Shown here in pieces: positions 1 through 64,000 of a stretch of DNA of 64,000 nt. Origin of the DNA: Dryococelus australis. Lineage: Eukaryota; Arthropoda; Insecta; Phasmatodea; Phasmatidae. Positions within the stretch are counted from its first letter, which is position 1, and every line of letters begins with the position of its first letter. The notes beneath the pieces were generated by a model, which searched no databases, had not been told where the DNA came from, and saw only the letters and a program-made list of their open reading frames with translations. Both the position numbers and the translations under genes were made by a program. The DNA lies in contig CM057005.1 of assembly GCA_029891345.1 (NCBI GenBank), forward strand, positions 65,605,760-65,669,759, in the 5' to 3' direction.

Positions 1-475
1 ACACAAAAATGCGACATTGTTTTCAGTTGTAAATTAAAACTAAAGAATAAAGACCAGATTTATTAATAATAATGGAAGATTTTCTTGGTTTCCTACCAAT
101 GGCCTCGAATCTGAGTGGTACAAACTTGCTAAGGTATTTTAGATGCTAAATATTTAGCACCTGGAATATTGTATAAAAAAGATAAAACATCACTAACGAT
201 CAATATATTAAGGTAATGAAAAATTGATATACACCAGATGTCTTAACAAAGTTAGTAATATTTTGTATATTCTCAAGTGGCACCATTTTGATGCTACCCC
301 CATCCTTTTAACTTATTTTTTCTATAAAAATAATGGGGATGCATTTTGGCTCCCCAGAAGAACTAAACTTTCTATAAAAATAAAAAATTTATAAATGAGA
401 AACAATTAAAGTGAGATAAGAGAGTTACAAGAGAGTTTTAATAACTTCTCTAAAAACTTTAAAATTCACAAAATT

Positions 476-935
476 ATGAATAAAGATCTTCTTGAAAAAG
501 ATTATATAGAATTAAGAGAAACTGCAAAGAATTCAATCATTAGAGGCTATTCTTACAAAAAGAAACATCTTTCAATAGAGTGCATTGATAAAGTGCAAAA
601 TAATCACCCAGATTCCAAAAGGTTATTATATCCAAAAGATTCTGATATAGAATCTCTAAATGTTAAACTACATTCCGAAATTTAGCAAAGATGTTAAAGA
701 TGGAAAAATATAATTACTGAAGAGAATAACTAATAGAATTAATAAAAAAATTATAAACTAATATTAGAGAAGCCATTACCAGATAAAGAAAACAAGAAAG
801 TTTTGGAATTAAAACAAATGGCAAATAATTACAAAATTCAAGAGTAGTTGTACATTAATGGAAGCAAAAGTATTCGAAAGAAAGATTTAATTAATTTAAT
901 ATTGCAAGAGAAAGAAAGATGAATAAATATACACA
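476..935 (+). pseudogene. SAP/Rho-N-like short ORFs, Polinton flank
   Basis: Two short stretches (476-685 and about 770-930) have the same helix-turn-helix-like pattern. One reads ELRETAKNSIIRGYS and the other ELKQMANNYKI followed by a Lys-rich KKDLINLIL segment. This resembles small SAP or Rho-N nucleic-acid-binding folds, in which L-x-x-x-A and GYS/KKxxLI are typical. Similar folds are reported in genes of Polinton-like elements, which fits the polymerase on the other strand. The match is short and judged by eye, so function is not established. The region looks decayed. Confidence 0.3.
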
Positions 936-1732
936 AATTTAATTTTGAAGAATCCTTAGGAAAATTTTTATAAAAGCAAAAATATTTAAAAGGTTGTAAA
1001 AAGGCTAATAATTTCCAACATAGCATTGTTTAACGCACATAAAATGTGTTCAATGTTCATTCATCATTCGTTCAATGCACATTTCACCTATGGTGAACTT
1101 TTTTTTAAAAATATTAAAGGTTTGCGGGCTTTGACTTCGCCAGTGACCTGTTCATTTTTGTGATTACAGATATTTCTATCATACCAGTGACACAATTTTT
1201 ATTTTTTCCAGCCGAAGCAAATAAAATAATTCTCGCACAATAAGTAAAACTTTCAGTTACACTTCTTATTGAGACAAAGTTATTTAATTGATTTAAAATT
1301 TTTGAGCAAATGTGCCGTTTATTGAAATTTAACCAATCATTCTTATAAATGAAATTTATAATCAAATTAGTTTTCTCGAAATTACTGGGCTCAACAATAA
1401 TGGCATATTGTCAGACAGAAGTTCGCCATCCTTTTGAATTTTAGAATTTTCTTCGGAAAATAAAACACCAACACCCCAATCGACTTTTTCCATTTATAAC
1501 AAATAATATTCCATTCTAAATAAAACTTCATTATGGTATCATCCAAAGATAAATCGATTGCTTTAATTAGTTTTCATACAAAATTTGTAGCACCTAATAT
1601 TAACAACAATGCCATTACATTGCTTTAGAACACTGAAGTTATAAATATTCCTAGGGGGCAATACAATTCTGACTCATTAAAATAAACTTTAAACTCAATT
1701 GAACCATTTTTAATTAATAACAGTGAACTAAC

Positions 1733-1802
1733 ATTGCATAATGTGAAAAATAGAATTTGCATAGTGTGAAAAATAGAATTTGCATAATGTGAAAAATAGA
1801 AT
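1733..1802 (+). repeat. 3 x 24-bp tandem repeat
   Basis: Three consecutive near-identical units of about 24 bp, built on TTTGCATARTGTGAAAAATAG. They sit just before, and partly inside, the start of the 1780-2079 reading frame. Confidence 0.85.
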
Positions 1803-2079
1803 ATCTATTAATTCTAAGTTTGATATTAAATTAGATGATCGACTATCTGATATTTCTAGTTTTGAAAGAAATATGATTATTGAAAAAGACAAAGTTGTTA
1901 TAGGCAGTAAATTACCTAATTTTGATCCATTTAAAACAATAAATGTCCATTGTAATTTGGCATATGGAATGTTTGTAAAATATGATGAATCTAATCTCTT
2001 AGAAACAGATATTTGTTTTCTTGTCTGTTGTAATCATATTGTTTTTTATAGTCACATTTTCCTTAGGTTTTTGTACTAA
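1780..2079 (+). pseudogene. unidentified ORF, possible Polinton gene remnant
   Basis: An open stretch of about 99 codons lies back to back with the polymerase. It contains the segment DPFKTINVHCNLAYGMFV, which has the look of a structured protein, possibly a virion protein of the element. I cannot assign it to a family from the sequence. Its end overlaps the far end of the decayed polymerase on the opposite strand, so the last third is probably not genuine coding sequence of this gene. Confidence 0.3.
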
Positions 2080-5000
2080 TTCACTCATTGATTTCATGTT
2101 AAATTGTATAACATTTTCATGATTTAGAGTGAATTCTTAAATTTTTGTAACTTGTTTTCCCGAAAAAGTTTCATAACCATAGTTTTTTGGACCAATACTT
2201 ATCCAATTTATTTAATAATCATTTTTTCCAAACTCATCTGTCCATTCACCTAACATACAACCTGTTTTAACAGTATTTTTTCCATCATGAATGTAAACCA
2301 CACTGTCTATGTCATAATATACTACTTTATCTCCTAATCTATCAAGCATTTCATATAATCTTAAACGAACAATGGGAGTAGTAAAAGCTGCTATAAATAC
2401 ATTTGTTGAAGTTCTATCTTCTACATAATTATTGTTGAATTTAGAGGACACTTCAGTAACTTTGTCATTGATATAAACAACATTATTTATTTCTATTCTT
2501 TCATCTAATAACAATTCATACCAACGAGTTGGATCAGTAATATATTCTGTTTGTGTTAAATTTTGTCTTTGTCTAAATTTTGCCCAAAGTGATATTCAAA
2601 CAAATTTTGGCAACAGCATGTTTCCTTGGATTTTGTTCAATATTTTCAGTGTTTAAATCGATATCTTGTTCATTTTTAATAACCCAAAAACATTTTTCTT
2701 TTGATTTATAATTGTGTTCCCAAGGACTAGTTCATAAACGTTTTACTGTAATTTCCGAACATGTTATTACTTTTTTGTTCGAAATGCAAAACTTCATGAA
2801 ATTTAAGTAATTTGTAGCCTTTTTTGATAACGTTATTTAGTTCTAATGTAGTCCAAGTTCCATTTATTGCCCTTTCTTCATCAGTATGTTTACATTCTCC
2901 TTTTTTTTCTACAACACATTTTAAACATAAAGTAAAAAATAGTTTTTATTGTTAAATGGGAAGTACTGGAGGATATAAATTTCATGGTGGCGAAATTTTA
3001 CATTCAATCAAGACAAACCAATTTTCATCGTAATTTTTAGGGCTAAATATTTTAATAGGATGTCCAACAGGATAATAATCATAAAACATCACTGTTGGAT
3101 ATAAACTACATATATATATATACATCTTACTTATAATTTTGAAGCATTTGTTGTACCACCAAAAAATGCATCTCTTGGTTGTAAAGGTTCTATTACTTTT
3201 TAGTTTTGTCTAACTTACTTTTATAAAATATTGATTTTTTCCATTTGGATGCCCACATTTCCCTTTGAACCATTTTGTCTTAAAATTGTTGTTCGAATGT
3301 TTGTTTTCTTAATAAGTCATCCATATTTTCATTGTTACAATTATTTATTTAATATGGTGAATAACAATTAGGGCATCCAAGCCAAAAATCATCCGTGAAA
3401 TTAATAAATTGTTTTAGTTTTTTTGTCGTAACCATCAACTTTTGCTCCACAAATAGTTACTGCTCTGCCATTTAATGCATGTCGAACATTAGGTAAATGT
3501 ATTTAACGATGAAACTGATTCTTTACAAAACAATTCTTTTTTATCATTTTTAACTACACCAATACTATTTAAAATAATAAATTTAGATCTATAACAGCCA
3601 TACAAACACCGGCTATTGTTATATAACAAAATGGCTCTATATTTGCTATTTCTAGAAAATATTTTCTAAATTTAAGACAACCACATCTTAAAATACCAAC
3701 ATCAGAATTACAATACTCAGCAAGTTCTTTTTTGAAATCGAAAATATAATTTTCTTTCACTTTTTCAGCATACCACTTAAAAAGTCTTTTCGTTGTTCTT
3801 TCTTCATTGTATTGACTCCATAAAATTTTGTAACTGGAATTTTTCCAATATAGTTTTGATTTCCTGGTATATTAGAAAAGTGTTGAAAATATCCTTTTTT
3901 AAGTTTTTTTCTTTCAAATGTTTTGGGAACTGTTGCAAGACTTCCTTGAATAAAGCTTATAGTATTAATTATTTTGATAATTAGACTCAATATTATAAGT
4001 TGCATAATTTTTTAACCTTGATATATTGTATGTGGTTTTATACTATTACTAACACAATATTGTAAAATAAAATATTTATCGTAGCCTTTTGAATTACGTG
4101 CAATATTTTCTTTAGATATTGCCCATTCGCAACACTCATCCTTTGTTTTAAAATGTATTTTGTTGCCTTTAAAATCATGTACAGATATAAAGTTTGGTGT
4201 ATGAAAACCAGTATCTTGTGTGGCTTCATAGTCAAAAAAGTAGTATTTTTCTGTGTAAGACAAATCCATATTTTTATTGTTGTTTTGTCCATTACAAGTA
4301 CAAGTTGTTCTACAAAAGCCACCTTTTTGCTTTCTCTTTTGCATATAACGTTCATTTTCATCAGTTTTTACAAAATTCTTACAATTCCAACATTTGGCAT
4401 AACCACATTTGTGTTTTTTATTTCTCAAGCATATTTTGTTAAAAGTTTTACACGTATAAACCATCTTACACACAGCATCGCGATTAGTGAAACATTCCTC
4501 TCCAAAACAATATCTATTACATTTTTGAGAATATATTCTAATACGATCTTCACCTTCCAAAACTTTTTCATGTTGTGGTTTTTCACACAAATCACATATT
4601 TTTTTGTTATTTTTCTCACACTCATGTTGATCTTTATTATTGTATGGTTTGTCAAATTTTTTACAATAATAAACACCACCTAAAAATGCTTTCATACTAT
4701 AAATTACATCATAATGGTCATACTGTAAATACAAATAAATAGTTGATTTTTTAGTTCCAGAATGTATAATTGAATTGAAATGTGCAGAAAAAACAACTTT
4801 AATTTGAATATTCAGAAAATTTTCTGCATCCATGATATTTTCTAAACTAAAACCAATTTAACAACTTTTTCCCACTTGTACACAAAGTTCACAAGCCAAT
4901 TCTCCTTGTAATTTTCTTCCTTTTCTAATATAAATAAGGTCGTTATTCGTTAATTTTCTATTGAAAATTATATTAGTTTCGTATGTTAAAGCTGTAATTA

Positions 5001-5172
5001 TTGCTTTGGGTACACATAAATTATCATCATTGTTAATTTTATTAATACATTGTTTTGCCTTTATATCTTTAGTTAAATTGATAACTTTTTTACCTCTTGC
5101 ACCATTACCACTGGGTACTTTGTAGACATCAATATTGAAAGTAGTTGCATTTATGTCTACATTTTCATTCAA
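2010..5172 (-). pseudogene. Polinton protein-primed DNA polymerase B fossil
   Basis: The minus strand preserves the ordered landmarks of a Polinton family-B DNA polymerase. An N-terminal segment with NDDNLCVPKAI lies near 5000-5040. A Cys-rich region with many CxxC pairs covers about 4310-4660. The exonuclease I motif FFDYEAT is near 4220 and an exonuclease III-like motif YCNSDVGIL is near 3700. The polymerase motif C equivalent YYDIDSVVY is near 2310, and a C-terminal region with GPKNYGYET is near 2170. In living elements the protein replicates the linear element from a protein primer. This copy is broken in many places and is not functional. Motif order and spacing leave little doubt about the family. 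Confidence 0.88.
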
Positions 5173-5199
5173 TGTAATTATGCAACTGCAACCCTGGAT

Positions 5200-6590
5200 G
5201 TTTTTCTACCGAGTCACAATACCGCCGTCGCCTATAAGATTGTTGTATATACCGGGCCGGGACAGACGTCTCAATAATAATTTATTATTTCGCCCGATGA
5301 GCCACCGAGACCATGCAAAAGGTCCGGGGCGAGTACAGCAGTGTGCCGTGGGATGCGCCACATGCTCAATTCTTAGATCTCACCGCTCTCCACTATGCCT
5401 TACGCACAAAGGATCTACGCACTGGGCTTGCACCTGCTAACCCCCTCTCCAGATGCCCTATGCCAGTAAAGGAAGGGATGGCAGAGAAGTATATAAGGAG
5501 ATGCATCCTGGCGTCCGGATAGTCAGTTCTGCTTCAGTTCTCGATTGCCTCTCCTGAGCTCTCATCACTCCAGCTATTGGTACCAAGGCTCAAACCTTTC
5601 CTTGTACTTCACCGATCACCTCGTGGGGCCAAAGATCCTCTCCAGCGCAACCAAAGGAAGAACCAATGGCGTCGACAGTTACACACTTAAACACGTTTGG
5701 TCCCTTGCAGACAACATGAGAGTAGAGCTTGCCCTAAGGTTTAACATTATGCCACACGCACCAGCAACTGCCTCTCCTAACAGTTTCGCATAGGGCACCT
5801 TCCCCTGTTTTAAGATAGGGGGTTTTACTTTCCGCCTAGCCCGTGTGGAATTAGGATATAGCACCTCTGCCATCTGTGTTTATTTTCTTAGGGCCAATAA
5901 ACACAGATCTTACCAGATCTCTTGACTTTCACTCCGAGCTCCTTCCTTGTGTCATATTGGAGCTGAAGGACTCAGCAGGAGACCTTGTTTTGCTATTCCG
6001 AACTTACACGCACAACACACCAGCACATCCTTGGAAGGCCACCATTCTCTGCCCCAACAGTAAACGGTGGAGCCACGACACTAGGATATCGTCCCCTGGA
6101 AGTTGGCTTGCTGGCTCAAACCCCCTACCTCATCGCTCACTTCATGGTGCCAAGGAGGGAATCTTCTTGGAGTTCGGGGAGACCAGTGATCACTGTACAC
6201 TAACCTCACAAGTTCCTTGCACCACCCACCTAGGTTGCGGAAGGATACCACCCTATAGTGCAGGAGGTACTGTTCAGCGTCAGGTTCACCAGCACACCAG
6301 AACTGCAGCCAAGTACCACACCTGCACATACCATTCCTCAGTCAAGTGCTACCTCGGTAGAGGGAACAGAGTCAGTACTGGCACGTACAAAACCCCCTTG
6401 CTGCCCTACTTCATCACAACCTAAACCTGCACCATGCCACATAAAGATTGTCGAGCCTGACTTTGTACCGAGTTGTCGACCCACCAGACCTGTGTTGTAC
6501 ACTGGATGGGCCCCTGTGCCCAGACCTGAATTAACCGCCCTGAGACATGACTCGCCTAGCGTCGAGTAAGTCACACAGGATAGTCACGCA
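5200..6590 (+). mobile_element. LTR-family copy 1 (LTR, hairpin, linker)
   Basis: First of four head-to-tail plus-strand copies of one GC-rich LTR-element family. The LTR-like part has a promoter TATA box (GTATATAAGG, about 5490). It is followed by the family hairpin (6042-6067) and by an internal region ending in a Pro-rich segment with the family motif PDFVPSCRPTRPVLYTG, near 6460-6510. The LTR left boundary is uncertain because the start block seen in other copies is not clear here. The copy is a fossil without recognisable pol. Placement in the family rests on the hairpin context and the linker motif. Confidence 0.6.
6042..6067 (+). other. family hairpin, copy 1 (weak)
   Basis: Flanking blocks AGGCCACC upstream and GGAGCCACGACACTAG downstream match the other copies. 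The stem here is short and interrupted (CTG with CAG, then TT with AA and CC with GG). Confidence 0.45.
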
Positions 6591-8101
6591 TCAGGGGGAA
6601 CACATTAGCGGACCTTCGCTCCAGCTTGCCATGGATGAGGGATGTGGGGAAGAGTGTGTGCCAACCCTACTAGAGTGAGACAGTGCTATGGCCGGCGTGC
6701 AGAGCATCACATGTTTCCCGAAGAACCCTAGCAAACAGAGCAAGCGCAATTACAGTGGTCAAGCAGCCCAGAATTAAGAGTCCCGCCTACAATTTCAAAA
6801 TTTTTTTTTCTTCGACTTTCTACACGCTGTGATCTTCCAGATGAGGGGGAACCTCTTCTCCCTTCCCTACTCCACCGTATTAGTCCGATGAGTTTTCATC
6901 GAAAAGGAGGGTGTGGCAGGAGGGGGTGCATTTATGAATGTCGCTTTCCTGTTATACTACGACTACGACTCATCAGCCTCACGTATTTATACGTAACCTG
7001 AGGAAGGGGTCAATCCCTGCAACATCTTTCACGAGTGTGCTTAGATCGCCAGTACCTTGGAGGGTGATTCTAAACATGTAAATATATGGTTGTGAAAGCC
7101 ATCAAGAAGCATGTCCCCCTCCCCCCCCCATGCTGAGAGCCTACAAGCCGACACGTGTGAAACCACGTCACACCTTTCGCGCCAGCCTTCCCAACATGTA
7201 ACGACTCACCAGGGCAAAACTATCATGAAGCACCCAATAATCTGTCACGAGCCACCACATCTGCCACGAAGCACCCCGCAACTGTCATGAGGCGCCCAGA
7301 ATACAAAAAACAGAGAGCAGGGGTTTTACCCCCGCCCCGACAGACCTCATTAGCTTGAGACCAAGAGCACTATATATGTACGTGCACACACGAGCTCGGG
7401 AGTTATTCTTTCTCCAGTAGCTCACTCTTAACACTTTGTGTGCTGGGACCTTTTACTGCTCAATAGTCTTTGGCAGCCACCAGAGGCTGCTACCATGGAC
7501 ATTGCCAGAGGCTCCTGCAGCCTTTACCAGAAGCTTGAGCTGCAGCCACCTGCAGAAAGCTACCAAAAGCTCGATTGTCGACAACCACCAACAGCTACCA
7601 GAAGGTCTTAGTCTTCAACCACTGCAGATTTACTACACCTTCCGCTGCTGCTGTCCCGTCTATACTTGCTGGTAGAGGCAACTCAACCCACTGCTCTTAA
7701 AGTAGGGGTCTCCTTTTTCTATTGTCTCTTCTAGATGTCTTTTGTATAGAGTAGATGCGACTGAGTAGATTTCATAGCCGTCAACGCCACTAGATACCTT
7801 GGGTAGTTTAGAAACAAGTCGCCTATGCCTGTATACCGTAGATTACTTACATATTCACTCTCTACTTGGTTAGGAGGTACCACACATCACAGTATTTATT
7901 ACGTCTAATAAATACAGATTGTTCATTTTTACCAAGGTATCTGTTCTAGAGGTATTTCCCTTGACCACTAGAAATAGGCAATATCTATTGTATGTTGTCA
8001 ACTGAGACAGGGTTTTGATATACCAGTACGAACCTTAGAGTAGGACTGCGGAGTCCCTTCAGGAATCCATATGTCTGATACATACACCATTTGACGGCCA
8101 C

Positions 8102-8129
8102 CCATTCTAGACCCCAAGGGACGGAACGG
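8102..8129 (+). other. family hairpin, copy 2
   Basis: GACGGCCACC precedes the stem and AGCCCTGACCACTA follows it. The stem pairs CC-x-TTC with GAA-C-GG and an inner CCC with GGG around a two-base loop. Confidence 0.55.
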
Positions 8130-8442
8130 TATAGCCCTGACCACTAACAACTCATCCAACAGGGGCAAGACATTCATCCCAAGTTGTATCCTATCCAGAG
8201 CGCCTACGCTGCCGGCGGGGATATTGGCTTGAGACTAAAGGCCTGACCCCTGTTGCGACCCTCACCCAATATTGGTAGGAAGGCGGCCCATACGGCTCAA
8301 TGCTCTAGGTTTGCATGCCAGTGGCAGGAGACTGATCAGCGCACCGAGCTCGTGCTGGCAACCACTATTGGAAATACACTTAGATAGGGAATTGTCTCAT
8401 GTTCATGACGATCAAGAAATATCTTTTGTCAACCAAACCTCT

Positions 8443-8724
8443 ATGCCTTGTGGTAAAAGTCACGGCTCACAGAGGAAGCAAAAGGCGGCCTATACTGTCG
8501 TCATGCAAGTGTGTATATTAGACCCATCTACTCCTAGTAGACAAGCAGAACGGGACAGTGCGCAGCTCGCCCACCATCTGGAGAGACCTTTATCCCCAGT
8601 ATTTTATTATATTTATTTCCCTGCGTACCTTCATATAGCCAGGGAATATAATTTCATAGTACATGGTCTGATACAGGGTACAGAGGTAAAGTACGGGGCA
8701 GCTAACCACAGGTTCTGGAGATAA
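8443..8724 (+). pseudogene. Gag N-terminal (FW-motif) domain fossil, copy 2
   Basis: The frame starts at ATGCC, in the position and context shared by other copies, with a basic N-terminus (SQRKQKAA). It runs through ERDSAQLAHHLERPLSP to the signature GAANHRFW. The same order is seen in at least six other copies: basic start, ERD segment, hydrophobic strand, then N-x-x-F/Y-W. I take it as the N-terminal part of this family's Gag. No known domain is recognised. The copy is decayed. Confidence 0.55.
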
Positions 8725-8759
8725 GAGTCTGTGGAGTTGAATCGATGGTACTGTGTTGT

Positions 8760-8990
8760 CAGCATGGTACTAACGTCCATCAACCTTCCACCAGAATTGC
8801 TGGTTCCAGCCGGCTAACACCAGCTCCACATTCACTGATCGAAGTAATCCCTGGTAAGACAGGTACTCCGAAACCAACAAGCATCCCGACTAAGCCAGTT
8901 GCCACTTCAACAGTGGAAAACTTAGTTCCCAGTCGCCAACCGACACATCCAGCCCGAGTTACTGGTAAGAAACGGAGCTTAAAGGTATAG
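8760..8990 (+). pseudogene. Pro-rich Gag linker fossil, copy 2
   Basis: Follows the FW-motif region after a short gap. It is rich in Pro, Thr and Ser and carries ENLVPSRQPTHPARVTG, the counterpart of the PDFVPxRxxT segment found in the copies near 6460, 12850, 26390, 41540 and 63850. A disordered linker is the likely role. Confidence 0.45.
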
Positions 8991-9226
8991 CTAGCACCAG
9001 CCATGCATGCCTGACCCAATGCAGCCAAAACCATGTTGACAGTGTATATATCGTAAGTCTATAGCCCGGCACGTTTCAACTTATTTAAATCAACTACTAC
9101 TAATTAGTGCGAACCACTCAGCTGCATGCCCCAATGGAGTTTGATGGCAGTTCTATCTGTCTAACGTCAACAAATTGTACTGTTTACCCAAGGTAAAAGA
9201 TGCATGCTCCACACTCAAATAAATTG

Positions 9227-10330
9227 TACTGTTCACCGGCTGAGCCACCGAGACTTGCATCGAGGTCACCTAGTACTATGCATGCCGAGAGATGGCACCA
9301 CTAGTATGAATCGCAGAGACTGCATCAGCTGGAACCTCCGCCCGCCAGTGATGTCACACGCCCAGAGGAACTAACGCTGCCACCATCCTCCAGCTGATCA
9401 AGGGCAAGCCAGGAAAAGTATAAATACCAGGACACGTCCCTTGGAACGCCAGTCTGTCCTGTTCCTTCACTGCAATCCTGGTGCAGAAGAGACCATCGAC
9501 TCTGCCTGGTCTTCATGGCACTATTGGTGCTGAAGCCCAGGTCTAGATCTCCCTCTTCACCTCTGAAGATCATAGCCAGTTTAAGTCATTGAACATTTAA
9601 ACACTTTCCGGTCCCTTCAGGGCATACAGCGTAGCGTAGCATTAAAGTCAAATAATTTTCATAGCCACTTTGCCTACCTACCTCACTAGCTTAGAAACAG
9701 GTCGCCTTCACCTGTCAAGCATAGCAAGCTTCCATTAAGCTCGCATTGATAAGAATTAGTATAAACCATTTCGTTTATTTCCATGCAGAAATAAACATAA
9801 TTTTATCGCACTTAAGATATTATTTCCGTAGCAATAGAAACCTACCCTGCAAACATCAGGCCTGTCAAAGGACAGCAGACGACCGAGAATTTTATTTTAA
9901 CCACACTGTCAAACTAACCCATAGACACCCACACCTACATTGGACGGCCACCCTTTTCTATGCATCCAAGTGTATAGAACAGTAGAGCCCTGACACTACG
10001 TACTCATCGTCTAGGAGTTGGACTGTCAGTCTGGGGTCTGCTCTTTCCACTGCGCTTCTGGTGCTGGAAGGAATATTTCCTCAGGTCTAAGGGGGACTGA
10101 CACTTCAAGGGAACTCACCCACATATCAAGACCGTCAGCCAGAGTGTAACCTGACTCTCAGTGTCCACCACACTTCTGGTGCCAAATACTCAGATAGGGG
10201 ACTGCCTTGACTTGGCAAGTGCGGTACGAGGGCTGCTACTATATCTAAATACTGATGCATGCCAGCATATTGCGCTACTGAGAGGCGCACTCTACGGCCG
10301 ACTTTGCCCCATCTGAGCATGCCAAGCATG
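9227..10330 (+). mobile_element. LTR-family copy 3 (LTR type B, leader)
   Basis: Begins with the type B LTR start TGTACTGTTCACCGGCTGAGCC, also found near 58375 and 62025. It has a TATA box (GTATAAATACC, about 9420) and ends in the family hairpin (9953-9982). The leader downstream is similar to the one at 41000-41200 (CACTACGTACTC block). It fades into AT-rich sequence near 10330. No coding domain is recognised. Confidence 0.6.
9953..9982 (+). other. family hairpin, copy 3
   Basis: TTGGACGGCCACC leads into a stem in which TTCTAT pairs with ATAGAA, with flanking CT/AG and CA/TG pairs. AGAGCCCTGACACTA follows. Confidence 0.75.
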
Positions 10331-11690
10331 GAGCGAAATCAAATTCATTGGCTGCTGAGACGTGGAAATAATAATATTAACAAGACTTCATACATTGGTG
10401 AGTCAACTACGTAACTGAACTTCACGCGTGAAATTATGATCTTCCACATCCAATCAAGAAGGAACGTGCCAGAGTAACCCCGATGAAGAAATTATATTAA
10501 TTATTTAAAATAAAAATATACTACGTTACCCTGTCTGGCCAAGAAGTTCCAAACGACCCTCAAGATAGCAGCACCCCCGTGACCTGACGTGACGGCCCAC
10601 CTGCCTGTGAGGGGTACATGAAAATGTCATCGCCTCCACCAGGGAAGATAAGAAATTGAGCAGCACTCTTGTAGCAGATAAACCAGCCCCTGTGTTGGAT
10701 GGCTACGCTATCCCCCGTCCCCGGAGAATTGCTGACACAGGGCGATTTTCGTATAAATAGAAGTGCAGTCCCATGGTCCAGTGAGATACGCAGGGCTTGA
10801 GGGCCCAATAGGTTTGCAAGCTCTCCTACAGTATGCAGAAGACTCTCTCCTCTCCTGTGCAGTCCACCAGGGCTCAACCTCCTTCGCTTCAGCAGCCCGA
10901 GGCAGGGCTCACACCTCTACCGCCAGCCAGCAGCTTGCAGAAGGCCGCCAGCACTCCAGCCCCAGCTTGGACGTTTCCTTCAGCTGACCGCCCAGGGACA
11001 GCTCTCCACACCAATTTGTAAATCCCACACCTGTACCCACTGAACCTTACCTCAGTCAACTTCCCTTGACTCCCATGGTAACAGGTCGTTGTGCGATAGA
11101 GCCCCTTGTTTACGCTTATGCTGTAAATAGTATACAATGGTTTTATTATTAATTCGGAATTTTCATATAAATTAATTTCTTTATTAGATTTATTATTTTC
11201 AGGCTTGCCTTCGCTTGTTGATTGAGATCAATATATTTTTACAGTATTTCTTTATCTAGCTTGTAGTGTGTAATAATTTACCTGGGTCTCTGCTAAAGTG
11301 TTGATTTAAGCATTATAAAATATTATGTTACAAACTTAACCACCTTATGTGTTGACTCCCGTAATTTTAATTTTAGACCCTATCATTTTTCTGTGCTTTA
11401 TTAATTTTGTCTTTAATTGCAAGGCTGTGCATTCAATCAGTTGTGCAGTAGTTCTAACTAACCTCCCATCTCTATCTGGCTGTGTAGTGTGCTATATATC
11501 TCAGGAGGTAGGGCTCGATAAAGGACCAATCCCTGAGATTCCAGGGCACCCGCCGCCGTTACGAAACACAAGGTCTAGTTACTTGGGTTGCCCTTGTGAA
11601 TGGCAGGTCTGCGGGAGTGACTGCAGATTTCGCCCCGCCCAGGACTGCTCCTCCGCAACCCCTATTGACAGCCTAGTTTTATTTGTTGTA
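10330..11690 (+). mobile_element. LTR-like segment of copy 4
   Basis: 10540-11110 is GC-rich and has a promoter-like GTATAAATAG near 10750, followed by a Pro/Ser-rich stretch as in other LTRs. 11110-11500 is AT-rich and contains no convincing coding sequence. Around 11500 a CAGGAGGTAG block resembles the conserved LTR block of other copies. I read this as the LTR and leader of the copy whose internal part follows, but the hairpin is not found here. Confidence 0.4.
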
Positions 11691-12027
11691 TTTCACTACT
11701 AAATGTACCGGTAGCCATCAGAGGCGACGCGAGAGATGCGCCACTCTAAGACAAGCACTAACAAATAAACTCGTCAATGATTCCAATCCAAGTGTACTGG
11801 TATCTATTGATCCCGAGAGTGGACATATTGATTATAGCATAATTACACCTCCTGACCCCAAAACCCCGTTAAAGCACTTACTAGGTTGGTGTAAACCGGA
11901 TGACGAATCCGACTCAGAGGAAACCCCCGTCCAACCAACCCCTACACAGGCACCAAACTCGTAATACAGACGCACTGGATTCCTCTAGCCGATCAAGTAT
12001 CGTAAAATTAAAATCTGGCAGGATTCT

Positions 12028-12044
12028 TCGGGTTCGACACCCGA
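12028..12044 (+). other. tRNA T-arm-like hairpin 1
   Basis: A 5-bp stem TCGGG/CCCGA closes a 7-base TTCGACA loop, the geometry of a tRNA T-arm. It lies inside the repeated coding module. Confidence 0.5.
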
Positions 12045-12099
12045 GAACAAAAGTACTCCCCAATTTCTGCACCATAACGTTGGCTTCTGGAAGGATGAT

Positions 12100-12116
12100 C
12101 AGGGTTCGAATCCCTC
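12100..12116 (+). other. tRNA T-arm-like hairpin 2
   Basis: A 4-bp stem AGGG/CCCT closes the loop TTCGAAT. It fits a B-box consensus. No tRNA body is present around it. Confidence 0.5.
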
Positions 12117-12368
12117 CCAAGGTAGTTCCCCAAACGAAGCCGGAACAATCCATAGCTAACTTCATCCTCTCTTGACAGCCAATGAGGCTGCGGCGAATAA
12201 ATCCTGTCGGTGTAAGCCAGATCATTCACCACCATACTCATTCACCTCTCATATCCAGTTGAGCTTTTCCACCCTTATTGGGACAGCGGGCGTCCCGTTT
12301 ATTGACATCCCTTGTGGTACAGAAAATAAGGCTGCCGGAAGGGATAGCTTAATGCTCCAACTTACCCT

Positions 12369-12383
12369 GGGGTTTGACTCCCC
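12369..12383 (+). other. tRNA T-arm-like hairpin 3
   Basis: A stem GGGG/CCCC closes a 7-base loop TTTGACT. The minus-strand relative at 45537-45551 keeps the same stem with loop TTTGATT. Confidence 0.5.
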
Positions 12384-12559
12384 TCCACCTCGTAACGTCC
12401 GAGAGGGCAGTCAGTGCCCTACCCACTTGTTATCCAAGAGGAGCGTGCTTCAATACCAACAGGAGCTTAGCTCCATCCCAACTAACCTCACGAACCTTAG
12501 TCCCCGGGAGAAAGCTCAAGCCATCAGCCACCTAGAGAGACCAGCCTCACCAGCTCCCA

Positions 12560-12680
12560 TGCCCGATCTCTCACACCACCAATCAAGCTCGAAGGAGATA
12601 CTAACCCTGTGGTACTAGCATATTTGACCAGTGAAGAAACTTCATTTGGCATAGCCAACCTGTGGTTTTGGGGGCTCTTG
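12560..12680 (+). pseudogene. Gag FW-motif domain fossil, copy 4
   Basis: Carries YLTSEETSFGIANLWFWG, aligned with YLSGQNKSLGITNLRFWG at 41.3 kb and GAANHRFW at 8.7 kb. Upstream SPREKAQAISHLERPASP matches the ERDSAQLAHHLERPLSP segment of copy 2. Decayed fossil of the family Gag N-terminus. Confidence 0.55.
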
Positions 12681-13022
12681 CTCACTGAGACAACCAGGCT
12701 GACGATTGCCTGCACACCCGGTTCCGGGCCCAACCCCAATGCACCACAGTCCGAACCACAGCAGGTCCAGCAGCCTTCTCAGGCCATCTGTTGCCCAGGT
12801 ATACCCGGAGAGTGGTCCCACCAAGGCAAAATATTGCGCTAGCCATCCCAGATTTTGTGCCCAGCCGGAAAGCACAGGTCCAGTCCTCTACTCCGGCCAG
12901 GCTCCTGTTCCGTGCTGCGAATAAAGAGTCTAACTCCTCCCCGAGTGTGTCTACCTTCACACCCACCAAAATCCTTGGGGCCGTGACGTGCCTCCTTTGT
13001 TCATAGGATGGCATGCGTCAAA

Positions 13023-13620
13023 TGTTTGTTAAGTGGTTTGAGAAAGTGCTCCCCTTGATAGAGAAAATGCAGTTATTGTGGGTAATTCTCATTACCATAA
13101 CGTGAAACTAAAAGAAATTCCCACAAAAATATTACAAAAAGTTACATTACGAAGTGGTTACCAGACAAAAATATTGAATTTCACAGCAAAATGACAAAAG
13201 CAAAGCTGATGGTGAAAGTGAACCAGTGTATGCATTTGTATGTTAAACATGTTGGTGAAATGGCTGCCAAGTTGGGCTACGTTGTTTGTCAATTACCTAC
13301 TTATCACTGTGAGCTGAATCCCACTGAATTAGTGTGGCGTCAGGTGAAAGGCTACATTGCAAGACATAACAGTTTGTTTAAAATGGCCAAAATCTAAGAA
13401 TTATTACCACTACCAACCCCAATCAGTGACATCACCCCAGAGAAGTGGGCAAAATATGTACATCAGACACATGCAGGATATGGAAAACAAAATGTTTACC
13501 CTAGACAACATTCAAAACAACCTTCAAGACCTTTTCATAATAAATTTGAATGATAGTTCACATAAAAGCAACTTGGATTGTATTGCACCATTTCCAGATG
13601 TAGATATATAAGTGAGTATC
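13023..13620 (+). pseudogene. IS630/Tc1-type DDE transposase fragment
   Basis: The C-terminal half of a DDE transposase. An early segment KWFEKVLPLIEK leads to a SHYHN stretch (about 13085-13100), where related proteins have DNxxYHN. Here a Gly codon stands in the position of the catalytic Asp. About 65 codons later LPTYHCELNPTELVWRQVK (about 13290-13350) carries the final catalytic Glu region typical of IS630/Tc1-like enzymes. The frame shifts at least twice, and a stop in the KMAKI frame is followed in another frame by ITPEKWAKYVHQTH, the expected C-terminus. The N-terminal DNA-binding part is missing, cut by the LTR element at 13022. Plain DNA-transposon remnant. Confidence 0.8.
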
Positions 13621-14279
13621 TTAACCTGGTTTCACAGTGTTTTTATATAATGCTTAGTTGATGAATTAGTATTGTTAGTTACAAAGTATTTATATTATTA
13701 GGAATCATAACTATAAGTGCAAATTTATCGTTATTGTTATGCATACTTCTTATGTAACACAATCATTGTTTATAAGACGTGAACAAGAAGGGGGCATGAT
13801 TTAGACAGCTGGTTATAATGACACAGGTTGTGGCTGGCAACAATGAATACCATCCAAGCACACAAATAGGCATAGTAATACAAGTGCCACTTTGGAATGG
13901 ATAGAGAGTAGTTGTAACAATCATATAGTACTCTACAGGTCTATGCACTTCCAAGCACCAAGGTTTACCTAAATAAATGACAGTGTATGACATTTAGAGA
14001 TTTAATTTACAAAACACCGTACAGTATAGTACACATGTACAGTATAAACTGCGAGGTAAAAAATAATTGTACATTTGACAAATACTGGCTAAACATACTA
14101 CAATACAACTACGTCTCACAGACAACCAAACTTATGTCAGTACAACTGTAAATGTTAAAACAATTGAATAACACAACATTTCATCTAACAATTACATTTA
14201 AAAAAAAAACCATTAATCTTTGTACTGTTGAATGTTTACAATCTGTAGTTCGAAACTATTCTGTAAGAAAATGTAAATA
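13621..14279. other. AT-rich, no feature recognised
   Basis: No coding pattern, RNA gene or clear repeat was recognised. It lies downstream of the Tudor gene's stop codon. Confidence 0.5.
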
Positions 14280-14452
14280 CAGTGGAACCTCTATGTATTG
14301 AACTCGGATGGATTGAAATCCTGCATACATGGAACATATTCTGTGGTCCCATTCTTTATTTATCTGCATTTCAAGACCACATTCATTGAAAGTCCACATG
14401 TATTGCAATTTTTTGTCAGTCCCCTCAGAAACAATGAATAGAGAATCCACTG
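14280..14452. mobile_element. pogo/Tigger-like MITE, 173 bp
   Basis: Inverted ends CAGTGGAACCTCTATGTATTG and (on the minus strand) CAGTGGATTCTCTATTCATTG, with TA on both sides as the target duplication. There is no coding capacity. Confidence 0.75.
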
Positions 14453-14810
14453 TATAATGCCTGCATGACAACAAAATATACGTACAAAATACAACTAGGC
14501 CTAGTTCAATATGGATAATATACACTCAAACCTATATTTGCAGCACTTGTTTCCTACAGACATCTCATTTGCACACAAAAATTCTGAGGAATCACAAAAA
14601 TTTACTTCTGCACCGCATTCCACTCTACACTCCCCCATGTCAAGTTAACCGGCCAATACTGACATCAAAATGTGTCCTTGTCAGTGAAGTGTGGGAAGAG
14701 GGGGAGGGAGAAATATCCACCTTTCAACCTGTTCTATCCTTCCTGCTATTTCCCATCTCAGCTTGTTACACAGTAACCCAACATTTTTTATATTTCATCA
14801 ACTACAATTA

Positions 14811-15362
14811 CAGTAGAACCCTATTATAATGTGCCCACATATAACACCATTATTTCATGGTCCCACCATTTATCCATAAGGCTTAATTGTTTAATTTCCT
14901 GCATACAACAATGTTCAAATTTTCATTTCCTGCTTTTAACAACAGTATTACTTGCTGTATCTCAAATGAAATTTCAGACATTAACAATGCAGTAGCCTGC
15001 AAACAGGTAAAGAAAACTGTCTATAGCTGAAATATTAAGGATTTTAGAGGAGTTGGTCCTGAAAATTACTAATATAACCAACAAAGTGTATATGAGTAAG
15101 CAAGCATCCAGAAAGCATGTCACTGTGATTGATGATGCTATGGTCCATGAAATTCAGATCACTGATATTTTTGCATCAAATGATTCAGATGAAGTTGAAC
15201 TTGACTAGCTACTTATATACAAAAATTATAACTTTAGAATTTTGTTTTGCATGATGTGTTCCTGCAGGTGTAATACCTATTGTTTCCTGCTTATAAAATT
15301 TTCCTGCATATAACATTTTATTTTACTTGTCCCCTGAAAAATGTTATAACAGGGTTCTACTG
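14811..15362 (+). mobile_element. pogo/Tigger-like element, 552 bp
   Basis: The ends CAGTAGAACCCTATTATAA and (minus) CAGTAGAACCCTGTTATAA form terminal inverted repeats flanked by TA. Inside, near 15145-15205, an acidic ending IFASNDSDEVELD followed by a stop looks like the C-terminus of a pogo-type transposase, so this is an internally deleted copy rather than a pure MITE. Confidence 0.82.
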
Positions 15363-16890
15363 TACATAGTTTACACAGAACCTGAGTCCATCAAAGCTTA
15401 CACACGGTTGCTACAAGTACACACTAAAAAAATTCATGACATCCCTGTTTTCCAGAACCTCAAAACAAATTTCTCTGACTTTCCCATCGAATAGGCATGC
15501 CAACACTGAAATTTAAAAATAAAATCCCATGTGCAGCGCTATTGGAAAATGGATAAAAATACAAAATGAAACTTATGCGCAACAAATTCTGCCTAGGTAA
15601 CACCAGACAATATTCACAGCACTAACTCATTTCAAGAAATGGATAGATGGGCCTACCTTCGAAAAAATCCCAGCATCAATTAATGATCCTCGGATGAAAA
15701 ATAATTTGATGAATTTTCCCATTACTTCTCTCTGGCTTCACATTATGCAGAGAACACAATAAAAACCAATGCAAAATTTTCCAAGGACATAACATGGAAA
15801 AAATAAATAAAAAATCTTGAAAACCACTTGAGCATGATATATAGGCCTACATAAATGTTCAGCAAATTGGAGGACACAAGACTAAAAACTGGGTTACTAA
15901 AAGTAGCTGTCAGCACAACAGATCTTCCCAATATTTTCACTGATTGTATGAGTCTCCCACTGCTTTTCTAGTTGAATTTTGTTGTTAATAGAGATAAGTT
16001 TAAAAGTACAATTAATGCAAAAAAAAAAAAAAAAATGAAAGTTATACAGAAATATTTAGTTATGAAACAGCCTGTCTGCTCCATGCATACTGCTTTTTAG
16101 TAAACATGTTACTGAAACTAATAACATTACTATAAGGCAGATGTAAAAGTTTGAATGTTTTAAAGTTCTGCTTCAATTAGTGGAGTATTTTGTAATCAAC
16201 TTATTCTTTTCATGGCTGACATCACAAGATTACAACTAGCAAACTTAGAAACGTACTTAGGAAACGTGGCAGAAAAACCTTCTCAGACTTGCAATAGTTT
16301 ATTACAAAAAATGATGGTCAGTGGCTGATTATGCACACATCTGTATCCTCACCAATAAAATAAAATATAAGTGTAGTTAAGATAAAATCATGAAAATATT
16401 TACTTGCTGCATTCAGCAATAACCTTTATTTACAGTATTACGAGTATTAAGTAACATTACGCACAAAATCAACAATTTCCAGTAAATTTGGTGTCACACT
16501 TTTGTGGCCCATCAAAATGTCCCTTATATGATTGGGAATTGCTACAGATACTTCTGTCAACCACCAGCACTATCGCTTCTACCAGGGCCTTGAAAGTTTT
16601 ATCATGATATGGATCATAAAGGCAAGAATGGAATAAGATAATCCTGCCAAGCATGATGAATATAACATTACAAAGAGAACATCACATAGAAATCCACAAC
16701 TATGTTGCCATAGATTTCGAATAGTTGATATTTGTGTCACGTGTTAAGAAAACCACAAATAATACACAAACATTCGAACACTTCTAATGTCTGGTTTGAT
16801 TCCTAACTGGCGACACAACTGCAGAAAGCCCAACTTAATTAGCAAGAACTGCACATGTCTGCTGACTCCTGCTGCATGTCTAATGGCACA
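15363..16890. other. AT-rich, no gene recognised
   Basis: Holds a poly-A run near 16020-16037. No exon, RNA gene or structured repeat was recognised on either strand. Confidence 0.5.
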
Positions 16891-18055
16891 GAAAACTGTT
16901 GCACCATTCAAGTTCAGAGCTGAACTGGAGATCGAGATGTTCTTCATTTTGAACCGCCGAATTCGGCAGTTCAAACTCTCAATTCAGAGAATACAAGTAT
17001 GTTGAATATAGCTTACGTGAATTTAAGAGCAGTGTTAAATATATTTATTTACTAGAAAAAAATTTAGTAATATTTAAATTGTTTAAAAAAGGATTTGATT
17101 GTTGTTTACTGTTGCAAAATGTAAATTGAGACATTTTACAAATGCTTTAGATCAAATGCATTAATTTAATTGAAGATGTAGTAATATTATGTAAAAAGAG
17201 AACAAAATTCATGCTTACCCCTTCGAACAAACACAATGTAAAACTGGAAAAGCAATTCAGAATATCATAAACTGTCCTAATTTTCCACACAAGCTAACTA
17301 TCGAACAGTCTTCACTGACAAATGAAGTTTGAAAATATGCCAACAGATATAACTAAGTACAATTGTTTTCTTGGGAAATCAAAACATTATACGCATTTGA
17401 ATATTATTCAGTCAAATTTGTAGAACAGTAATTCACTTAAAACAGATAAAACATTGCACATCTAGTTCTATGTACGCTACCTCTACAATAACATTGGTAT
17501 TAAAAATAATGAAAAAAGTGTATGCATAGTTTTCCAATCAAACAAAACTACTAAAACGGAAAATTTTCAGTGCATTCAATATAGTAAAACATCTTCTAGG
17601 GTCTTCCATTCCTCATCTTTCTGTTTAGAATAAAGCGGGTCCGTTTTTTACATTCACTGACGTTCAATTTGTTTTCTATCAAGTCAATGACTACTCTTTT
17701 CTCCTTTTCTGTAAAAATATTTAGTTTTAAACCACTTGCAGCTTCATCCAAATTTTGTTTCCGTAAAATTAAATAATTAGCAATTGCGGAGACCTGATAG
17801 AGAATTTCTAGGTAAACACACACAAAACCACGCCTACATTCATGTCATATATTACAAAACAATAGAAAAAATTTGTCTCATATTTAATCTCTATCGCTCA
17901 CTTTGGAACCACGAGTAACGAATCGGAGATCCACAATTGTGCAATTGGGTTGGTTCAACACTTTCACAATGGAACCATGATCAAATTGAACCTTGGTTTG
18001 GAATTAGGATCATTTGATCTCGAATCGAAGAAGATGTTGGTGCAACCGGGCATAA
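16890..18055 (-). mobile_element. PIF/Harbinger-like element with SANT/Myb ORF
   Basis: The right end reads, on the minus strand, TTATGCCCGGTTGCACCA, identical but for one base to the left end of the shorter element at 50471-51056. About 170 bp at 17310-17480 and 210 bp at 17845-18055 also match that element. Near 16898 a related GTTGCACCATTC stands at the presumed left end. The interior carries the 17596-17823 ORF, absent from the shorter copy. No DDE transposase was found. Long GTTGCACCA-type inverted ends and a SANT-like ORF suggest PIF/Harbinger, but the target duplication is unclear. Confidence 0.65.
17596..17823 (-). CDS. SANT/Myb-like DNA-binding protein fragment
   Basis: An ORF of about 75 codons whose second half, FTEKEKRVVIDLIENKLNV then SECKKRT, matches the pattern of the Myb/SANT-like DNA-binding proteins of PIF/Harbinger transposons (F-T-x-x-E-K followed by a long helix and a Lys-rich ECKKxD-type segment). 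The ORF stops soon after, before a complete three-helix domain plus tail would be expected, and a convincing start context is not seen. It is probably the remnant of the element's second gene rather than a host gene. Assignment by motif only. Confidence 0.5.
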   Translation of the reverse strand: MCVYLEILYQVSAIANYLILRKQNLDEAASGLKLNIFTEKEKRVVIDLIENKLNVSECKKRTRFILNRKMRNGRP

Positions 18056-18084
18056 GAGGGTTAAATTGCGAATGCTCACAAGGG

Positions 18085-18610
18085 TCCTCAGAAGTCGCAT
18101 GTTCAGGGGCTCATAAAATTAAAACTTAGCTACCTAGGTACCTACCACACTTTATTTATAAGACAGTTTTGTGTACAGTAATATTAAAATATCCGGAAGA
18201 CTGGTCCCAATTTTCTGCTACAAGCTTTCAAACATCGGACTTCATTCATACAGGTGCGCTCCAAAGCCACTTGTTCAGAGGCTTATAAAATAAAAACTAA
18301 GCTGAGTAGGTTAATAAGACCCACCACTTATTATTCGCAAGACCGTGTAGTGTAGCAGTATATTCAAAGATCCATGAGACTCCTCCCCAATTGTTTACTA
18401 TAGGACTTCAAACATCCGACTTTGTTTATACGGGTGCTCCAAAGTCACAGGTGTGGGCAAAGTCTGATGTTTGAAGGCTCATAGCAGACAATAGGGGACG
18501 AGTCCCCCAGACCTTTTAATACTAATTTACATTACTCTGTCTTGCCAATAAAGTGCAGTAGGTCCTATTAATGCACATGGCTTTGTTTTTATTTTATACA
18601 CCTCTGATCA
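18085..18610. repeat. two direct plus one inverted copy of ~175-bp unit
   Basis: 18085-18262 and 18263-18445 are direct copies (shared blocks CTTTCAAACATCGGACTT / CTTCAAACATCCGACTTT and CTTATAAAATAAAAACTAAGC). 18450-18610 is the same unit inverted (TCTGATGTTTGAAGG, then AATAAAGTGCAGTAGGTC). It contains no ORF and has no match elsewhere in the window that I noticed. Confidence 0.75.
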
Positions 18611-19738
18611 TGCAACTTCAGTAAGACGTGAAGAAAACACGGAAGGTTTTTATAATTTTTCAGACATTTTTCCTTTTTTCTCTGACTTTTCCTGAAAATC
18701 CCTCACCATTTTTAATTCCCTGGCTTTTCATGGTTTTCCCAGTTTTCAATACCTGTAGCAACCCTGTTACCACATTTTGGACACAACAGGTTTACCAATT
18801 GAAATTAATTAAAAGTTTTATGATACACTGTCTTACTTCCTTGTGAAAACTTCCAAAACAGCATTTCCTACCAACATTTCATTAGTGGCAATACAATGCT
18901 GTGGATTTTCAATTAATTTTATTGCATTATCCATGAAAGCATTTCCTTTGATTCAACACTATTTTTAAAAGCAAAAATCAGCCCAAATAAAATAATACAA
19001 TTTTATAAATACATATAAAAGTTGTTTCCACACGGGAACTGTAAATTTGTAGTTCAGACTTACTGCACACCATTTGCTAGGCCTGTGTGCAGCATAACAA
19101 TCCAGTTTTTCATTTATTTTGATTTACTCCGTGGTTGTAACTGCACATCTGGGTACTACCTTACCTAGAACACATCAAGCTATTAAATTAATTTACGGTT
19201 TACAAATAGAATATCTACCTTTTCCTGCGGAGACATGTAAACATGACTTGCTGCATGCCAAAGGAGCAATATATGTAGTTTGATGCAATTTTCACGTTCA
19301 TAGGAGCCAAATGGGCCAAGATTTAGTCACACTGATTTGTATGGACAACTTGGTCTCGTGAACAAATTTTGGGGAAGTCAGTGTCTGTAAAAACAAGGTT
19401 TGAGTGTAACTTTAGAAATTAGGTGGCAATATCAGCTCCCCTTGAGATTCTCTTCGTACAACAACCAATATGTAGTAGTAGTAGAAAAAAGAAAAAAAAA
19501 CCTAAACAAAAAAATTTTTTCTTAGAAGCTGGCAAATTTGTACTAATCCACAACACAAATAGAACCACATGCATATGCAACTACAACACAGTTAAAGTAT
19601 GTAACTGCACTTCACCATTCTCGACACCAACCAATTTGAATGATGAGCAAATATTATAGAACACATTGTGTTTATTTATTGTATTTTTTAAGAGCTAATT
19701 ATTTGGTACTCCTACAAAACTAGAACATACTATATCAC
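18611..19738. other. AT-rich, no gene recognised
   Basis: The segment at about 18660-18775 is a purine/pyrimidine-biased run (minus strand GGGAAAACCATGAAAAGCC) of the type common in degenerate interspersed repeats. An A-rich tract is at 19480-19515. No gene or RNA is seen. Confidence 0.45.
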
Positions 19739-20251
19739 TAGGGTTGTGCGAATAGTAGATATTGATGATCAGATATTTTCAAATTGAATGGTAAAATTTT
19801 CAAAAACATACAAATACTGTATTTTCGAAGTCTAACAGTTACTAGTAAACATTTAATTTCAGTTATATATAATATAAATAACTACAATTTCATTTCACTG
19901 CTTCACACAACAAACAAAAAAATGTGCTGCAAAATGAAAATATGAATAAATAATGCACTCTGTGTGTGTGTGTGTGTGTGTGAGCGTGATTTGCAGCTGC
20001 ATCAAATAGCAAAAATTCATAAAAATGACCAATTAGTATCATGATTAGTAATGGTCCAGCTCTTGTAACTATGAAATAAATGTTAACATTTTGAAGTGAG
20101 AAGTCCTTTAATAAGTCAACACAATAACCACTTGAGACAAGAATGTAATTATTCAGTTTTCGCAGGTGATATCCGAACTTCAAATGTGACCATAGTAATT
20201 AGTATATTTTTATTCACAACTACTCAAATTTTCTAATATTCGCACACCCCA
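19739..20251. mobile_element. hAT-like MITE, ~510 bp
   Basis: The ends TAGGGTTGTGCGAATAGTAG and (minus) TGGGGTGTGCGAATATTAG are inverted repeats. The flanks share ATATC as a decayed target duplication. It includes a GT microsatellite at about 19962-19984. No transposase is seen. Confidence 0.6.
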
Positions 20252-20850
20252 ATATCTAACACGTCAAGTTTTACATTTTTTGGCAAAGACACTACTGCCT
20301 TGCCATGTTATACTATGCAATAAACATGAGACTATAATGTTCTCTAACCAACATAGGTGTGAAATTAACATTTACCAGATAAGAAATATAGTAGGCACAT
20401 TTATTGGTTCATTTCTTTTTTAAAATTTAAACACTGGAAAACAGATGACATAATTCCACAGTGCCACTCTCTTTTTATTTTTTTATTACGTTGCAATAAA
20501 ATTTGACATACAAAGCTACAATACTGTATATACTTCCATTATATATCTGATATGAATAACTGACTGTGAAAACCAATAGTCCGATAAAATTGACATCCTT
20601 TGCTAGAGTTCATATAGAACTAAATAAGGTGTTGATACTTTGTTAGGATATTTTACATTAACTCACTCTGTAAAAAAGGTTTCTATAACAGCCAAAGTAA
20701 AGGAAAGCTGGAAACACTCATAAATCACAAACATTTAATAACAAAATACAAAGAAACAAATGATGGCATATAAATTTAAAGCTTGACAGTCTAGCCACAG
20801 ATACATCAATCTGAGGTACAGTCTTTGGGTGCCGGTGGTGAAAGATGTGA
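20252..20850 (-). other. 3' UTR and downstream flank of Tudor gene
   Basis: Lies immediately 3' of the Tudor stop codon on the minus strand. AATAAA-type signals occur on the minus strand near 20470-20490 (GTAATAAAAAAATAAAAAG), a plausible poly(A) site giving a 3' UTR of roughly 370-400 bases. Confidence 0.45.
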
Positions 20851-20966
20851 TCAGTGGCTGGCAGCTTCCACTAGTTCCACCATGTATTCATCTTCTTTGT
20901 GACTCACAACTCTCACTGTGTGTACAGAGCGTGGAATGAGCAACTTTCTTGTGTCACCTACCACAC
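20851..20966 (-). CDS. Tudor-domain gene, last exon
   Basis: 116-bp terminal exon. The acceptor is CATATTGCAG|GTGTGG on the minus strand, entering in phase 1, so its first two bases complete the codon begun by the exon ending at 44572. It reads VVGDTRKLLIPRSVHTVRVV, then an Asp/Glu-rich EDEYMVELVEAASH and a TGA stop. That is the C-terminal SN-like beta strands of an extended Tudor domain (V-x-V-x-x-x-x-x-D-x-Y-x-V-E-L pattern). The spliced continuity with the Tudor core in the previous exon makes the assignment strong. Extended Tudor proteins bind methylarginine partners, typically in germline piRNA granules; the particular paralogue is not resolved. The intron before it is about 23.6 kb. Confidence 0.75.
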
Positions 20967-23454
20967 CTGCAATATGAATATACATCACTTGCCATTTAAT
21001 TCTACAGCCATCTTTCAGAGTGTCTACCAAACCCTTGAAACTAAAATCTGTGACTTTCTGGTGACCTTTTTAAAAATTTTGGGGGCCTGGTTTTTATAAC
21101 GGTCAACAAGAGCAAAGTCCATTTTTAGTTGCTTCTTGTGAAAATATCAGCACGTTTTGTTGCAATCATTTGAAGTTTGTACTTATGCACATTTATTTTG
21201 TGAGTCAGTCCAGTACATTACTGATAATACAGTTCCCTACTTGCATGTTTTCTGTTTTCTACAAATAATGCCACATAACGTCTAGGGTGTCCAGCAAGGC
21301 TGTAAATTGAATTCCCAGTACATTTCCCACATTTTCCTCTGCATTCCAGTGCACAAAAAACATGAGAAAAACTATCAAGTAGAATCAAAGTTAATAATGA
21401 CCCCTTAGAAATAACAACCCTTCCCTGGGAGTTGAGAGTTTACTGCACTTCAAATGTAATTTCCAAATTATAATTTTTTACATAGATGGAAAGTGTGCAA
21501 CAGGAATGAGGTATGCTTATAGGAAAAGTATTCAAAGTGACTTAGCACAGAAACAGCACTTCCAGCAGTGACAGTAACACACGATCCCAAGGCAAAAACT
21601 TTTCATTACCAGGTTGACAAAAATGAGAAAAGTGAACACTTGAACTTAATCTCGATCTCCGGACAAACTAACCTTAGCAGATCAGCTAAGTTACATGTCT
21701 ACAGATGTCTGGACTCAAGAACAATGCAGACTGTATTTTAACTAAAACATTTCACGCTGCAACTTACAGATACAAAAACAAAGCCGAAATGGTCTTGTAT
21801 GTTTTGGCAGCACTGCCCTAGTGCCAATGGCACCACCATTGACAGTGTTGCCATGATGTGGCAGGAAATTTAAACTACTTCAAACGGACTCATGGCCCAA
21901 ACATCCTGCCCGCCTTGTAGGATCCATACTTCAACACTAATAAGTCCCATTAACAGCATACAGTTGACTCTCGATCTATTGTTATTCAGGAGACTGCCAA
22001 AAAATGTCCATACATACGGGATTTCAGTAGATGCTGTTTCTGACATGCACATCAATAAAATACAACTTATAACCTTATAAAACTTTATGTTGAGTATAGT
22101 AAGAGCTGGTCATTATCTGTGAATAAAGTCTAGCTAATAAACATAATAAAAATGGGAATTTTAGAAAAAGTATTATTGTAAATAATACATTAAAAACCAT
22201 TTCCCATAAACTCGTTTAAATAAAGAAAATAACATTTCAAAATACAGTATATAATTGATTGTAACCCGACATCAAATGCAAGCTGACCTAAAACTTTCAA
22301 AAAACTATCAAACCCTCTGAAAACAAAAATAATATGACACAGAATGCAAGTCAAATTTTGAATTTTGCACGCCCACTCGTTCAGCTAAGAGGGCACGGAG
22401 AGGTTATCGATCGGGCAGTTTGCTCATGGTGGCAGCGGCAGGAGGGGTGGTAGCAGGAGAATTACCACTCCACGCCGCTACTTGTTGCCGAGTGATGACA
22501 CCTTAAGCCAGTGGCAAATGTCTGTCTTTTAAAGTAATTAATTATATTCTACTGCAAAGGAAACTCGTAATTTTGAGACAGAAATGAATAAATAAGGCTA
22601 TTATAACTGATTTCTTCACTGTCTTTAATAATTGATCATTCAAAACCACGTCCTCTGATTTTCCCTGTCATGAGTTACAGTGCACTTGGCTTGGTGCTTA
22701 CCTACTCATTATTAGACAGCAAAATATGTTGAATAGGCCCTTACATTTTATCAGTTTATTCAACAAAAGACGTGTGTCTACTGAAATAAATCAATATAAA
22801 TCCTCCGATTTCCAAGAAACAAGTTAGTGAAAATGAACTTTACACTTATAATACAAATTGCTCGATGTTCAAACAATTTTTGATGACAAGGGGAAGTTAA
22901 GTGGAACCTGTTATTACTACAAACCCGAAGGGACCAAAATCGGGCAACTTTGAAAAAACCAGGTTTGTAATAATGAGGTTTGTTCGGTCAAAACTGGAGA
23001 CTTTTTTTATATTGGTACAAGCCCAAAAACCTAAATATTTGGAATTTATATACAAAATTTAGCTTTAATAACAAAAGAAGTCACATTCATTTTAACTTTA
23101 CTCAGGAAACAATTTACATAAAGAATTATTAAACATCATCTTGATTAAGTCTTCAATAAAATCAACCCTTCCATTACATAAAAAAACCAAAAATCATTCC
23201 CAAAAAAAGATTTTTACTTTTACACATTTTTCACTGTCATTACATACTACGTAAGGTTTTCGTTCTATGAAATTTTATATTATGGTTTGAACTGATTCTG
23301 CACTATTGAAGCACTTGAGAATGGAATAAAAAAAAAAAAAATTACTTTATATAAACTTAAAATTCAAGTCTGCATACAACATGAATTATTCCTATGCACA
23401 CAAACAAACAGGCCGTTTTCACAGAGGTTAACATCAGATGTTTTCATCCATGTA
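20967..23454 (-). other. intron, AT-rich
   Basis: First part of the large last intron of the Tudor gene (transcription runs right to left). 22895-22985 holds a lone pogo-like end (GTGGAACCTGTTATTACTAC with an AATGAGGTTTGT block), also seen at 44250 and 53829. 22370-22510 is a small GC-rich patch. No exon is recognised. Confidence 0.5.
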
Positions 23455-25021
23455 CAGTAAAACCCCTCTATTACGACCCCATTTATTATGACCACCTCTC
23501 TATTACGACCCAATCCCAAGGAACTGAGAACAGTTTGGGTCGAAAAAGTTGAAAATTTGAGGCGTCTAAAAATAGATACAGTAATCCCTCGCCAACTGCC
23601 TTGAACCAGTTTCAGTTATGTAGGGATTTGTTTTCCTAGACCTTTTCTCCAACCGCGGAACTAGTTTCTATTATCCATAGTTTTCAGTCTATGGAAAACT
23701 AGCCCTTACTGATGTTAGTGGTCACTTCTCAAGCTACCATCATAGACTTTGTTGTCCCAAGCAGCGTGAAGCAATAAATTACTTAATGCCAGATGGGGAC
23801 ACTGGTGTATTGTCCCTTGGAAGCCACGGAGGGGGGGGGGGGGGGGGTTGCAGGCCCCAGTCAGTAAGGATTCTTTGTCCTAGTCACATGCCACTGCCTC
23901 TGCCTTACCCTCCCTGTCTTTTTTCGTTTCCATTATCCCTCCTCTTTTGCTGTAAAAACAGCGGCACATTAAACAGACTAGTTTCTTAATCAGTGTATGT
24001 ATAACTTCAAATTTAATTCAATGTCCCTTTTTTAATGATTTTTTTGAAAGTTTATGTGCACCCATGCCTACGTAATGAGGTAATTTTTTGGTGGGCATTT
24101 TTTTTCTTATGAAGTCAATTTTATGTGTAAAGTAAGTAAAGGTAGGTAAGTGTTTTGATGAAAAATTCGGGATAATTAATATTTTAGATAGACCGCACTA
24201 CATTTTTATATTCCTGTAAACATTGTCGGGCCTCATCGTGCCAGTGCAGAGGCAACATGCCACCTACATTTTGTATAAATTCAACACACTGACGTGAATA
24301 GTACCTATCAGCACATTTTATCAACACCGGGCCGCTGTTATGAAGCGAACCGGCCCTGTAACGACGGCACTGGCGGCGGCCAGCTGGCCCCCATCCGCCA
24401 GAATGATCTTGTAGCGACCGACCGACAGCTGCCCAGCACCAAGGATCTAGGACTGATCGACAGATGTGAGTCGCTGCACCCGGTTGCACTGCAGAGGATC
24501 TAGGCACTCGCCTAGCTACGTATGCACTGCAATGTATTCGCTGCTAGCCCCAGCACACGAGTGATTCAATGTATCTTCATATATATTATAAATAAATAAA
24601 GTTCTGTGTTTTGACTCAAATATAAGGCATCTCCAACAGTGTTTAGTTATATTTTAATAATACATAGTCTAATCTTTTCACACATTTTCAATGGCCATGT
24701 CGTAGTATGTTTAGGCCTTCTTTTTTTACGACAAGGGGTGGTCTAATATGCCTATCTTGGGTATCAAATTAATCAGGAGATGTCCAGCTATTAAAACATA
24801 CATACATATTTATATTTAATTTAAAAAGTGGTTTTTTATGCGGTAGAGACAATTGAACATGAACTTCATGCAAAAAATGGCAAGTTTGGGGGCATAGGGG
24901 TTAGAGGTGGGTCAAAATTGGCCCAAAATTTTCCAAATTTTTTCTCACGACCCCCCCCCCCCCCCTAATTATAAGCCTATTCTCAGGAACTGTAAGGGGT
25001 CGTTATAGAGAGGTTCTACTG
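23455..25021. mobile_element. pogo/Tigger-like element, ~1.57 kb
   Basis: Inverted ends CAGTAAAACCCCTCTATTAC and (minus) CAGTAGAACCTCTCTATAAC continue into GACCCC, and TA flanks both ends. A G-run (about 23829-23847) and a C-run (about 24949-24965) lie inside. The interior around 24220-24640 is GC-rich and unlike the rest, ending in AATAAATAAAG; it may be a nested insertion. No transposase signature was recognised. Confidence 0.8.
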
Positions 25022-25622
25022 TATGCACAAAGAGTACCGTCACAAGACAGCCAAACACTATCAATATCAACACTCACATGTTTGACGCATGTCTTTTCAA
25101 CAATGGACATTTAACGACTTCCGCTCCATCCCTAGGTCAGCTGTTGCAGAGATAGAAGTTAAATTTGTCCCATTAACATGTGAGATTGTACTGTCTGCCT
25201 CGCAGATTGTTTTATTCACCACACCACCGTAACAATGCTTAAAGGCAACAACCTCTTTTACTCCCGGTAGATAGCTCTAGTAGTAATTATCGCTAGTCTT
25301 TTGTTTTGCATTCCCTTCCAGCCAGCCGGTTTATTGTAGCAGTCTTTCTTTCTAGCGCTCACCGCTCAGGAATCAACCCTTCTACATAGTTTCCAGCACA
25401 TGTTGTTTGGACACAACACCCCATTCACATTGCTTAAGCTACGCTTGCGATAGTTCCCTTACCAGAATAAAATATGGGTCAGACTTTAATTTGAGTACTT
25501 TTCCAGTAGACTTAGCACCCTTCTGTAGTTACTCTCACGTAACAGGTTTGCAGGTGATCCTGGGGAATTCTACTCAAATGAGCCAAACACTGTTTTCCCA
25601 CACACGCACTAATTTTGGCCGC

Positions 25623-25656
25623 CCTTCCCATCAAACCCTTGGTATTGATGGAAAGG
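25623..25656 (+). other. family hairpin, copy 5
   Basis: TTTTGGCCGCC leads into a 12-bp stem, CCTTCCCATCAA pairing with TTGATGGAAAGG with one mismatch. GAGCCACACAGG follows. Confidence 0.75.
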
Positions 25657-26199
25657 AGGAGCCACACAGGTACAATGTCCTGGAAACAGCATGTTAGCCT
25701 GGTGTTCGCCAGCCTCTCCTCCGGGGGCTTCACCAGGAGAGTCTGTTGTCCCCTAGGTTTAGAAGACTCCGACAGGGCCACACACCCGTGTGCATCTTTG
25801 AACAAGGTGAAGCCTGACTTCCCTCGTGTACCGCAGTCTCTGCCAGACTTGGCAATAGGGTGTCTGCCCATCCTCTTCCTACACGGGGTGCCACACGTAA
25901 AACTGCACAAGGAGCCTGCAGACGTGGTACAGTAGCAGTAGGTTAAAGTCCATTTCCTAATTCCCTACTCTCAGAGGAAAGGCCTTAAAGAGAAGGTGTT
26001 ACAGATACTCTCAGCATCTGGTAGAACACATGAGTTAAACAGATAGCTAGCTTAACACCTCAACCTCAGGTGCAAGTGCTACGTCAACTACAAGACCCAG
26101 TGGAAGTTCTGGTACCCAGAGACCTCTTCAACATGCCATAGAAGACTGGCCCAACAAAGTACCCTTGGTGGATCGCCGAGCATCTGAGATAACCCGACC

Positions 26200-26530
26200 A
26201 GCCACCAACACCAGTAGTTTGCTTATCTAGTACCCACACCTCCGCCAAAGCCTTAGGTCTCCGCTCATCACCACACTACACCAGTATCAGTCACACCTCA
26301 CTTAAGTACTGTTCCCAAACTCTGTCGTCCAGGTATATCCAAGGCAGTAGTGGCACCTAGACGCCATATTATGTTGCTCACTACCTGATTTCCTGCCCTG
26401 TCACGTAGCCACATGGCCAGTTTTGTACAAGGGAAGGCGCCAGCATCCAAAGAGAACTGAACCCCTGTCCACATATAAGCGCCTGGCTCAGAGTTTAGCC
26501 AAAAAGACTGGGACGTCCTCTGCAAAGACA
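26200..26530 (+). pseudogene. Pro-rich Gag linker fossil, copy 5
   Basis: Contains CRPGISKAVVAPRRHI followed by a counterpart of the PDFVPxRxAT segment of other copies (compare RYTRRVVPPRQNI at 12800). It is the link between the Gag N-terminal region and the zinc fingers downstream. Decayed. Confidence 0.5.
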
Positions 26531-26809
26531 GTATAGTGAGTATTTATTCCCAGTAGGTCACATGTCAAATAGTAGGAGCATTATCCGGATTCTTTTTCTG
26601 GCACGCAACATGGTGCCAACGACTATCAAAGTTGCACAAGACAGCGCAGACGAGCCAGCCACAGCCGCCACTCCACGTTACGGAGCCCAGAACAGTTAGA
26701 CTTTGGTGAGTCGCAGAAAAACACGCTGTGGTGCCCACACACACAGCTAGAATGTCGAACGAAACCCATAGATAGCCCGAGATTGGAGAGGTCAACTTGG
26801 CCGCAACTG

Positions 26810-27135
26810 GACAAAACTGCTGTTTATGTCAAAGCTGTCCCGGAACGGGAATCTATCACATACAATGCACCCACTGTCGCCTTTGACACCACTACACCTG
26901 CCTCAGCTAGGAAGACATGCCACAGTACACTGACGGGGTAGAATACTGATGTGAAGATTGCCGCACAAGGCAGACAGCATACTGTAGCTGGGTAACTTGC
27001 CCTGGATGAGGGATCCATACTGTGTGCTGCATCATCAGTGGGGATAGCTTCCACCATGTGTGTATTGGATGGTCCGACGAGCCAGTAAATAAAATGGACC
27101 TAGTCTATAAGTGTGAGGTGTGTAAACGAGCCACA
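26810..27135 (+). pseudogene. tandem PHD-like zinc fingers of Gag, fossil
   Basis: Two consecutive Cys/His clusters in one frame. The first runs from CLCQSCPGTG through IQCTHC and HHYTC to CEDC. The second runs from CPG through CCIISGDSFHHVCIGWS to YKCEVC. Both have the order C-x2-C ... C ... H-x2-C ... C-x2-C and the hydrophobic/Trp spacing of a PHD-type C4HC3 finger, and they resemble each other as a duplication. PHD fingers read histone tails in chromatin proteins. Here they precede a Gag capsid region, so targeting of the element to chromatin is possible but is inference. Decayed, with several breaks. Confidence 0.55.
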
Positions 27136-27219
27136 GAGTAAAGACCCACCAACCCAGGACCAACCTCAACACGCAGCCACACAACGTGCATGGGAGAACC
27201 ACAACTTCCGGAGTTCGGT

Positions 27220-27610
27220 GCACTGCCACATGGAGACCCATGTACTTTCACTATTGAATGTGAGAGCGAATTTCATTTTCATGACATTCCCAAGAAGCAC
27301 TGGGTTTCTTGAGTTAATCTCAAGTTGAAGGGGGAGGCACTCGACTGGTGGAATGTATACTGCAAATTTATCACAGACTGACAGCAACTCAGCGCTCACA
27401 TGGTACAGCGTTTCGCTGGACAAGAAGTAGTTGCTCATTTAACGACGGAATTCTACAGCCTACTCCAAAAGCCTGGGGATGAGGTAGAGATCTTCGTATG
27501 CAGAAAAGTACATATGTATCACAGAATATTGATGCGTGCCTGTTACGTCTGGCTGACACGTATGTCTAAGATTTTTCTGCTAGACCAAAAGCGGGGTGGT
27601 TAAAACTGGT
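27220..27610 (+). pseudogene. Ty3-type Gag capsid fossil
   Basis: The segment LPEFG, then FHFHDIPKKHW, LKLKGEALDWW and LLQKPGDEVEIFVCRKVHMY follows the order of retrotransposon Gag capsid proteins of Ty3-like elements: L/IPxFxG start, then GEAxxWW, then QxxGExVExFVxRK. In living elements this protein forms the particle. It directly follows the zinc-finger region. The copy is broken and ends at the junction with the inverted neighbour element. Confidence 0.75.
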
Positions 27611-27729
27611 TCTACAGTACGACGTGCGAGGTGTTGGCTATTGCTTCCTTATTCTGTCATTTTGGTTGTTGTAGTTGACGAGGGTTTCACTCAATGGTGA
27701 CGAGCTTGGTCTACTCTGAAGCTGCAATT

Positions 27730-28025
27730 CCAGTTGTAGGCTTCACGGCTCCAGAAGTTGGGGTTTGCCCAGCCGTATCGGGCCTCTGTTCGGTTTAGTG
27801 ACCCTCTTACCACCGGGTGGCACGGAGGGTGAATGCGAATGCACGGTGGGAAGACGATTACTGTTACCAAAGCAGGTGCTACTGCTTGTCGTCTAAGTTG
27901 AGTGGCGGGGTCCCGTTCCCCCAGTCTGTCCTGCGTAGGATGAGGTAATACTATCGACTGTTTGATAGCAGCGTAAGCCAGGTATTGCTCTCTACGCCTC
28001 TTGCCACTCCTCACCTTGTAAAGCA
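27730..28025 (-). pseudogene. Gag N-terminal (FW-motif) domain fossil, copy 6
   Basis: One of the best kept copies. It has a basic start MLYKVRSGKRRREQYLAYA, then ERDPATQLRRQAVAPALV, a hydrophobic strand, CHPVVRGSLNRTEARYGWA and the signature NPNFWS. About 100 codons are open. The same landmarks recur in order at 8443, 52723, 56143 and 60923, and partially at 12600 and 41300. The fold and family are unknown to me. Conservation of protein landmarks across copies whose DNA has diverged suggests it was a working part of Gag. Confidence 0.65.
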
Positions 28026-28332
28026 TAGGGCACACCAGTCTGACAGCCTACACAGTGCACTTAAACAGGAACTGTAATTAAAGTGTAGCCCAATAGTGAC
28101 TTGCGGCACGAGCTCGATAGAAGTCCTCACTGATTCCCCAAGCATGCGGGCTGATCAGGGATGTGGAGCTGTGTGAGCCACCAAGCCTCTACTGGTTGTG
28201 CGTTCGCACCGGGTTGAGCGGCAACCCCCAGGCTAAGGTCACTTCAGCACTAACTTAGTGCTCAAAGTGAGAGATAACCTGAGCTTGTAGCCCCTCCCTG
28301 CACGAATGTATTTCTAGTGGTTGGGGCGTTCT

Positions 28333-28382
28333 TGTTTCTCCCCACCAGTACTGACTTAGTGCTCGGGGGTTGGGAAGAAACA
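28333..28382 (-). other. family hairpin, copy 6
   Basis: TAGACGGCTACC precedes a 12-bp stem TGTTTCTTCCCA/TGGGGAGAAACA (one G-U pair). The loop contains a smaller hairpin. CGCCCCAACCACTAG follows. Confidence 0.85.
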
Positions 28383-29204
28383 GGTAGCCGTCTAATGTGT
28401 ATGTCAGTACTCTGGGTTCCTGTTGGAAGTGCACATCGTATTCTGTTCCTGACCGCCACACAGACAAGTACCCTGTAAGTAAAAAGCAGAAGGGTAGTTA
28501 ACAATGGGTGTTTACTGGAGATGCAATTAACACGTGACCTTGTGCTATATCCTATCAGACCATGGAGAGCTGAAGGTAACTGCGGTTCCAGGTGTAGGCG
28601 ACCTGGTTCTAGTAAAACTGGGGAGTAACTGTTTCTAGATGAATGCAAAAGTATTTAAAGTGGCTAAGAAAAGGGTGTCTGGAGGAGAAAAAGTTAAGTT
28701 AAGCATACGTGTACGTGTTTGATGGATATTGATGCGTGATGAGTACCCACTGGGAACATACTCATAGCTTCCAAAGTTCCCGGAGGTCCCAGCACTGAAT
28801 TAGTGCTCTAGAATGTCACAAGAGAGTTTGCAAAGAATGAATTGCCCGAGCCCAGCAGCGTCTGGTCTTATATAGGTGAAGCTTGTAGGCTGCCATCGTG
28901 GGTTGCGGGGAGGTTGAGCATCCTGGCTGGTCAGTGTTTCTGCTTTGTGCCTCGTCGGCGGCGCTCGGCCTTGTCCGGTGGCAGGCGGCTTGTAAGCTCT
29001 CAGTGCGGGGTTGGGGGGCGTGCCTGCCAGGTCACGTAACCTTCAGGTGAAGAGAATCCGCTCATAAGTTCCTGTTGCCTGGTAGAGTAGGTGGCCGACA
29101 ATTCACGTAGAAAACTTTCTCTCCCCTTCTGCAGTGATGGAAGTAGGAACATTTAGCGATGAGTCGTAATCGTTGTTATTTAGTAAGTTGAGCAGCACAC
29201 GTCA

Positions 29205-30850
29205 ATTTGCCTCCCCCCCTCCATTGCGATGAAGACTCATTGTTGAATAGGTGGTGGAGAAAAGTGTAGGCCCCCTGTCTAGAAGGTCTGGGTAGATGTC
29301 AGTAGATGTGGTGAGGCAGATAGCACGGGAAAAAAATTATCTGTCAGGTAGGCAGGACCCTTAAGCTTGGGTGGTTTGACCGCTGTAACGGCGCGTGTTA
29401 TGTGCGCTCTAGTCACTTGGCCAGCAAAACAAAACATGTGAGACGTGGAGTGGTGGCGACCAGCGACCTAGGTTCTCTCTCTCTCTCAGACAGGTGTCCT
29501 CCTCTGCCCCTTGCCCTGGTGATGCGGCTTCGCTGATGTGGAGAAATGTGTATTCCCCTTGTGTAGCAAAAATTACTGGGTTAGGAAGCCGCGCGTGTCG
29601 GGTGTACCACCAGCCTACATTTTTACGCGTGCCATTTACAAAATCGTACATAACAACCTGAAAGAAAAATTATTTAAAACAATGGCACGACAAAACGAGG
29701 GGAGTAAAAGTAATAATAATAATATGTACAAGTCTTACTGCGGGAAAACATCACCACTATCCTGGAGATTGCTGCAGCGATTTAAGAAAGAAAAGGAAAA
29801 TCTTTCCAGGGAACCTTTGTGTCTGTCAGCAAGCTAAATAATTACGTGTGACAGGGTACTAAGTGGACAACCACAGGCCCTTCAACACCTGGGTTGACCG
29901 GCTAAACGAATACAAAGCGAGTACACTACATGCATGAATAATGCGGCAAATTGTGCACACATTGGTCACTGGCTAAAAAATGGAAGTTAAAAAGATGTGG
30001 CATCTGGTTTTGAGAGCTCTAAGGCTTAGAGTCTTTAGTTTGTTACTTACATATAAACATATAAACTTTACAAACACATGAGTAATTTAAGATTTGAATA
30101 TTTAAGCACATTTAAAAGAATTTTTCTTGGTACATTTTCTTCACATAGGACCCATTTTAAAATGTATAGTGATATATAGTTGTGTACCTACACATCAAGT
30201 CAGATTTGAATGAAGAGAGAAAAAAACTAACCTAGCTATCCCTTGCAGGAGTCCATTTTATCATATAGGTCTAACAGCTAAGGTGTTCACTGTGTATCTT
30301 CATTGAAAGGGTTCAGGTAAGTTACCAGGAAATGTCAACGTCAACAGGTGCGGAAAATACACTCCTACAGGACGGCATTCATCATGTAGGTGACCTTCAC
30401 AAGTACACTGTAAAAATGTATAGTAAACTTTAGAGGTTTACCTACACATCAAGTCATATTTAAATGATGAAGAATTATAAAGATAGAAAAAGCTAAAAAT
30501 GTCATTGTTATGTCGAAGTCTCTATCTTCAACTTATCACTGGCACTGTGGTGTGTGTCTTTACGTGATGCACTTATGGTAGCCATTACTGTCACTGTGGT
30601 GAGCGTCTTTTAGCAATGCTTCCTACTTAAGTGGGCTGTCGGCCACTGCTTCCCCCCCCCCTTTTTTTACAGCGGAGTGAGGTATTTTTATGAGATATTT
30701 TGGATTTAATATAGCCTAAAGGTGATAGTTCTGCTTACGTCACTGTCTTTCATTTGCGACTAAATAAAAGGTAGCATATGTGACAGGTCTATAAAGAGTC
30801 CTTGGTCACGCACACTAAGTAGCGGTTAACGGCTACTGCACTGCCTGCAA
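29205..30850. other. mixed repeat sequence, no gene recognised
   Basis: 30160-30222 and 30411-30474 are diverged direct repeats (shared block TACCTACACATCAAGTCA). 30540-30610 holds a doubled GTCACTGTGGTGAGCGTC-like phrase. 29630-29850 has a short Asn-rich open stretch of no known family. Confidence 0.4.
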
Positions 30851-31264
30851 CAACTGCGCACTTACTGGCGATCTTCTTCCTTACTTCTTACGGGTCTCCC
30901 CCTCGGACAAAGAGCAGCGTGTAGAGGGTACGGCCACATGTACCTTGCTGTGGGTCTCCATAGCGATTCCCGGTACCGGCCAGGCGAATGAGCAGCCTTG
31001 GCGGTACATGGGGGCATCAGGCATCGTGGAGCAGCTCGGGGCATCGTGGCATTCCACAACAGATTGGGATGACACTTGTTCAAGGGACGTTGAGGCAGTG
31101 CGAGGGAGAAAGACCTCGACCTCGACTGCGGGCAGCACAGCTCGTCGTGGGACCAGGTCGTGGGTGGCCAGGTCCTTGGGTGAGGTTAGTGGGAGGGAGG
31201 GTCACCTCGACCTCCACTGCGGGTGATGTGCCAGATGAGGGGTAGTTGGCAGCATCAATGATCT

Positions 31265-31495
31265 CGACAACTGCAGTGTCTTGCGTAACAAGATGGGGGG
31301 GGGGGGGGGGGGGGCACTTCCACGTCGGCAGCTTGACATCCTGGGTGGCAGGAAGTTTTACGTAGCAAGATTTTGGGATGGAGCACTTCTATCGGGGCAG
31401 CTTGATGTCCTGAGTTACGGGTTTTCCTTTGTGGCACGTTCTTAGGGCGGAGCACTCTCGCCGGAGCTCAACGTCCTGGGTGGCGGGAGTTCTGC
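31265..31495 (-). repeat. 3 degenerate ~65-75-bp tandem units
   Basis: Three successive units share the phrase CAGCTTGACATCCTGGGTGG (plus strand) or close variants. On the minus strand they encode a Pro/Lys-rich repeat of about 23 residues. A 20-bp G run lies at the left end (about 31294-31314). Confidence 0.6.
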
Positions 31496-31799
31496 GTTGG
31501 TGGGTGCAGTGGTCCATGTGGTAGATACTGACATTTCCTTGGCCACTGCCCCTTGCGCTTCTTTCTCTGCTTTATCTATGCTCGCTCTGAGCCCAGTGTC
31601 CGGTGGTCAAGTGGCATCGCGTTCTTCCTTATCGGAGCCCTCGGTTGACTTCGTTGAAGGAGGAATGGCCTTGACTGCCGGCTATGGAGTTGTACTGGGT
31701 GGAGAGGTAGGTGCTGATGTGATTCCTACACCTCTCACCGAAAGTGTTTCCGACTGTTCACTAATGCGGCTTGAGAGGCGGGGTGTCTGACGGGGTTCT

Positions 31800-31990
31800 C
31801 TATCACGTGGACTCCGCCATGATAATTTGGAGGACAAACAGTATGGTAGGGATGTGTTTATCCCAATGCTTGTGATCGTTTCCCACGCTGATACGGAGGC
31901 ACTTTTTGATCTCCTGGTTCCTCCGTTCAGTGGGGTTGGCTTGGGGATGGTAAGAGGTACACTCTCCATCCACGACAGGCGTTTTGCCAC
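31800..31990 (-). pseudogene. Ty3-type integrase core fossil
   Basis: Reads GECTSYHPQANPTERRNQE and continues KKCLRISV...HKHWDKHIPTILF. This is the block around the last catalytic Glu of Ty3-type integrases (YHPQxNPxxERxNxxLKxxLRxxV...WDxxLPxxxFxxN). In active elements the enzyme inserts the DNA copy into the genome. Only this part of the core is recognisable. The surrounding pol is badly decayed. Confidence 0.85.
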
Positions 31991-32559
31991 TGAAAAGAAA
32001 GAAGTAACATCGTAAGGCGAAACATGAGTCAACTCCGACATCAAACTACTGACCAAAATTAAGTTTAAATTCAGCTTATTTATTGCTGATCTGGAAAGTA
32101 GAGGGGATATATGGCTGTGTATAATATTAGCCTAAACATAACTATTCAAATTATTTTTACATTACTTCAGGTGACAGCAAACCTTATTTAGCAAAATCAA
32201 AATTCTCCAACCAAAATTCCAAACGGCTATTCGCAATTACAAGAGAGTAAACGAGGGGTGTTTTTGGTCTGGAAGGGACATCGTTACGGCCTTCTACCGT
32301 GAATAGGACGTTGAGTTAGCTTCGGAGCTTCACCAGGTTGGTTTCCTCTGTGTGCTGCGAGATAGGAATCTGAGCTTTTGGAGGAGCCGTCTTCCGGCTG
32401 CTGGAGAGGAGAGCTTTTGCAAGCTCGAGGGCCTTCTTCTGGCTAGAGACTCTTCTGTATACCAGGGGATGCCCTCCTACAAATGCGGCTGGTGGGCTGA
32501 CGAAGACTGGAGAGAGCATTTTCACATCTCCTTATATATCCAAAATTTCCACTTCGTGG

Positions 32560-32790
32560 CTGTCACAGAGGTGCGGGGGTGGTGAACCTTCCAGCGCATT
32601 TCTTATTGCCCTGGCTAGAGGCTGCTGACATATTTACCACCTCCTTGAGAGACTCAGTGGCGATGATGTCACAGACCGCAGGGGTGCTGCTCTCCAGCGG
32701 TATCGCTGTTAACTTTCTTATCTGCTCTGGCGTTTCCGTGGCCTGGCGGGTAAAACACTCTTCGGTTTTGGGTGTTGCAACCACATATTA
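32560..32790 (-). pseudogene. shared TETP-IRKL fragment, copy 1
   Basis: The frame with VATPKTEECFTRQATETP and MSAASSQGNKK matches the frame at 47510-47260 (VATPGTRDCFIRRSTDTP ... LSASTQGDKK) in order and spacing. I do not recognise the protein. Its position just upstream of a Ty3-type integrase suggests a piece of the same element. Decayed. Confidence 0.45.
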
Positions 32791-32904
32791 ATTTCTGGGC
32801 AGACAGTACAGTCTCATTAAATATAATTTAGGCATCATATAGAACCAACTGGGAGTAGAAGCATAAGGGAAGGCATTTAAAGCAGCGGAAGGGAGTGCAT
32901 CACT

Positions 32905-33156
32905 GTATAACGCAACAAATCCTAAGGAGATCAAGGATTTGAATGACATTGATGATCATGACATTATTTGCTGGAAGACTTTTCCTGTTCAAGGTGTTGT
33001 CAATCAGACGTCTGTAATTAGTACTTTTGGTAATGCTTAATTATATTCTCGTAAGGAGATGATGTTCGAGATTGGTGAGGTGATTCTATCTGGTTGTATC
33101 GAATGTTGATTGGCACTACTGGTAACATGCATATACTTGGTCATGTAGAAGTTCAA
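32905..33156 (+). repeat. VLAAEE unit, copy a (3' part)
   Basis: Matches 40480-40725 (shared GATCAAGGATTTGAATGACA and AATTAGTACTTTTGGTAA). It ends at 33156, where the same unit begins in inverted orientation. Confidence 0.75.
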
Positions 33157-33405
33157 TGAGCATCAATGTCATTCAAATCCTTGATCTCCTTAGGATCCTT
33201 CGCGTTATACGGTATCCTGAAGAGACAAAATTCCAAAAGACCTCTACCAGACTTTGCAGTAATACCTTGCAGGCCACAACAAAATAGAAAAGAAAGCAGA
33301 ATGTAACTCTCTTCAGCAGCTAATACTTTCACAACCCATGCTCTATCTTCTTTATCAACATCATAACTCATACGCAAAATATTATGGTACACCTTACTAG
33401 GATTG
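33157..33405 (-). pseudogene. VLAAEE unit, copy b, outer part with ORF
   Basis: An open frame of about 88 codons on the minus strand with SYDVDKEDRAW, VLAAEESYILLSFLF and KEIKDLNDIDA. It is homologous along its length to the plus-strand ORF at 40296-40580. The unit is interrupted at 33405 by the BEL/Pao element and resumes at 39465. I do not recognise the protein. Presence in three copies marks it as repeat-borne. Confidence 0.6.
33401..33405. repeat. BEL target-site duplication (left)
   Basis: AGGAT directly abuts the LTR end and is repeated at 39460-39464. Confidence 0.8.
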
Positions 33406-33594
33406 TTTAGCGTAGACAAGAAATAATGTAGAAATATGCGTTTATACTACCGGACATGTCTGCGGGTGAACTTACCACGTCGTCATCTTGAATCTTACTG
33501 GAATTGTGAACTACTTGCAGGAATGCCATTGCTGTAGAAAAAAGTAGGTCTCGTGAAAGGATATATAAATCTGATTGCACAATACGCAACTTAC
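33406..33594 (-). repeat. BEL 3' LTR
   Basis: About 189 bp. Ends CTAAACA on the minus strand. Contains TATATCC and the AAGATGACGACG context of the short reading frame shared with the other LTR. Confidence 0.85.
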
Positions 33595-33679
33595 CGCCCG
33601 CGAGACACCACTGGCAGACTTCATTATGCAGGTAGAAGATACAGCTTGTGTACTGGCCTACGCAGCTGTCCCTTGTTAG

Positions 33680-35220
33680 TGCACACATCCACCACTCTGA
33701 TCACACCGTCTCTTCCAGGATGAATGTTCACCACTCTAGCTAGGCACCAGCCAAGGGGTGGTAAGCGCTCTTCTCCCACAAGAACAAGATCTCCAACTTC
33801 GAGTGCTGGCTGTTGGGTTTGTCATTTACCCCAAGGTTGCAGCTGCTGCAGGTATTCTCCATACCATCACTCCCAAAACTGGTTTACTAATGCGCACATC
33901 AACTTCCACCTTCTTGATAGATATATGTCACTATTTTCAGAGGACTCTGGTACAGCTACCAGAGGTCTACCAATGAGGAAGTGTCCAGGTGTGAGGGCGG
34001 AAAAGTCATTTGGGTCTGAAGACAGTGGAGTCAGAGGCCTGGAATTGAGGACTGCTTCAATGATAGTACAGAGTGTAACCAATTCTTCCAGATTGAGAAT
34101 TTGGTTCCCAATTCTCGCCTGAGATGATATTTGACAGACCATACTGCAGATTCCCACAATCCTCCTTGATGAGAACTGACAGGAGGGAGGAAATGAAAAC
34201 TAACTGAATGGGCCAAGGAAAAGTTTTCCAGGAGTGGAGACCAGAGGAGCTGGGTGAAAGATCGTCTGAGCTATTTTGAAGCTCCTACAAAATTGGCCCC
34301 ACAGTCAGAGTGGAGATGAGCACACAAACCACTCTATGATACAAACCGGGTAAGGGCTGCAACAAAACTGTCAGCGATAAAGTCTGTAACAACCTTAATG
34401 TGTATGGGTTTCATCACAAAACCGATGAAAATGGAGCGATAGGCTTTTTGGGTGACCACGCGACACAACTTGTTGAGCCTTATGATGATAGGTCCAGCAT
34501 AGTCCACACCAGTCCATTCGAAGGTTCCAGCAGATGTGACATGTTCAGAAGGCAAGTCGCCCAGCAATGGGGCATTGTTTACAGGACAACAATGAAAACA
34601 ACATACAAACTTAAAAACTCTCAAATGAACCAAGGACCTGGCTGAGAGAATCCAGAACCATTCTAACCAAAGTGATTGCAACAACTGAGGTGCTGCATGC
34701 TAATACTTAGCGTGGTAGTGGTCTACCAAAGCTTCAACAGCTACATGGTGTTTAGGTAGTATGATAGGATTTTTGACTGCAAATTCCATGTTGGCATGTG
34801 ACAAACGGCAGCCTGCCTTGAGCACACCATTTTCATCCAAGAAGGGTGCCAAATGCTGCACTCGTGTTGAGCAAGGATTCCCTCTCTTTGAGTCATTTCA
34901 AATCCTCTAATAAACGCTCCTGTTGGATACATCTGAACAACAAAGCAGCAGTTTCTTTCACTTCTGTAGGAGACAGGGTGCCACTGATACCAAGCTGTTT
35001 CTTAACGCGATTGATGAAACACTTTACATATGCCATGACACGAACCAGCCTGGGCCAAGAGGAGACATGTTGCAACACTGGAAGTTCTTCAGAAATGTCA
35101 TGGGTGGTAAGTAATGCGAACTGACAAGGCTTTGATTCTGAGAACTTATCCGTTTGATTAATTGTGGACACTGTCACTGTCCTGGAGGGTCGACTATCCA
35201 GCCAGGGCCATACCACCACA
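33680..35220 (-). pseudogene. BEL/Pao integrase and C-terminal region fossil
   Basis: Minus-strand fragments in order. A zinc-binding/upstream part is at about 35200-34740. An integrase core follows with FEWTGVDYAGPI near 34530-34500 and KAYRSIFIGFVMKPIHIKVV near 34420. Then HQGGLWESAVWSVKYHL near 34170, RPLTPLSSDPNDFSALTPGHFLIGRPL near 34040-33960, and a DLVLVGEERLPPLGW segment near 33790. These are hallmarks of BEL/Pao integrases and their C-terminal tail. Broken in several places. Confidence 0.88.
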
Positions 35221-35369
35221 AGTCATGCAAGAGGAGTTCATGAGGCAGCAAGCAATGGGTGGTACAATCAGAAGGATTGTCTTTGGAAATTACATGTTGC
35301 CATAGCTGGGGAGGGACACAGTCCTGGATTTGTGCAACACGATTTGCCACAGATGTTTTCAATAAGTAG

Positions 35370-35842
35370 GGCTAGGTCTTTATCCAAGTCAGAGCAATAC
35401 TGAAATTGGTCCAGGCACGAATAGCAGTGACATTTACGTGCTGTACTAGGAAGGCATGACAATAGAGCATAAGTTTGGCCAGTAAATGAGCACCACACAA
35501 TTCTAATTGCGGAAGAGACACCTGCTTGAGTGGAGCTACCCGTGACTTTGCCAGGACGAGATGCACAGACACATTCCCTCGAGTATCCACACTCCTGAGA
35601 TATACAGCAGCTGCATAGACTTTCTCTAAAGCAGCCGAGAAACCATGCAGCTTCACACTGACGACATCAGGACACATGAAACCAGGCAGACTACGTACTT
35701 CTAGTTCTACTAGCCCATCAAAGAACTGTTTCCACTTCTCCATGGCTAGAGATGGAAGAGGGTCATCCCAACCTAAGACCTGAGTCCATACCCACTGCAT
35801 TAGCATTTTAGCCCACAAAATTATTGGTGACAAACATCCCAT
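35370..35842 (-). pseudogene. BEL/Pao RNase H region fossil
   Basis: Contains LPGFMCPDVVSVKLHGFSAA, AAVYLRSVD and KSRVAPLKQVSLPQLELCGA, the typical block linking RT to RNase H in BEL/Pao pol proteins. The longest intact stretch of this pol in the window. Confidence 0.88.
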
Positions 35843-36009
35843 AAGATCATATATTCATGCAATTTGCAAAAGGACAAAGTGTTTGGTTGCAACCCCGGTG
35901 CTGATCCTCAAGTGATAAGAAAATGAATCCTCCTCTGGGTTCCAGTACAACCCGAGAACATTTACAACAGGGCCAGATGAGAAGTCCAGATCTCTGGCGG
36001 GGTTTCCCG

Positions 36010-36950
36010 ATGAGTTACAGGAATATCATCGAGTAGCTGAGGCTGATTGCTGAACTACTTCGGAGTTCGAACCCACCCTGATGAAGAAGTTCAAATATAT
36101 GGGATTTCAAAGTGTGCGCCATCTCCATGGACATTGCTCCTGTAACAATATCGTTAACAAAAATGTGATTGTGAAGGACATTTGCAGCAAGAGGATACTG
36201 GGCCCCTTCATCCAAGGCCAACTGGTGTAGTTTTCGAATAGTCAGGAATGGAAAGGGTGATAGACCATAGGTCATGGTATTCAACTGAAAAACTGTGAGC
36301 AGAAGGGATGGATTGTCACGCCAGAGAATGAGTTATTATGGTTGGTCAGACTCATGGATTAAAATTTGCCAATACATTTGCTTAATATCACAGGAGAATA
36401 TTGCACTATACAACCTGAATCTCAAAATAACATCACAGATTTCATTTTGATATTTGGGTCCTGGAAGCAGAACATCGTTGAGTGAGACCCCAGTGGTGGT
36501 TTTGGCACTACCATCGCATACCACCCTCAATTTGGTGGTTGTGATAGACATATTTAGAACACCATGATGTGGAATGAAACATTCTGCTGTCTCCTTAGCA
36601 TCAGTAGGCTGGGTGGAGGGAACATACATCTTCATGTGGCCTGACTCAGAATAGTCTGTCATGAAATCTGTGTACATGGTCTTCATTTCAGGATGTAATG
36701 AAAGTTTCTTTTCTAAAGACCAAAACCTATGTTCAACATTCACATACAATTCCCCAAGAGGTTGAGCCTGAAGTTTGAAAGGAAAATTAACCTTGTATCT
36801 CCCCATGTCATCCCACGAATGGGTGTCCTCAAAATGTTTCTCGCAGTAGTTAGCATCTGGCGGATTTGCATTAACACATGGTGGTTCTTCAACTTCCCAA
36901 AACCGCTCTAGAGTAAAATGTAATGGATCCTCCATGCCAATTAACATTGA
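36010..36950 (-). pseudogene. BEL/Pao reverse transcriptase fossil
   Basis: Begins with FWEVEEPP, continues with YVPSTQ, ECFIPHHGV, KLRVVCDGSAKTTTGVSLND, and IFSCDIKQMYWQILIH (first catalytic Asp region). It resumes with MTYGLSPFPFLTIRKLHQLA and HIFVNDIVTGA, the second catalytic region. The order is typical of BEL/Pao RT. Broken in a few places. Confidence 0.9.
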
Positions 36951-37319
36951 GACTACGTCCTGATCGGAATCAGTGCATGACTCTAGGTACTCACCCAGCA
37001 GTATCTATCCGAACAGTGACTCCAGCACTACAGGCTTGTGCTGTCTTAACTACAAACTGCCACTCATACACACACATGCATAAACATCAGCCCCTAACAA
37101 CACATCAATTAGAGCAGGTTTGTCAAAGTGGGGGTCTGCCAGAGGAAGGGAACCCAATTGGATTCAGACACGCTGATCTAAAGAAGATAATGGCAGATTG
37201 CTAGTGATCTTTGACACAACAAAGAGTGAGTGATTGGAGGTACACTGAGGCTCCCTGGAGTATTGTATCTTACAACTAATCATTCCTTTCAAATTTTCAG
37301 CACCTTGAGAGAGGCCAAA

Positions 37320-37920
37320 CACCCTTTCACATGCATAATGCAGAGGCAGAGTACCTATGCAGAGGCTTCAGATATGAAAGATGCCTGAGCTGCATTATCA
37401 AGCAGACAGCACATGACATGATGTTTTTTATCAGCACCATACACTTTGACCAGAGCTGTAGACAATAAAATAGATTTACGATCGTGGGCTGATACACATG
37501 CAAATGTACTGATTGGACCCCCAGTGCTGGCAGAACCTTTGTTTCAAAACCTTGAAGCTGCATTAGACTTCCCATAGATGGAGCAAAGTATGATGTTATT
37601 GTTTACACCGATAATATGTGTGAGACGAGGCGCAATCAGCTATCGCATGGGATCCTCCAAGAAATTTGAAACAGAGTTTTCTTTTGCAAACCATTGACTG
37701 CCTGTCAGTGGATGATGCAATGACTAACTGTGGGCATTTGTAAAAAGTGTGAGAGGAGTTCTGAAAAACTGGGCAAGGCTTAGGTACTTTAGGTTGAGAA
37801 TCTGTAACGAGGACCGACCATGGTTGAGAGATTGTGTGACCTGATTTAGTTAGGGATGTTTTCCGATGCACTTGACCAGCCCCAACTTTGCTCACCCCAT
37901 CATTTGCACAATCCAATTTT
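37320..37920 (-). pseudogene. BEL/Pao gag end and protease region fossil
   Basis: A Cys/His knuckle-like stretch (HTFYKCPQL, then CFKFLGGSHAIADC) near 37780-37640 is the nucleocapsid part. Near 37460-37340 a segment with ALVKVYGADKKHHVMCCLLD followed by AAQASF has the place and look of the aspartic protease active-site region of this class. Confidence 0.75.
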
Positions 37921-37929
37921 GCTACCCTT

Positions 37930-38567
37930 GATCACAGAAAATCAATAAGCTCTGAAACAGTAGGAAATGAATCAGTATTTTCTGTGCGTGCGTTTTCAAA
38001 CTTTGTTTTGATACCTACAACTAATTTGTGTAGCAAGAATGTGGCAAACACTAGATTATTCTGTATTATGTAACAATCTATCCCTTCGAGGGCTCGAGCA
38101 TTTTCACTGAACATGTTGATAAAGTTTCAAATGGATTGGTGGTTTGTGGAGTCGACACCAGGCAAATCGATAATCCTATTAATATACAAGGTTGTGAGTT
38201 TTCTCACATTCTGGTATTGGGATTTAAGAAGTTCCCAAGCTACTAAGTAATTTTCAGCAGTAACAGGCAGATTTTTGACCAACTGTAAAGCCTCCCCCTT
38301 GAGACATCCCAACAAGTACTGGAATTTTTCTATGTCGACCAATGCTTGACTGTTGTGGATTGTAGCTTGATACAGTTGAAAAAACATTGGCCACTCCTCC
38401 CACTGCCCTGAGAAAGAGGGCAAAATAATTTCTGGAAGTCTAACATTTGCTGACGTGGAGGCAAGATTTCTAGTTGACGAAGCTGGCACAGCACGAATGG
38501 TCAAGAATGAGGTTATGTTGCATTGGACGTCTGACAACATAGCAAAGAAAGGTTCGTGCTTCAACAT
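37930..38567 (-). pseudogene. BEL/Pao gag fossil
   Basis: Contains RLPEIILPSFSGQWEEWPMF, then VDIEKFQYLLGCLKGEALQL and VKNLPVTAENYLVAWELL, the recognised BEL/Pao Gag (DUF1759-type) signature. The rest continues to about 37930. In a living element this forms the particle. Confidence 0.9.
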
Positions 38568-39267
38568 TATCCGGCAGGGGATCCTTTTGTAAAAATTTGT
38601 TGCACAAGGAATCTACTGCGGACTCAATGGCATTTAGCTGTGCACAAGTGCATTCACTTCATGAATGGAATTTATCGTAACTTCTGCCTTAACAAGAGCT
38701 TGTACTATTTTGTTAATGTGTTTCAGCTTGCTCTCCTGAAACTTGAACGTCACCAAAAATTTTTGGAATCCTACGTCTACGACCTACCAACTGATCCCCT
38801 CCCCCTCCCAAAAAAAAAAAATTAATGCAATATGGGAATACAATGAAAACCATGTCAAAAGCTAGGTTAGGATGCCTTGCATACCATCTCGGCGATAAAA
38901 AGCTGATTTACTCCACAAAACATGCTACAAACGGGATGATGCAATAAGACAAAAAAAAACTACTCGCCCACATGTTGAGCTCAGACTGGAAACAGAACAT
39001 TACACTATAACACAGACAAATTACGTGGTTTCCCTGGAATTTCCATGAAAACTGCAACACTTCTAACAAATGTACTGGACAGCGATGAAGAAAATACTGG
39101 TTCCTTCTTGGGGTGTTTCTGTAATGAGTGGATTCAGAGCGGCGGCGATAGTTTCTGCACACGTGTGAGATAAAGTTTAAATTACGCAGAACAAGTAAAG
39201 CGACCGAAAAAGTATCACATTCACTGTACGGAATAAGCACGGGTACACATTCGGCCCGGAAGACCTA
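38568..39267 (-). other. BEL leader between 5' LTR and gag
   Basis: About 700 bp with no domain recognised, next to the 5' LTR end. An A-rich tract lies near 38809-38822. Confidence 0.5.
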
Positions 39268-39459
39268 AATGTTTAGTATAGACAAGAAATAAAACACAAA
39301 TATGCATTTATATTGCCGGACACGCCTGTGGACGAACTTACCACGTCGCCATCTTGAATCACACTGGCGTCGGGAACTACTTGCAGCAACGCCATTGCTG
39401 TAGAAAAAAGTAGGTCTTCATTGAAAGATATATAAGTTCTGATTGCACAATATGCAACA
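39268..39459 (-). repeat. BEL 5' LTR
   Basis: 192 bp. On the minus strand it starts TGTTGCATATTGTGC and ends CTAAACA. It includes CAAGATGGCGACGTGGTAAG, which is both an initiator/YY1-like context and a donor-like GGTAAG. Confidence 0.85.
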
Positions 39460-39464
39460 AGGAT
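39460..39464. repeat. BEL target-site duplication (right)
   Basis: AGGAT, identical to 33401-33405. Confidence 0.8.
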
Positions 39465-39850
39465 AATACCCTGCAACATGTTTATGTCTATGAAGCATTA
39501 TAGCATGCATCTACAGTAATGTCACAAGGCAAACTTAAACAGACTCACCTCTAACAACCTTATATACAACCACATGAGTGACATTATTGCACAACACAAT
39601 GTAACTGATAACATCACATAGATAACATGCCATGACAAGAAAATAGAAAGATATGATAATCCCCACACCGATAAGATAAGAACTCGCAGGTTAAATCTCT
39701 TATCAGTAACGGTAAAATCACATGGTATTCAATTTTAAATGCGTCACAGCATGTCTTAACTAGTTCTATATGTGATGCGTATGGTGAGGCTATATCCCTC
39801 TTAAATGAGAACCACTGAACCAAATTCTGTCAAACTGTTATAGTATCAAA
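39465..39850 (-). repeat. VLAAEE unit, copy b, inner part
   Basis: Continuation of the inverted copy b after the BEL insertion. The reverse complement of 39465-39640 matches 40130-40290 of copy c (shared TTGTGACATTACTGTAGA and CATGTTATCTAT). Confidence 0.7.
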
Positions 39851-40036
39851 ATAATTCATCCTAAATATTGATTGCACAAATTATTAAAATTTGCACAACC
39901 AATTGTTATAACAACCATCAAATACAGAATGTGACATCCTGTATATTGGATCTTAAATCACATTAACAACTACAACCATAATACACCACGAGTGTGTATT
40001 CCCTCGAGTGAGTTCCCTTCACGAACTATTATGTCA

Positions 40037-40132
40037 CTGTCAACTGTCACACACATATATGTGATCCCCAATTTTTGAACACAAGTGTGTCAACTGTCAG
40101 ACACGTATATGTGATTCCCTGTTTTCCAACAT
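40037..40132 (+). repeat. 2 x ~50-bp tandem repeat
   Basis: Two units starting GTCAACTGTCA, each with an ACACRTATATGTGAT core and ending in TTTTnnAACA. They lie between the inverted copies b and c. Confidence 0.75.
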
Positions 40133-40740
40133 CTTGCCCTGTGTGTCTCTTTGCATGTTATCTATTTGATGATGTTATCAGTTACACGGTGCATGTCATT
40201 TCACGTTGTGACATTACTGTAGACGCATTTCACAGTGCTTCATAACACATAATTGTGTTGCTAGATATTATTCTAGTACATTATACCGTAATATTTTGCC
40301 TGCGAGTTATGATGTCGATAAAGATAAAGTATGGTGTTACAGAGTTTTCAGAGTTTTAGCTGCTGAAGAGAGTTACATGATGTTTTCATTTTTGTTTCAT
40401 TTTGGTCTACAAGATATTACTGCGAAAGCTGGTAGTGATCTTTTGGAATTTTGTTTCTTCCAAAAAGCGTATAACATACAGGAACCTAAAGAAATCAAGG
40501 ATTTGAATGACATTGATGCACGTGATTATGTTGGAAGACTTTTCCAGTTCATGAAGGTGTTGTCAGACTGCTGTAATTAGTACTTTTGGTAAAGCTCGTT
40601 TATATTCTCTTAAGATGACGACGTTTAAGATCTGTGAACAAATTTGGTTGTATCGAAAGTTAGATGGTACTATTGGTAACAGGTATATACTTGGTGATGT
40701 AGAAGTTGCATTTCATCCATAATAAATATTATGTTACCGT
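40133..40740 (+). repeat. VLAAEE unit, copy c
   Basis: The fullest copy of the unit, containing the 40296-40580 ORF and ending near the AATAAA at 40720. It is inverted relative to copy b, so copies b and c form a long palindrome around 39.85-40.03 kb. Confidence 0.7.
40296..40580 (+). CDS. unidentified repeat-borne ORF (VLAAEE)
   Basis: An uninterrupted frame of 94 codons with SYDVDKDKVW, VLAAEESYMMFSFLFHFG, LQDITAKAGSDLLEF and KEIKDLNDIDARDYVGRLF, then a stop. A homologue lies in copy b (88 codons) and part in copy a. The composition (amphipathic helices, conserved KEIKDLNDIDA) looks like a real protein or exon. I do not recognise the family. It could be a piece of a transposon gene or a host exon captured by a repeat. 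The start is uncertain because homology continues upstream of the first Met. Confidence 0.5.
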   Translation: MPASYDVDKDKVWCYRVFRVLAAEESYMMFSFLFHFGLQDITAKAGSDLLEFCFFQKAYNIQEPKEIKDLNDIDARDYVGRLFQFMKVLSDCCN

Positions 40741-40976
40741 AATAAACGGTAATGTCTTTTTATTTCCTTTATGCTGTAACAAAGTTTTTTTCAACTGTTT
40801 ATTTCTGTCACAGGAATAAATAGTTGTTAAACCAGCTCAAGGGTATCTTTCCTGTAGTGTAATTCCTCTCCCAGTGGACTTCAGGCCCGTCTAAGGGATA
40901 GTAGGTGACTGAGGAATCTACTCAGAAATGCAATACATCCATTGAGTACCCATACACACATTGGACAGCCACATTG

Positions 40977-40994
40977 CGTGCACCACAGTGTACA
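40977..40994 (+). other. family hairpin, copy 7
   Basis: TTGGACAGCCAC precedes the stem GTGCAC/GTGTAC (one G-U) with loop CACA. AGAGCCCCGACACTAGGTACTC follows. Confidence 0.65.
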
Positions 40995-41239
40995 GAACGG
41001 CAGAGCCCCGACACTAGGTACTCAGTCTCTTGAGGTCAGCTTGCCATCTCAGAGGCTACTCTTTCCACCACGTTCCTTGCGCCAGAGTTAATGTTTCCTG
41101 AACTGGGGGAGACTGCTCCTCCTGAGACACTCACCCACATGCTGGGACTGTCTGCTGGCGAGACCTGACTCACAGTGTTCACCGAGGGAACAAGCCCGCC
41201 CAGGCACTGCGTCACCTTCAGAGACCATCTAACACAGAG

Positions 41240-41620
41240 ATTCCTAAGGACATCTTCGAAACTCCCATTCGCCTTAATGAAGAAACACATTCCGTGTTTG
41301 CAGCTTACTTAAGTGGCCAGAACAAATCTTTAGGGATCACCAACCTGCGCTTTTGGGGATTTGAGCCAGAGGAATCCACCCCTGCGACCAACCCTACCTA
41401 TGAGCTCCTGTATACTGACCTACCCAGTTCAAACTCGCACCAGCCGCCAGAGTTGACGCAGGTTAAGAAGCCTCCACACATAGCGCGTCGTCCAGGTATA
41501 CCGCCCAGAGCAAACCCGCTGATAAACAAAGTCATTCTCATGGAACCTGATTCTGTGCCCTGCCGCAAAGCTACCCAGGCCAGTACTTTACACTGGACAT
41601 GCTCCAGTACATCGTAAAGA
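41240..41620 (+). pseudogene. Gag FW-motif domain and linker fossil, copy 7
   Basis: DIFETPIRLNEETHSVFAAY then LSGQNKSLGITNLRFWGF is the clearest version of the signature. It is followed by a Pro-rich linker, RRPGIPPRANPLI and MEPDSVPCRKATQAS, in the same order as copy 4. About 125 codons are open, but without the basic N-terminus. Confidence 0.6.
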
Positions 41621-41715
41621 CTAGAATCTTTTCAAAACTTCCTGCCACTGGGTGCATCTAACCTAGTACACACCAAAGAACTTTTGGACGTGGTGACGTT
41701 CTTCCACTAGCCTAA

Positions 41716-44571
41716 GGCCAACCCATGTCAACACTTTGAAAACACAAAAATAAACTGCAGCGGTGCTGCACTATTTTGATTAGTTTGCGCCATCGCCACC
41801 GCCGCCAGTGTGCAAGGACGTTCTCCATGGCCAGCTGATGCACCCTCCCTTCTCCTTTCTCTTCCCCCACTCCCCTTTCTCCTCCCAGCATGTGACTAAA
41901 TTTCATTGGAGAGGGTCACGTGACTACTGGAGGGTAGGAGCGCTGACCTCTCTCAAATTTATTCTGCTGCCGATCACCACATTGAGATGGTCTGCATATT
42001 GTGAAGAGGGCATCGTCAACAGTTATAATGGATACGACGTGATTGAAATTGTAACGTCCATTTCAGCTTGACATTGTTTGTTCGTAAAGGCTTTAATTTT
42101 AGCTGTGTAAGCTTGTCTGCATCGATGGGAACGAACAGTATCGGTGAGTGCTGGACAGTTTGAGAAAAGCTAATCAGTCAAGTTTAGAAATTATCTTGTA
42201 ACTGTTGAGAGTGCTTAATTTTGGTGGTGAGTGGCCTTAATTTTTAGAGTAGCATATTTGTATATTTTTTGGCTTGCACGTTCTAAATTTTAAATGGTAA
42301 TCATGTGTGTAATAAATTTTGAGTCTCAGGATTTTGTACTGCAGACGCGTAGTCTAGTTTGCTAACCGCTGCCCTGTTTGTCCTGCCCGGCTCAATGTTG
42401 TTTGTATTGACGAACTGTCCACACTTTGCTGAAGCAGAAACTTTATAATTATCTTTTCTATAATTTTAATATTCAGTTTCTTGATGCTTTGGAGACCCGT
42501 AAACTCATATTGGGCGCCGTCGTGTAAATTAAGCCTGTCAGATTCTTTAAATGTGATAAATTTTAACGTATAGTTTTTATGGTAAATGCCCTTTGATGGG
42601 TCGTTTTGGCTGCGGCGTTTGCCATGTTTTTAAATACAAATTTTGCTTGGAGCCAAGTAATATTTAACAATCATGTGTATACTCCATTACTAAACTGTGT
42701 ATCTTACATGCATGTTTATGGTATGCACGAAAATGCGAGCAGCAAGCATTAACGAAATTTTTGAATACTTAAGAGTGTTGGCACCTTATAGAAATTGTAA
42801 TCACCCTAAAAGTGAGTTACATTATTTTTCGTCCTCTAATGTCGACGAATTGGTTCCAGGAATATTTTAAACATACAGGCAAGCTGATAAGAATACTATT
42901 TACCACTTCAAGAGTCAGTCAATGCGACTTGTTGGTAACTAGGAGTACATTGTAACAGTTAAATGCAACTTTTAGGCACATGAGTTCATGCTTATTAAAC
43001 TGTATTATTGGCGGATTGATTAAATTTTGTGTGGTGGCCAGCTACATTTAAATTACACGAGCCTAATCGGAATAAAATGTGACAGGAAAATTTTCCAGAG
43101 AAATAAAGGGTATATTTGTTAAAAATTGCTTGAGCAATCAGGATTGGCTATAGGGATATTCCTTTATGTCCACTGGCTGGTAATATTAAGGAAATTGTAT
43201 TTAATCTGTCACTGAGAAATTATGGGCACTGCGTGCCGTCTAGTAAATGTGGCGTGTTGTCTGGGAAATATATTTTTTATGTAATGATTTTCATGGCCTG
43301 AGTGAGTATTCTCAAAATTTCTTACCGATCAGTATTAATTATTGTAAGCTTGTGATTTGAAATACATTTGTCAGTGTTGTAGATTGAAACTACGTGATAA
43401 TCATGTTTTTTTTTTTTTAGCTATGTTGTTAATTGATTTAAACACTCTTATTCCTTGAGTTTTGAAAGTCAAATAAAATGCAGCTTTCATGAAAGATGGT
43501 TGTTATTTGTATGTAACGGGCTGAATTATCAGTGTAAAACTAAGACAAAAAATTCACCATATGAGTAAGAAATTTTGCAAAAAAAATCTAACTTCAGATA
43601 AACTTGCAAAAGATTGCCATTTGATAACTCTGGAATGGAATAAGCCGAAAGGATAGCTGTAACATGTATTACTCCCCCCCACCCCCCCACTTTGCCTCCC
43701 GGCCGCTAGGTTTACTACTAACAGCGCCCTTCCACCATACTGCAGTGTCCTACAACTCACCGCCTAATGAAGCTGGCTTAGCCAGAGAAATGTCCCGATC
43801 ACGCAACTGCTTGGAAAATGTGTCATCCTTATTTGTGTATGTGAGCCTGTCGACAAGTAATACACTGTGAGCACTTGAATTCCTGTCCTTTAATATATTT
43901 TTGATAGCCTAGCGGCCTACTTGCAATCTCAACAAAACTATTCTCATTTTTGTTCCAATATTTACAAGCTTGCGCTTGTAATAACTCGTATTTATTCTGT
44001 GCCCTAGTAGTAACGTAAACAATACTTATTTCCTGAACTGGGCATTCTTATAATAGTAGCCCATAAAAATGGTGATAAAAACAGGTTCTATGAAATATGA
44101 CATTAACCCAGCATGTTTTGACACAAGAATGCCCTGAATTGACACATGACACCACACTATGAGAATAAAATTTTTATATTTACCACTCCTAGTACCCGAT
44201 TGCCAATTTTTCTAACACCTTCAAAACTTTAACTTTGTAACTATAACAGTGAAATCTCTTTGGTACAAAATTCAAAGGACATGAATTTTGCAGTTTGTAA
44301 TACTGAGTTTTGTATTAATAGGTGTTTGCAATAATTAAAAAAACTCTCAAGAATTGGAATGTATGATTTAGGATACTGGGAAATATGACATTGTTATCAT
44401 CACCTAACTTCTCTTTACCATTGGACTTTAAATTATTTATAATACAAATTAACAAATATTTGTACTAAATGTACAAAAAAACATAAAATCACCAATCTCA
44501 CTCCTAAGGCGGAAAACAGAAATCTGTATTAAAGAGGTTTTTATTAATGACCAGTGTGTTACTATGCTAAC
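41716..44571 (-). other. intron, mostly AT-rich
   Basis: 41760-42145 is a locally GC-rich patch with a GCCATCGCCACCGCCGCC run, a palindromic E-box GTCACGTGAC (41915-41924) and a donor-like G|GTGAGTG on the plus strand at 42143. It could be a promoter and first exon on the plus strand, but nothing coding supports it. 43655-43695 is C-rich. 43750-43870 matches 51305-51430. A lone pogo-like end lies at 44248-44340. No exon is recognised elsewhere. Confidence 0.4.
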
Positions 44572-44736
44572 CTTTGAACCGGCAAAGTAAAGCCAATGCA
44601 GGAGCTTCTGTGAACTCAGCCACAATAGAACGGACGTGGTAATATGGGATTACGATAATTGTTCCCACATCCACCAGCATCACGACAACTTCATTTCTTC
44701 TGAGTTCTACACACAAGGCACGATGCCATACATCAT
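44572..44736 (-). CDS. Tudor-domain gene exon (Tudor core)
   Basis: 165-bp exon in phase 1 on both sides. The acceptor is TTTTGGTGTTACAG|ATGATG and the donor CGGTTCAAAG|GTTAGC on the minus strand. Together with the neighbouring exons it reads DVWHRALCVELRRNEVVVML, then VDVGTIIVIPYYHVRSIVAE and FTEAPALALLCRFKG. This is the Tudor barrel: W-x-RA strand, V-x-V-x-x-VDxG turn, V-x-x-x-x-R-x-I strand and F-x-x-x-P-x-x-A-x-x-C helix. The VDVG replaces the more common VDYGN, so one aromatic-cage residue usual in methylarginine binders is not seen here. It splices to 53501 upstream and 20966 downstream. Confidence 0.9.
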
Positions 44737-45249
44737 CTGTAACACCAAAACAATTGCTTGTGAACATTACCAACAGTAACTTTTTAAAGTGAAACATTCT
44801 ACTCAGAAAACTTGTTATACTGGTAAAAAAAAAAGTTTACATGCCTAGGGTTTGTTACGAGCTTCATGCACGTTGATTAAACCATTGTGCAATTCTCACA
44901 TAAGGAAACTTTCACATGCACTTAGAAACTTTTTTAAAAAGCTGATGCTAGTAATTTAAATACGTAACTAAAGCAGAATTTAACTTTGTTCAGATTACAC
45001 TTTATAAATTATTTTGTCAGTAAAGTACTTCCAATTGTGTGTTGCACATTTGGCGATAATACCTGCTAGACTGTGCATTTTATTTTTGTTTTAACTGTTT
45101 CTGTACTCAAGTTGATGGTATTCAGTTCAGCTGTGTGATTTCCAAGCAAATTAAAAGGTAAGGTTTTATAGCAAAAATAAACATAAATTTTTGAAAACAT
45201 CAACATGTCTGATGAATTTTTGCTGCAAAAATAAATTTAGCCATAAAAT
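44737..45249 (-). other. intron, AT-rich
   Basis: Start of the 8.8-kb Tudor intron on its 3' side. No repeat or gene is recognised. Confidence 0.5.
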
Positions 45250-45990
45250 CTTTTACCACATGTTTGATGCCAGAGGTAAATTATACGGCTGCATAAAATT
45301 AATATTTCCAACTGCAGAACATGATAAAACGATAATGTCAAAACCTATGGTGGTAATGGTGACTAAATGAAATTTCTCAATATAGTGGAGTAATGATATC
45401 TCTCCGGCATAAGACAGGTGAACCCTCTGCGGTGGATACGTTTCCGATGGGGGTTTTCGCCTGGCGGGTCGGGGATTGCCCACTTTGGGGTTCCTAATAG
45501 GGTACTGCCTGGAAGAAGGGTTGCGATTGGCTGGAGGGGAATCAAACCCCAGGGTGAGCTTAGTCAAAAAGTCTCCTTCCCAGGGAGCATGACCTTGCTC
45601 ACCGAGAAGGCCTTCAAAATATGGAACGCCAGCTGTCCCAAGGGGGGATACAAACAAACAAAAAAAATTAACAATGAAAATGAGGATACACATGACAATG
45701 GAATGGGGATGATTTTGATGTCGTCCCAGATAATTCCTTACTGGTTTCTCGCACGCTACCGGGACACCTATAGGGTGGCAACCTTGTAGGCTTATGAGTG
45801 GGAAAGAAGTTATGAGTAGGAGATGCTATACGGGATAGTAATATAGTTTTTTGGGGTATGACGATATTAAGAACCTTACCAGCTGCAGTTCGGATATTGC
45901 ACATTGTTCGTACAGTACTGCTACTGGATGGCGATGGCGCAGGTGGTTTCACAATAGGTTTAGGTGTAGGAGGGTGCAAATAACTACCAT
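45250..45990 (-). mobile_element. LTR-family-related fragment (GTAGVP module)
   Basis: Minus strand. AAGKVLNIVIPQ near 45865 parallels SGRMIRVRIPPK at 12095. GTAGVPYFEGLLGEQGHAPW then LTKLTLGFDSPP (about 45640-45530) parallels 12285-12390. The T-arm-like hairpin at 45537-45551 is shared. Beyond 45400 the match to copy 4 ends. It is an isolated decayed fragment inverted relative to its neighbour. Confidence 0.55.
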
Positions 45991-46094
45991 GGTCGTAGCT
46001 TGGCGACGACTAACAGATGCCTAGCACTGGATCCAGTCTCATGTTCATAGGCTATGTAGGGAGTTATCCTACTGGGTTCGTTATCTAATAGTAC

Positions 46095-47200
46095 TGATGC
46101 GTGCTGTTTTATCATACTACTATAAATGATTACGACTCATCTCACATCACACCAAGTATATCAACTTCAACCCACGTGAGTGTCGAACCCTGCCAACCTG
46201 TACACGGAAATTGCGAGCCACCACAATCCTGGAGGGAGCCCGAACATGTGGATTTCAAGGTTGCGCAAGCCAGCAGACACATTGTCCTCCCCTCCCCCAT
46301 GCTGAAAGCGTACAAGCCGTCAGCCGCCATTTCTTGCAGTTCCTCGAGCTCGCTCCACCACTTCTTGTGCTGGGGTGTCCAACGACCTCCAAGTCTTCAG
46401 CAGCCTACCAGAGGCTGCTCCTATTGTTGACAACAGTCTTCAGTGATGCCAATAGCTACCACTTACCAGAAGCTTCTTCTGTTAGTCTTCAACATTAACA
46501 CTCCCTGCTACTAGAGCAGTGGAACTTTAACTTCTTTGTCTCGTCTAGACACCCCATGAATAGTTAGCAAAGTTAAGTATTTCTATTTAGCAGTCAACTA
46601 TTTATTTTCCCGCTTTGTTCTTTTAGCCATGAGTATTATTCATAGAGTAATATTTACTACGCCTGCTAGGAATGATACACATTGTGTACTGTCGACAGAG
46701 TCTGGGTGTTTTATTACGAACTAGACTATGACTGGGGACACACTTCCGGAATCCACCATTCCTATATATACACCATTCAACGGCCACCTGTTCTAAACCT
46801 CTGGGAATAGAACAGCAGAGTCACAACCACTAGAAACTCGCCAATCAGGGAGAGACAGTGCACTTGGGTTGTATCCCTACCGGAGCACCTAGATGCTGGC
46901 GGGGGTATTTTCCCGAGTGTTACGGCCTGGCCTTGGTTGCAATACCACACCCAGTTGTAGCAGGAAGGCGACCCATACGGCTCAACACCCCCCAGTGGTG
47001 GGGGAGTCTCCTGGAGCACCGAGCTCGTGCCGGTAGCTGCTACTGGAAGTACACTAATCTAGGGAATTGTTTCATGTACGTGGTGCACGACTTGTATTGT
47101 TCAGCAGCGTACCACATTCTATGCCTTTCAAGGTGAGGCACGGCTCAAGGAGAGAAGAGCAAAGGACAGCTCAGCGTTTTTGGGATTCCTTATAGTATAG
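46095..47200 (+). mobile_element. LTR-family copy 8 (LTR type A, hairpin, leader)
   Basis: The LTR starts at 46095 (TGATGCGTGC) with GATTACGACTCATC at 46128. TTTGTCTCGTCTAGACACC is near 46540. The hairpin (46788-46815) and a leader follow; the leader is similar to 8160-8440 and to 56143-56460 (ATCCCTACCGGAGCACCTAG). The Gag start ATGCCTTTCAAGGTGAGGC is at 47121. The copy stops near 47200, where a different fragment begins. Decayed. Confidence 0.7.
46788..46815 (+). other. family hairpin, copy 8
   Basis: AACGGCCACC precedes a perfect 8-bp stem CTGTTCTA/TAGAACAG. AGAGTCACAACCACTAGAAACTC follows. Confidence 0.85.
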
Positions 47201-47206
47201 TCAAAA

Positions 47207-47510
47207 GTTCAGCTTCGTAGCTGTCACAAGGGTGCGGAGGTTGGTAGCCTTCCACCGCAGGGGTAGATTATCTCAGGGTAGCGAGCAGAACCACAATTTT
47301 CTTATCACCCTGGGTGGAGGCTGATAAGTATATTGCCTCATCTCGAGTTTCAGCAGCTGTGACATCAATGGTCGCAGGGGTGCTGCGATCCTGTGGTGAC
47401 TCTTTCAACTTCCTTATCGGCTTCGGAGTGTCTGTGGATCGTCGGATAAAACAATCTCTAGTCCCGGGGGTGGCGACCGCATGCCAAATTGTGGGAGGGC
47501 AGTACAATTT
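47207..47510 (-). pseudogene. shared TETP-IRKL fragment, copy 2
   Basis: Homologous to 32560-32790. The frame VATPGTRDCFIRRSTDTPKP then IRKL and YLSASTQGDKK is open for about 79 codons. The function is unknown. It directly abuts copy 8 of the LTR family in the opposite orientation. Confidence 0.45.
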
Positions 47511-48092
47511 CCATAATTAAATGCGTTAATTATTCTAGTGTCTGTAGTTGTCCAATGCATGGAATCAAACCTGTAGCCAATGGAATAAATGTATGCAGTT
47601 TTAGACTTGCCCCAAATGCTTTCAGAGCTTGTTGATGGGGCAAAGTCGACCCATAGGGTGCGCAGTAGTGTGGCATGCGTGAAACTTCATAATGAACATA
47701 CAAATATGTATACATTAGTTATGTGCCAAGTCTAACTAACAGAAAACAGTACACAGAAGAATCTTTAAAAGCATTTGTAATACATAAGTAAGAGTATAAG
47801 ATATAAAACAAACATTTAAACATAATTCACCACCATAAAGAAAATAATATATATTAAGTTCTTGTCAAGCTGCTGGGTTACCTTGATACAAAAACCGGCA
47901 CACCAATATCCACTACGAAATTCCAGAAAACAGTATAGTATTTTACGTGCCACAGGTGACGTCCTTGAGCCTACTAAGCCTCCCTCACTTTTTATACTTA
48001 CACCATTAAGTTTATATGTCCTGCACTCCATTGATATACAGTATCTCCCATATTGTTATTATTTCAAAAATTTTATTAAATTGGTAATAAGA
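47511..48092 (-). other. intron, no feature recognised
   Basis: AT-rich intronic sequence without a recognised gene or repeat. Confidence 0.5.
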
Positions 48093-48363
48093 ATACGCAT
48101 TGAGTGGAATGGAGTGGAGAGAATTGGGCGGCTCTTAACGTTAAGGTATTGAGAGCAGAAGTGGGTGAAGCAAGGTGAGTATGAAGATGTGCTGGTATAA
48201 AGGGGTTGGGGAAACTGGAGATCCAAGAACAAACGTACCCAACAATGGCATCGTCCGACACGAATCCCACGTGCAAAAATCCGGGAGCAACTCCGCCAGG
48301 AATCAAACCCGGTTCGTCTAGGTGGAATAGGTGAGAGGCGAGTAATCGAACCACTAATCCACC
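48093..48363 (-). mobile_element. tRNA-derived SINE, copy 1
   Basis: On the minus strand the head begins TAGTGGTGGATTAGTGGTTCG (A-box region) and has a B box GGTTTGATTCC about 50 bases on, as in a tRNA gene. The body then matches 53910-54165, with CACGTGGGATTCGTG / CACATGTGGGAATTGTG and CCATAC/CATACTCACCTTG blocks. Confidence 0.8.
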
Positions 48364-49029
48364 ACTACAATAAGCACCAAGGACCTGTAATAGGCTCGGT
48401 TAGTCGCTGACTTTTCAAATCTGATGTTCCCTGTATAATTGGCAGCCTCGGCAGGCAGCAGGAAATTTTCGAACAAGGGTCCTCGTGTAGAATGTGTGGT
48501 CGACACTGTTGTGGTGTGGGGTCATTTCCGCCCACATCTAAATTTTGCTGCATATCCACCCCCATCCTCATCTCTCCTCATCTAGTCTTTTGACTGGTTG
48601 GAGTAATAGGTCTGTCCCTTGGATACGGCAGGCAGGCAGCCCATTAGCATCAACCTCCTGACCATTTTATTTATTTTTATACGCATTGAATTTTTAATTA
48701 TTTCAGTGACATCAACTACAAAGATAATAACTAGAAGCCTGGAAAATGTGCTGGTCTAGCGAAAGCTGGAGGGTGTATTATACATTCTGAGTACATAGTA
48801 TAAATTTCCTGTCATATAAAAACTGCAGCAAAAATAATAGTAGTTTCTGTCTGCTTATGAGTGACACAGCTTTAGTTCTGCAATGTTCACATTCCCGTTA
48901 CCATCAAATTCAAGAAACTTTGAACATTACAAGTAATGATTTATATTATTTTATTATGTCCTATGCACACAGAATTTATACATATAGAAATACAAGCACA
49001 CGTGGGAAAATACTGAAACAGGACGAAAG
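48364..49029. other. intron, no feature recognised
   Basis: A moderately GC-rich stretch (48364-48660) after the SINE may be an extension of a composite repeat. The rest is AT-rich and no gene is seen. Confidence 0.4.
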
Positions 49030-49450
49030 GCAGTTTACGATAAAGTGAGCACTTTTGAAATCAACCTTAATAAAAAAGTCACTGCCCCTACTTGCGTATA
49101 TTTTAAAGGGCACACTGAGTGACACTCGCCCAGTAAAGTTGGTAACGATTGATGGGAAGCAGTTCCATATCTTAACGTCAAAGGAAAAGTGTTAGGTAAT
49201 CATTTGTGATAACTTAAATTATTTCTTTCGCTTTCTATTTTTTTTTAATGCATCAAAGTGTAAAAATGAGTATATTTGTAAAATAATTACTTTTCTAATA
49301 ATTTCCCAGTTTTACTTGCCCGATGCATGAATAAAGTGATGAGGTCCGTGGCTATGTTAATTTTACATAAGGCATAAGAATTCACAATATGCATACAAGT
49401 ACATCTTAAGCAGGGTTTTTAAAAGTGCTCATTTTATCATGAACAGTCTA
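49030..49450. mobile_element. MITE-like element, ~420 bp
   Basis: The ends GATAAAGTGAGCACTTTTGAA and (minus) GATAAAATGAGCACTTTTAAA are inverted repeats, with weaker similarity for some 10 bases outward. No ORF and no known family. Confidence 0.6.
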
Positions 49451-50470
49451 TAGTCAGATTTTACTGCTGTTGTTTGCTGCCTGAATATGTAGCTCCACAC
49501 ATGATCACAGGGAAAGTTATTAAAGAATTCTATTACATTATGGAAGTATGTATATATATGGCCATGTGTCTCATGCAGCAAAAATTCATGCTCCAGCTCT
49601 GACAACTGGATAGCAGGTGACTCATCGCCTACTGGTCTCTTATCCATGGAATACTAATCTGCCTCGTTAAAATGCCTTCTTCCCCAACTGGCATGGGAAC
49701 ATCTATTAAGTCTGCTATGCCTGCCCCTTCCTCCACAAAACATTTTTCACATCTGCCATTAACATATAAACTTGAGCTCCCCTAAGTTCTTGTAGGTTAT
49801 TATTTCTGTCACCTCCCATCACTCCACAATCAATATACTGGGTGGTGTTTTCTGAGTTATCGTTTGATTGTGTTCACACTGCTGGTAGTTGTGTGACAAT
49901 TTCTCCATCTGATCAAAATTGAGAAATTGATTGCAGAATTCTTCGATGGACGGGTTTGAGCTAGGCCCACTGCATTTGATATCGTAGAGTCAGTAAGGAT
50001 AAAAATAAAGCCATAGGACATGGTGGTTCTAGTTTAGGGGTTCTCTCAAACATGTCACTCTTAAATGTTTCTCAAGAGACTTTCCTTTTTTGGGTCAAAT
50101 TTCTCAGCCTGTAATGTGGTAGAAATTCTAATGAGTTTTTGTACTCCAGAAGTGTGTAAAAAAATTATCTTTAAATTGCTCATATGACTGACTGACTATT
50201 CTTATATCTCAAATCCCACCAATAATAAGCCATACTCTGAAGCACGAAACAGAGGCACCTGATTGTATTCTGTTCACTCAGCTCAAAACACATACAGCAA
50301 TCTTTGAAATATTTGATCAATTAGCCTACTTTTCTGTAGTTTTACCTGAATATGTAGATATCTTTCACCCAATGATATGCAGGTTAGTGAAATATGGTAG
50401 CAGTCGAAGGTGTTGCACTTGGCATGGCTGGGAACACACATTGTCATTTGTACATGTGTCTGTTGCTGCC
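49451..50470 (-). other. intron, unassigned
   Basis: A minus-strand open stretch of 72 codons at 49647-49429 (DKRPVGDESPAIQLSELEHE, then FLLHETHGHIYTYFHN) has no recognised family and overlaps the MITE end. It is listed as uncertain. The rest is without recognisable features. Confidence 0.3.
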
Positions 50471-51056
50471 TTATGCCAGGTTGCACCATCGTAGTTCGAA
50501 ACTGGATCCGAGATCGGATCTAAGATCAACACAGAAAACTGTTGTACCATTCGAGTTCAGAGCTGGACTGGAGATCGAGATAAAGATCATTTTGAACCGC
50601 CAAAATTGGTGGTTCAAAATCTCAATCCGAGATCAGCAGCCATCGTTGACAAATGTAGTTTGAAAATACGCCGACAGCTAGAACTAGGTACAATTTTTTT
50701 CTTGGGAAATTAAAACAACATTATATGCACTTGAATATTATTCAGTAAAATTTGTACAACAATAATTCATTTAAAACAGATAAAACATTGTGATGTTCTA
50801 TGATCTAGTTCTATCTATAATGAAAAATACACATAGTTCCATGATGTCATATATTACGAACCAATAGCAAAATTTGTCTCATACTTAATCTCAATCTCTC
50901 ACTTTGGAACCAAGATTAACGAATGGGAGATCCAGAATCATGAAATTTCGTTGGTGCAACACTTTTACATTGGAACCAAAATCAACCTGGATCCTGGTTC
51001 GGAACTAGGATCATTCAATCTTGAATTGGGGAAGACGTTGGTGCAACCGGGCATAA
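50471..51056. mobile_element. PIF/Harbinger-like non-autonomous element
   Basis: The ends TTATGCCAGGTTGCACCATC and (minus) TTATGCCCGGTTGCACCAAC are inverted repeats. The interior matches the 16890-18055 element on both sides of the SANT/Myb ORF, which is missing here. It is thus a deletion derivative of about 586 bp. Confidence 0.78.
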
Positions 51057-51513
51057 AACATTTCAGGGGTAGCTGATCCTGTGCTTGGTGGGCACTGCTG
51101 TAGCTCAGAACTTGCTGTTAATTGCTCAATCCTAAAAAAACTTTTATTATTTTTTTCTTTAAGCATGGCGTATCCAATCAAAGAACTGTGTGTTATTAAA
51201 TTTAGGCACTGTTCGAAATGTTGCAAAAACATTTCCAGGTTACTCTGAAACTACTGTTTTTATTTCCCTACTTCACTTCAGATATTATTCATTACAAACA
51301 GTAGATGGAATGCGCTCACCACCTGATGAATTTGGCCCAGCCAGCTAAACGTTGCGTGACCATGCATCCAAGTGGAAAATATGTTCACCTGACTTTTGTT
51401 TGTGTTCCGCCCTGTGAGTAATTGTATTTTCTATCTACTTCGCCAAATGAAATTAATATTATGTATCTTGACCATTATAATCACATATTACATGATAGAG
51501 AGAAAAAACCTGC
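51057..51513. other. intron, short repeat
   Basis: 51305-51430 is homologous to 43750-43870 (CTCACCACCTGATGAA, GCAACT/CATCCAAGTGGAAAATATG). Nothing else is recognised. Confidence 0.45.
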
Positions 51514-52375
51514 TGACGTGTGCCGCTTCTACACCTATTATAATACGACTCCGACTCATCGCCTAGGAGTACTGCTTCCATCTCAACAGATGTGAGCAAC
51601 ACGTTGCCTATCCCAACAGGCAATGGGAACTTATGTGTTTTTCCTTCGCACCTGGAAGGCACGCATCCCGGCAGGCATCCCCCCCCCCCCTCCTTGAGCA
51701 TGACGCCGACAAGCTGCCCAGACCTCGGGTACGGCCGAGCAGACCCGACGAGGAACGAAGCTAGAACTGCTGACGAGATAATTCTCACGCCACCCAGGGC
51801 CGGAGGAAGTCACGCCTCCCCCAGACCCTGCGCCTGCAGCTTACAAGCTTCCACTATATAAGTCCAGATGCTGCCGGCCTCGGGAGTCATTCTTTTGCAT
51901 CTCTTGCACCGCCCACAGCACTCTTAGTGCTCAGGAGCTCTAGAGAAGTTCAAAGCCTACAAGTACGCCTTCGTGGCAACCGACTACATATGCAGACGAC
52001 CAGTCAATCCGGCGACATACCAACATGGAACATTCTTCTTTTAACTTCCTTTGTCTCCTCTAGACACCTATAATTAGTAGTTTAACTGTAACTATTATTT
52101 TTTATCTAGAATCAGCTTTTCCTGTTTATTCAGAACCTGGTCACCTACACTTGGAACCACGGAGTTACCTTCAGTTATCCTCGACTTGGTAGGAGGTAGC
52201 ACAGGCCACGTGTCTATTGAACTTTCAATAAACACACTTTGCTTTCTACTTCGCTACTTTTATTTCCAGGGTAGTTATCTGTACTCACAGTTGGAGGTAG
52301 ATTATGCTGCGCACTGCCAACGGAATCCGGGGAAGTTATTAAACCGAACTAAGTCACACCCATTAGACGGCTACC

Positions 52376-52427
52376 TGTTTCTTCCCAGCAAACACACAGC
52401 AATGTTAGTGCTCGTGGGGAAGAAACA
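52376..52427 (+). other. family hairpin, copy 9
   Basis: TTAGACGGCTACC precedes a perfect 11-bp stem TGTTTCTTCCC/GGGAAGAAACA. CGCCCCAACCACTAGTAAC follows. Confidence 0.88.
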
Positions 52428-52722
52428 ATAACGCCCCAACCACTAGTAACACCTTCACATCAGGAGACATGACACACTCGGGTTGCTTTGCACCACTCGC
52501 ACTATTAGTTTGCAGTGACGGCGACCTGCAGTGCTGCTGGGTATTCTGGGTGGACGCACAACCAGTAGAGGCATGGCGCGACTCCAGCTCAACGTCCCTG
52601 ATCACTCTGCCTACGTGGGGGATCAGTGGGGACTCTTATCGAGCCGGCCGACAAGTCACTATTGGGGTACACTATTAGTATTTCCCTTTCAGTGCATTGC
52701 GTGATTTATAGAACTGTTACCC

Positions 52723-53030
52723 TATGCCTCATGAGAGAAGGAGTGGCATGAGACGTAGAAAGCAACACCTGGCTCACCCTGCTGTCTGGCCGAGGATAGT
52801 ATTACCCTATCCTACGTAGGATAGACAGGCGGAACGGGTTCATGTCGCCGAACTCAGATGTCAAGCAGTTGCACCTGCACAGGCAATATTAATTGAGTTT
52901 CCACAGTGTGTCTGTACCAGCTACATGTATCACCCTGTTGTGTACAGCTTGTTAACCGGAGCGGAAGTTCACCTAGGTTGGGACGTGATTTTCTGGACAA
53001 AATAAGCACGACGTTGGAACATTCGTGCAG
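52723..53030 (+). pseudogene. Gag N-terminal (FW-motif) domain fossil, copy 9
   Basis: The frame start ATGCCTCATGAGAGAAGG lies in the shared context and codes for a basic N-terminus. Further on HPVVYSLLTGAEVHLGWDVI precedes FW. The landmarks match copy 6 in order and spacing. Fossil. Confidence 0.55.
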
Positions 53031-53100
53031 GCATTCACCCCGCTTAAGCCTAAACTTAGCTCAACTACCGAACTAGAGGTGAGAGTGTATCAGAACTAGC

Positions 53101-53500
53101 CGACACTCCTCGCCTCATCCCCGCTACCTAATTCGCTTTTGATCTAGCGAGTAAAATATGTAACTACCGTATCCAGTCAGTCTAATTGGACATGTGTCAC
53201 TGCATTGATGATTTTAGAATGGAATTGTTGTGTAGTATGTTTCTTAACGTGAATATTTTAATATGCCTTAAGTTGTAAAAATTTGTTAAAATAAAACAAA
53301 AAACTTTGTACTGAATAGGGTTTTGTCAAGACTAAAACAATAGCTCACTGTAACAATATTTTCATTAATGTGGAATTTGTTAAAGTAGTGCTTTAATGTA
53401 CATAAATTAAATATGGCATTCCACTTAATTACTGCAAAACAAGCATATTTAAGTCTTATGTTGAAATGGACAAGAGAAGATAAAACCATTTATGACTTAC
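53101..53500 (-). other. intron, no feature recognised
   Basis: AT-rich intron sequence just downstream of a Tudor exon on the minus strand. Confidence 0.5.
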
Positions 53501-53746
53501 CACTGTTCTTGGCAATGCATGCATCCCCCACGTGAGGGACAAACATTTTGGCTTTGCTGTGGTAAGCATACAGGTTGATCTCGCGTAGAAGTGTGCGGTA
53601 CACATAATGGATAACTTCCTCATCTGCTCGACAACCAGACACTGTCAGGTCCCCATCCTCCCCCTCGCCCAGGACTGACAGAATGACTAACGGTACTGTC
53701 CTGGTCAGTGGCAACGTCACATACTTCAACGTAGCCCCGCTGCATC
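53501..53746 (-). CDS. Tudor-domain gene exon (N-terminal part of eTud)
   Basis: 246-bp exon, phase 1 on both sides. The acceptor is TGGTATGTTCCAG|GATGCAG and the donor AACAGTG|GTAAGTC on the minus strand. It reads LKYVTLPLTRTVPLVILSVL, an acidic GEGEDGD loop, SGCRADEEVIHYVYRTLLRE then INLYAYHSKAKMFVPHVGDA and CIAKNS. This is the first SN-like strand, long helix and VG-x-x-C-x-A-K entry strand of an extended Tudor domain. The donor base plus the first two bases of the next exon give Asp, producing AKNSDDVWHRAL without a break. The near-consensus splice signals and frame continuity argue for a functional host exon. Confidence 0.9.
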
Positions 53747-53828
53747 CTGGAACATACCACATTTGTTACAGTCAATGTCGACTGGTGAACTACTCTATTT
53801 ACATCAAATCAGAAGCCATGCATACTAC
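53747..53828 (-). other. intron, adjoining Tudor exon
   Basis: Short intron stretch upstream of the exon. Nothing is recognised. Confidence 0.4.
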
Positions 53829-53905
53829 AATGGAACCTCTTTATTACTAATTGCAAGAGACTTGAATTTTTGCAGTTTTGAGTAATGAGGTTTGTATTAA
53901 TGGTG
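53829..53905. repeat. lone pogo-like element end
   Basis: The phrase AATGGAACCTCTTTATTACT with a following TAATGAGGTTTGTATTAATGG matches 44250-44330 and 22897-22985. It seems to be one end of a small pogo-like element family. Confidence 0.5.
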
Positions 53906-53909
53906 TTTG

Positions 53910-54165
53910 TGGAGTGGAGTGATTTTAATAGCTCTTAGCATCGAGGTCTTGAGAGCTGATGAAGGTGAAACAAGGTGAGTATGGAGCAGCATGGACAAAC
54001 AAGGGTGGGGGAAATAGAGCTCTCCAAGAAAACCTGCCAACAAGCGGTATCGTTTGGCACAATTCCCACATGTGAAAACCCAGGAGCGGCCTCGCCGGGA
54101 ATCGAACCCAGTTTGCGTATGTGGGAGACAAGTAGCCGAACAACTACACCACCGCTGCATCCTAA
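53910..54165 (-). mobile_element. tRNA-derived SINE, copy 2
   Basis: On the minus strand the head CGGTGGTGTAGTTGTTCGGC fits an A box. An exact B box GGTTCGATTCC follows about 40 bases on. The body matches copy 1 at 48093-48363. Confidence 0.85.
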
Positions 54166-54334
54166 CTATGTTTGTGAGAGTAATTGAAAAAAATCTAAAG
54201 AAATTAAAATACTCACGACAAACTTTGGCATATTGGAAAATAAGGCATTCTTACCACCAGCATGACCTTTCTACCAGTGAACTTGATAGCTTATATCATT
54301 GTCCTAACCAGAAGGATTACTTACATCTTAATCC

Positions 54335-54830
54335 TCATATTTAGTCACAAAGGTTATCCACATTGAAGTTGTGTCTGACTTGAATACTGATAGCTTCATT
54401 GCAACCTTCTCACATTTTGTGTTGCAAAGAAGACTGTGTGCTGCCCTGTATTCTGACTGTGGGACCAATTTTGTAGGTGCCTTCAGACAGCTAACTAGGA
54501 TATGCCAGAATCTAACTGAAATCACCACCCTTACAAAATTTGGCATCTTCTCATTCCATTGATTTTCACTTCCTGCCACCTGCCAGCCCTCATCAAGGTG
54601 GATTGTGAGAGACTGCAGTGAAATCAGCAAAATCTCCATCTGCACCAAGTTATTGGGGAACTGATACTAATTCTGAAAGAGTTAATAACACTATGTACAC
54701 GAGTTGAAGATGTTTCAAACTCAAGAACTTTAACACCAATGTCATCCGACCTTCTTGATGTATCTGGTTACTCCTTGATTGGAGCATCACTTGTGGCTGC
54801 ATCATCTGGCAGAAGGATTATCATAGTGGA
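54335..54830 (+). pseudogene. BEL/Pao integrase fragment fossil
   Basis: Plus strand. HIEVVSDLNTDSFIATFSHF near 54360-54420, YSDCGTNFVGAFRQL near 54450-54495, a stretch like FLPPxSPHQGG near 54570-54600, and LTPMSSDLLDVSGYSLIGAS near 54730-54790 follow the order of BEL/Pao integrase. The matching parts of the 33.4-39.5 kb element confirm the family. Only this part of pol is present. Broken. Confidence 0.85.
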
Positions 54831-55500
54831 GATTTCATTTGGTACGAAAACACTTAATTACGCATTTTCCGGAGGACCATGCGCATTAAGAATTTTACTG
54901 ATCAGCCATCTTGTCAGACTAACCAACAAACTCTGTCACAGGCAGTACACAAGTCAAGTTCACTCATATCACGAATATCAAAATAAAACTAAGAAGTCTA
55001 AATATACAGCCCACCAAGTACGAATTGAGGTCACAACCACAAACCATATTTACAAGAAACAGAAAGAAAAAGATAAAAAATGTTACGCATATTACATTAC
55101 ACCTGTTGAATATGAAGCCTGAGTAAATCAGTCCACTCACCAAATTTTTAGAAAAGGCTTTGACATCAAGCATAGGATATTAGTTAATTTATGTAGAAAT
55201 ATAAACAGTTCACATGGATCATTGTTAAACAAAACTACAGTATTGTATGGTAGTGAACTAGTAAAAAGGGATACAATATAGCATAAAAATGTTGAAAATT
55301 CCTCAGAATCAATCAAATATCAGCAGTATTTTGCAGCTATTCTTAGTCACGTTTAGGAAAGTCACATTTGTGGTACAATATTCAACTAATACTGCACAAA
55401 AAAAAAGTACTTATCAAGTAAATTAGATTGGTTATATTACCCTATACTAATATCTAGTATATCATTCCACAAAATATTATAAAGCTGAAGTGTGTCCGAT
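54831..55500. other. intron, no feature recognised
   Basis: AT-rich. An open stretch continuing to 55122 is Lys-rich and low in complexity and is not supported as a gene. Confidence 0.45.
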
Positions 55501-55799
55501 TAGCTAAGGCTGGATCACAGTCATGTGGCTTTGGTTGCACTTTGGTCGGTTGTGCGTACGGGTTGGCTTATGCATATTTACAGCTGGATATAGCGGTCAG
55601 CCATGTGGCCTTACGGGTTGGTACGAAGTTCTCGACTTTACAAGTCACGAGTCCCTTTGATTGGTCTGGCTTGAGACTCGTTTTGGAGATAATCGTAGTT
55701 GACGATGGGTGGGATGTGCTAAGAGTAGGTGCCTTGTCGGTTTGCAGGCGAGGGGTAGCTGGATATAGCTGATTAAGTCGCTCATCTTCGGCTCAGACG

Positions 55800-56143
55800 G
55801 TAGCGAGGGCACGACATGACACAACACAGAACTCGCCGTTCCATTCCTCGGATGCCCTGCTCCAGTAGTTACTGTTGGAGATGCCTAGCTGGTTCTCTGT
55901 CTCATTCAGTAACTCTCTTACCACTGGATGACAGGTCGGATGCGTACGCAGTGGTGCTGATGGGAAAGCAGCTGGATTAATTACAGTCGGCGTCGGTGGT
56001 GCCAGTGACCGGAGTAAGGCGGTACAATCTCGTTCGGCTCGTCAACTAGCTGTGAGTGGGACGAGACCAGCCAGTTGTCTGACAGCAAGGCGTGCAACTC
56101 TTTGCTCCTCCATCCTGGTGCCATGCCTCACCTTAAATGGCAT
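55800..56143 (-). pseudogene. Gag N-terminal (FW-motif) domain fossil, copy 10
   Basis: The start ATGCCATTTAAGGTGAGG codes for a basic N-terminus. Then RAERDCTALLRSLAPP, HPTCHPVVRELLNETENQLG and ISNSNYWSRASEEWNG follow. Here Tyr replaces Phe in the signature, as expected for a conserved aromatic position. Confidence 0.65.
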
Positions 56144-56457
56144 ACAGCGAGTTTTACTACTGAGAACCTCGAAAGGGGTACCACGGATGCGGATAGCCCT
56201 AAATTAGAGTTACTTGGCAACAGTCTTGCCAACGCCAGCTCCGGTGATTCAGAAGATCCACCACTGTTGCAGGCTGATCCGAAGCGTTGGAGTAGTGTGG
56301 GTTGCCAAGACTATTACTGGATGTGCGATCCCAACCAAGACCAGGCCGCAGTACCTAAGCAAATACCCCCGCCAGCACCCAGGTGCTCCGGTAGGGATAC
56401 AACTCAGATGTACCGTCTCTCCCTGATTGAGAAGTGTTGCTAGTGGTCATGACTCCT

Positions 56458-56503
56458 CTATTCTATTCCTCTAGTAGCTGTATACTTGATAGGAATAAAA
56501 TAG
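56458..56503 (-). other. family hairpin, copy 10
   Basis: TAGATGGCCATC precedes a 13-bp stem CTATTTTATTCCT/AGGAATAGAATAG (one U-G pair). GAGTCATGACCACTAGCAAC follows. Confidence 0.88.
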
Positions 56504-57694
56504 ATGGCCATCTAATGGGTGTGTATTCAACTTGGAGCCGCCTGAAAGGGGAGTCTCCAGTTGTAGCTAATTTCGTAATATGAACAATTTCACGTTTTCG
56601 GTCGGCGGTACTCAGCTCTAGGTCCTCCTAGTAGTTGAATAAAAATTACTCTATGAATGAGACTCAAGGGTAAGAGAAATAAAGCTGTGTTTATTAAAAA
56701 CTTATTAAACACGGTGACACATGCTCTCCTGCCAGGCAGAACGGTGGTTGGAAGTAATTCTACGGTAGCCAGGTGTAGGTGACCTGGTCCTACGCTAAGT
56801 GGGGAAGTTACGTGAAAAACTGTTGAAGATTACTTAAATACAAACTTATCTCTAACTGGCATGTCTGTAGGAGACAAAGAAAGAATTACGTGTGGACTGT
56901 ATTAGTACGGAAAGCTTCTGGTAGCTATTGGCGTTGCTGGAGCATCTGGTAGCGGAGCTGCAGAGCTCTTGCAGCAACATCAAGGATGGCAGCCTCTGGT
57001 GGCTGATGAAGACTGTTAGGTTGTTGGTGACAGTCTCTGGGACTGTTGAAGGTCTTACAGTAGTCTAGACTCCAGCACCCAGGTGCTCGGAGAAGACTGC
57101 AGGAACAACTTGCGAGGTCCGCCATGCACTGCCTTATATAGCGAGCAGCGCGTGTTGTGGCGGCCGTGGGGGAGGGTGTGTGACGTCCCTCAGGTGCGAG
57201 GCTGGAGTGGGGGTAGCACCCTCTGGTCATCGCTCAGTCTTTGTGTATCCTCGGTGGCGCTCGTGCATGGCCCGAGGTGGCTGATGACTTGTAGCGCGGG
57301 GGAGGGGAGGTGATGCACCACTGTCTTTCGCAACTCCTTGTATCCACATGTTCGACTGCCTTCCAGGATTGTAGCAGACCGTTACTTCCGTGTACGAAAT
57401 GGCACGGAGTTTGACTCTCACATATGTAGAAGTAGTACATTAGGGTTGCAGTGAGATGAGTCTTAATCGTTTGTAGTTAATTGGTAAAAGCGGCATGCGT
57501 CAAAGCTGAGGTTACAATTTGTAATTTCTTAATTTATTTCTGAATTTTCTACTGTATCGTTTTACCAAAACTCTTCTATATGTTAGCAAACCTATTTCCA
57601 CTTAGTCTGATGTCCTATTGCTGTTCTATTTTTAGCCAGTCTGTTTACAACTATTTTAAAAGTGCATGCACAAAGACTGAAAATACGGACATAC

Positions 57695-57821
57695 TAGCAG
57701 GTGGAACATCTGAAGCCAAATCTTTCCTCCACTGCTCCTGAAGTAGTTCTTTCACATACTCATTAACACACTTTTTGTCACAGTATAGCTTCACTCCTTC
57801 AGAAATGGAACCTTGTAGCTC
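57695..57821 (-). CDS. Tudor-domain gene exon (upstream of last eTud)
   Basis: 127-bp exon read from the acceptor CTTTTTTGTCCATAG|GAGCTAC to the donor CTGCTA|GTATGT on the minus strand. It enters in phase 0 and leaves in phase 1, matching the next exon at 53746. It reads LQGSISEGVKLYCDKKCVNE, then YVKELLQEQWRKDLASDVPPA. That is a strand, helix and acidic linker of the kind found between successive extended Tudor domains. There is no recognisable domain by itself, so support rests on splice signals, phase and open frame. Upstream exons are not found in the remaining 6 kb, so the N-terminal part of the gene lies outside the window. Confidence 0.65.
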
Positions 57822-58119
57822 CTATGGACAAAAAAGAGCAAAACAGAGATTCTTGTGCAGAACCCATCAGCTAAAGTATTTAGTTAGAATCGTTATACAA
57901 AAGATGGGTAGAGAAGTTGTACAGATATTACTTAAGATATTCTATATATGAAATAGAATGATTGTAACAGAGCAGAGATAAAATATTGCTATGTTCTTAC
58001 AGATAGATCTACAATAACATTTTCTGCCCCAATGCTTAACACATTGGAGTCTGGCCATTTATATAATGTTACTGCTGAGAATTCTAGGGTATGTTAATAC
58101 TTTTCCACTTTAGTTGGGG
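57822..58119 (-). other. intron, AT-rich
   Basis: No feature is recognised. Confidence 0.5.
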
Positions 58120-58312
58120 AAAAATTCTGAAGAGAAACACATTGACGCGTGATGCATTCCCCCAATTTTTATGTGCACTCAACAAATTGACTGTGCCCCA
58201 TCTTGAGCGCAATGTTCAACCTCTATAAGCAATAACCCACAACAATACTAAAGGGGCAGACACATGCCTACACGGTACCACATAGCACAATGTCAGAAGA
58301 GACTACAGGCAC
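58120..58312 (+). repeat. direct repeat, copy 1
   Basis: Matches 60190-60412 (CCCCATCTTGAGCGCAATGTTC, and TGTCAGAAGA near its end). Confidence 0.75.
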
Positions 58313-58318
58313 CTTGTA

Positions 58319-58680
58319 CTATTCACCGAAACTCCAAGAAGCCATCACGTCAACACTTCCTCTGCAAGTTTGTACTGTTGGCTGAGCCACGCAGGCCCCC
58401 ACTTGTGACCAAAACCGAGAGACAAGCGGAAGAAGAGGGAGATGCCTGCACGTGCCTGCCACCTCACCCCTCAATCAAGCTGCTACAGAGAAGCTCAGTG
58501 GATACCCACCAGGAGGTACATGTGGCAATATCCTTTGCCCGTGACCTTCAAGGGGTCGTCTGCGAAAGAAGATGTGACAAACTCACAGACAATGAACACG
58601 TACCACGTAAGTTCACTGCAAAACTTTACGAACACTACCCAACTGTGAGTGAGTGTCTTAAGTACCGGTCAGACTAACAT
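58319..58680 (+). mobile_element. LTR type B start fragment
   Basis: 58319-58400 matches 61970-62055 (AACTCCAAGAAGCCATCACG, TGTACTGTTGGCTGAGCC). Beyond this an open frame continues to 58677 with VDTHQEVHVAISFA, resembling METHSKVHVAVPSTRC on the minus strand at 30960. No known family. It is probably decayed LTR-element sequence. Confidence 0.4.
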
Positions 58681-60189
58681 TGCCAGCAAGCCAATGCTGC
58701 ATATCTCATAAAACCAAGTACTTAACTCAGTGTGAAAACCAGCCCTGTAAAAACAGTATTGCCGCGAAAGTGGTTTCGGACGCTTTGTGTATGAGAGTGC
58801 AGAAAAATAGAGAAGATATGTGTAACAGATGCTGAACTTTCTGACGAAAAAAGCGAAGACAGGCCCATGCCTAACCCAATGATAAACTTTCTACATGAGG
58901 AAATTTGAATGTTGTAAATAACTTAATTTTTCTATAGATTTTTCTTATTGTTTGTACTCTTTGCTTGACTCAGTGTTACATTGTCTTGTCTTATTAAGTG
59001 TTTTGTCTTTAACATAATTTTCTTAGCTTGAAATGTTGTAGAATTACATTTTCAAAGTCTCACGTGTCCGTCAGTTGCCACGTAATATTTAAAAGAGTAA
59101 AAGACTAATTTACTATAACTTGTTTGGTAACTTGTAGAGATTTCATGTTCCCATTCTCTCATGAACCATTTGTAAATAGTAGTGTTACGGTAAATTTTTG
59201 GTTAAAAAAAAATTACAGTTAGTTGAAATATTGAAAGATATTACAACTCTCTTTAAACGAGCTGTAACTAGACACGTGTACATCTAATTGAAAGATTGAA
59301 AAAGGACAATCATAAAGAGTACCAAAATGTATTGTAAATACATATAATCTCGTGTCATTTTAATTACTAACCAGGGTTAGCGTTCTGGTACTAGTTTTAA
59401 AAATTTTAGTGTTTTCTATGTTTTCTGTCAAGTGTAGGTGGCATTGTGTAACATTGTTTAGCTAAGTTAATTATTAATTTTTATATACTTGTATTTGTTT
59501 AGCTGATAGGATTAGATTAGAACCATTCTAATTTAAAGAAGGTTAGCATGGTTAATACTCCCAAAGCAACACGTAAATTTTTATTTACTGTAAGACACCT
59601 AACAGCTACAGGCAATGCCACACTTTACTATTCTCCTTCAGAGCCACAGCAAATAAACTTGAGTTAGCTATTCCGAAATCCTTTACGAATGGGACATTTG
59701 TTCACACAAGAGTCATAAACTTTTTGTGCATGCTTATAACAGCACTTTTCAGGACAAACATTGTATTTAACTAACCAAGCCCTCAGCTATGTTTTGTGAG
59801 CCGGCACATTAAAAATGAAGGCTCCGTGGCATTTACAGGCAGTAGTAAAAACACAAATTAGTTTCATGAAACGTGACCTAATTTCCCCAACCCTGCCTTC
59901 CTATTCCTTCCAAGGTAGCAAGGACCCAACCAGAAGCCTGTTAGAAGCAGCACCTGCCACTCCAAGTCTAACCGAGGAGAAGCGAATAGAAGGCACGCAC
60001 GAAGAAGAGAGAGACAGAGAGCACCCCCATGCAGGGTAACTACAACCAGATGTCACCACCCAGGCCGACCCAGATAAGAGAAGTATGCATACCTCCGCAG
60101 AGACCCTAACGTGCACTGAGAAGGTGCCACGCTAGAAACCAAATGCTATATGCCCTAACAGCATGACCCGACTGCCTGAGAAAGGAAAT
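58681..60189. other. AT-rich, then short GC-rich patch
   Basis: 58681-59870 has no recognisable feature. 59890-60120 is GC-rich, with a Glu/Arg-rich stretch on the plus strand that I regard as non-coding LTR-element debris. Confidence 0.4.
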
Positions 60190-60412
60190 TTTTTTCCGCT
60201 CCAAAATGGTTCTACGTCGAAACGGAGGAGGTGCAATTGACATGTGATGCATTTCCGCATTTTTGATGTTCACTCTAGAAATCGACTTCACCCCATCTTG
60301 AGCGCAATGTTCAACCCCATTGGCAAGTAACTAACCACAACAGTACTGAAGAGGCAGGACATGTGCCTACAGGGTACTATATGGCTCAATGTCAGAAGAT
60401 ACTTCAGACATG
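60190..60412 (+). repeat. direct repeat, copy 2
   Basis: Second copy of the 58120-58312 repeat. It ends against LTR-family copy 11. Confidence 0.75.
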
Positions 60413-60599
60413 TGATCCTAGCTTGTACTTGACGCGTGCCCGATTAGACTGACTTGGCACATTAGTAGGGGATTTTGACCGCTGGATCAAAAGTGGATTA
60501 ACTGGGTTTAGACAGCTGGGGTGAGACGAGGGGTGTTTCCGGAACTTACTCACTCCTGCTCCTGGATGTTGTAGTCGAGGTAGGTATGGCTTTAGGCGG

Positions 60600-60923
60600 G
60601 ACGAATTTGGTCGATGCCAGAACGGATGTTCCACAGACAAATTTCTTTAGACCAGAAGATGAGATTGTCCCAGCCTAGGCGCACTTCAGTTCTGGTCAGG
60701 AGTCCACTGACAACCGGGCGACATGTGGTATGGATGCGGACACACGGTGGAAAGTCAATTACTAGAACCAGAGCAGGCGCGACTGCTTGTCGTCTCAGTT
60801 CGGTGCATGGTCCCGTTCCATTTGTCTATCCTGTGTAGAATGGGGTAATGCTATCCTTGGCCTGAGAGTGGGGTGAGTCAGGTGTTGTTCCTTGCATTTT
60901 CTACCACTCCTCTCATAAGGTAT
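60600..60923 (-). pseudogene. Gag N-terminal (FW-motif) domain fossil, copy 11
   Basis: Shares with copy 6 the segments around CRPVVSGLLTRTEVRLGWDN and FWSKEICLWNIR (about 60720-60620). Decayed fossil. Confidence 0.55.
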
Positions 60924-61241
60924 ACGGTAACAGTTCTCTATCTTATGTCGTGCACCTTAGACACAAAGAATAACAGTGTAACCCAAATAGTGACTTGCCG
61001 GCTCGAGCTCGATAAGAGTCCCCACTGATCCCCCACCGTAGGTGGGCTGATCAGGGCCATGGAGCCATGTGGACCGTCAAGCCTCTACTGGTTGTGCATT
61101 CGCACTAAGATGCCCGGCAACACTACAGGCCACAGTCACCGCGCACTATTCAGTGTGGATGGTGAGAAGCAACCTGAGTCTGTTATGCCTCCTGGTGTGA
61201 AGGTGTTGCTAGTGATTGTGACATCACTTTCATACCTAAAA

Positions 61242-61290
61242 TTTCTTACCCACGAGCACTAAAAGTGCTGATGTGTTACTGAGAAGAAAA
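61242..61290 (-). other. family hairpin, copy 11
   Basis: The stem TTTCTT/AAGAAA (extended by weaker pairs) encloses a loop with an inner GCACT/AGTGC hairpin, as in copies 6 and 9. The upstream block is diverged (TAGACTGCTACC). Confidence 0.65.
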
Positions 61291-63163
61291 AGGTAGCAGT
61301 CTATATGTATGTCATAATTCGGTTTAATAAAATTCCCAGTTTCTGTCAACAGTGCACAGCGTAGTATACCTTTAACTGTGGATACAAATAAATACCCTGG
61401 AAATAAAAGCAGAAAGATAGAGAGCAATGTGTGTTTATAGAAAGTTCAATAACATGTGACCTGTGCTATCTCCTACCAAGTCGAGGATAGCTGAAGGTAA
61501 CTGCTTGGTTCCAGGTATAGGTGACCTGGTTCTAAGTAAGAGGGAAAAAGCTGGTTCTAGATGAATATAAATGAGTTAAAGTTAAATTGCTAATAAAAGG
61601 TGCCTAGAGGAGACAAAATGAAGTTAAAGAAAATGTTTGTGTTCGTATGTTGTTGGGTTGACTGATCGTCGACGTATGTACTAAGTAGCAGCAGGGGCAT
61701 ATTTGTAAGATAACAAACTTCTCCGAAGATCCAAAGCACTAGTAATGCAGTGGAAGGTTGTTAGAAATGCGAAAGAATGATTTCTGAGGCCGGCAGCACC
61801 CGGACTTATATAGTGGAAGTTTACAGGCTGCTGGCGCAGGGTGTGGGGGAGGCGTAACGTCCTCCGGACCTGTAGGCAACATGTTGCTCACGTCTGTAGA
61901 GATGGAAGAGGTAGTCTAGGTGATGAGTCGTAATCGTATTGGAATAGATGTGTAAGTGGCACGCGTCATACTGTTCACCCGAAATTCCAAGAAGCCGTCA
62001 CGTAAACACTTCCTCCCAAGATTGTACTGTTGGCTGAGCCGCCGCTCCCGCCAACCAGGCCAAGCTAGTTCCAGAGAGCAGCGAGTGAGGGTAGCACCCA
62101 ACCAACTCTAGCAGACACCCGAAGATAAGGGATGATAGCGCCACGTAAGCATCCTTGAATTTTCAACACCTGTGGCCGAGGCTAACGCCACCCGTGCCCC
62201 CGAGCACCTATTTGAGATAAGTATAAAAGATCTGAAATGACCAGAAAACTTAAGTCTCAGATCCTCTGCCACCCTGCTCAGGGCCAGAGGCAGCCACCAC
62301 CAGGACTCGCTCACCTATAGTCTATGCTCCTCCACCGCTTGCAAGGGCTGGAGGCAGCCTTCGGAGTGTGCCACCACTGGTACGTCTGCAGATTCCACCA
62401 TTTGCAAGGGCTGGGATCTCTACCAGTAGAAGACATTGCAGATCAGAAGCCTCAACACTTCTTCAGCAGCCATTGACCCTCCACTGCTTCTGGGAGAATG
62501 GAACCTCCAGAAGCTCCCGAAGATGTCGCTCTGCCTTCCTTACCACCCCCTGGTGGTAAAACTCTTTCGTAACAGGTCACGTAGTGCATGTCCTTCAGAA
62601 CCTCCACCCTACCCATTGGACATGGTAATACTGACGTTACCCTTCTGGTAATTGTCAATCCTCGCTTATTCCTTCAGAACAACCCCCTAAGTTAGTCAGG
62701 AAATAGTTGTTAAGTACTACTTTCTCTAACACCAATTAATGGTTTTCCCCACTTAGATTAATTTACCAGGCTACCTTCACCTGAATTGTCTAGGGAACTT
62801 CCGTATCAACGGTTTTATTGTAGGAGGTAACACAGTGCCACCATGTTTTATAACTCACGTAATAAAATACATGAAACTTACTTCAATCACTCACCAGCCA
62901 CCAGTCGAGCCAATAGGAAACCTTTCGCGACACGCAGTAGCCAATCAGAAGCGAGGCCCATTCTCAGAGCCATGCTCAGCCAATCAGAGAATAGTTAGGA
63001 TGATATAAAATGAACCGCCACGCTCTGTATGCTGAAGTTCTTTGTGTAAGTAAAACGCCATAGATTTCCTAAATAGTTTAAATCACTAAAAGTGAAGCCA
63101 GCGACACAACCAGGCAACAAGCCAGATACCCACACACAGTATTAAGAGGCCACACGAGCTCTG

Positions 63164-63182
63164 CCAAAATTGTAGAATTTGG
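63164..63182 (+). other. family hairpin, copy 12
   Basis: GAGGCCACACGAGC precedes a stem CCAAAATT/AATTTGG with a one-base bulge and a GTAG loop. GGAGCCCAAAGCACTAGAAACTC follows. Confidence 0.75.
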
Positions 63183-63642
63183 TGGAGCCCAAAGCACTAG
63201 AAACTCCTCCGCCAGGCAAATCTGTACATCAAAGTGTTCCATTCTCCAACACCACTCTCCTGCAGGGCCGGAAAGGGGCTGGAATCACCAATGACTAACT
63301 GACCTCCTGCGGATACCATACCTGGGTATTCCGGTCAGGAATTAACTTGAGTTATCCTTTTTCTGTCCACCGCTCTCCTCCAGGGCCGGACAAAAGGAAC
63401 ACAGGGTGCCGTCTCTCTTTACAAGAATTACCATGCCTTACAACCGGAAGGGAGGTATATGGAGAAGTTTGAATCGGGCAGCTGCTGCACTTGAAACTAG
63501 ACAGCATTGTGACCTAAATCAGAAGTTGCACTTTGCACTTCCACCCAAGAGCTTCACTTCTAATCACTGCAGTAACCGTTATTTCCACCCCTAATTAAGC
63601 TTGAAGACCCTCCTCATCCCATCCCAGAACCCTTTGTAAGGA

Positions 63643-63930
63643 GTGAAGATCCTCCCATTGGTATTGTCAACTCCTGGTTCACAGTTGCCTGCAGTACAAT
63701 ATAGAACCATTGAACGTCACCACCAGCCCACCCCACGACAGGGTGATAAGAGTCCTCAGCCGGCAGCAGCAATACCACTACCTAAGAAGACCCTCAATCT
63801 TCCAGGTAAATGTGTATCCAAGGGTCGGCCGACTCATAGGGCTGTGACAGTGGCTTTGGATTTTGTCCCCCTGAGACAGGCCACACGACATGCACTCTGC
63901 ACTGGCGGTCTGCAAGTCCACCATTAAAGC
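63643..63930 (+). pseudogene. Pro-rich Gag linker fossil, copy 12
   Basis: An open frame of about 94 codons rich in Pro, Gln and Thr (HHQPTPRQGDKSPQPAAAIP) ends in ALDFVPLRQATRHALCTGG, the counterpart of EPDFVP and EPDSVPCRKAT in other copies. Fossil. Confidence 0.5.
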
Positions 63931-64000
63931 GCTCCAACTTCGTGATTCTGGAGTCTTGTAATAAACCTGTGATGAAAAAACTTCTTTGGCAATGTTACCT

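Follow-up and report, generated by a model that had tools for sequence, protein, structure and literature searches.

A hairpin with co-varying arms in diverged LTR-like units of Dryococelus australis

Introduction

Short inverted ends, a promoter and AATAAA are common motifs of LTRs, as set out in the excerpt cited here of PMC3601003. The repeated units described below, from Dryococelus australis, share with Metaviridae (Ty3/Gypsy) LTRs the TG...CA short inverted ends, an AT-rich promoter and AATAAA (PMC3601003, in excerpt). They differ in that their ends are TGACGYGTGCC, whereas the general form given for Metaviridae is TGTTRNR, and a hairpin of the kind reported here, H3, is absent from the excerpt of that description (PMC3601003). 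In retroviral LTRs, stem-loops of the R-U5 region keep their structure while their sequence drifts, as the cited part of PMC2664473 describes. The D. australis hairpins are like these orthoretroviral stem-loops (lentiviral TAR, the AATAAA stem-loop, the MLV R loop and the HML stem-loop) in lying between promoter and LTR end and in that one of them holds AATAAA, and here too structure is kept while sequence is not (PMC2664473, in excerpt). Their setting differs, in that the LTR measures 1.5–2.0 kb, its 3′ end is 0.8–1.0 kb away from the hairpins and an ORF comes after them, and no sequence relation between the units and the orthoretroviral R-U5 stem-loops was found. The LTR of MMTV carries the sag gene in U3 and is alike in having a protein gene inside the LTR; here the ORF comes after promoter and AATAAA, and sag is set beside it by position alone.

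Results

Eleven copies in one window

The window analysed is a stretch of 64,000 nucleotides (assembly GCA_029891345.1, contig CM057005.1, positions 65,605,760 to 65,669,759), and all coordinates refer to it. A first-pass annotation had listed 11 copies of a flanked hairpin, and all 11 are present at the positions (used here as their names) and on the strands it gave. We read these places on those strands and aligned them over 900 bases each (fewer at the window ends); a profile built from the alignment recovers the same 11 in the window, the weakest at E 2e-55, with the next matches at E of at least 6. ARAGORN calls no tRNA in the window and none of the copies is matched by an Rfam family, the sole window match up to E 5 being one of E 4.6 at 43412, results that rule out a tRNA or a known RNA family as the identity of H3. 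The annotation knew of no described element with these flanks. The lack of an Rfam match agrees with this, but stem-loops of this kind have been described for retroviral R-U5 (PMC2664473, in excerpt). Matches listed by a full-text literature search for the motif letters were all irrelevant. In viral contigs, a scan with the hairpin pattern gave six stretches, none of them matched by the LTR profile, and a scan with the LTR-end pattern gave none; in genome contigs, a pattern scan gave eight stretches, all bacterial and again without a match to the profile. A protein scan of the viral contigs with the LTR ORF found no relative.

Table 1. Features of the LTR-like units and their positions in the window
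Feature	Position	Strand	Remarks
Unit 52376 (LTR-like)	51514..53199	+	TGACGTGTGCC...GGACATGTGTCA; exact duplication CTGC
Unit 61290	60430..61968	-	TGACGCGTGCC...GGCACGCGTCA; exact duplication AGTA; empty site
Unit 56503	55486..57502	-	exact duplication GCTT
Unit 28382	27530..29204	-	duplication matches at 3/4 bases only
Unit 25623	25083..26610	+	followed at 26611 by TGGTGCCAACGAC, primer-binding-site-like, TGG-initial
TATA box, unit 52376	51855..51862	+	TATATAAG
H0, palindromic hairpin	51917..51931	+	AGCACTCTTAGTGCT; 63 nt past TATA box
H1, short hairpin	52136..52154	+	pairing survey, swap test; weakest of four
H2	52210..52235	+	pairing survey, swap test; 3′ arm holds AATAAA (52227-52232)
H3 with both flanks, copy 52376	52366..52446	+	GGC 52369-52371 pairs with GCC 52433-52435; tail ACCACTAG 52439-52446
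H4, long hairpin	52468..52539	+	pairing survey, swap test
H3, copy 61290	61209-61301	-	
H3, copy 56503	56440-56512	-	
H3, copy 28382	28314-28392	-	
H3, copy 25623	25616-25670	+	
H3 region, copy 6042	6034..6084	+	folding not better than shuffles
H3 region, copy 8102	8093..8146	+	folding not better than shuffles
H3, copy 9953	9943..9999	+	
H3 region, copy 40977	40964..41017	+	folding not better than shuffles
H3, copy 46788	46779..46833	+	
H3 region, copy 63164	63145..63200	+	alone not significant
AGCACY..RGTGCT sites	28246-28262, 28791-28807, 51917-51931, 56374-56387, 57074-57087, 61255-61269		
ORF, unit 52376	52724..53005	+	one in-frame stop
ORF, unit 56503	56143 down to 55793	-	one stop
ORF, unit 28382	27692..28026	-	intact, 111 aa
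ORF, copy 8102	8443..8721	+	intact, 93 aa

The arms of H3 change together

To each copy's own H3 arms, cut by hand between the flanks, we applied a swap test that compares their duplex energy with that of arms exchanged between copies. Own arms average -12.0 kcal/mol and swapped arms -7.7 kcal/mol (permutation p 3e-5, or 3 in 100,000); since own arms pair better than swapped ones, the arms co-vary. The result holds over arm lengths of 14–22 (p 1e-5 to 2e-5) and of 10 and 12 (p 0.002), and when between one and three copies are left out, in eight different ways (p 3e-5 to 6.5e-4). Reversing the 3′ arm, a control that keeps composition, gives p 0.11–0.23, except for 0.018 at arm length 10. A border-free scan of 213 centres finds six with p < 0.01, H3 among them (p 0.0037, 10 copies). 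Taken singly against dinucleotide shuffles, 6/11 H3 cores fold at p ≤0.02, and the other five (6042, 8102, 40977, 61290 and 63164) fold no better than the shuffles. The first-pass claim that each stem pairs with its own 3′ arm is borne out in that complementarity goes with the copy, though not uniformly across copies. The flank helix GGC/GCC pairs in six of the 11 copies at a probability above 0.3. An all-pairs covariation test in the manner of R-scape yields no significant pair (best E 1.1 of 343,206 pairs) and is powerless with 11 sequences. H3 is a real stem-loop whose arms change together.

The stems had also been called unrelated in sequence between copies, which is an overstatement: eight of the 11 have a lower stem in common, changed partly by double substitutions. 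These eight were placed by hand in a gap-free register over 8 bp (6042, 40977 and 63164 did not fit and were excluded), with pairing in 55 of the 64 cells. T-A stands at position 4 in all eight copies and at position 5 in seven, and at positions 2, 3, 6, 7 and 8 there are Watson-Crick pairs in which both bases have changed. Part of the changes at positions 6–8 could be a single inserted base pair in the group formed by 28382, 52376 and 61290; the double changes at positions 2, 3 and 7 (copies 8102, 25623 and 56503) are independent of that group. These results support compensatory change and, with it, selection on a stem-loop.

H3 lies within the unit

H3 had been placed just 3′ of the LTR. It sits instead within the LTR-like unit, 823–1018 nt before the 3′ end as measured in the five copies in which that end is best supported. 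Sequence common to the copies spans about -820 to +860 around H3. Copy 61290 splits a repeat, an unbroken relative of which (a related empty site) lies upstream of copy 56503; this relative gives the borders of unit 61290, and the ends of unit 61290 in turn give those of units 52376 and 56503. TG...CA ends with short inverted repeats are found in 5 of the 11 copies, the units listed in Table 1, and are not clear in the remaining six; the inverted ends are perfect in unit 61290. Target-site duplications of 4 bp are exact in three units; none was found at copies 46788 and 8102, and copies 6042, 9953, 40977 and 63164 are without clear ends. The unit ends exclude a place for H3 beside the primer-binding site, so that the earlier argument from a position just past the LTR was wrong.

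Most simply, the units are LTRs; those three whose target duplications are exact have the look of solo LTRs. The same ends could be read as those of a DNA transposon, bounded by terminal inverted repeats of 11 bp and target duplications of 4 bp, the hairpins belonging to its one gene. Perfect inversion in unit 61290, the exact duplications, the ORF inside and the absence of paired copies from the window all suit such an element, and the TG...CA form of the ends, the TATA box, the AATAAA upstream of the ORF and the TGG-initial site directly after unit 25623 do not. The ORF is also, at about 111 aa, short for a transposase, and we regard a transposon as quite unlikely. Within the window there are no two direct copies of the unit around gag-pol, and no coding region of the element, such as the reverse transcriptase or integrase of a Ty3/Gypsy clade, was recognised. 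After unit 25623, positions 26611-27529 hold the TGG-initial site and a stretch that is gag-like by eye only, with two in-frame stops, cut short by the nested unit 28382; its stop-free pieces have no Pfam match, and it has no second copy in the window.

Other elements are present in the window. Two of the five ORFs at 4–39 kb compared with Pfam match Pao-type families (DUF1759 and Peptidase_A17), the only Pfam matches, at 35–39 kb, and by themselves mark the DNA as eukaryotic and probably animal; pieces of a Pao-type retroelement with these two domains cover 35372-38609 (minus strand). Direct similar stretches at 33404-33590 and 39270-39458 (84%) may be the LTRs of that element. A Cys-rich ORF of 281 aa at 4012-4857 (minus strand), reminiscent of a Maverick/Polinton-type DNA polymerase, has no Pfam match and no relative in the protein scan of viral contigs. 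At 54080-54160 on the minus strand, a B-box-like GGTTCGATTCC noted by eye perhaps marks a tRNA-derived SINE, where ARAGORN calls no tRNA.

Promoter, AATAAA and neighbouring hairpins

TATA boxes are found in six copies, 492–637 nt upstream of H3, and less canonical TATA-like sequences in copies 8102 and 63164. A seventh TATA match (46788, at -668) lies near the 5′ end of its unit and is probably not the promoter. AATAAA occurs 147–304 nt upstream of H3, at the place of H2, in 8/11 copies, and is missing from that place in 46788, 28382 and 61290. Being downstream of AATAAA, H3 would fall in U5 provided that this signal is the one in use. In four copies AATAAA is present at a place more downstream (9953 at +555, 40977 at +771, 46788 and 63164 at +795), and the hairpins could lie in R rather than U5 were that signal the working one.

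H1, H2, H4 and a fifth hairpin, H5, were picked from a pairing survey of these same copies, a choice whose bias the swap test removes only in part; with that limit, swap and control p are 0.004 and 0.09 for H1, 6e-4 and 0.17 for H2, and 2e-5 and 0.59 for H4. H5 is not supported (swap p 0.35). The arms of H2, H3 and H4 co-vary, those of H1 weakly, and within a unit whose ends are defined there are at least three, probably four, co-varying hairpins, H3 among them. The order is TATA box, AATAAA hairpin, H3, H4, ORF, and an AATAAA between promoter and ORF is the order of an LTR. The window holds six instances of a palindromic hairpin, AGCACY..RGTGCT, where shuffles hold 0.17, every one of them within a unit: three near the RNA start (28382, 52376 and 56503), two at H4 tips (28382 and 56503) and one at the H3 tip of 61290. 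To the eye, the tail ACCACTAG resembles a complement of the D-arm of some tRNAs, a likeness on which none of the readings given here draws.

The first-pass annotation had concluded that selection acts on RNA structure. Compensatory change in a stem-loop agrees with this, but strand tests do not show RNA over DNA. G-U pairs number 71 and A-C pairs 77 over H1–H4, in alignments that score both alike and extend into loops, so there is no sense-strand excess of G-U; nor do sense and antisense strands differ in folding relative to shuffles (p 0.42, 0.62, 0.55 and 0.12 for H1–H4), H4 leaning to the sense strand without significance. This lack of strand asymmetry would suit selection on a DNA palindrome, as a cruciform or as a site for a protein binding both halves. 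Variable stem sequence and loop length are unlike a binding site, however, the adjoining H2 carries an RNA signal, AATAAA, and the lean of H4, such as it is, goes the other way; we hold a DNA palindrome to be quite unlikely. That RNA is the selected form is likely from position, because H3 lies downstream of a TATA box and adjoins the hairpin that holds AATAAA.

An ORF inside the LTR-like unit

Downstream of the hairpins is an ORF with an arginine-rich start. Over +320 to +720, the DNA score is ≤17, roughly what shuffles give, in 49 of the 55 copy pairs, and 7 of these 49 reach a protein score ≥57 in one frame, a cut-off chosen after a first protein comparison of the pairs had been seen. The protein score is 113 for 28382-8102 (second frame 40, shuffled maximum 44) and 123 for 56503-8102 (second frame 68, shuffled maximum 47). 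The hairpin zone shows the reverse: in each of two 400-base stretches, 24/55 pairs are alike as DNA and none of the remaining 31 reaches a protein score of 57. Protein similarity begins at the ATG (E 2e-17 for 28382-56503, 3e-9 for 56503-8102), and among seven copies in which the start was located by eye, six have ATG and 61290, whose ORF is frameshifted, has ATA. Beyond the start, no clear relation is seen in the 63164 frame or in most of the 46788 frame. The codon-position signal is mild (0.39, 0.35 and 0.52 for 28382-56503; 0.33, 0.33 and 0.40 for 28382-52376). By sequence comparison, the LTR ORF is conserved as a protein, and in several pairs the likeness of its DNA is down to roughly chance level. 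It matches no Pfam family, and its structure model is unusable (mean pLDDT 35). A literature search on ORFs in LTRs found no paper, which does not prove that there is none.

The hairpins stand between the promoter and this conserved ORF, and they might accordingly be the regulatory 5′ UTR of the LTR's small protein, acting in translation or in the choice of poly(A) site rather than in packaging. The leaders hold roughly half the ATGs of their mononucleotide shuffles (45 vs 89 in seven copies, leader start and end being partly assumed), as such a UTR would favour. Each leader nevertheless retains 4–10 ATGs, and retroviral packaging signals occupy the same place, so that position does not separate the two readings. 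We think a 5′ UTR role unlikely, if less so than a transposon.

Discussion

We favour, with confidence slightly above even, the reading that the 11 copies represent diverged LTRs from one degenerate kind of LTR retroelement, at a guess Ty3/Gypsy-like, and that H3 belongs to a structured transcribed leader (R-U5). Judged by the order of the parts, H3 together with H0, H1, H2 and H4 would then give the element's genomic RNA a folded 5′ leader, in which H2 may mask the 5′ poly(A) signal. The recognised parts of H3 would be the conserved basal helix, the internal loop and the tail, with the variable upper stem as a spacer. By analogy with retroviral leaders, H3 and H4 might take part in packaging the genomic RNA or in its dimerisation, and such a role is our likeliest guess for H3. 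A more elaborate scheme would make the LTR a self-contained regulatory cassette, like Tat/TAR or Rev/RRE, in which the ORF protein, through its arginine-rich N-terminus, binds the AGCACY..RGTGCT stem-loops at the RNA start and at the tips of H3 and H4, the cassette being spread by solo LTRs; we consider this a long shot.

Eleven diverged copies in one window amount to a natural covariation experiment, which reveals a structured LTR leader from nothing but genome sequence. A structured LTR leader is of an already known kind; a protein gene beside the leader is unexpected. That this LTR also holds an ORF conserved at the protein level points to LTRs as possible carriers of small protein genes that have structured leaders.
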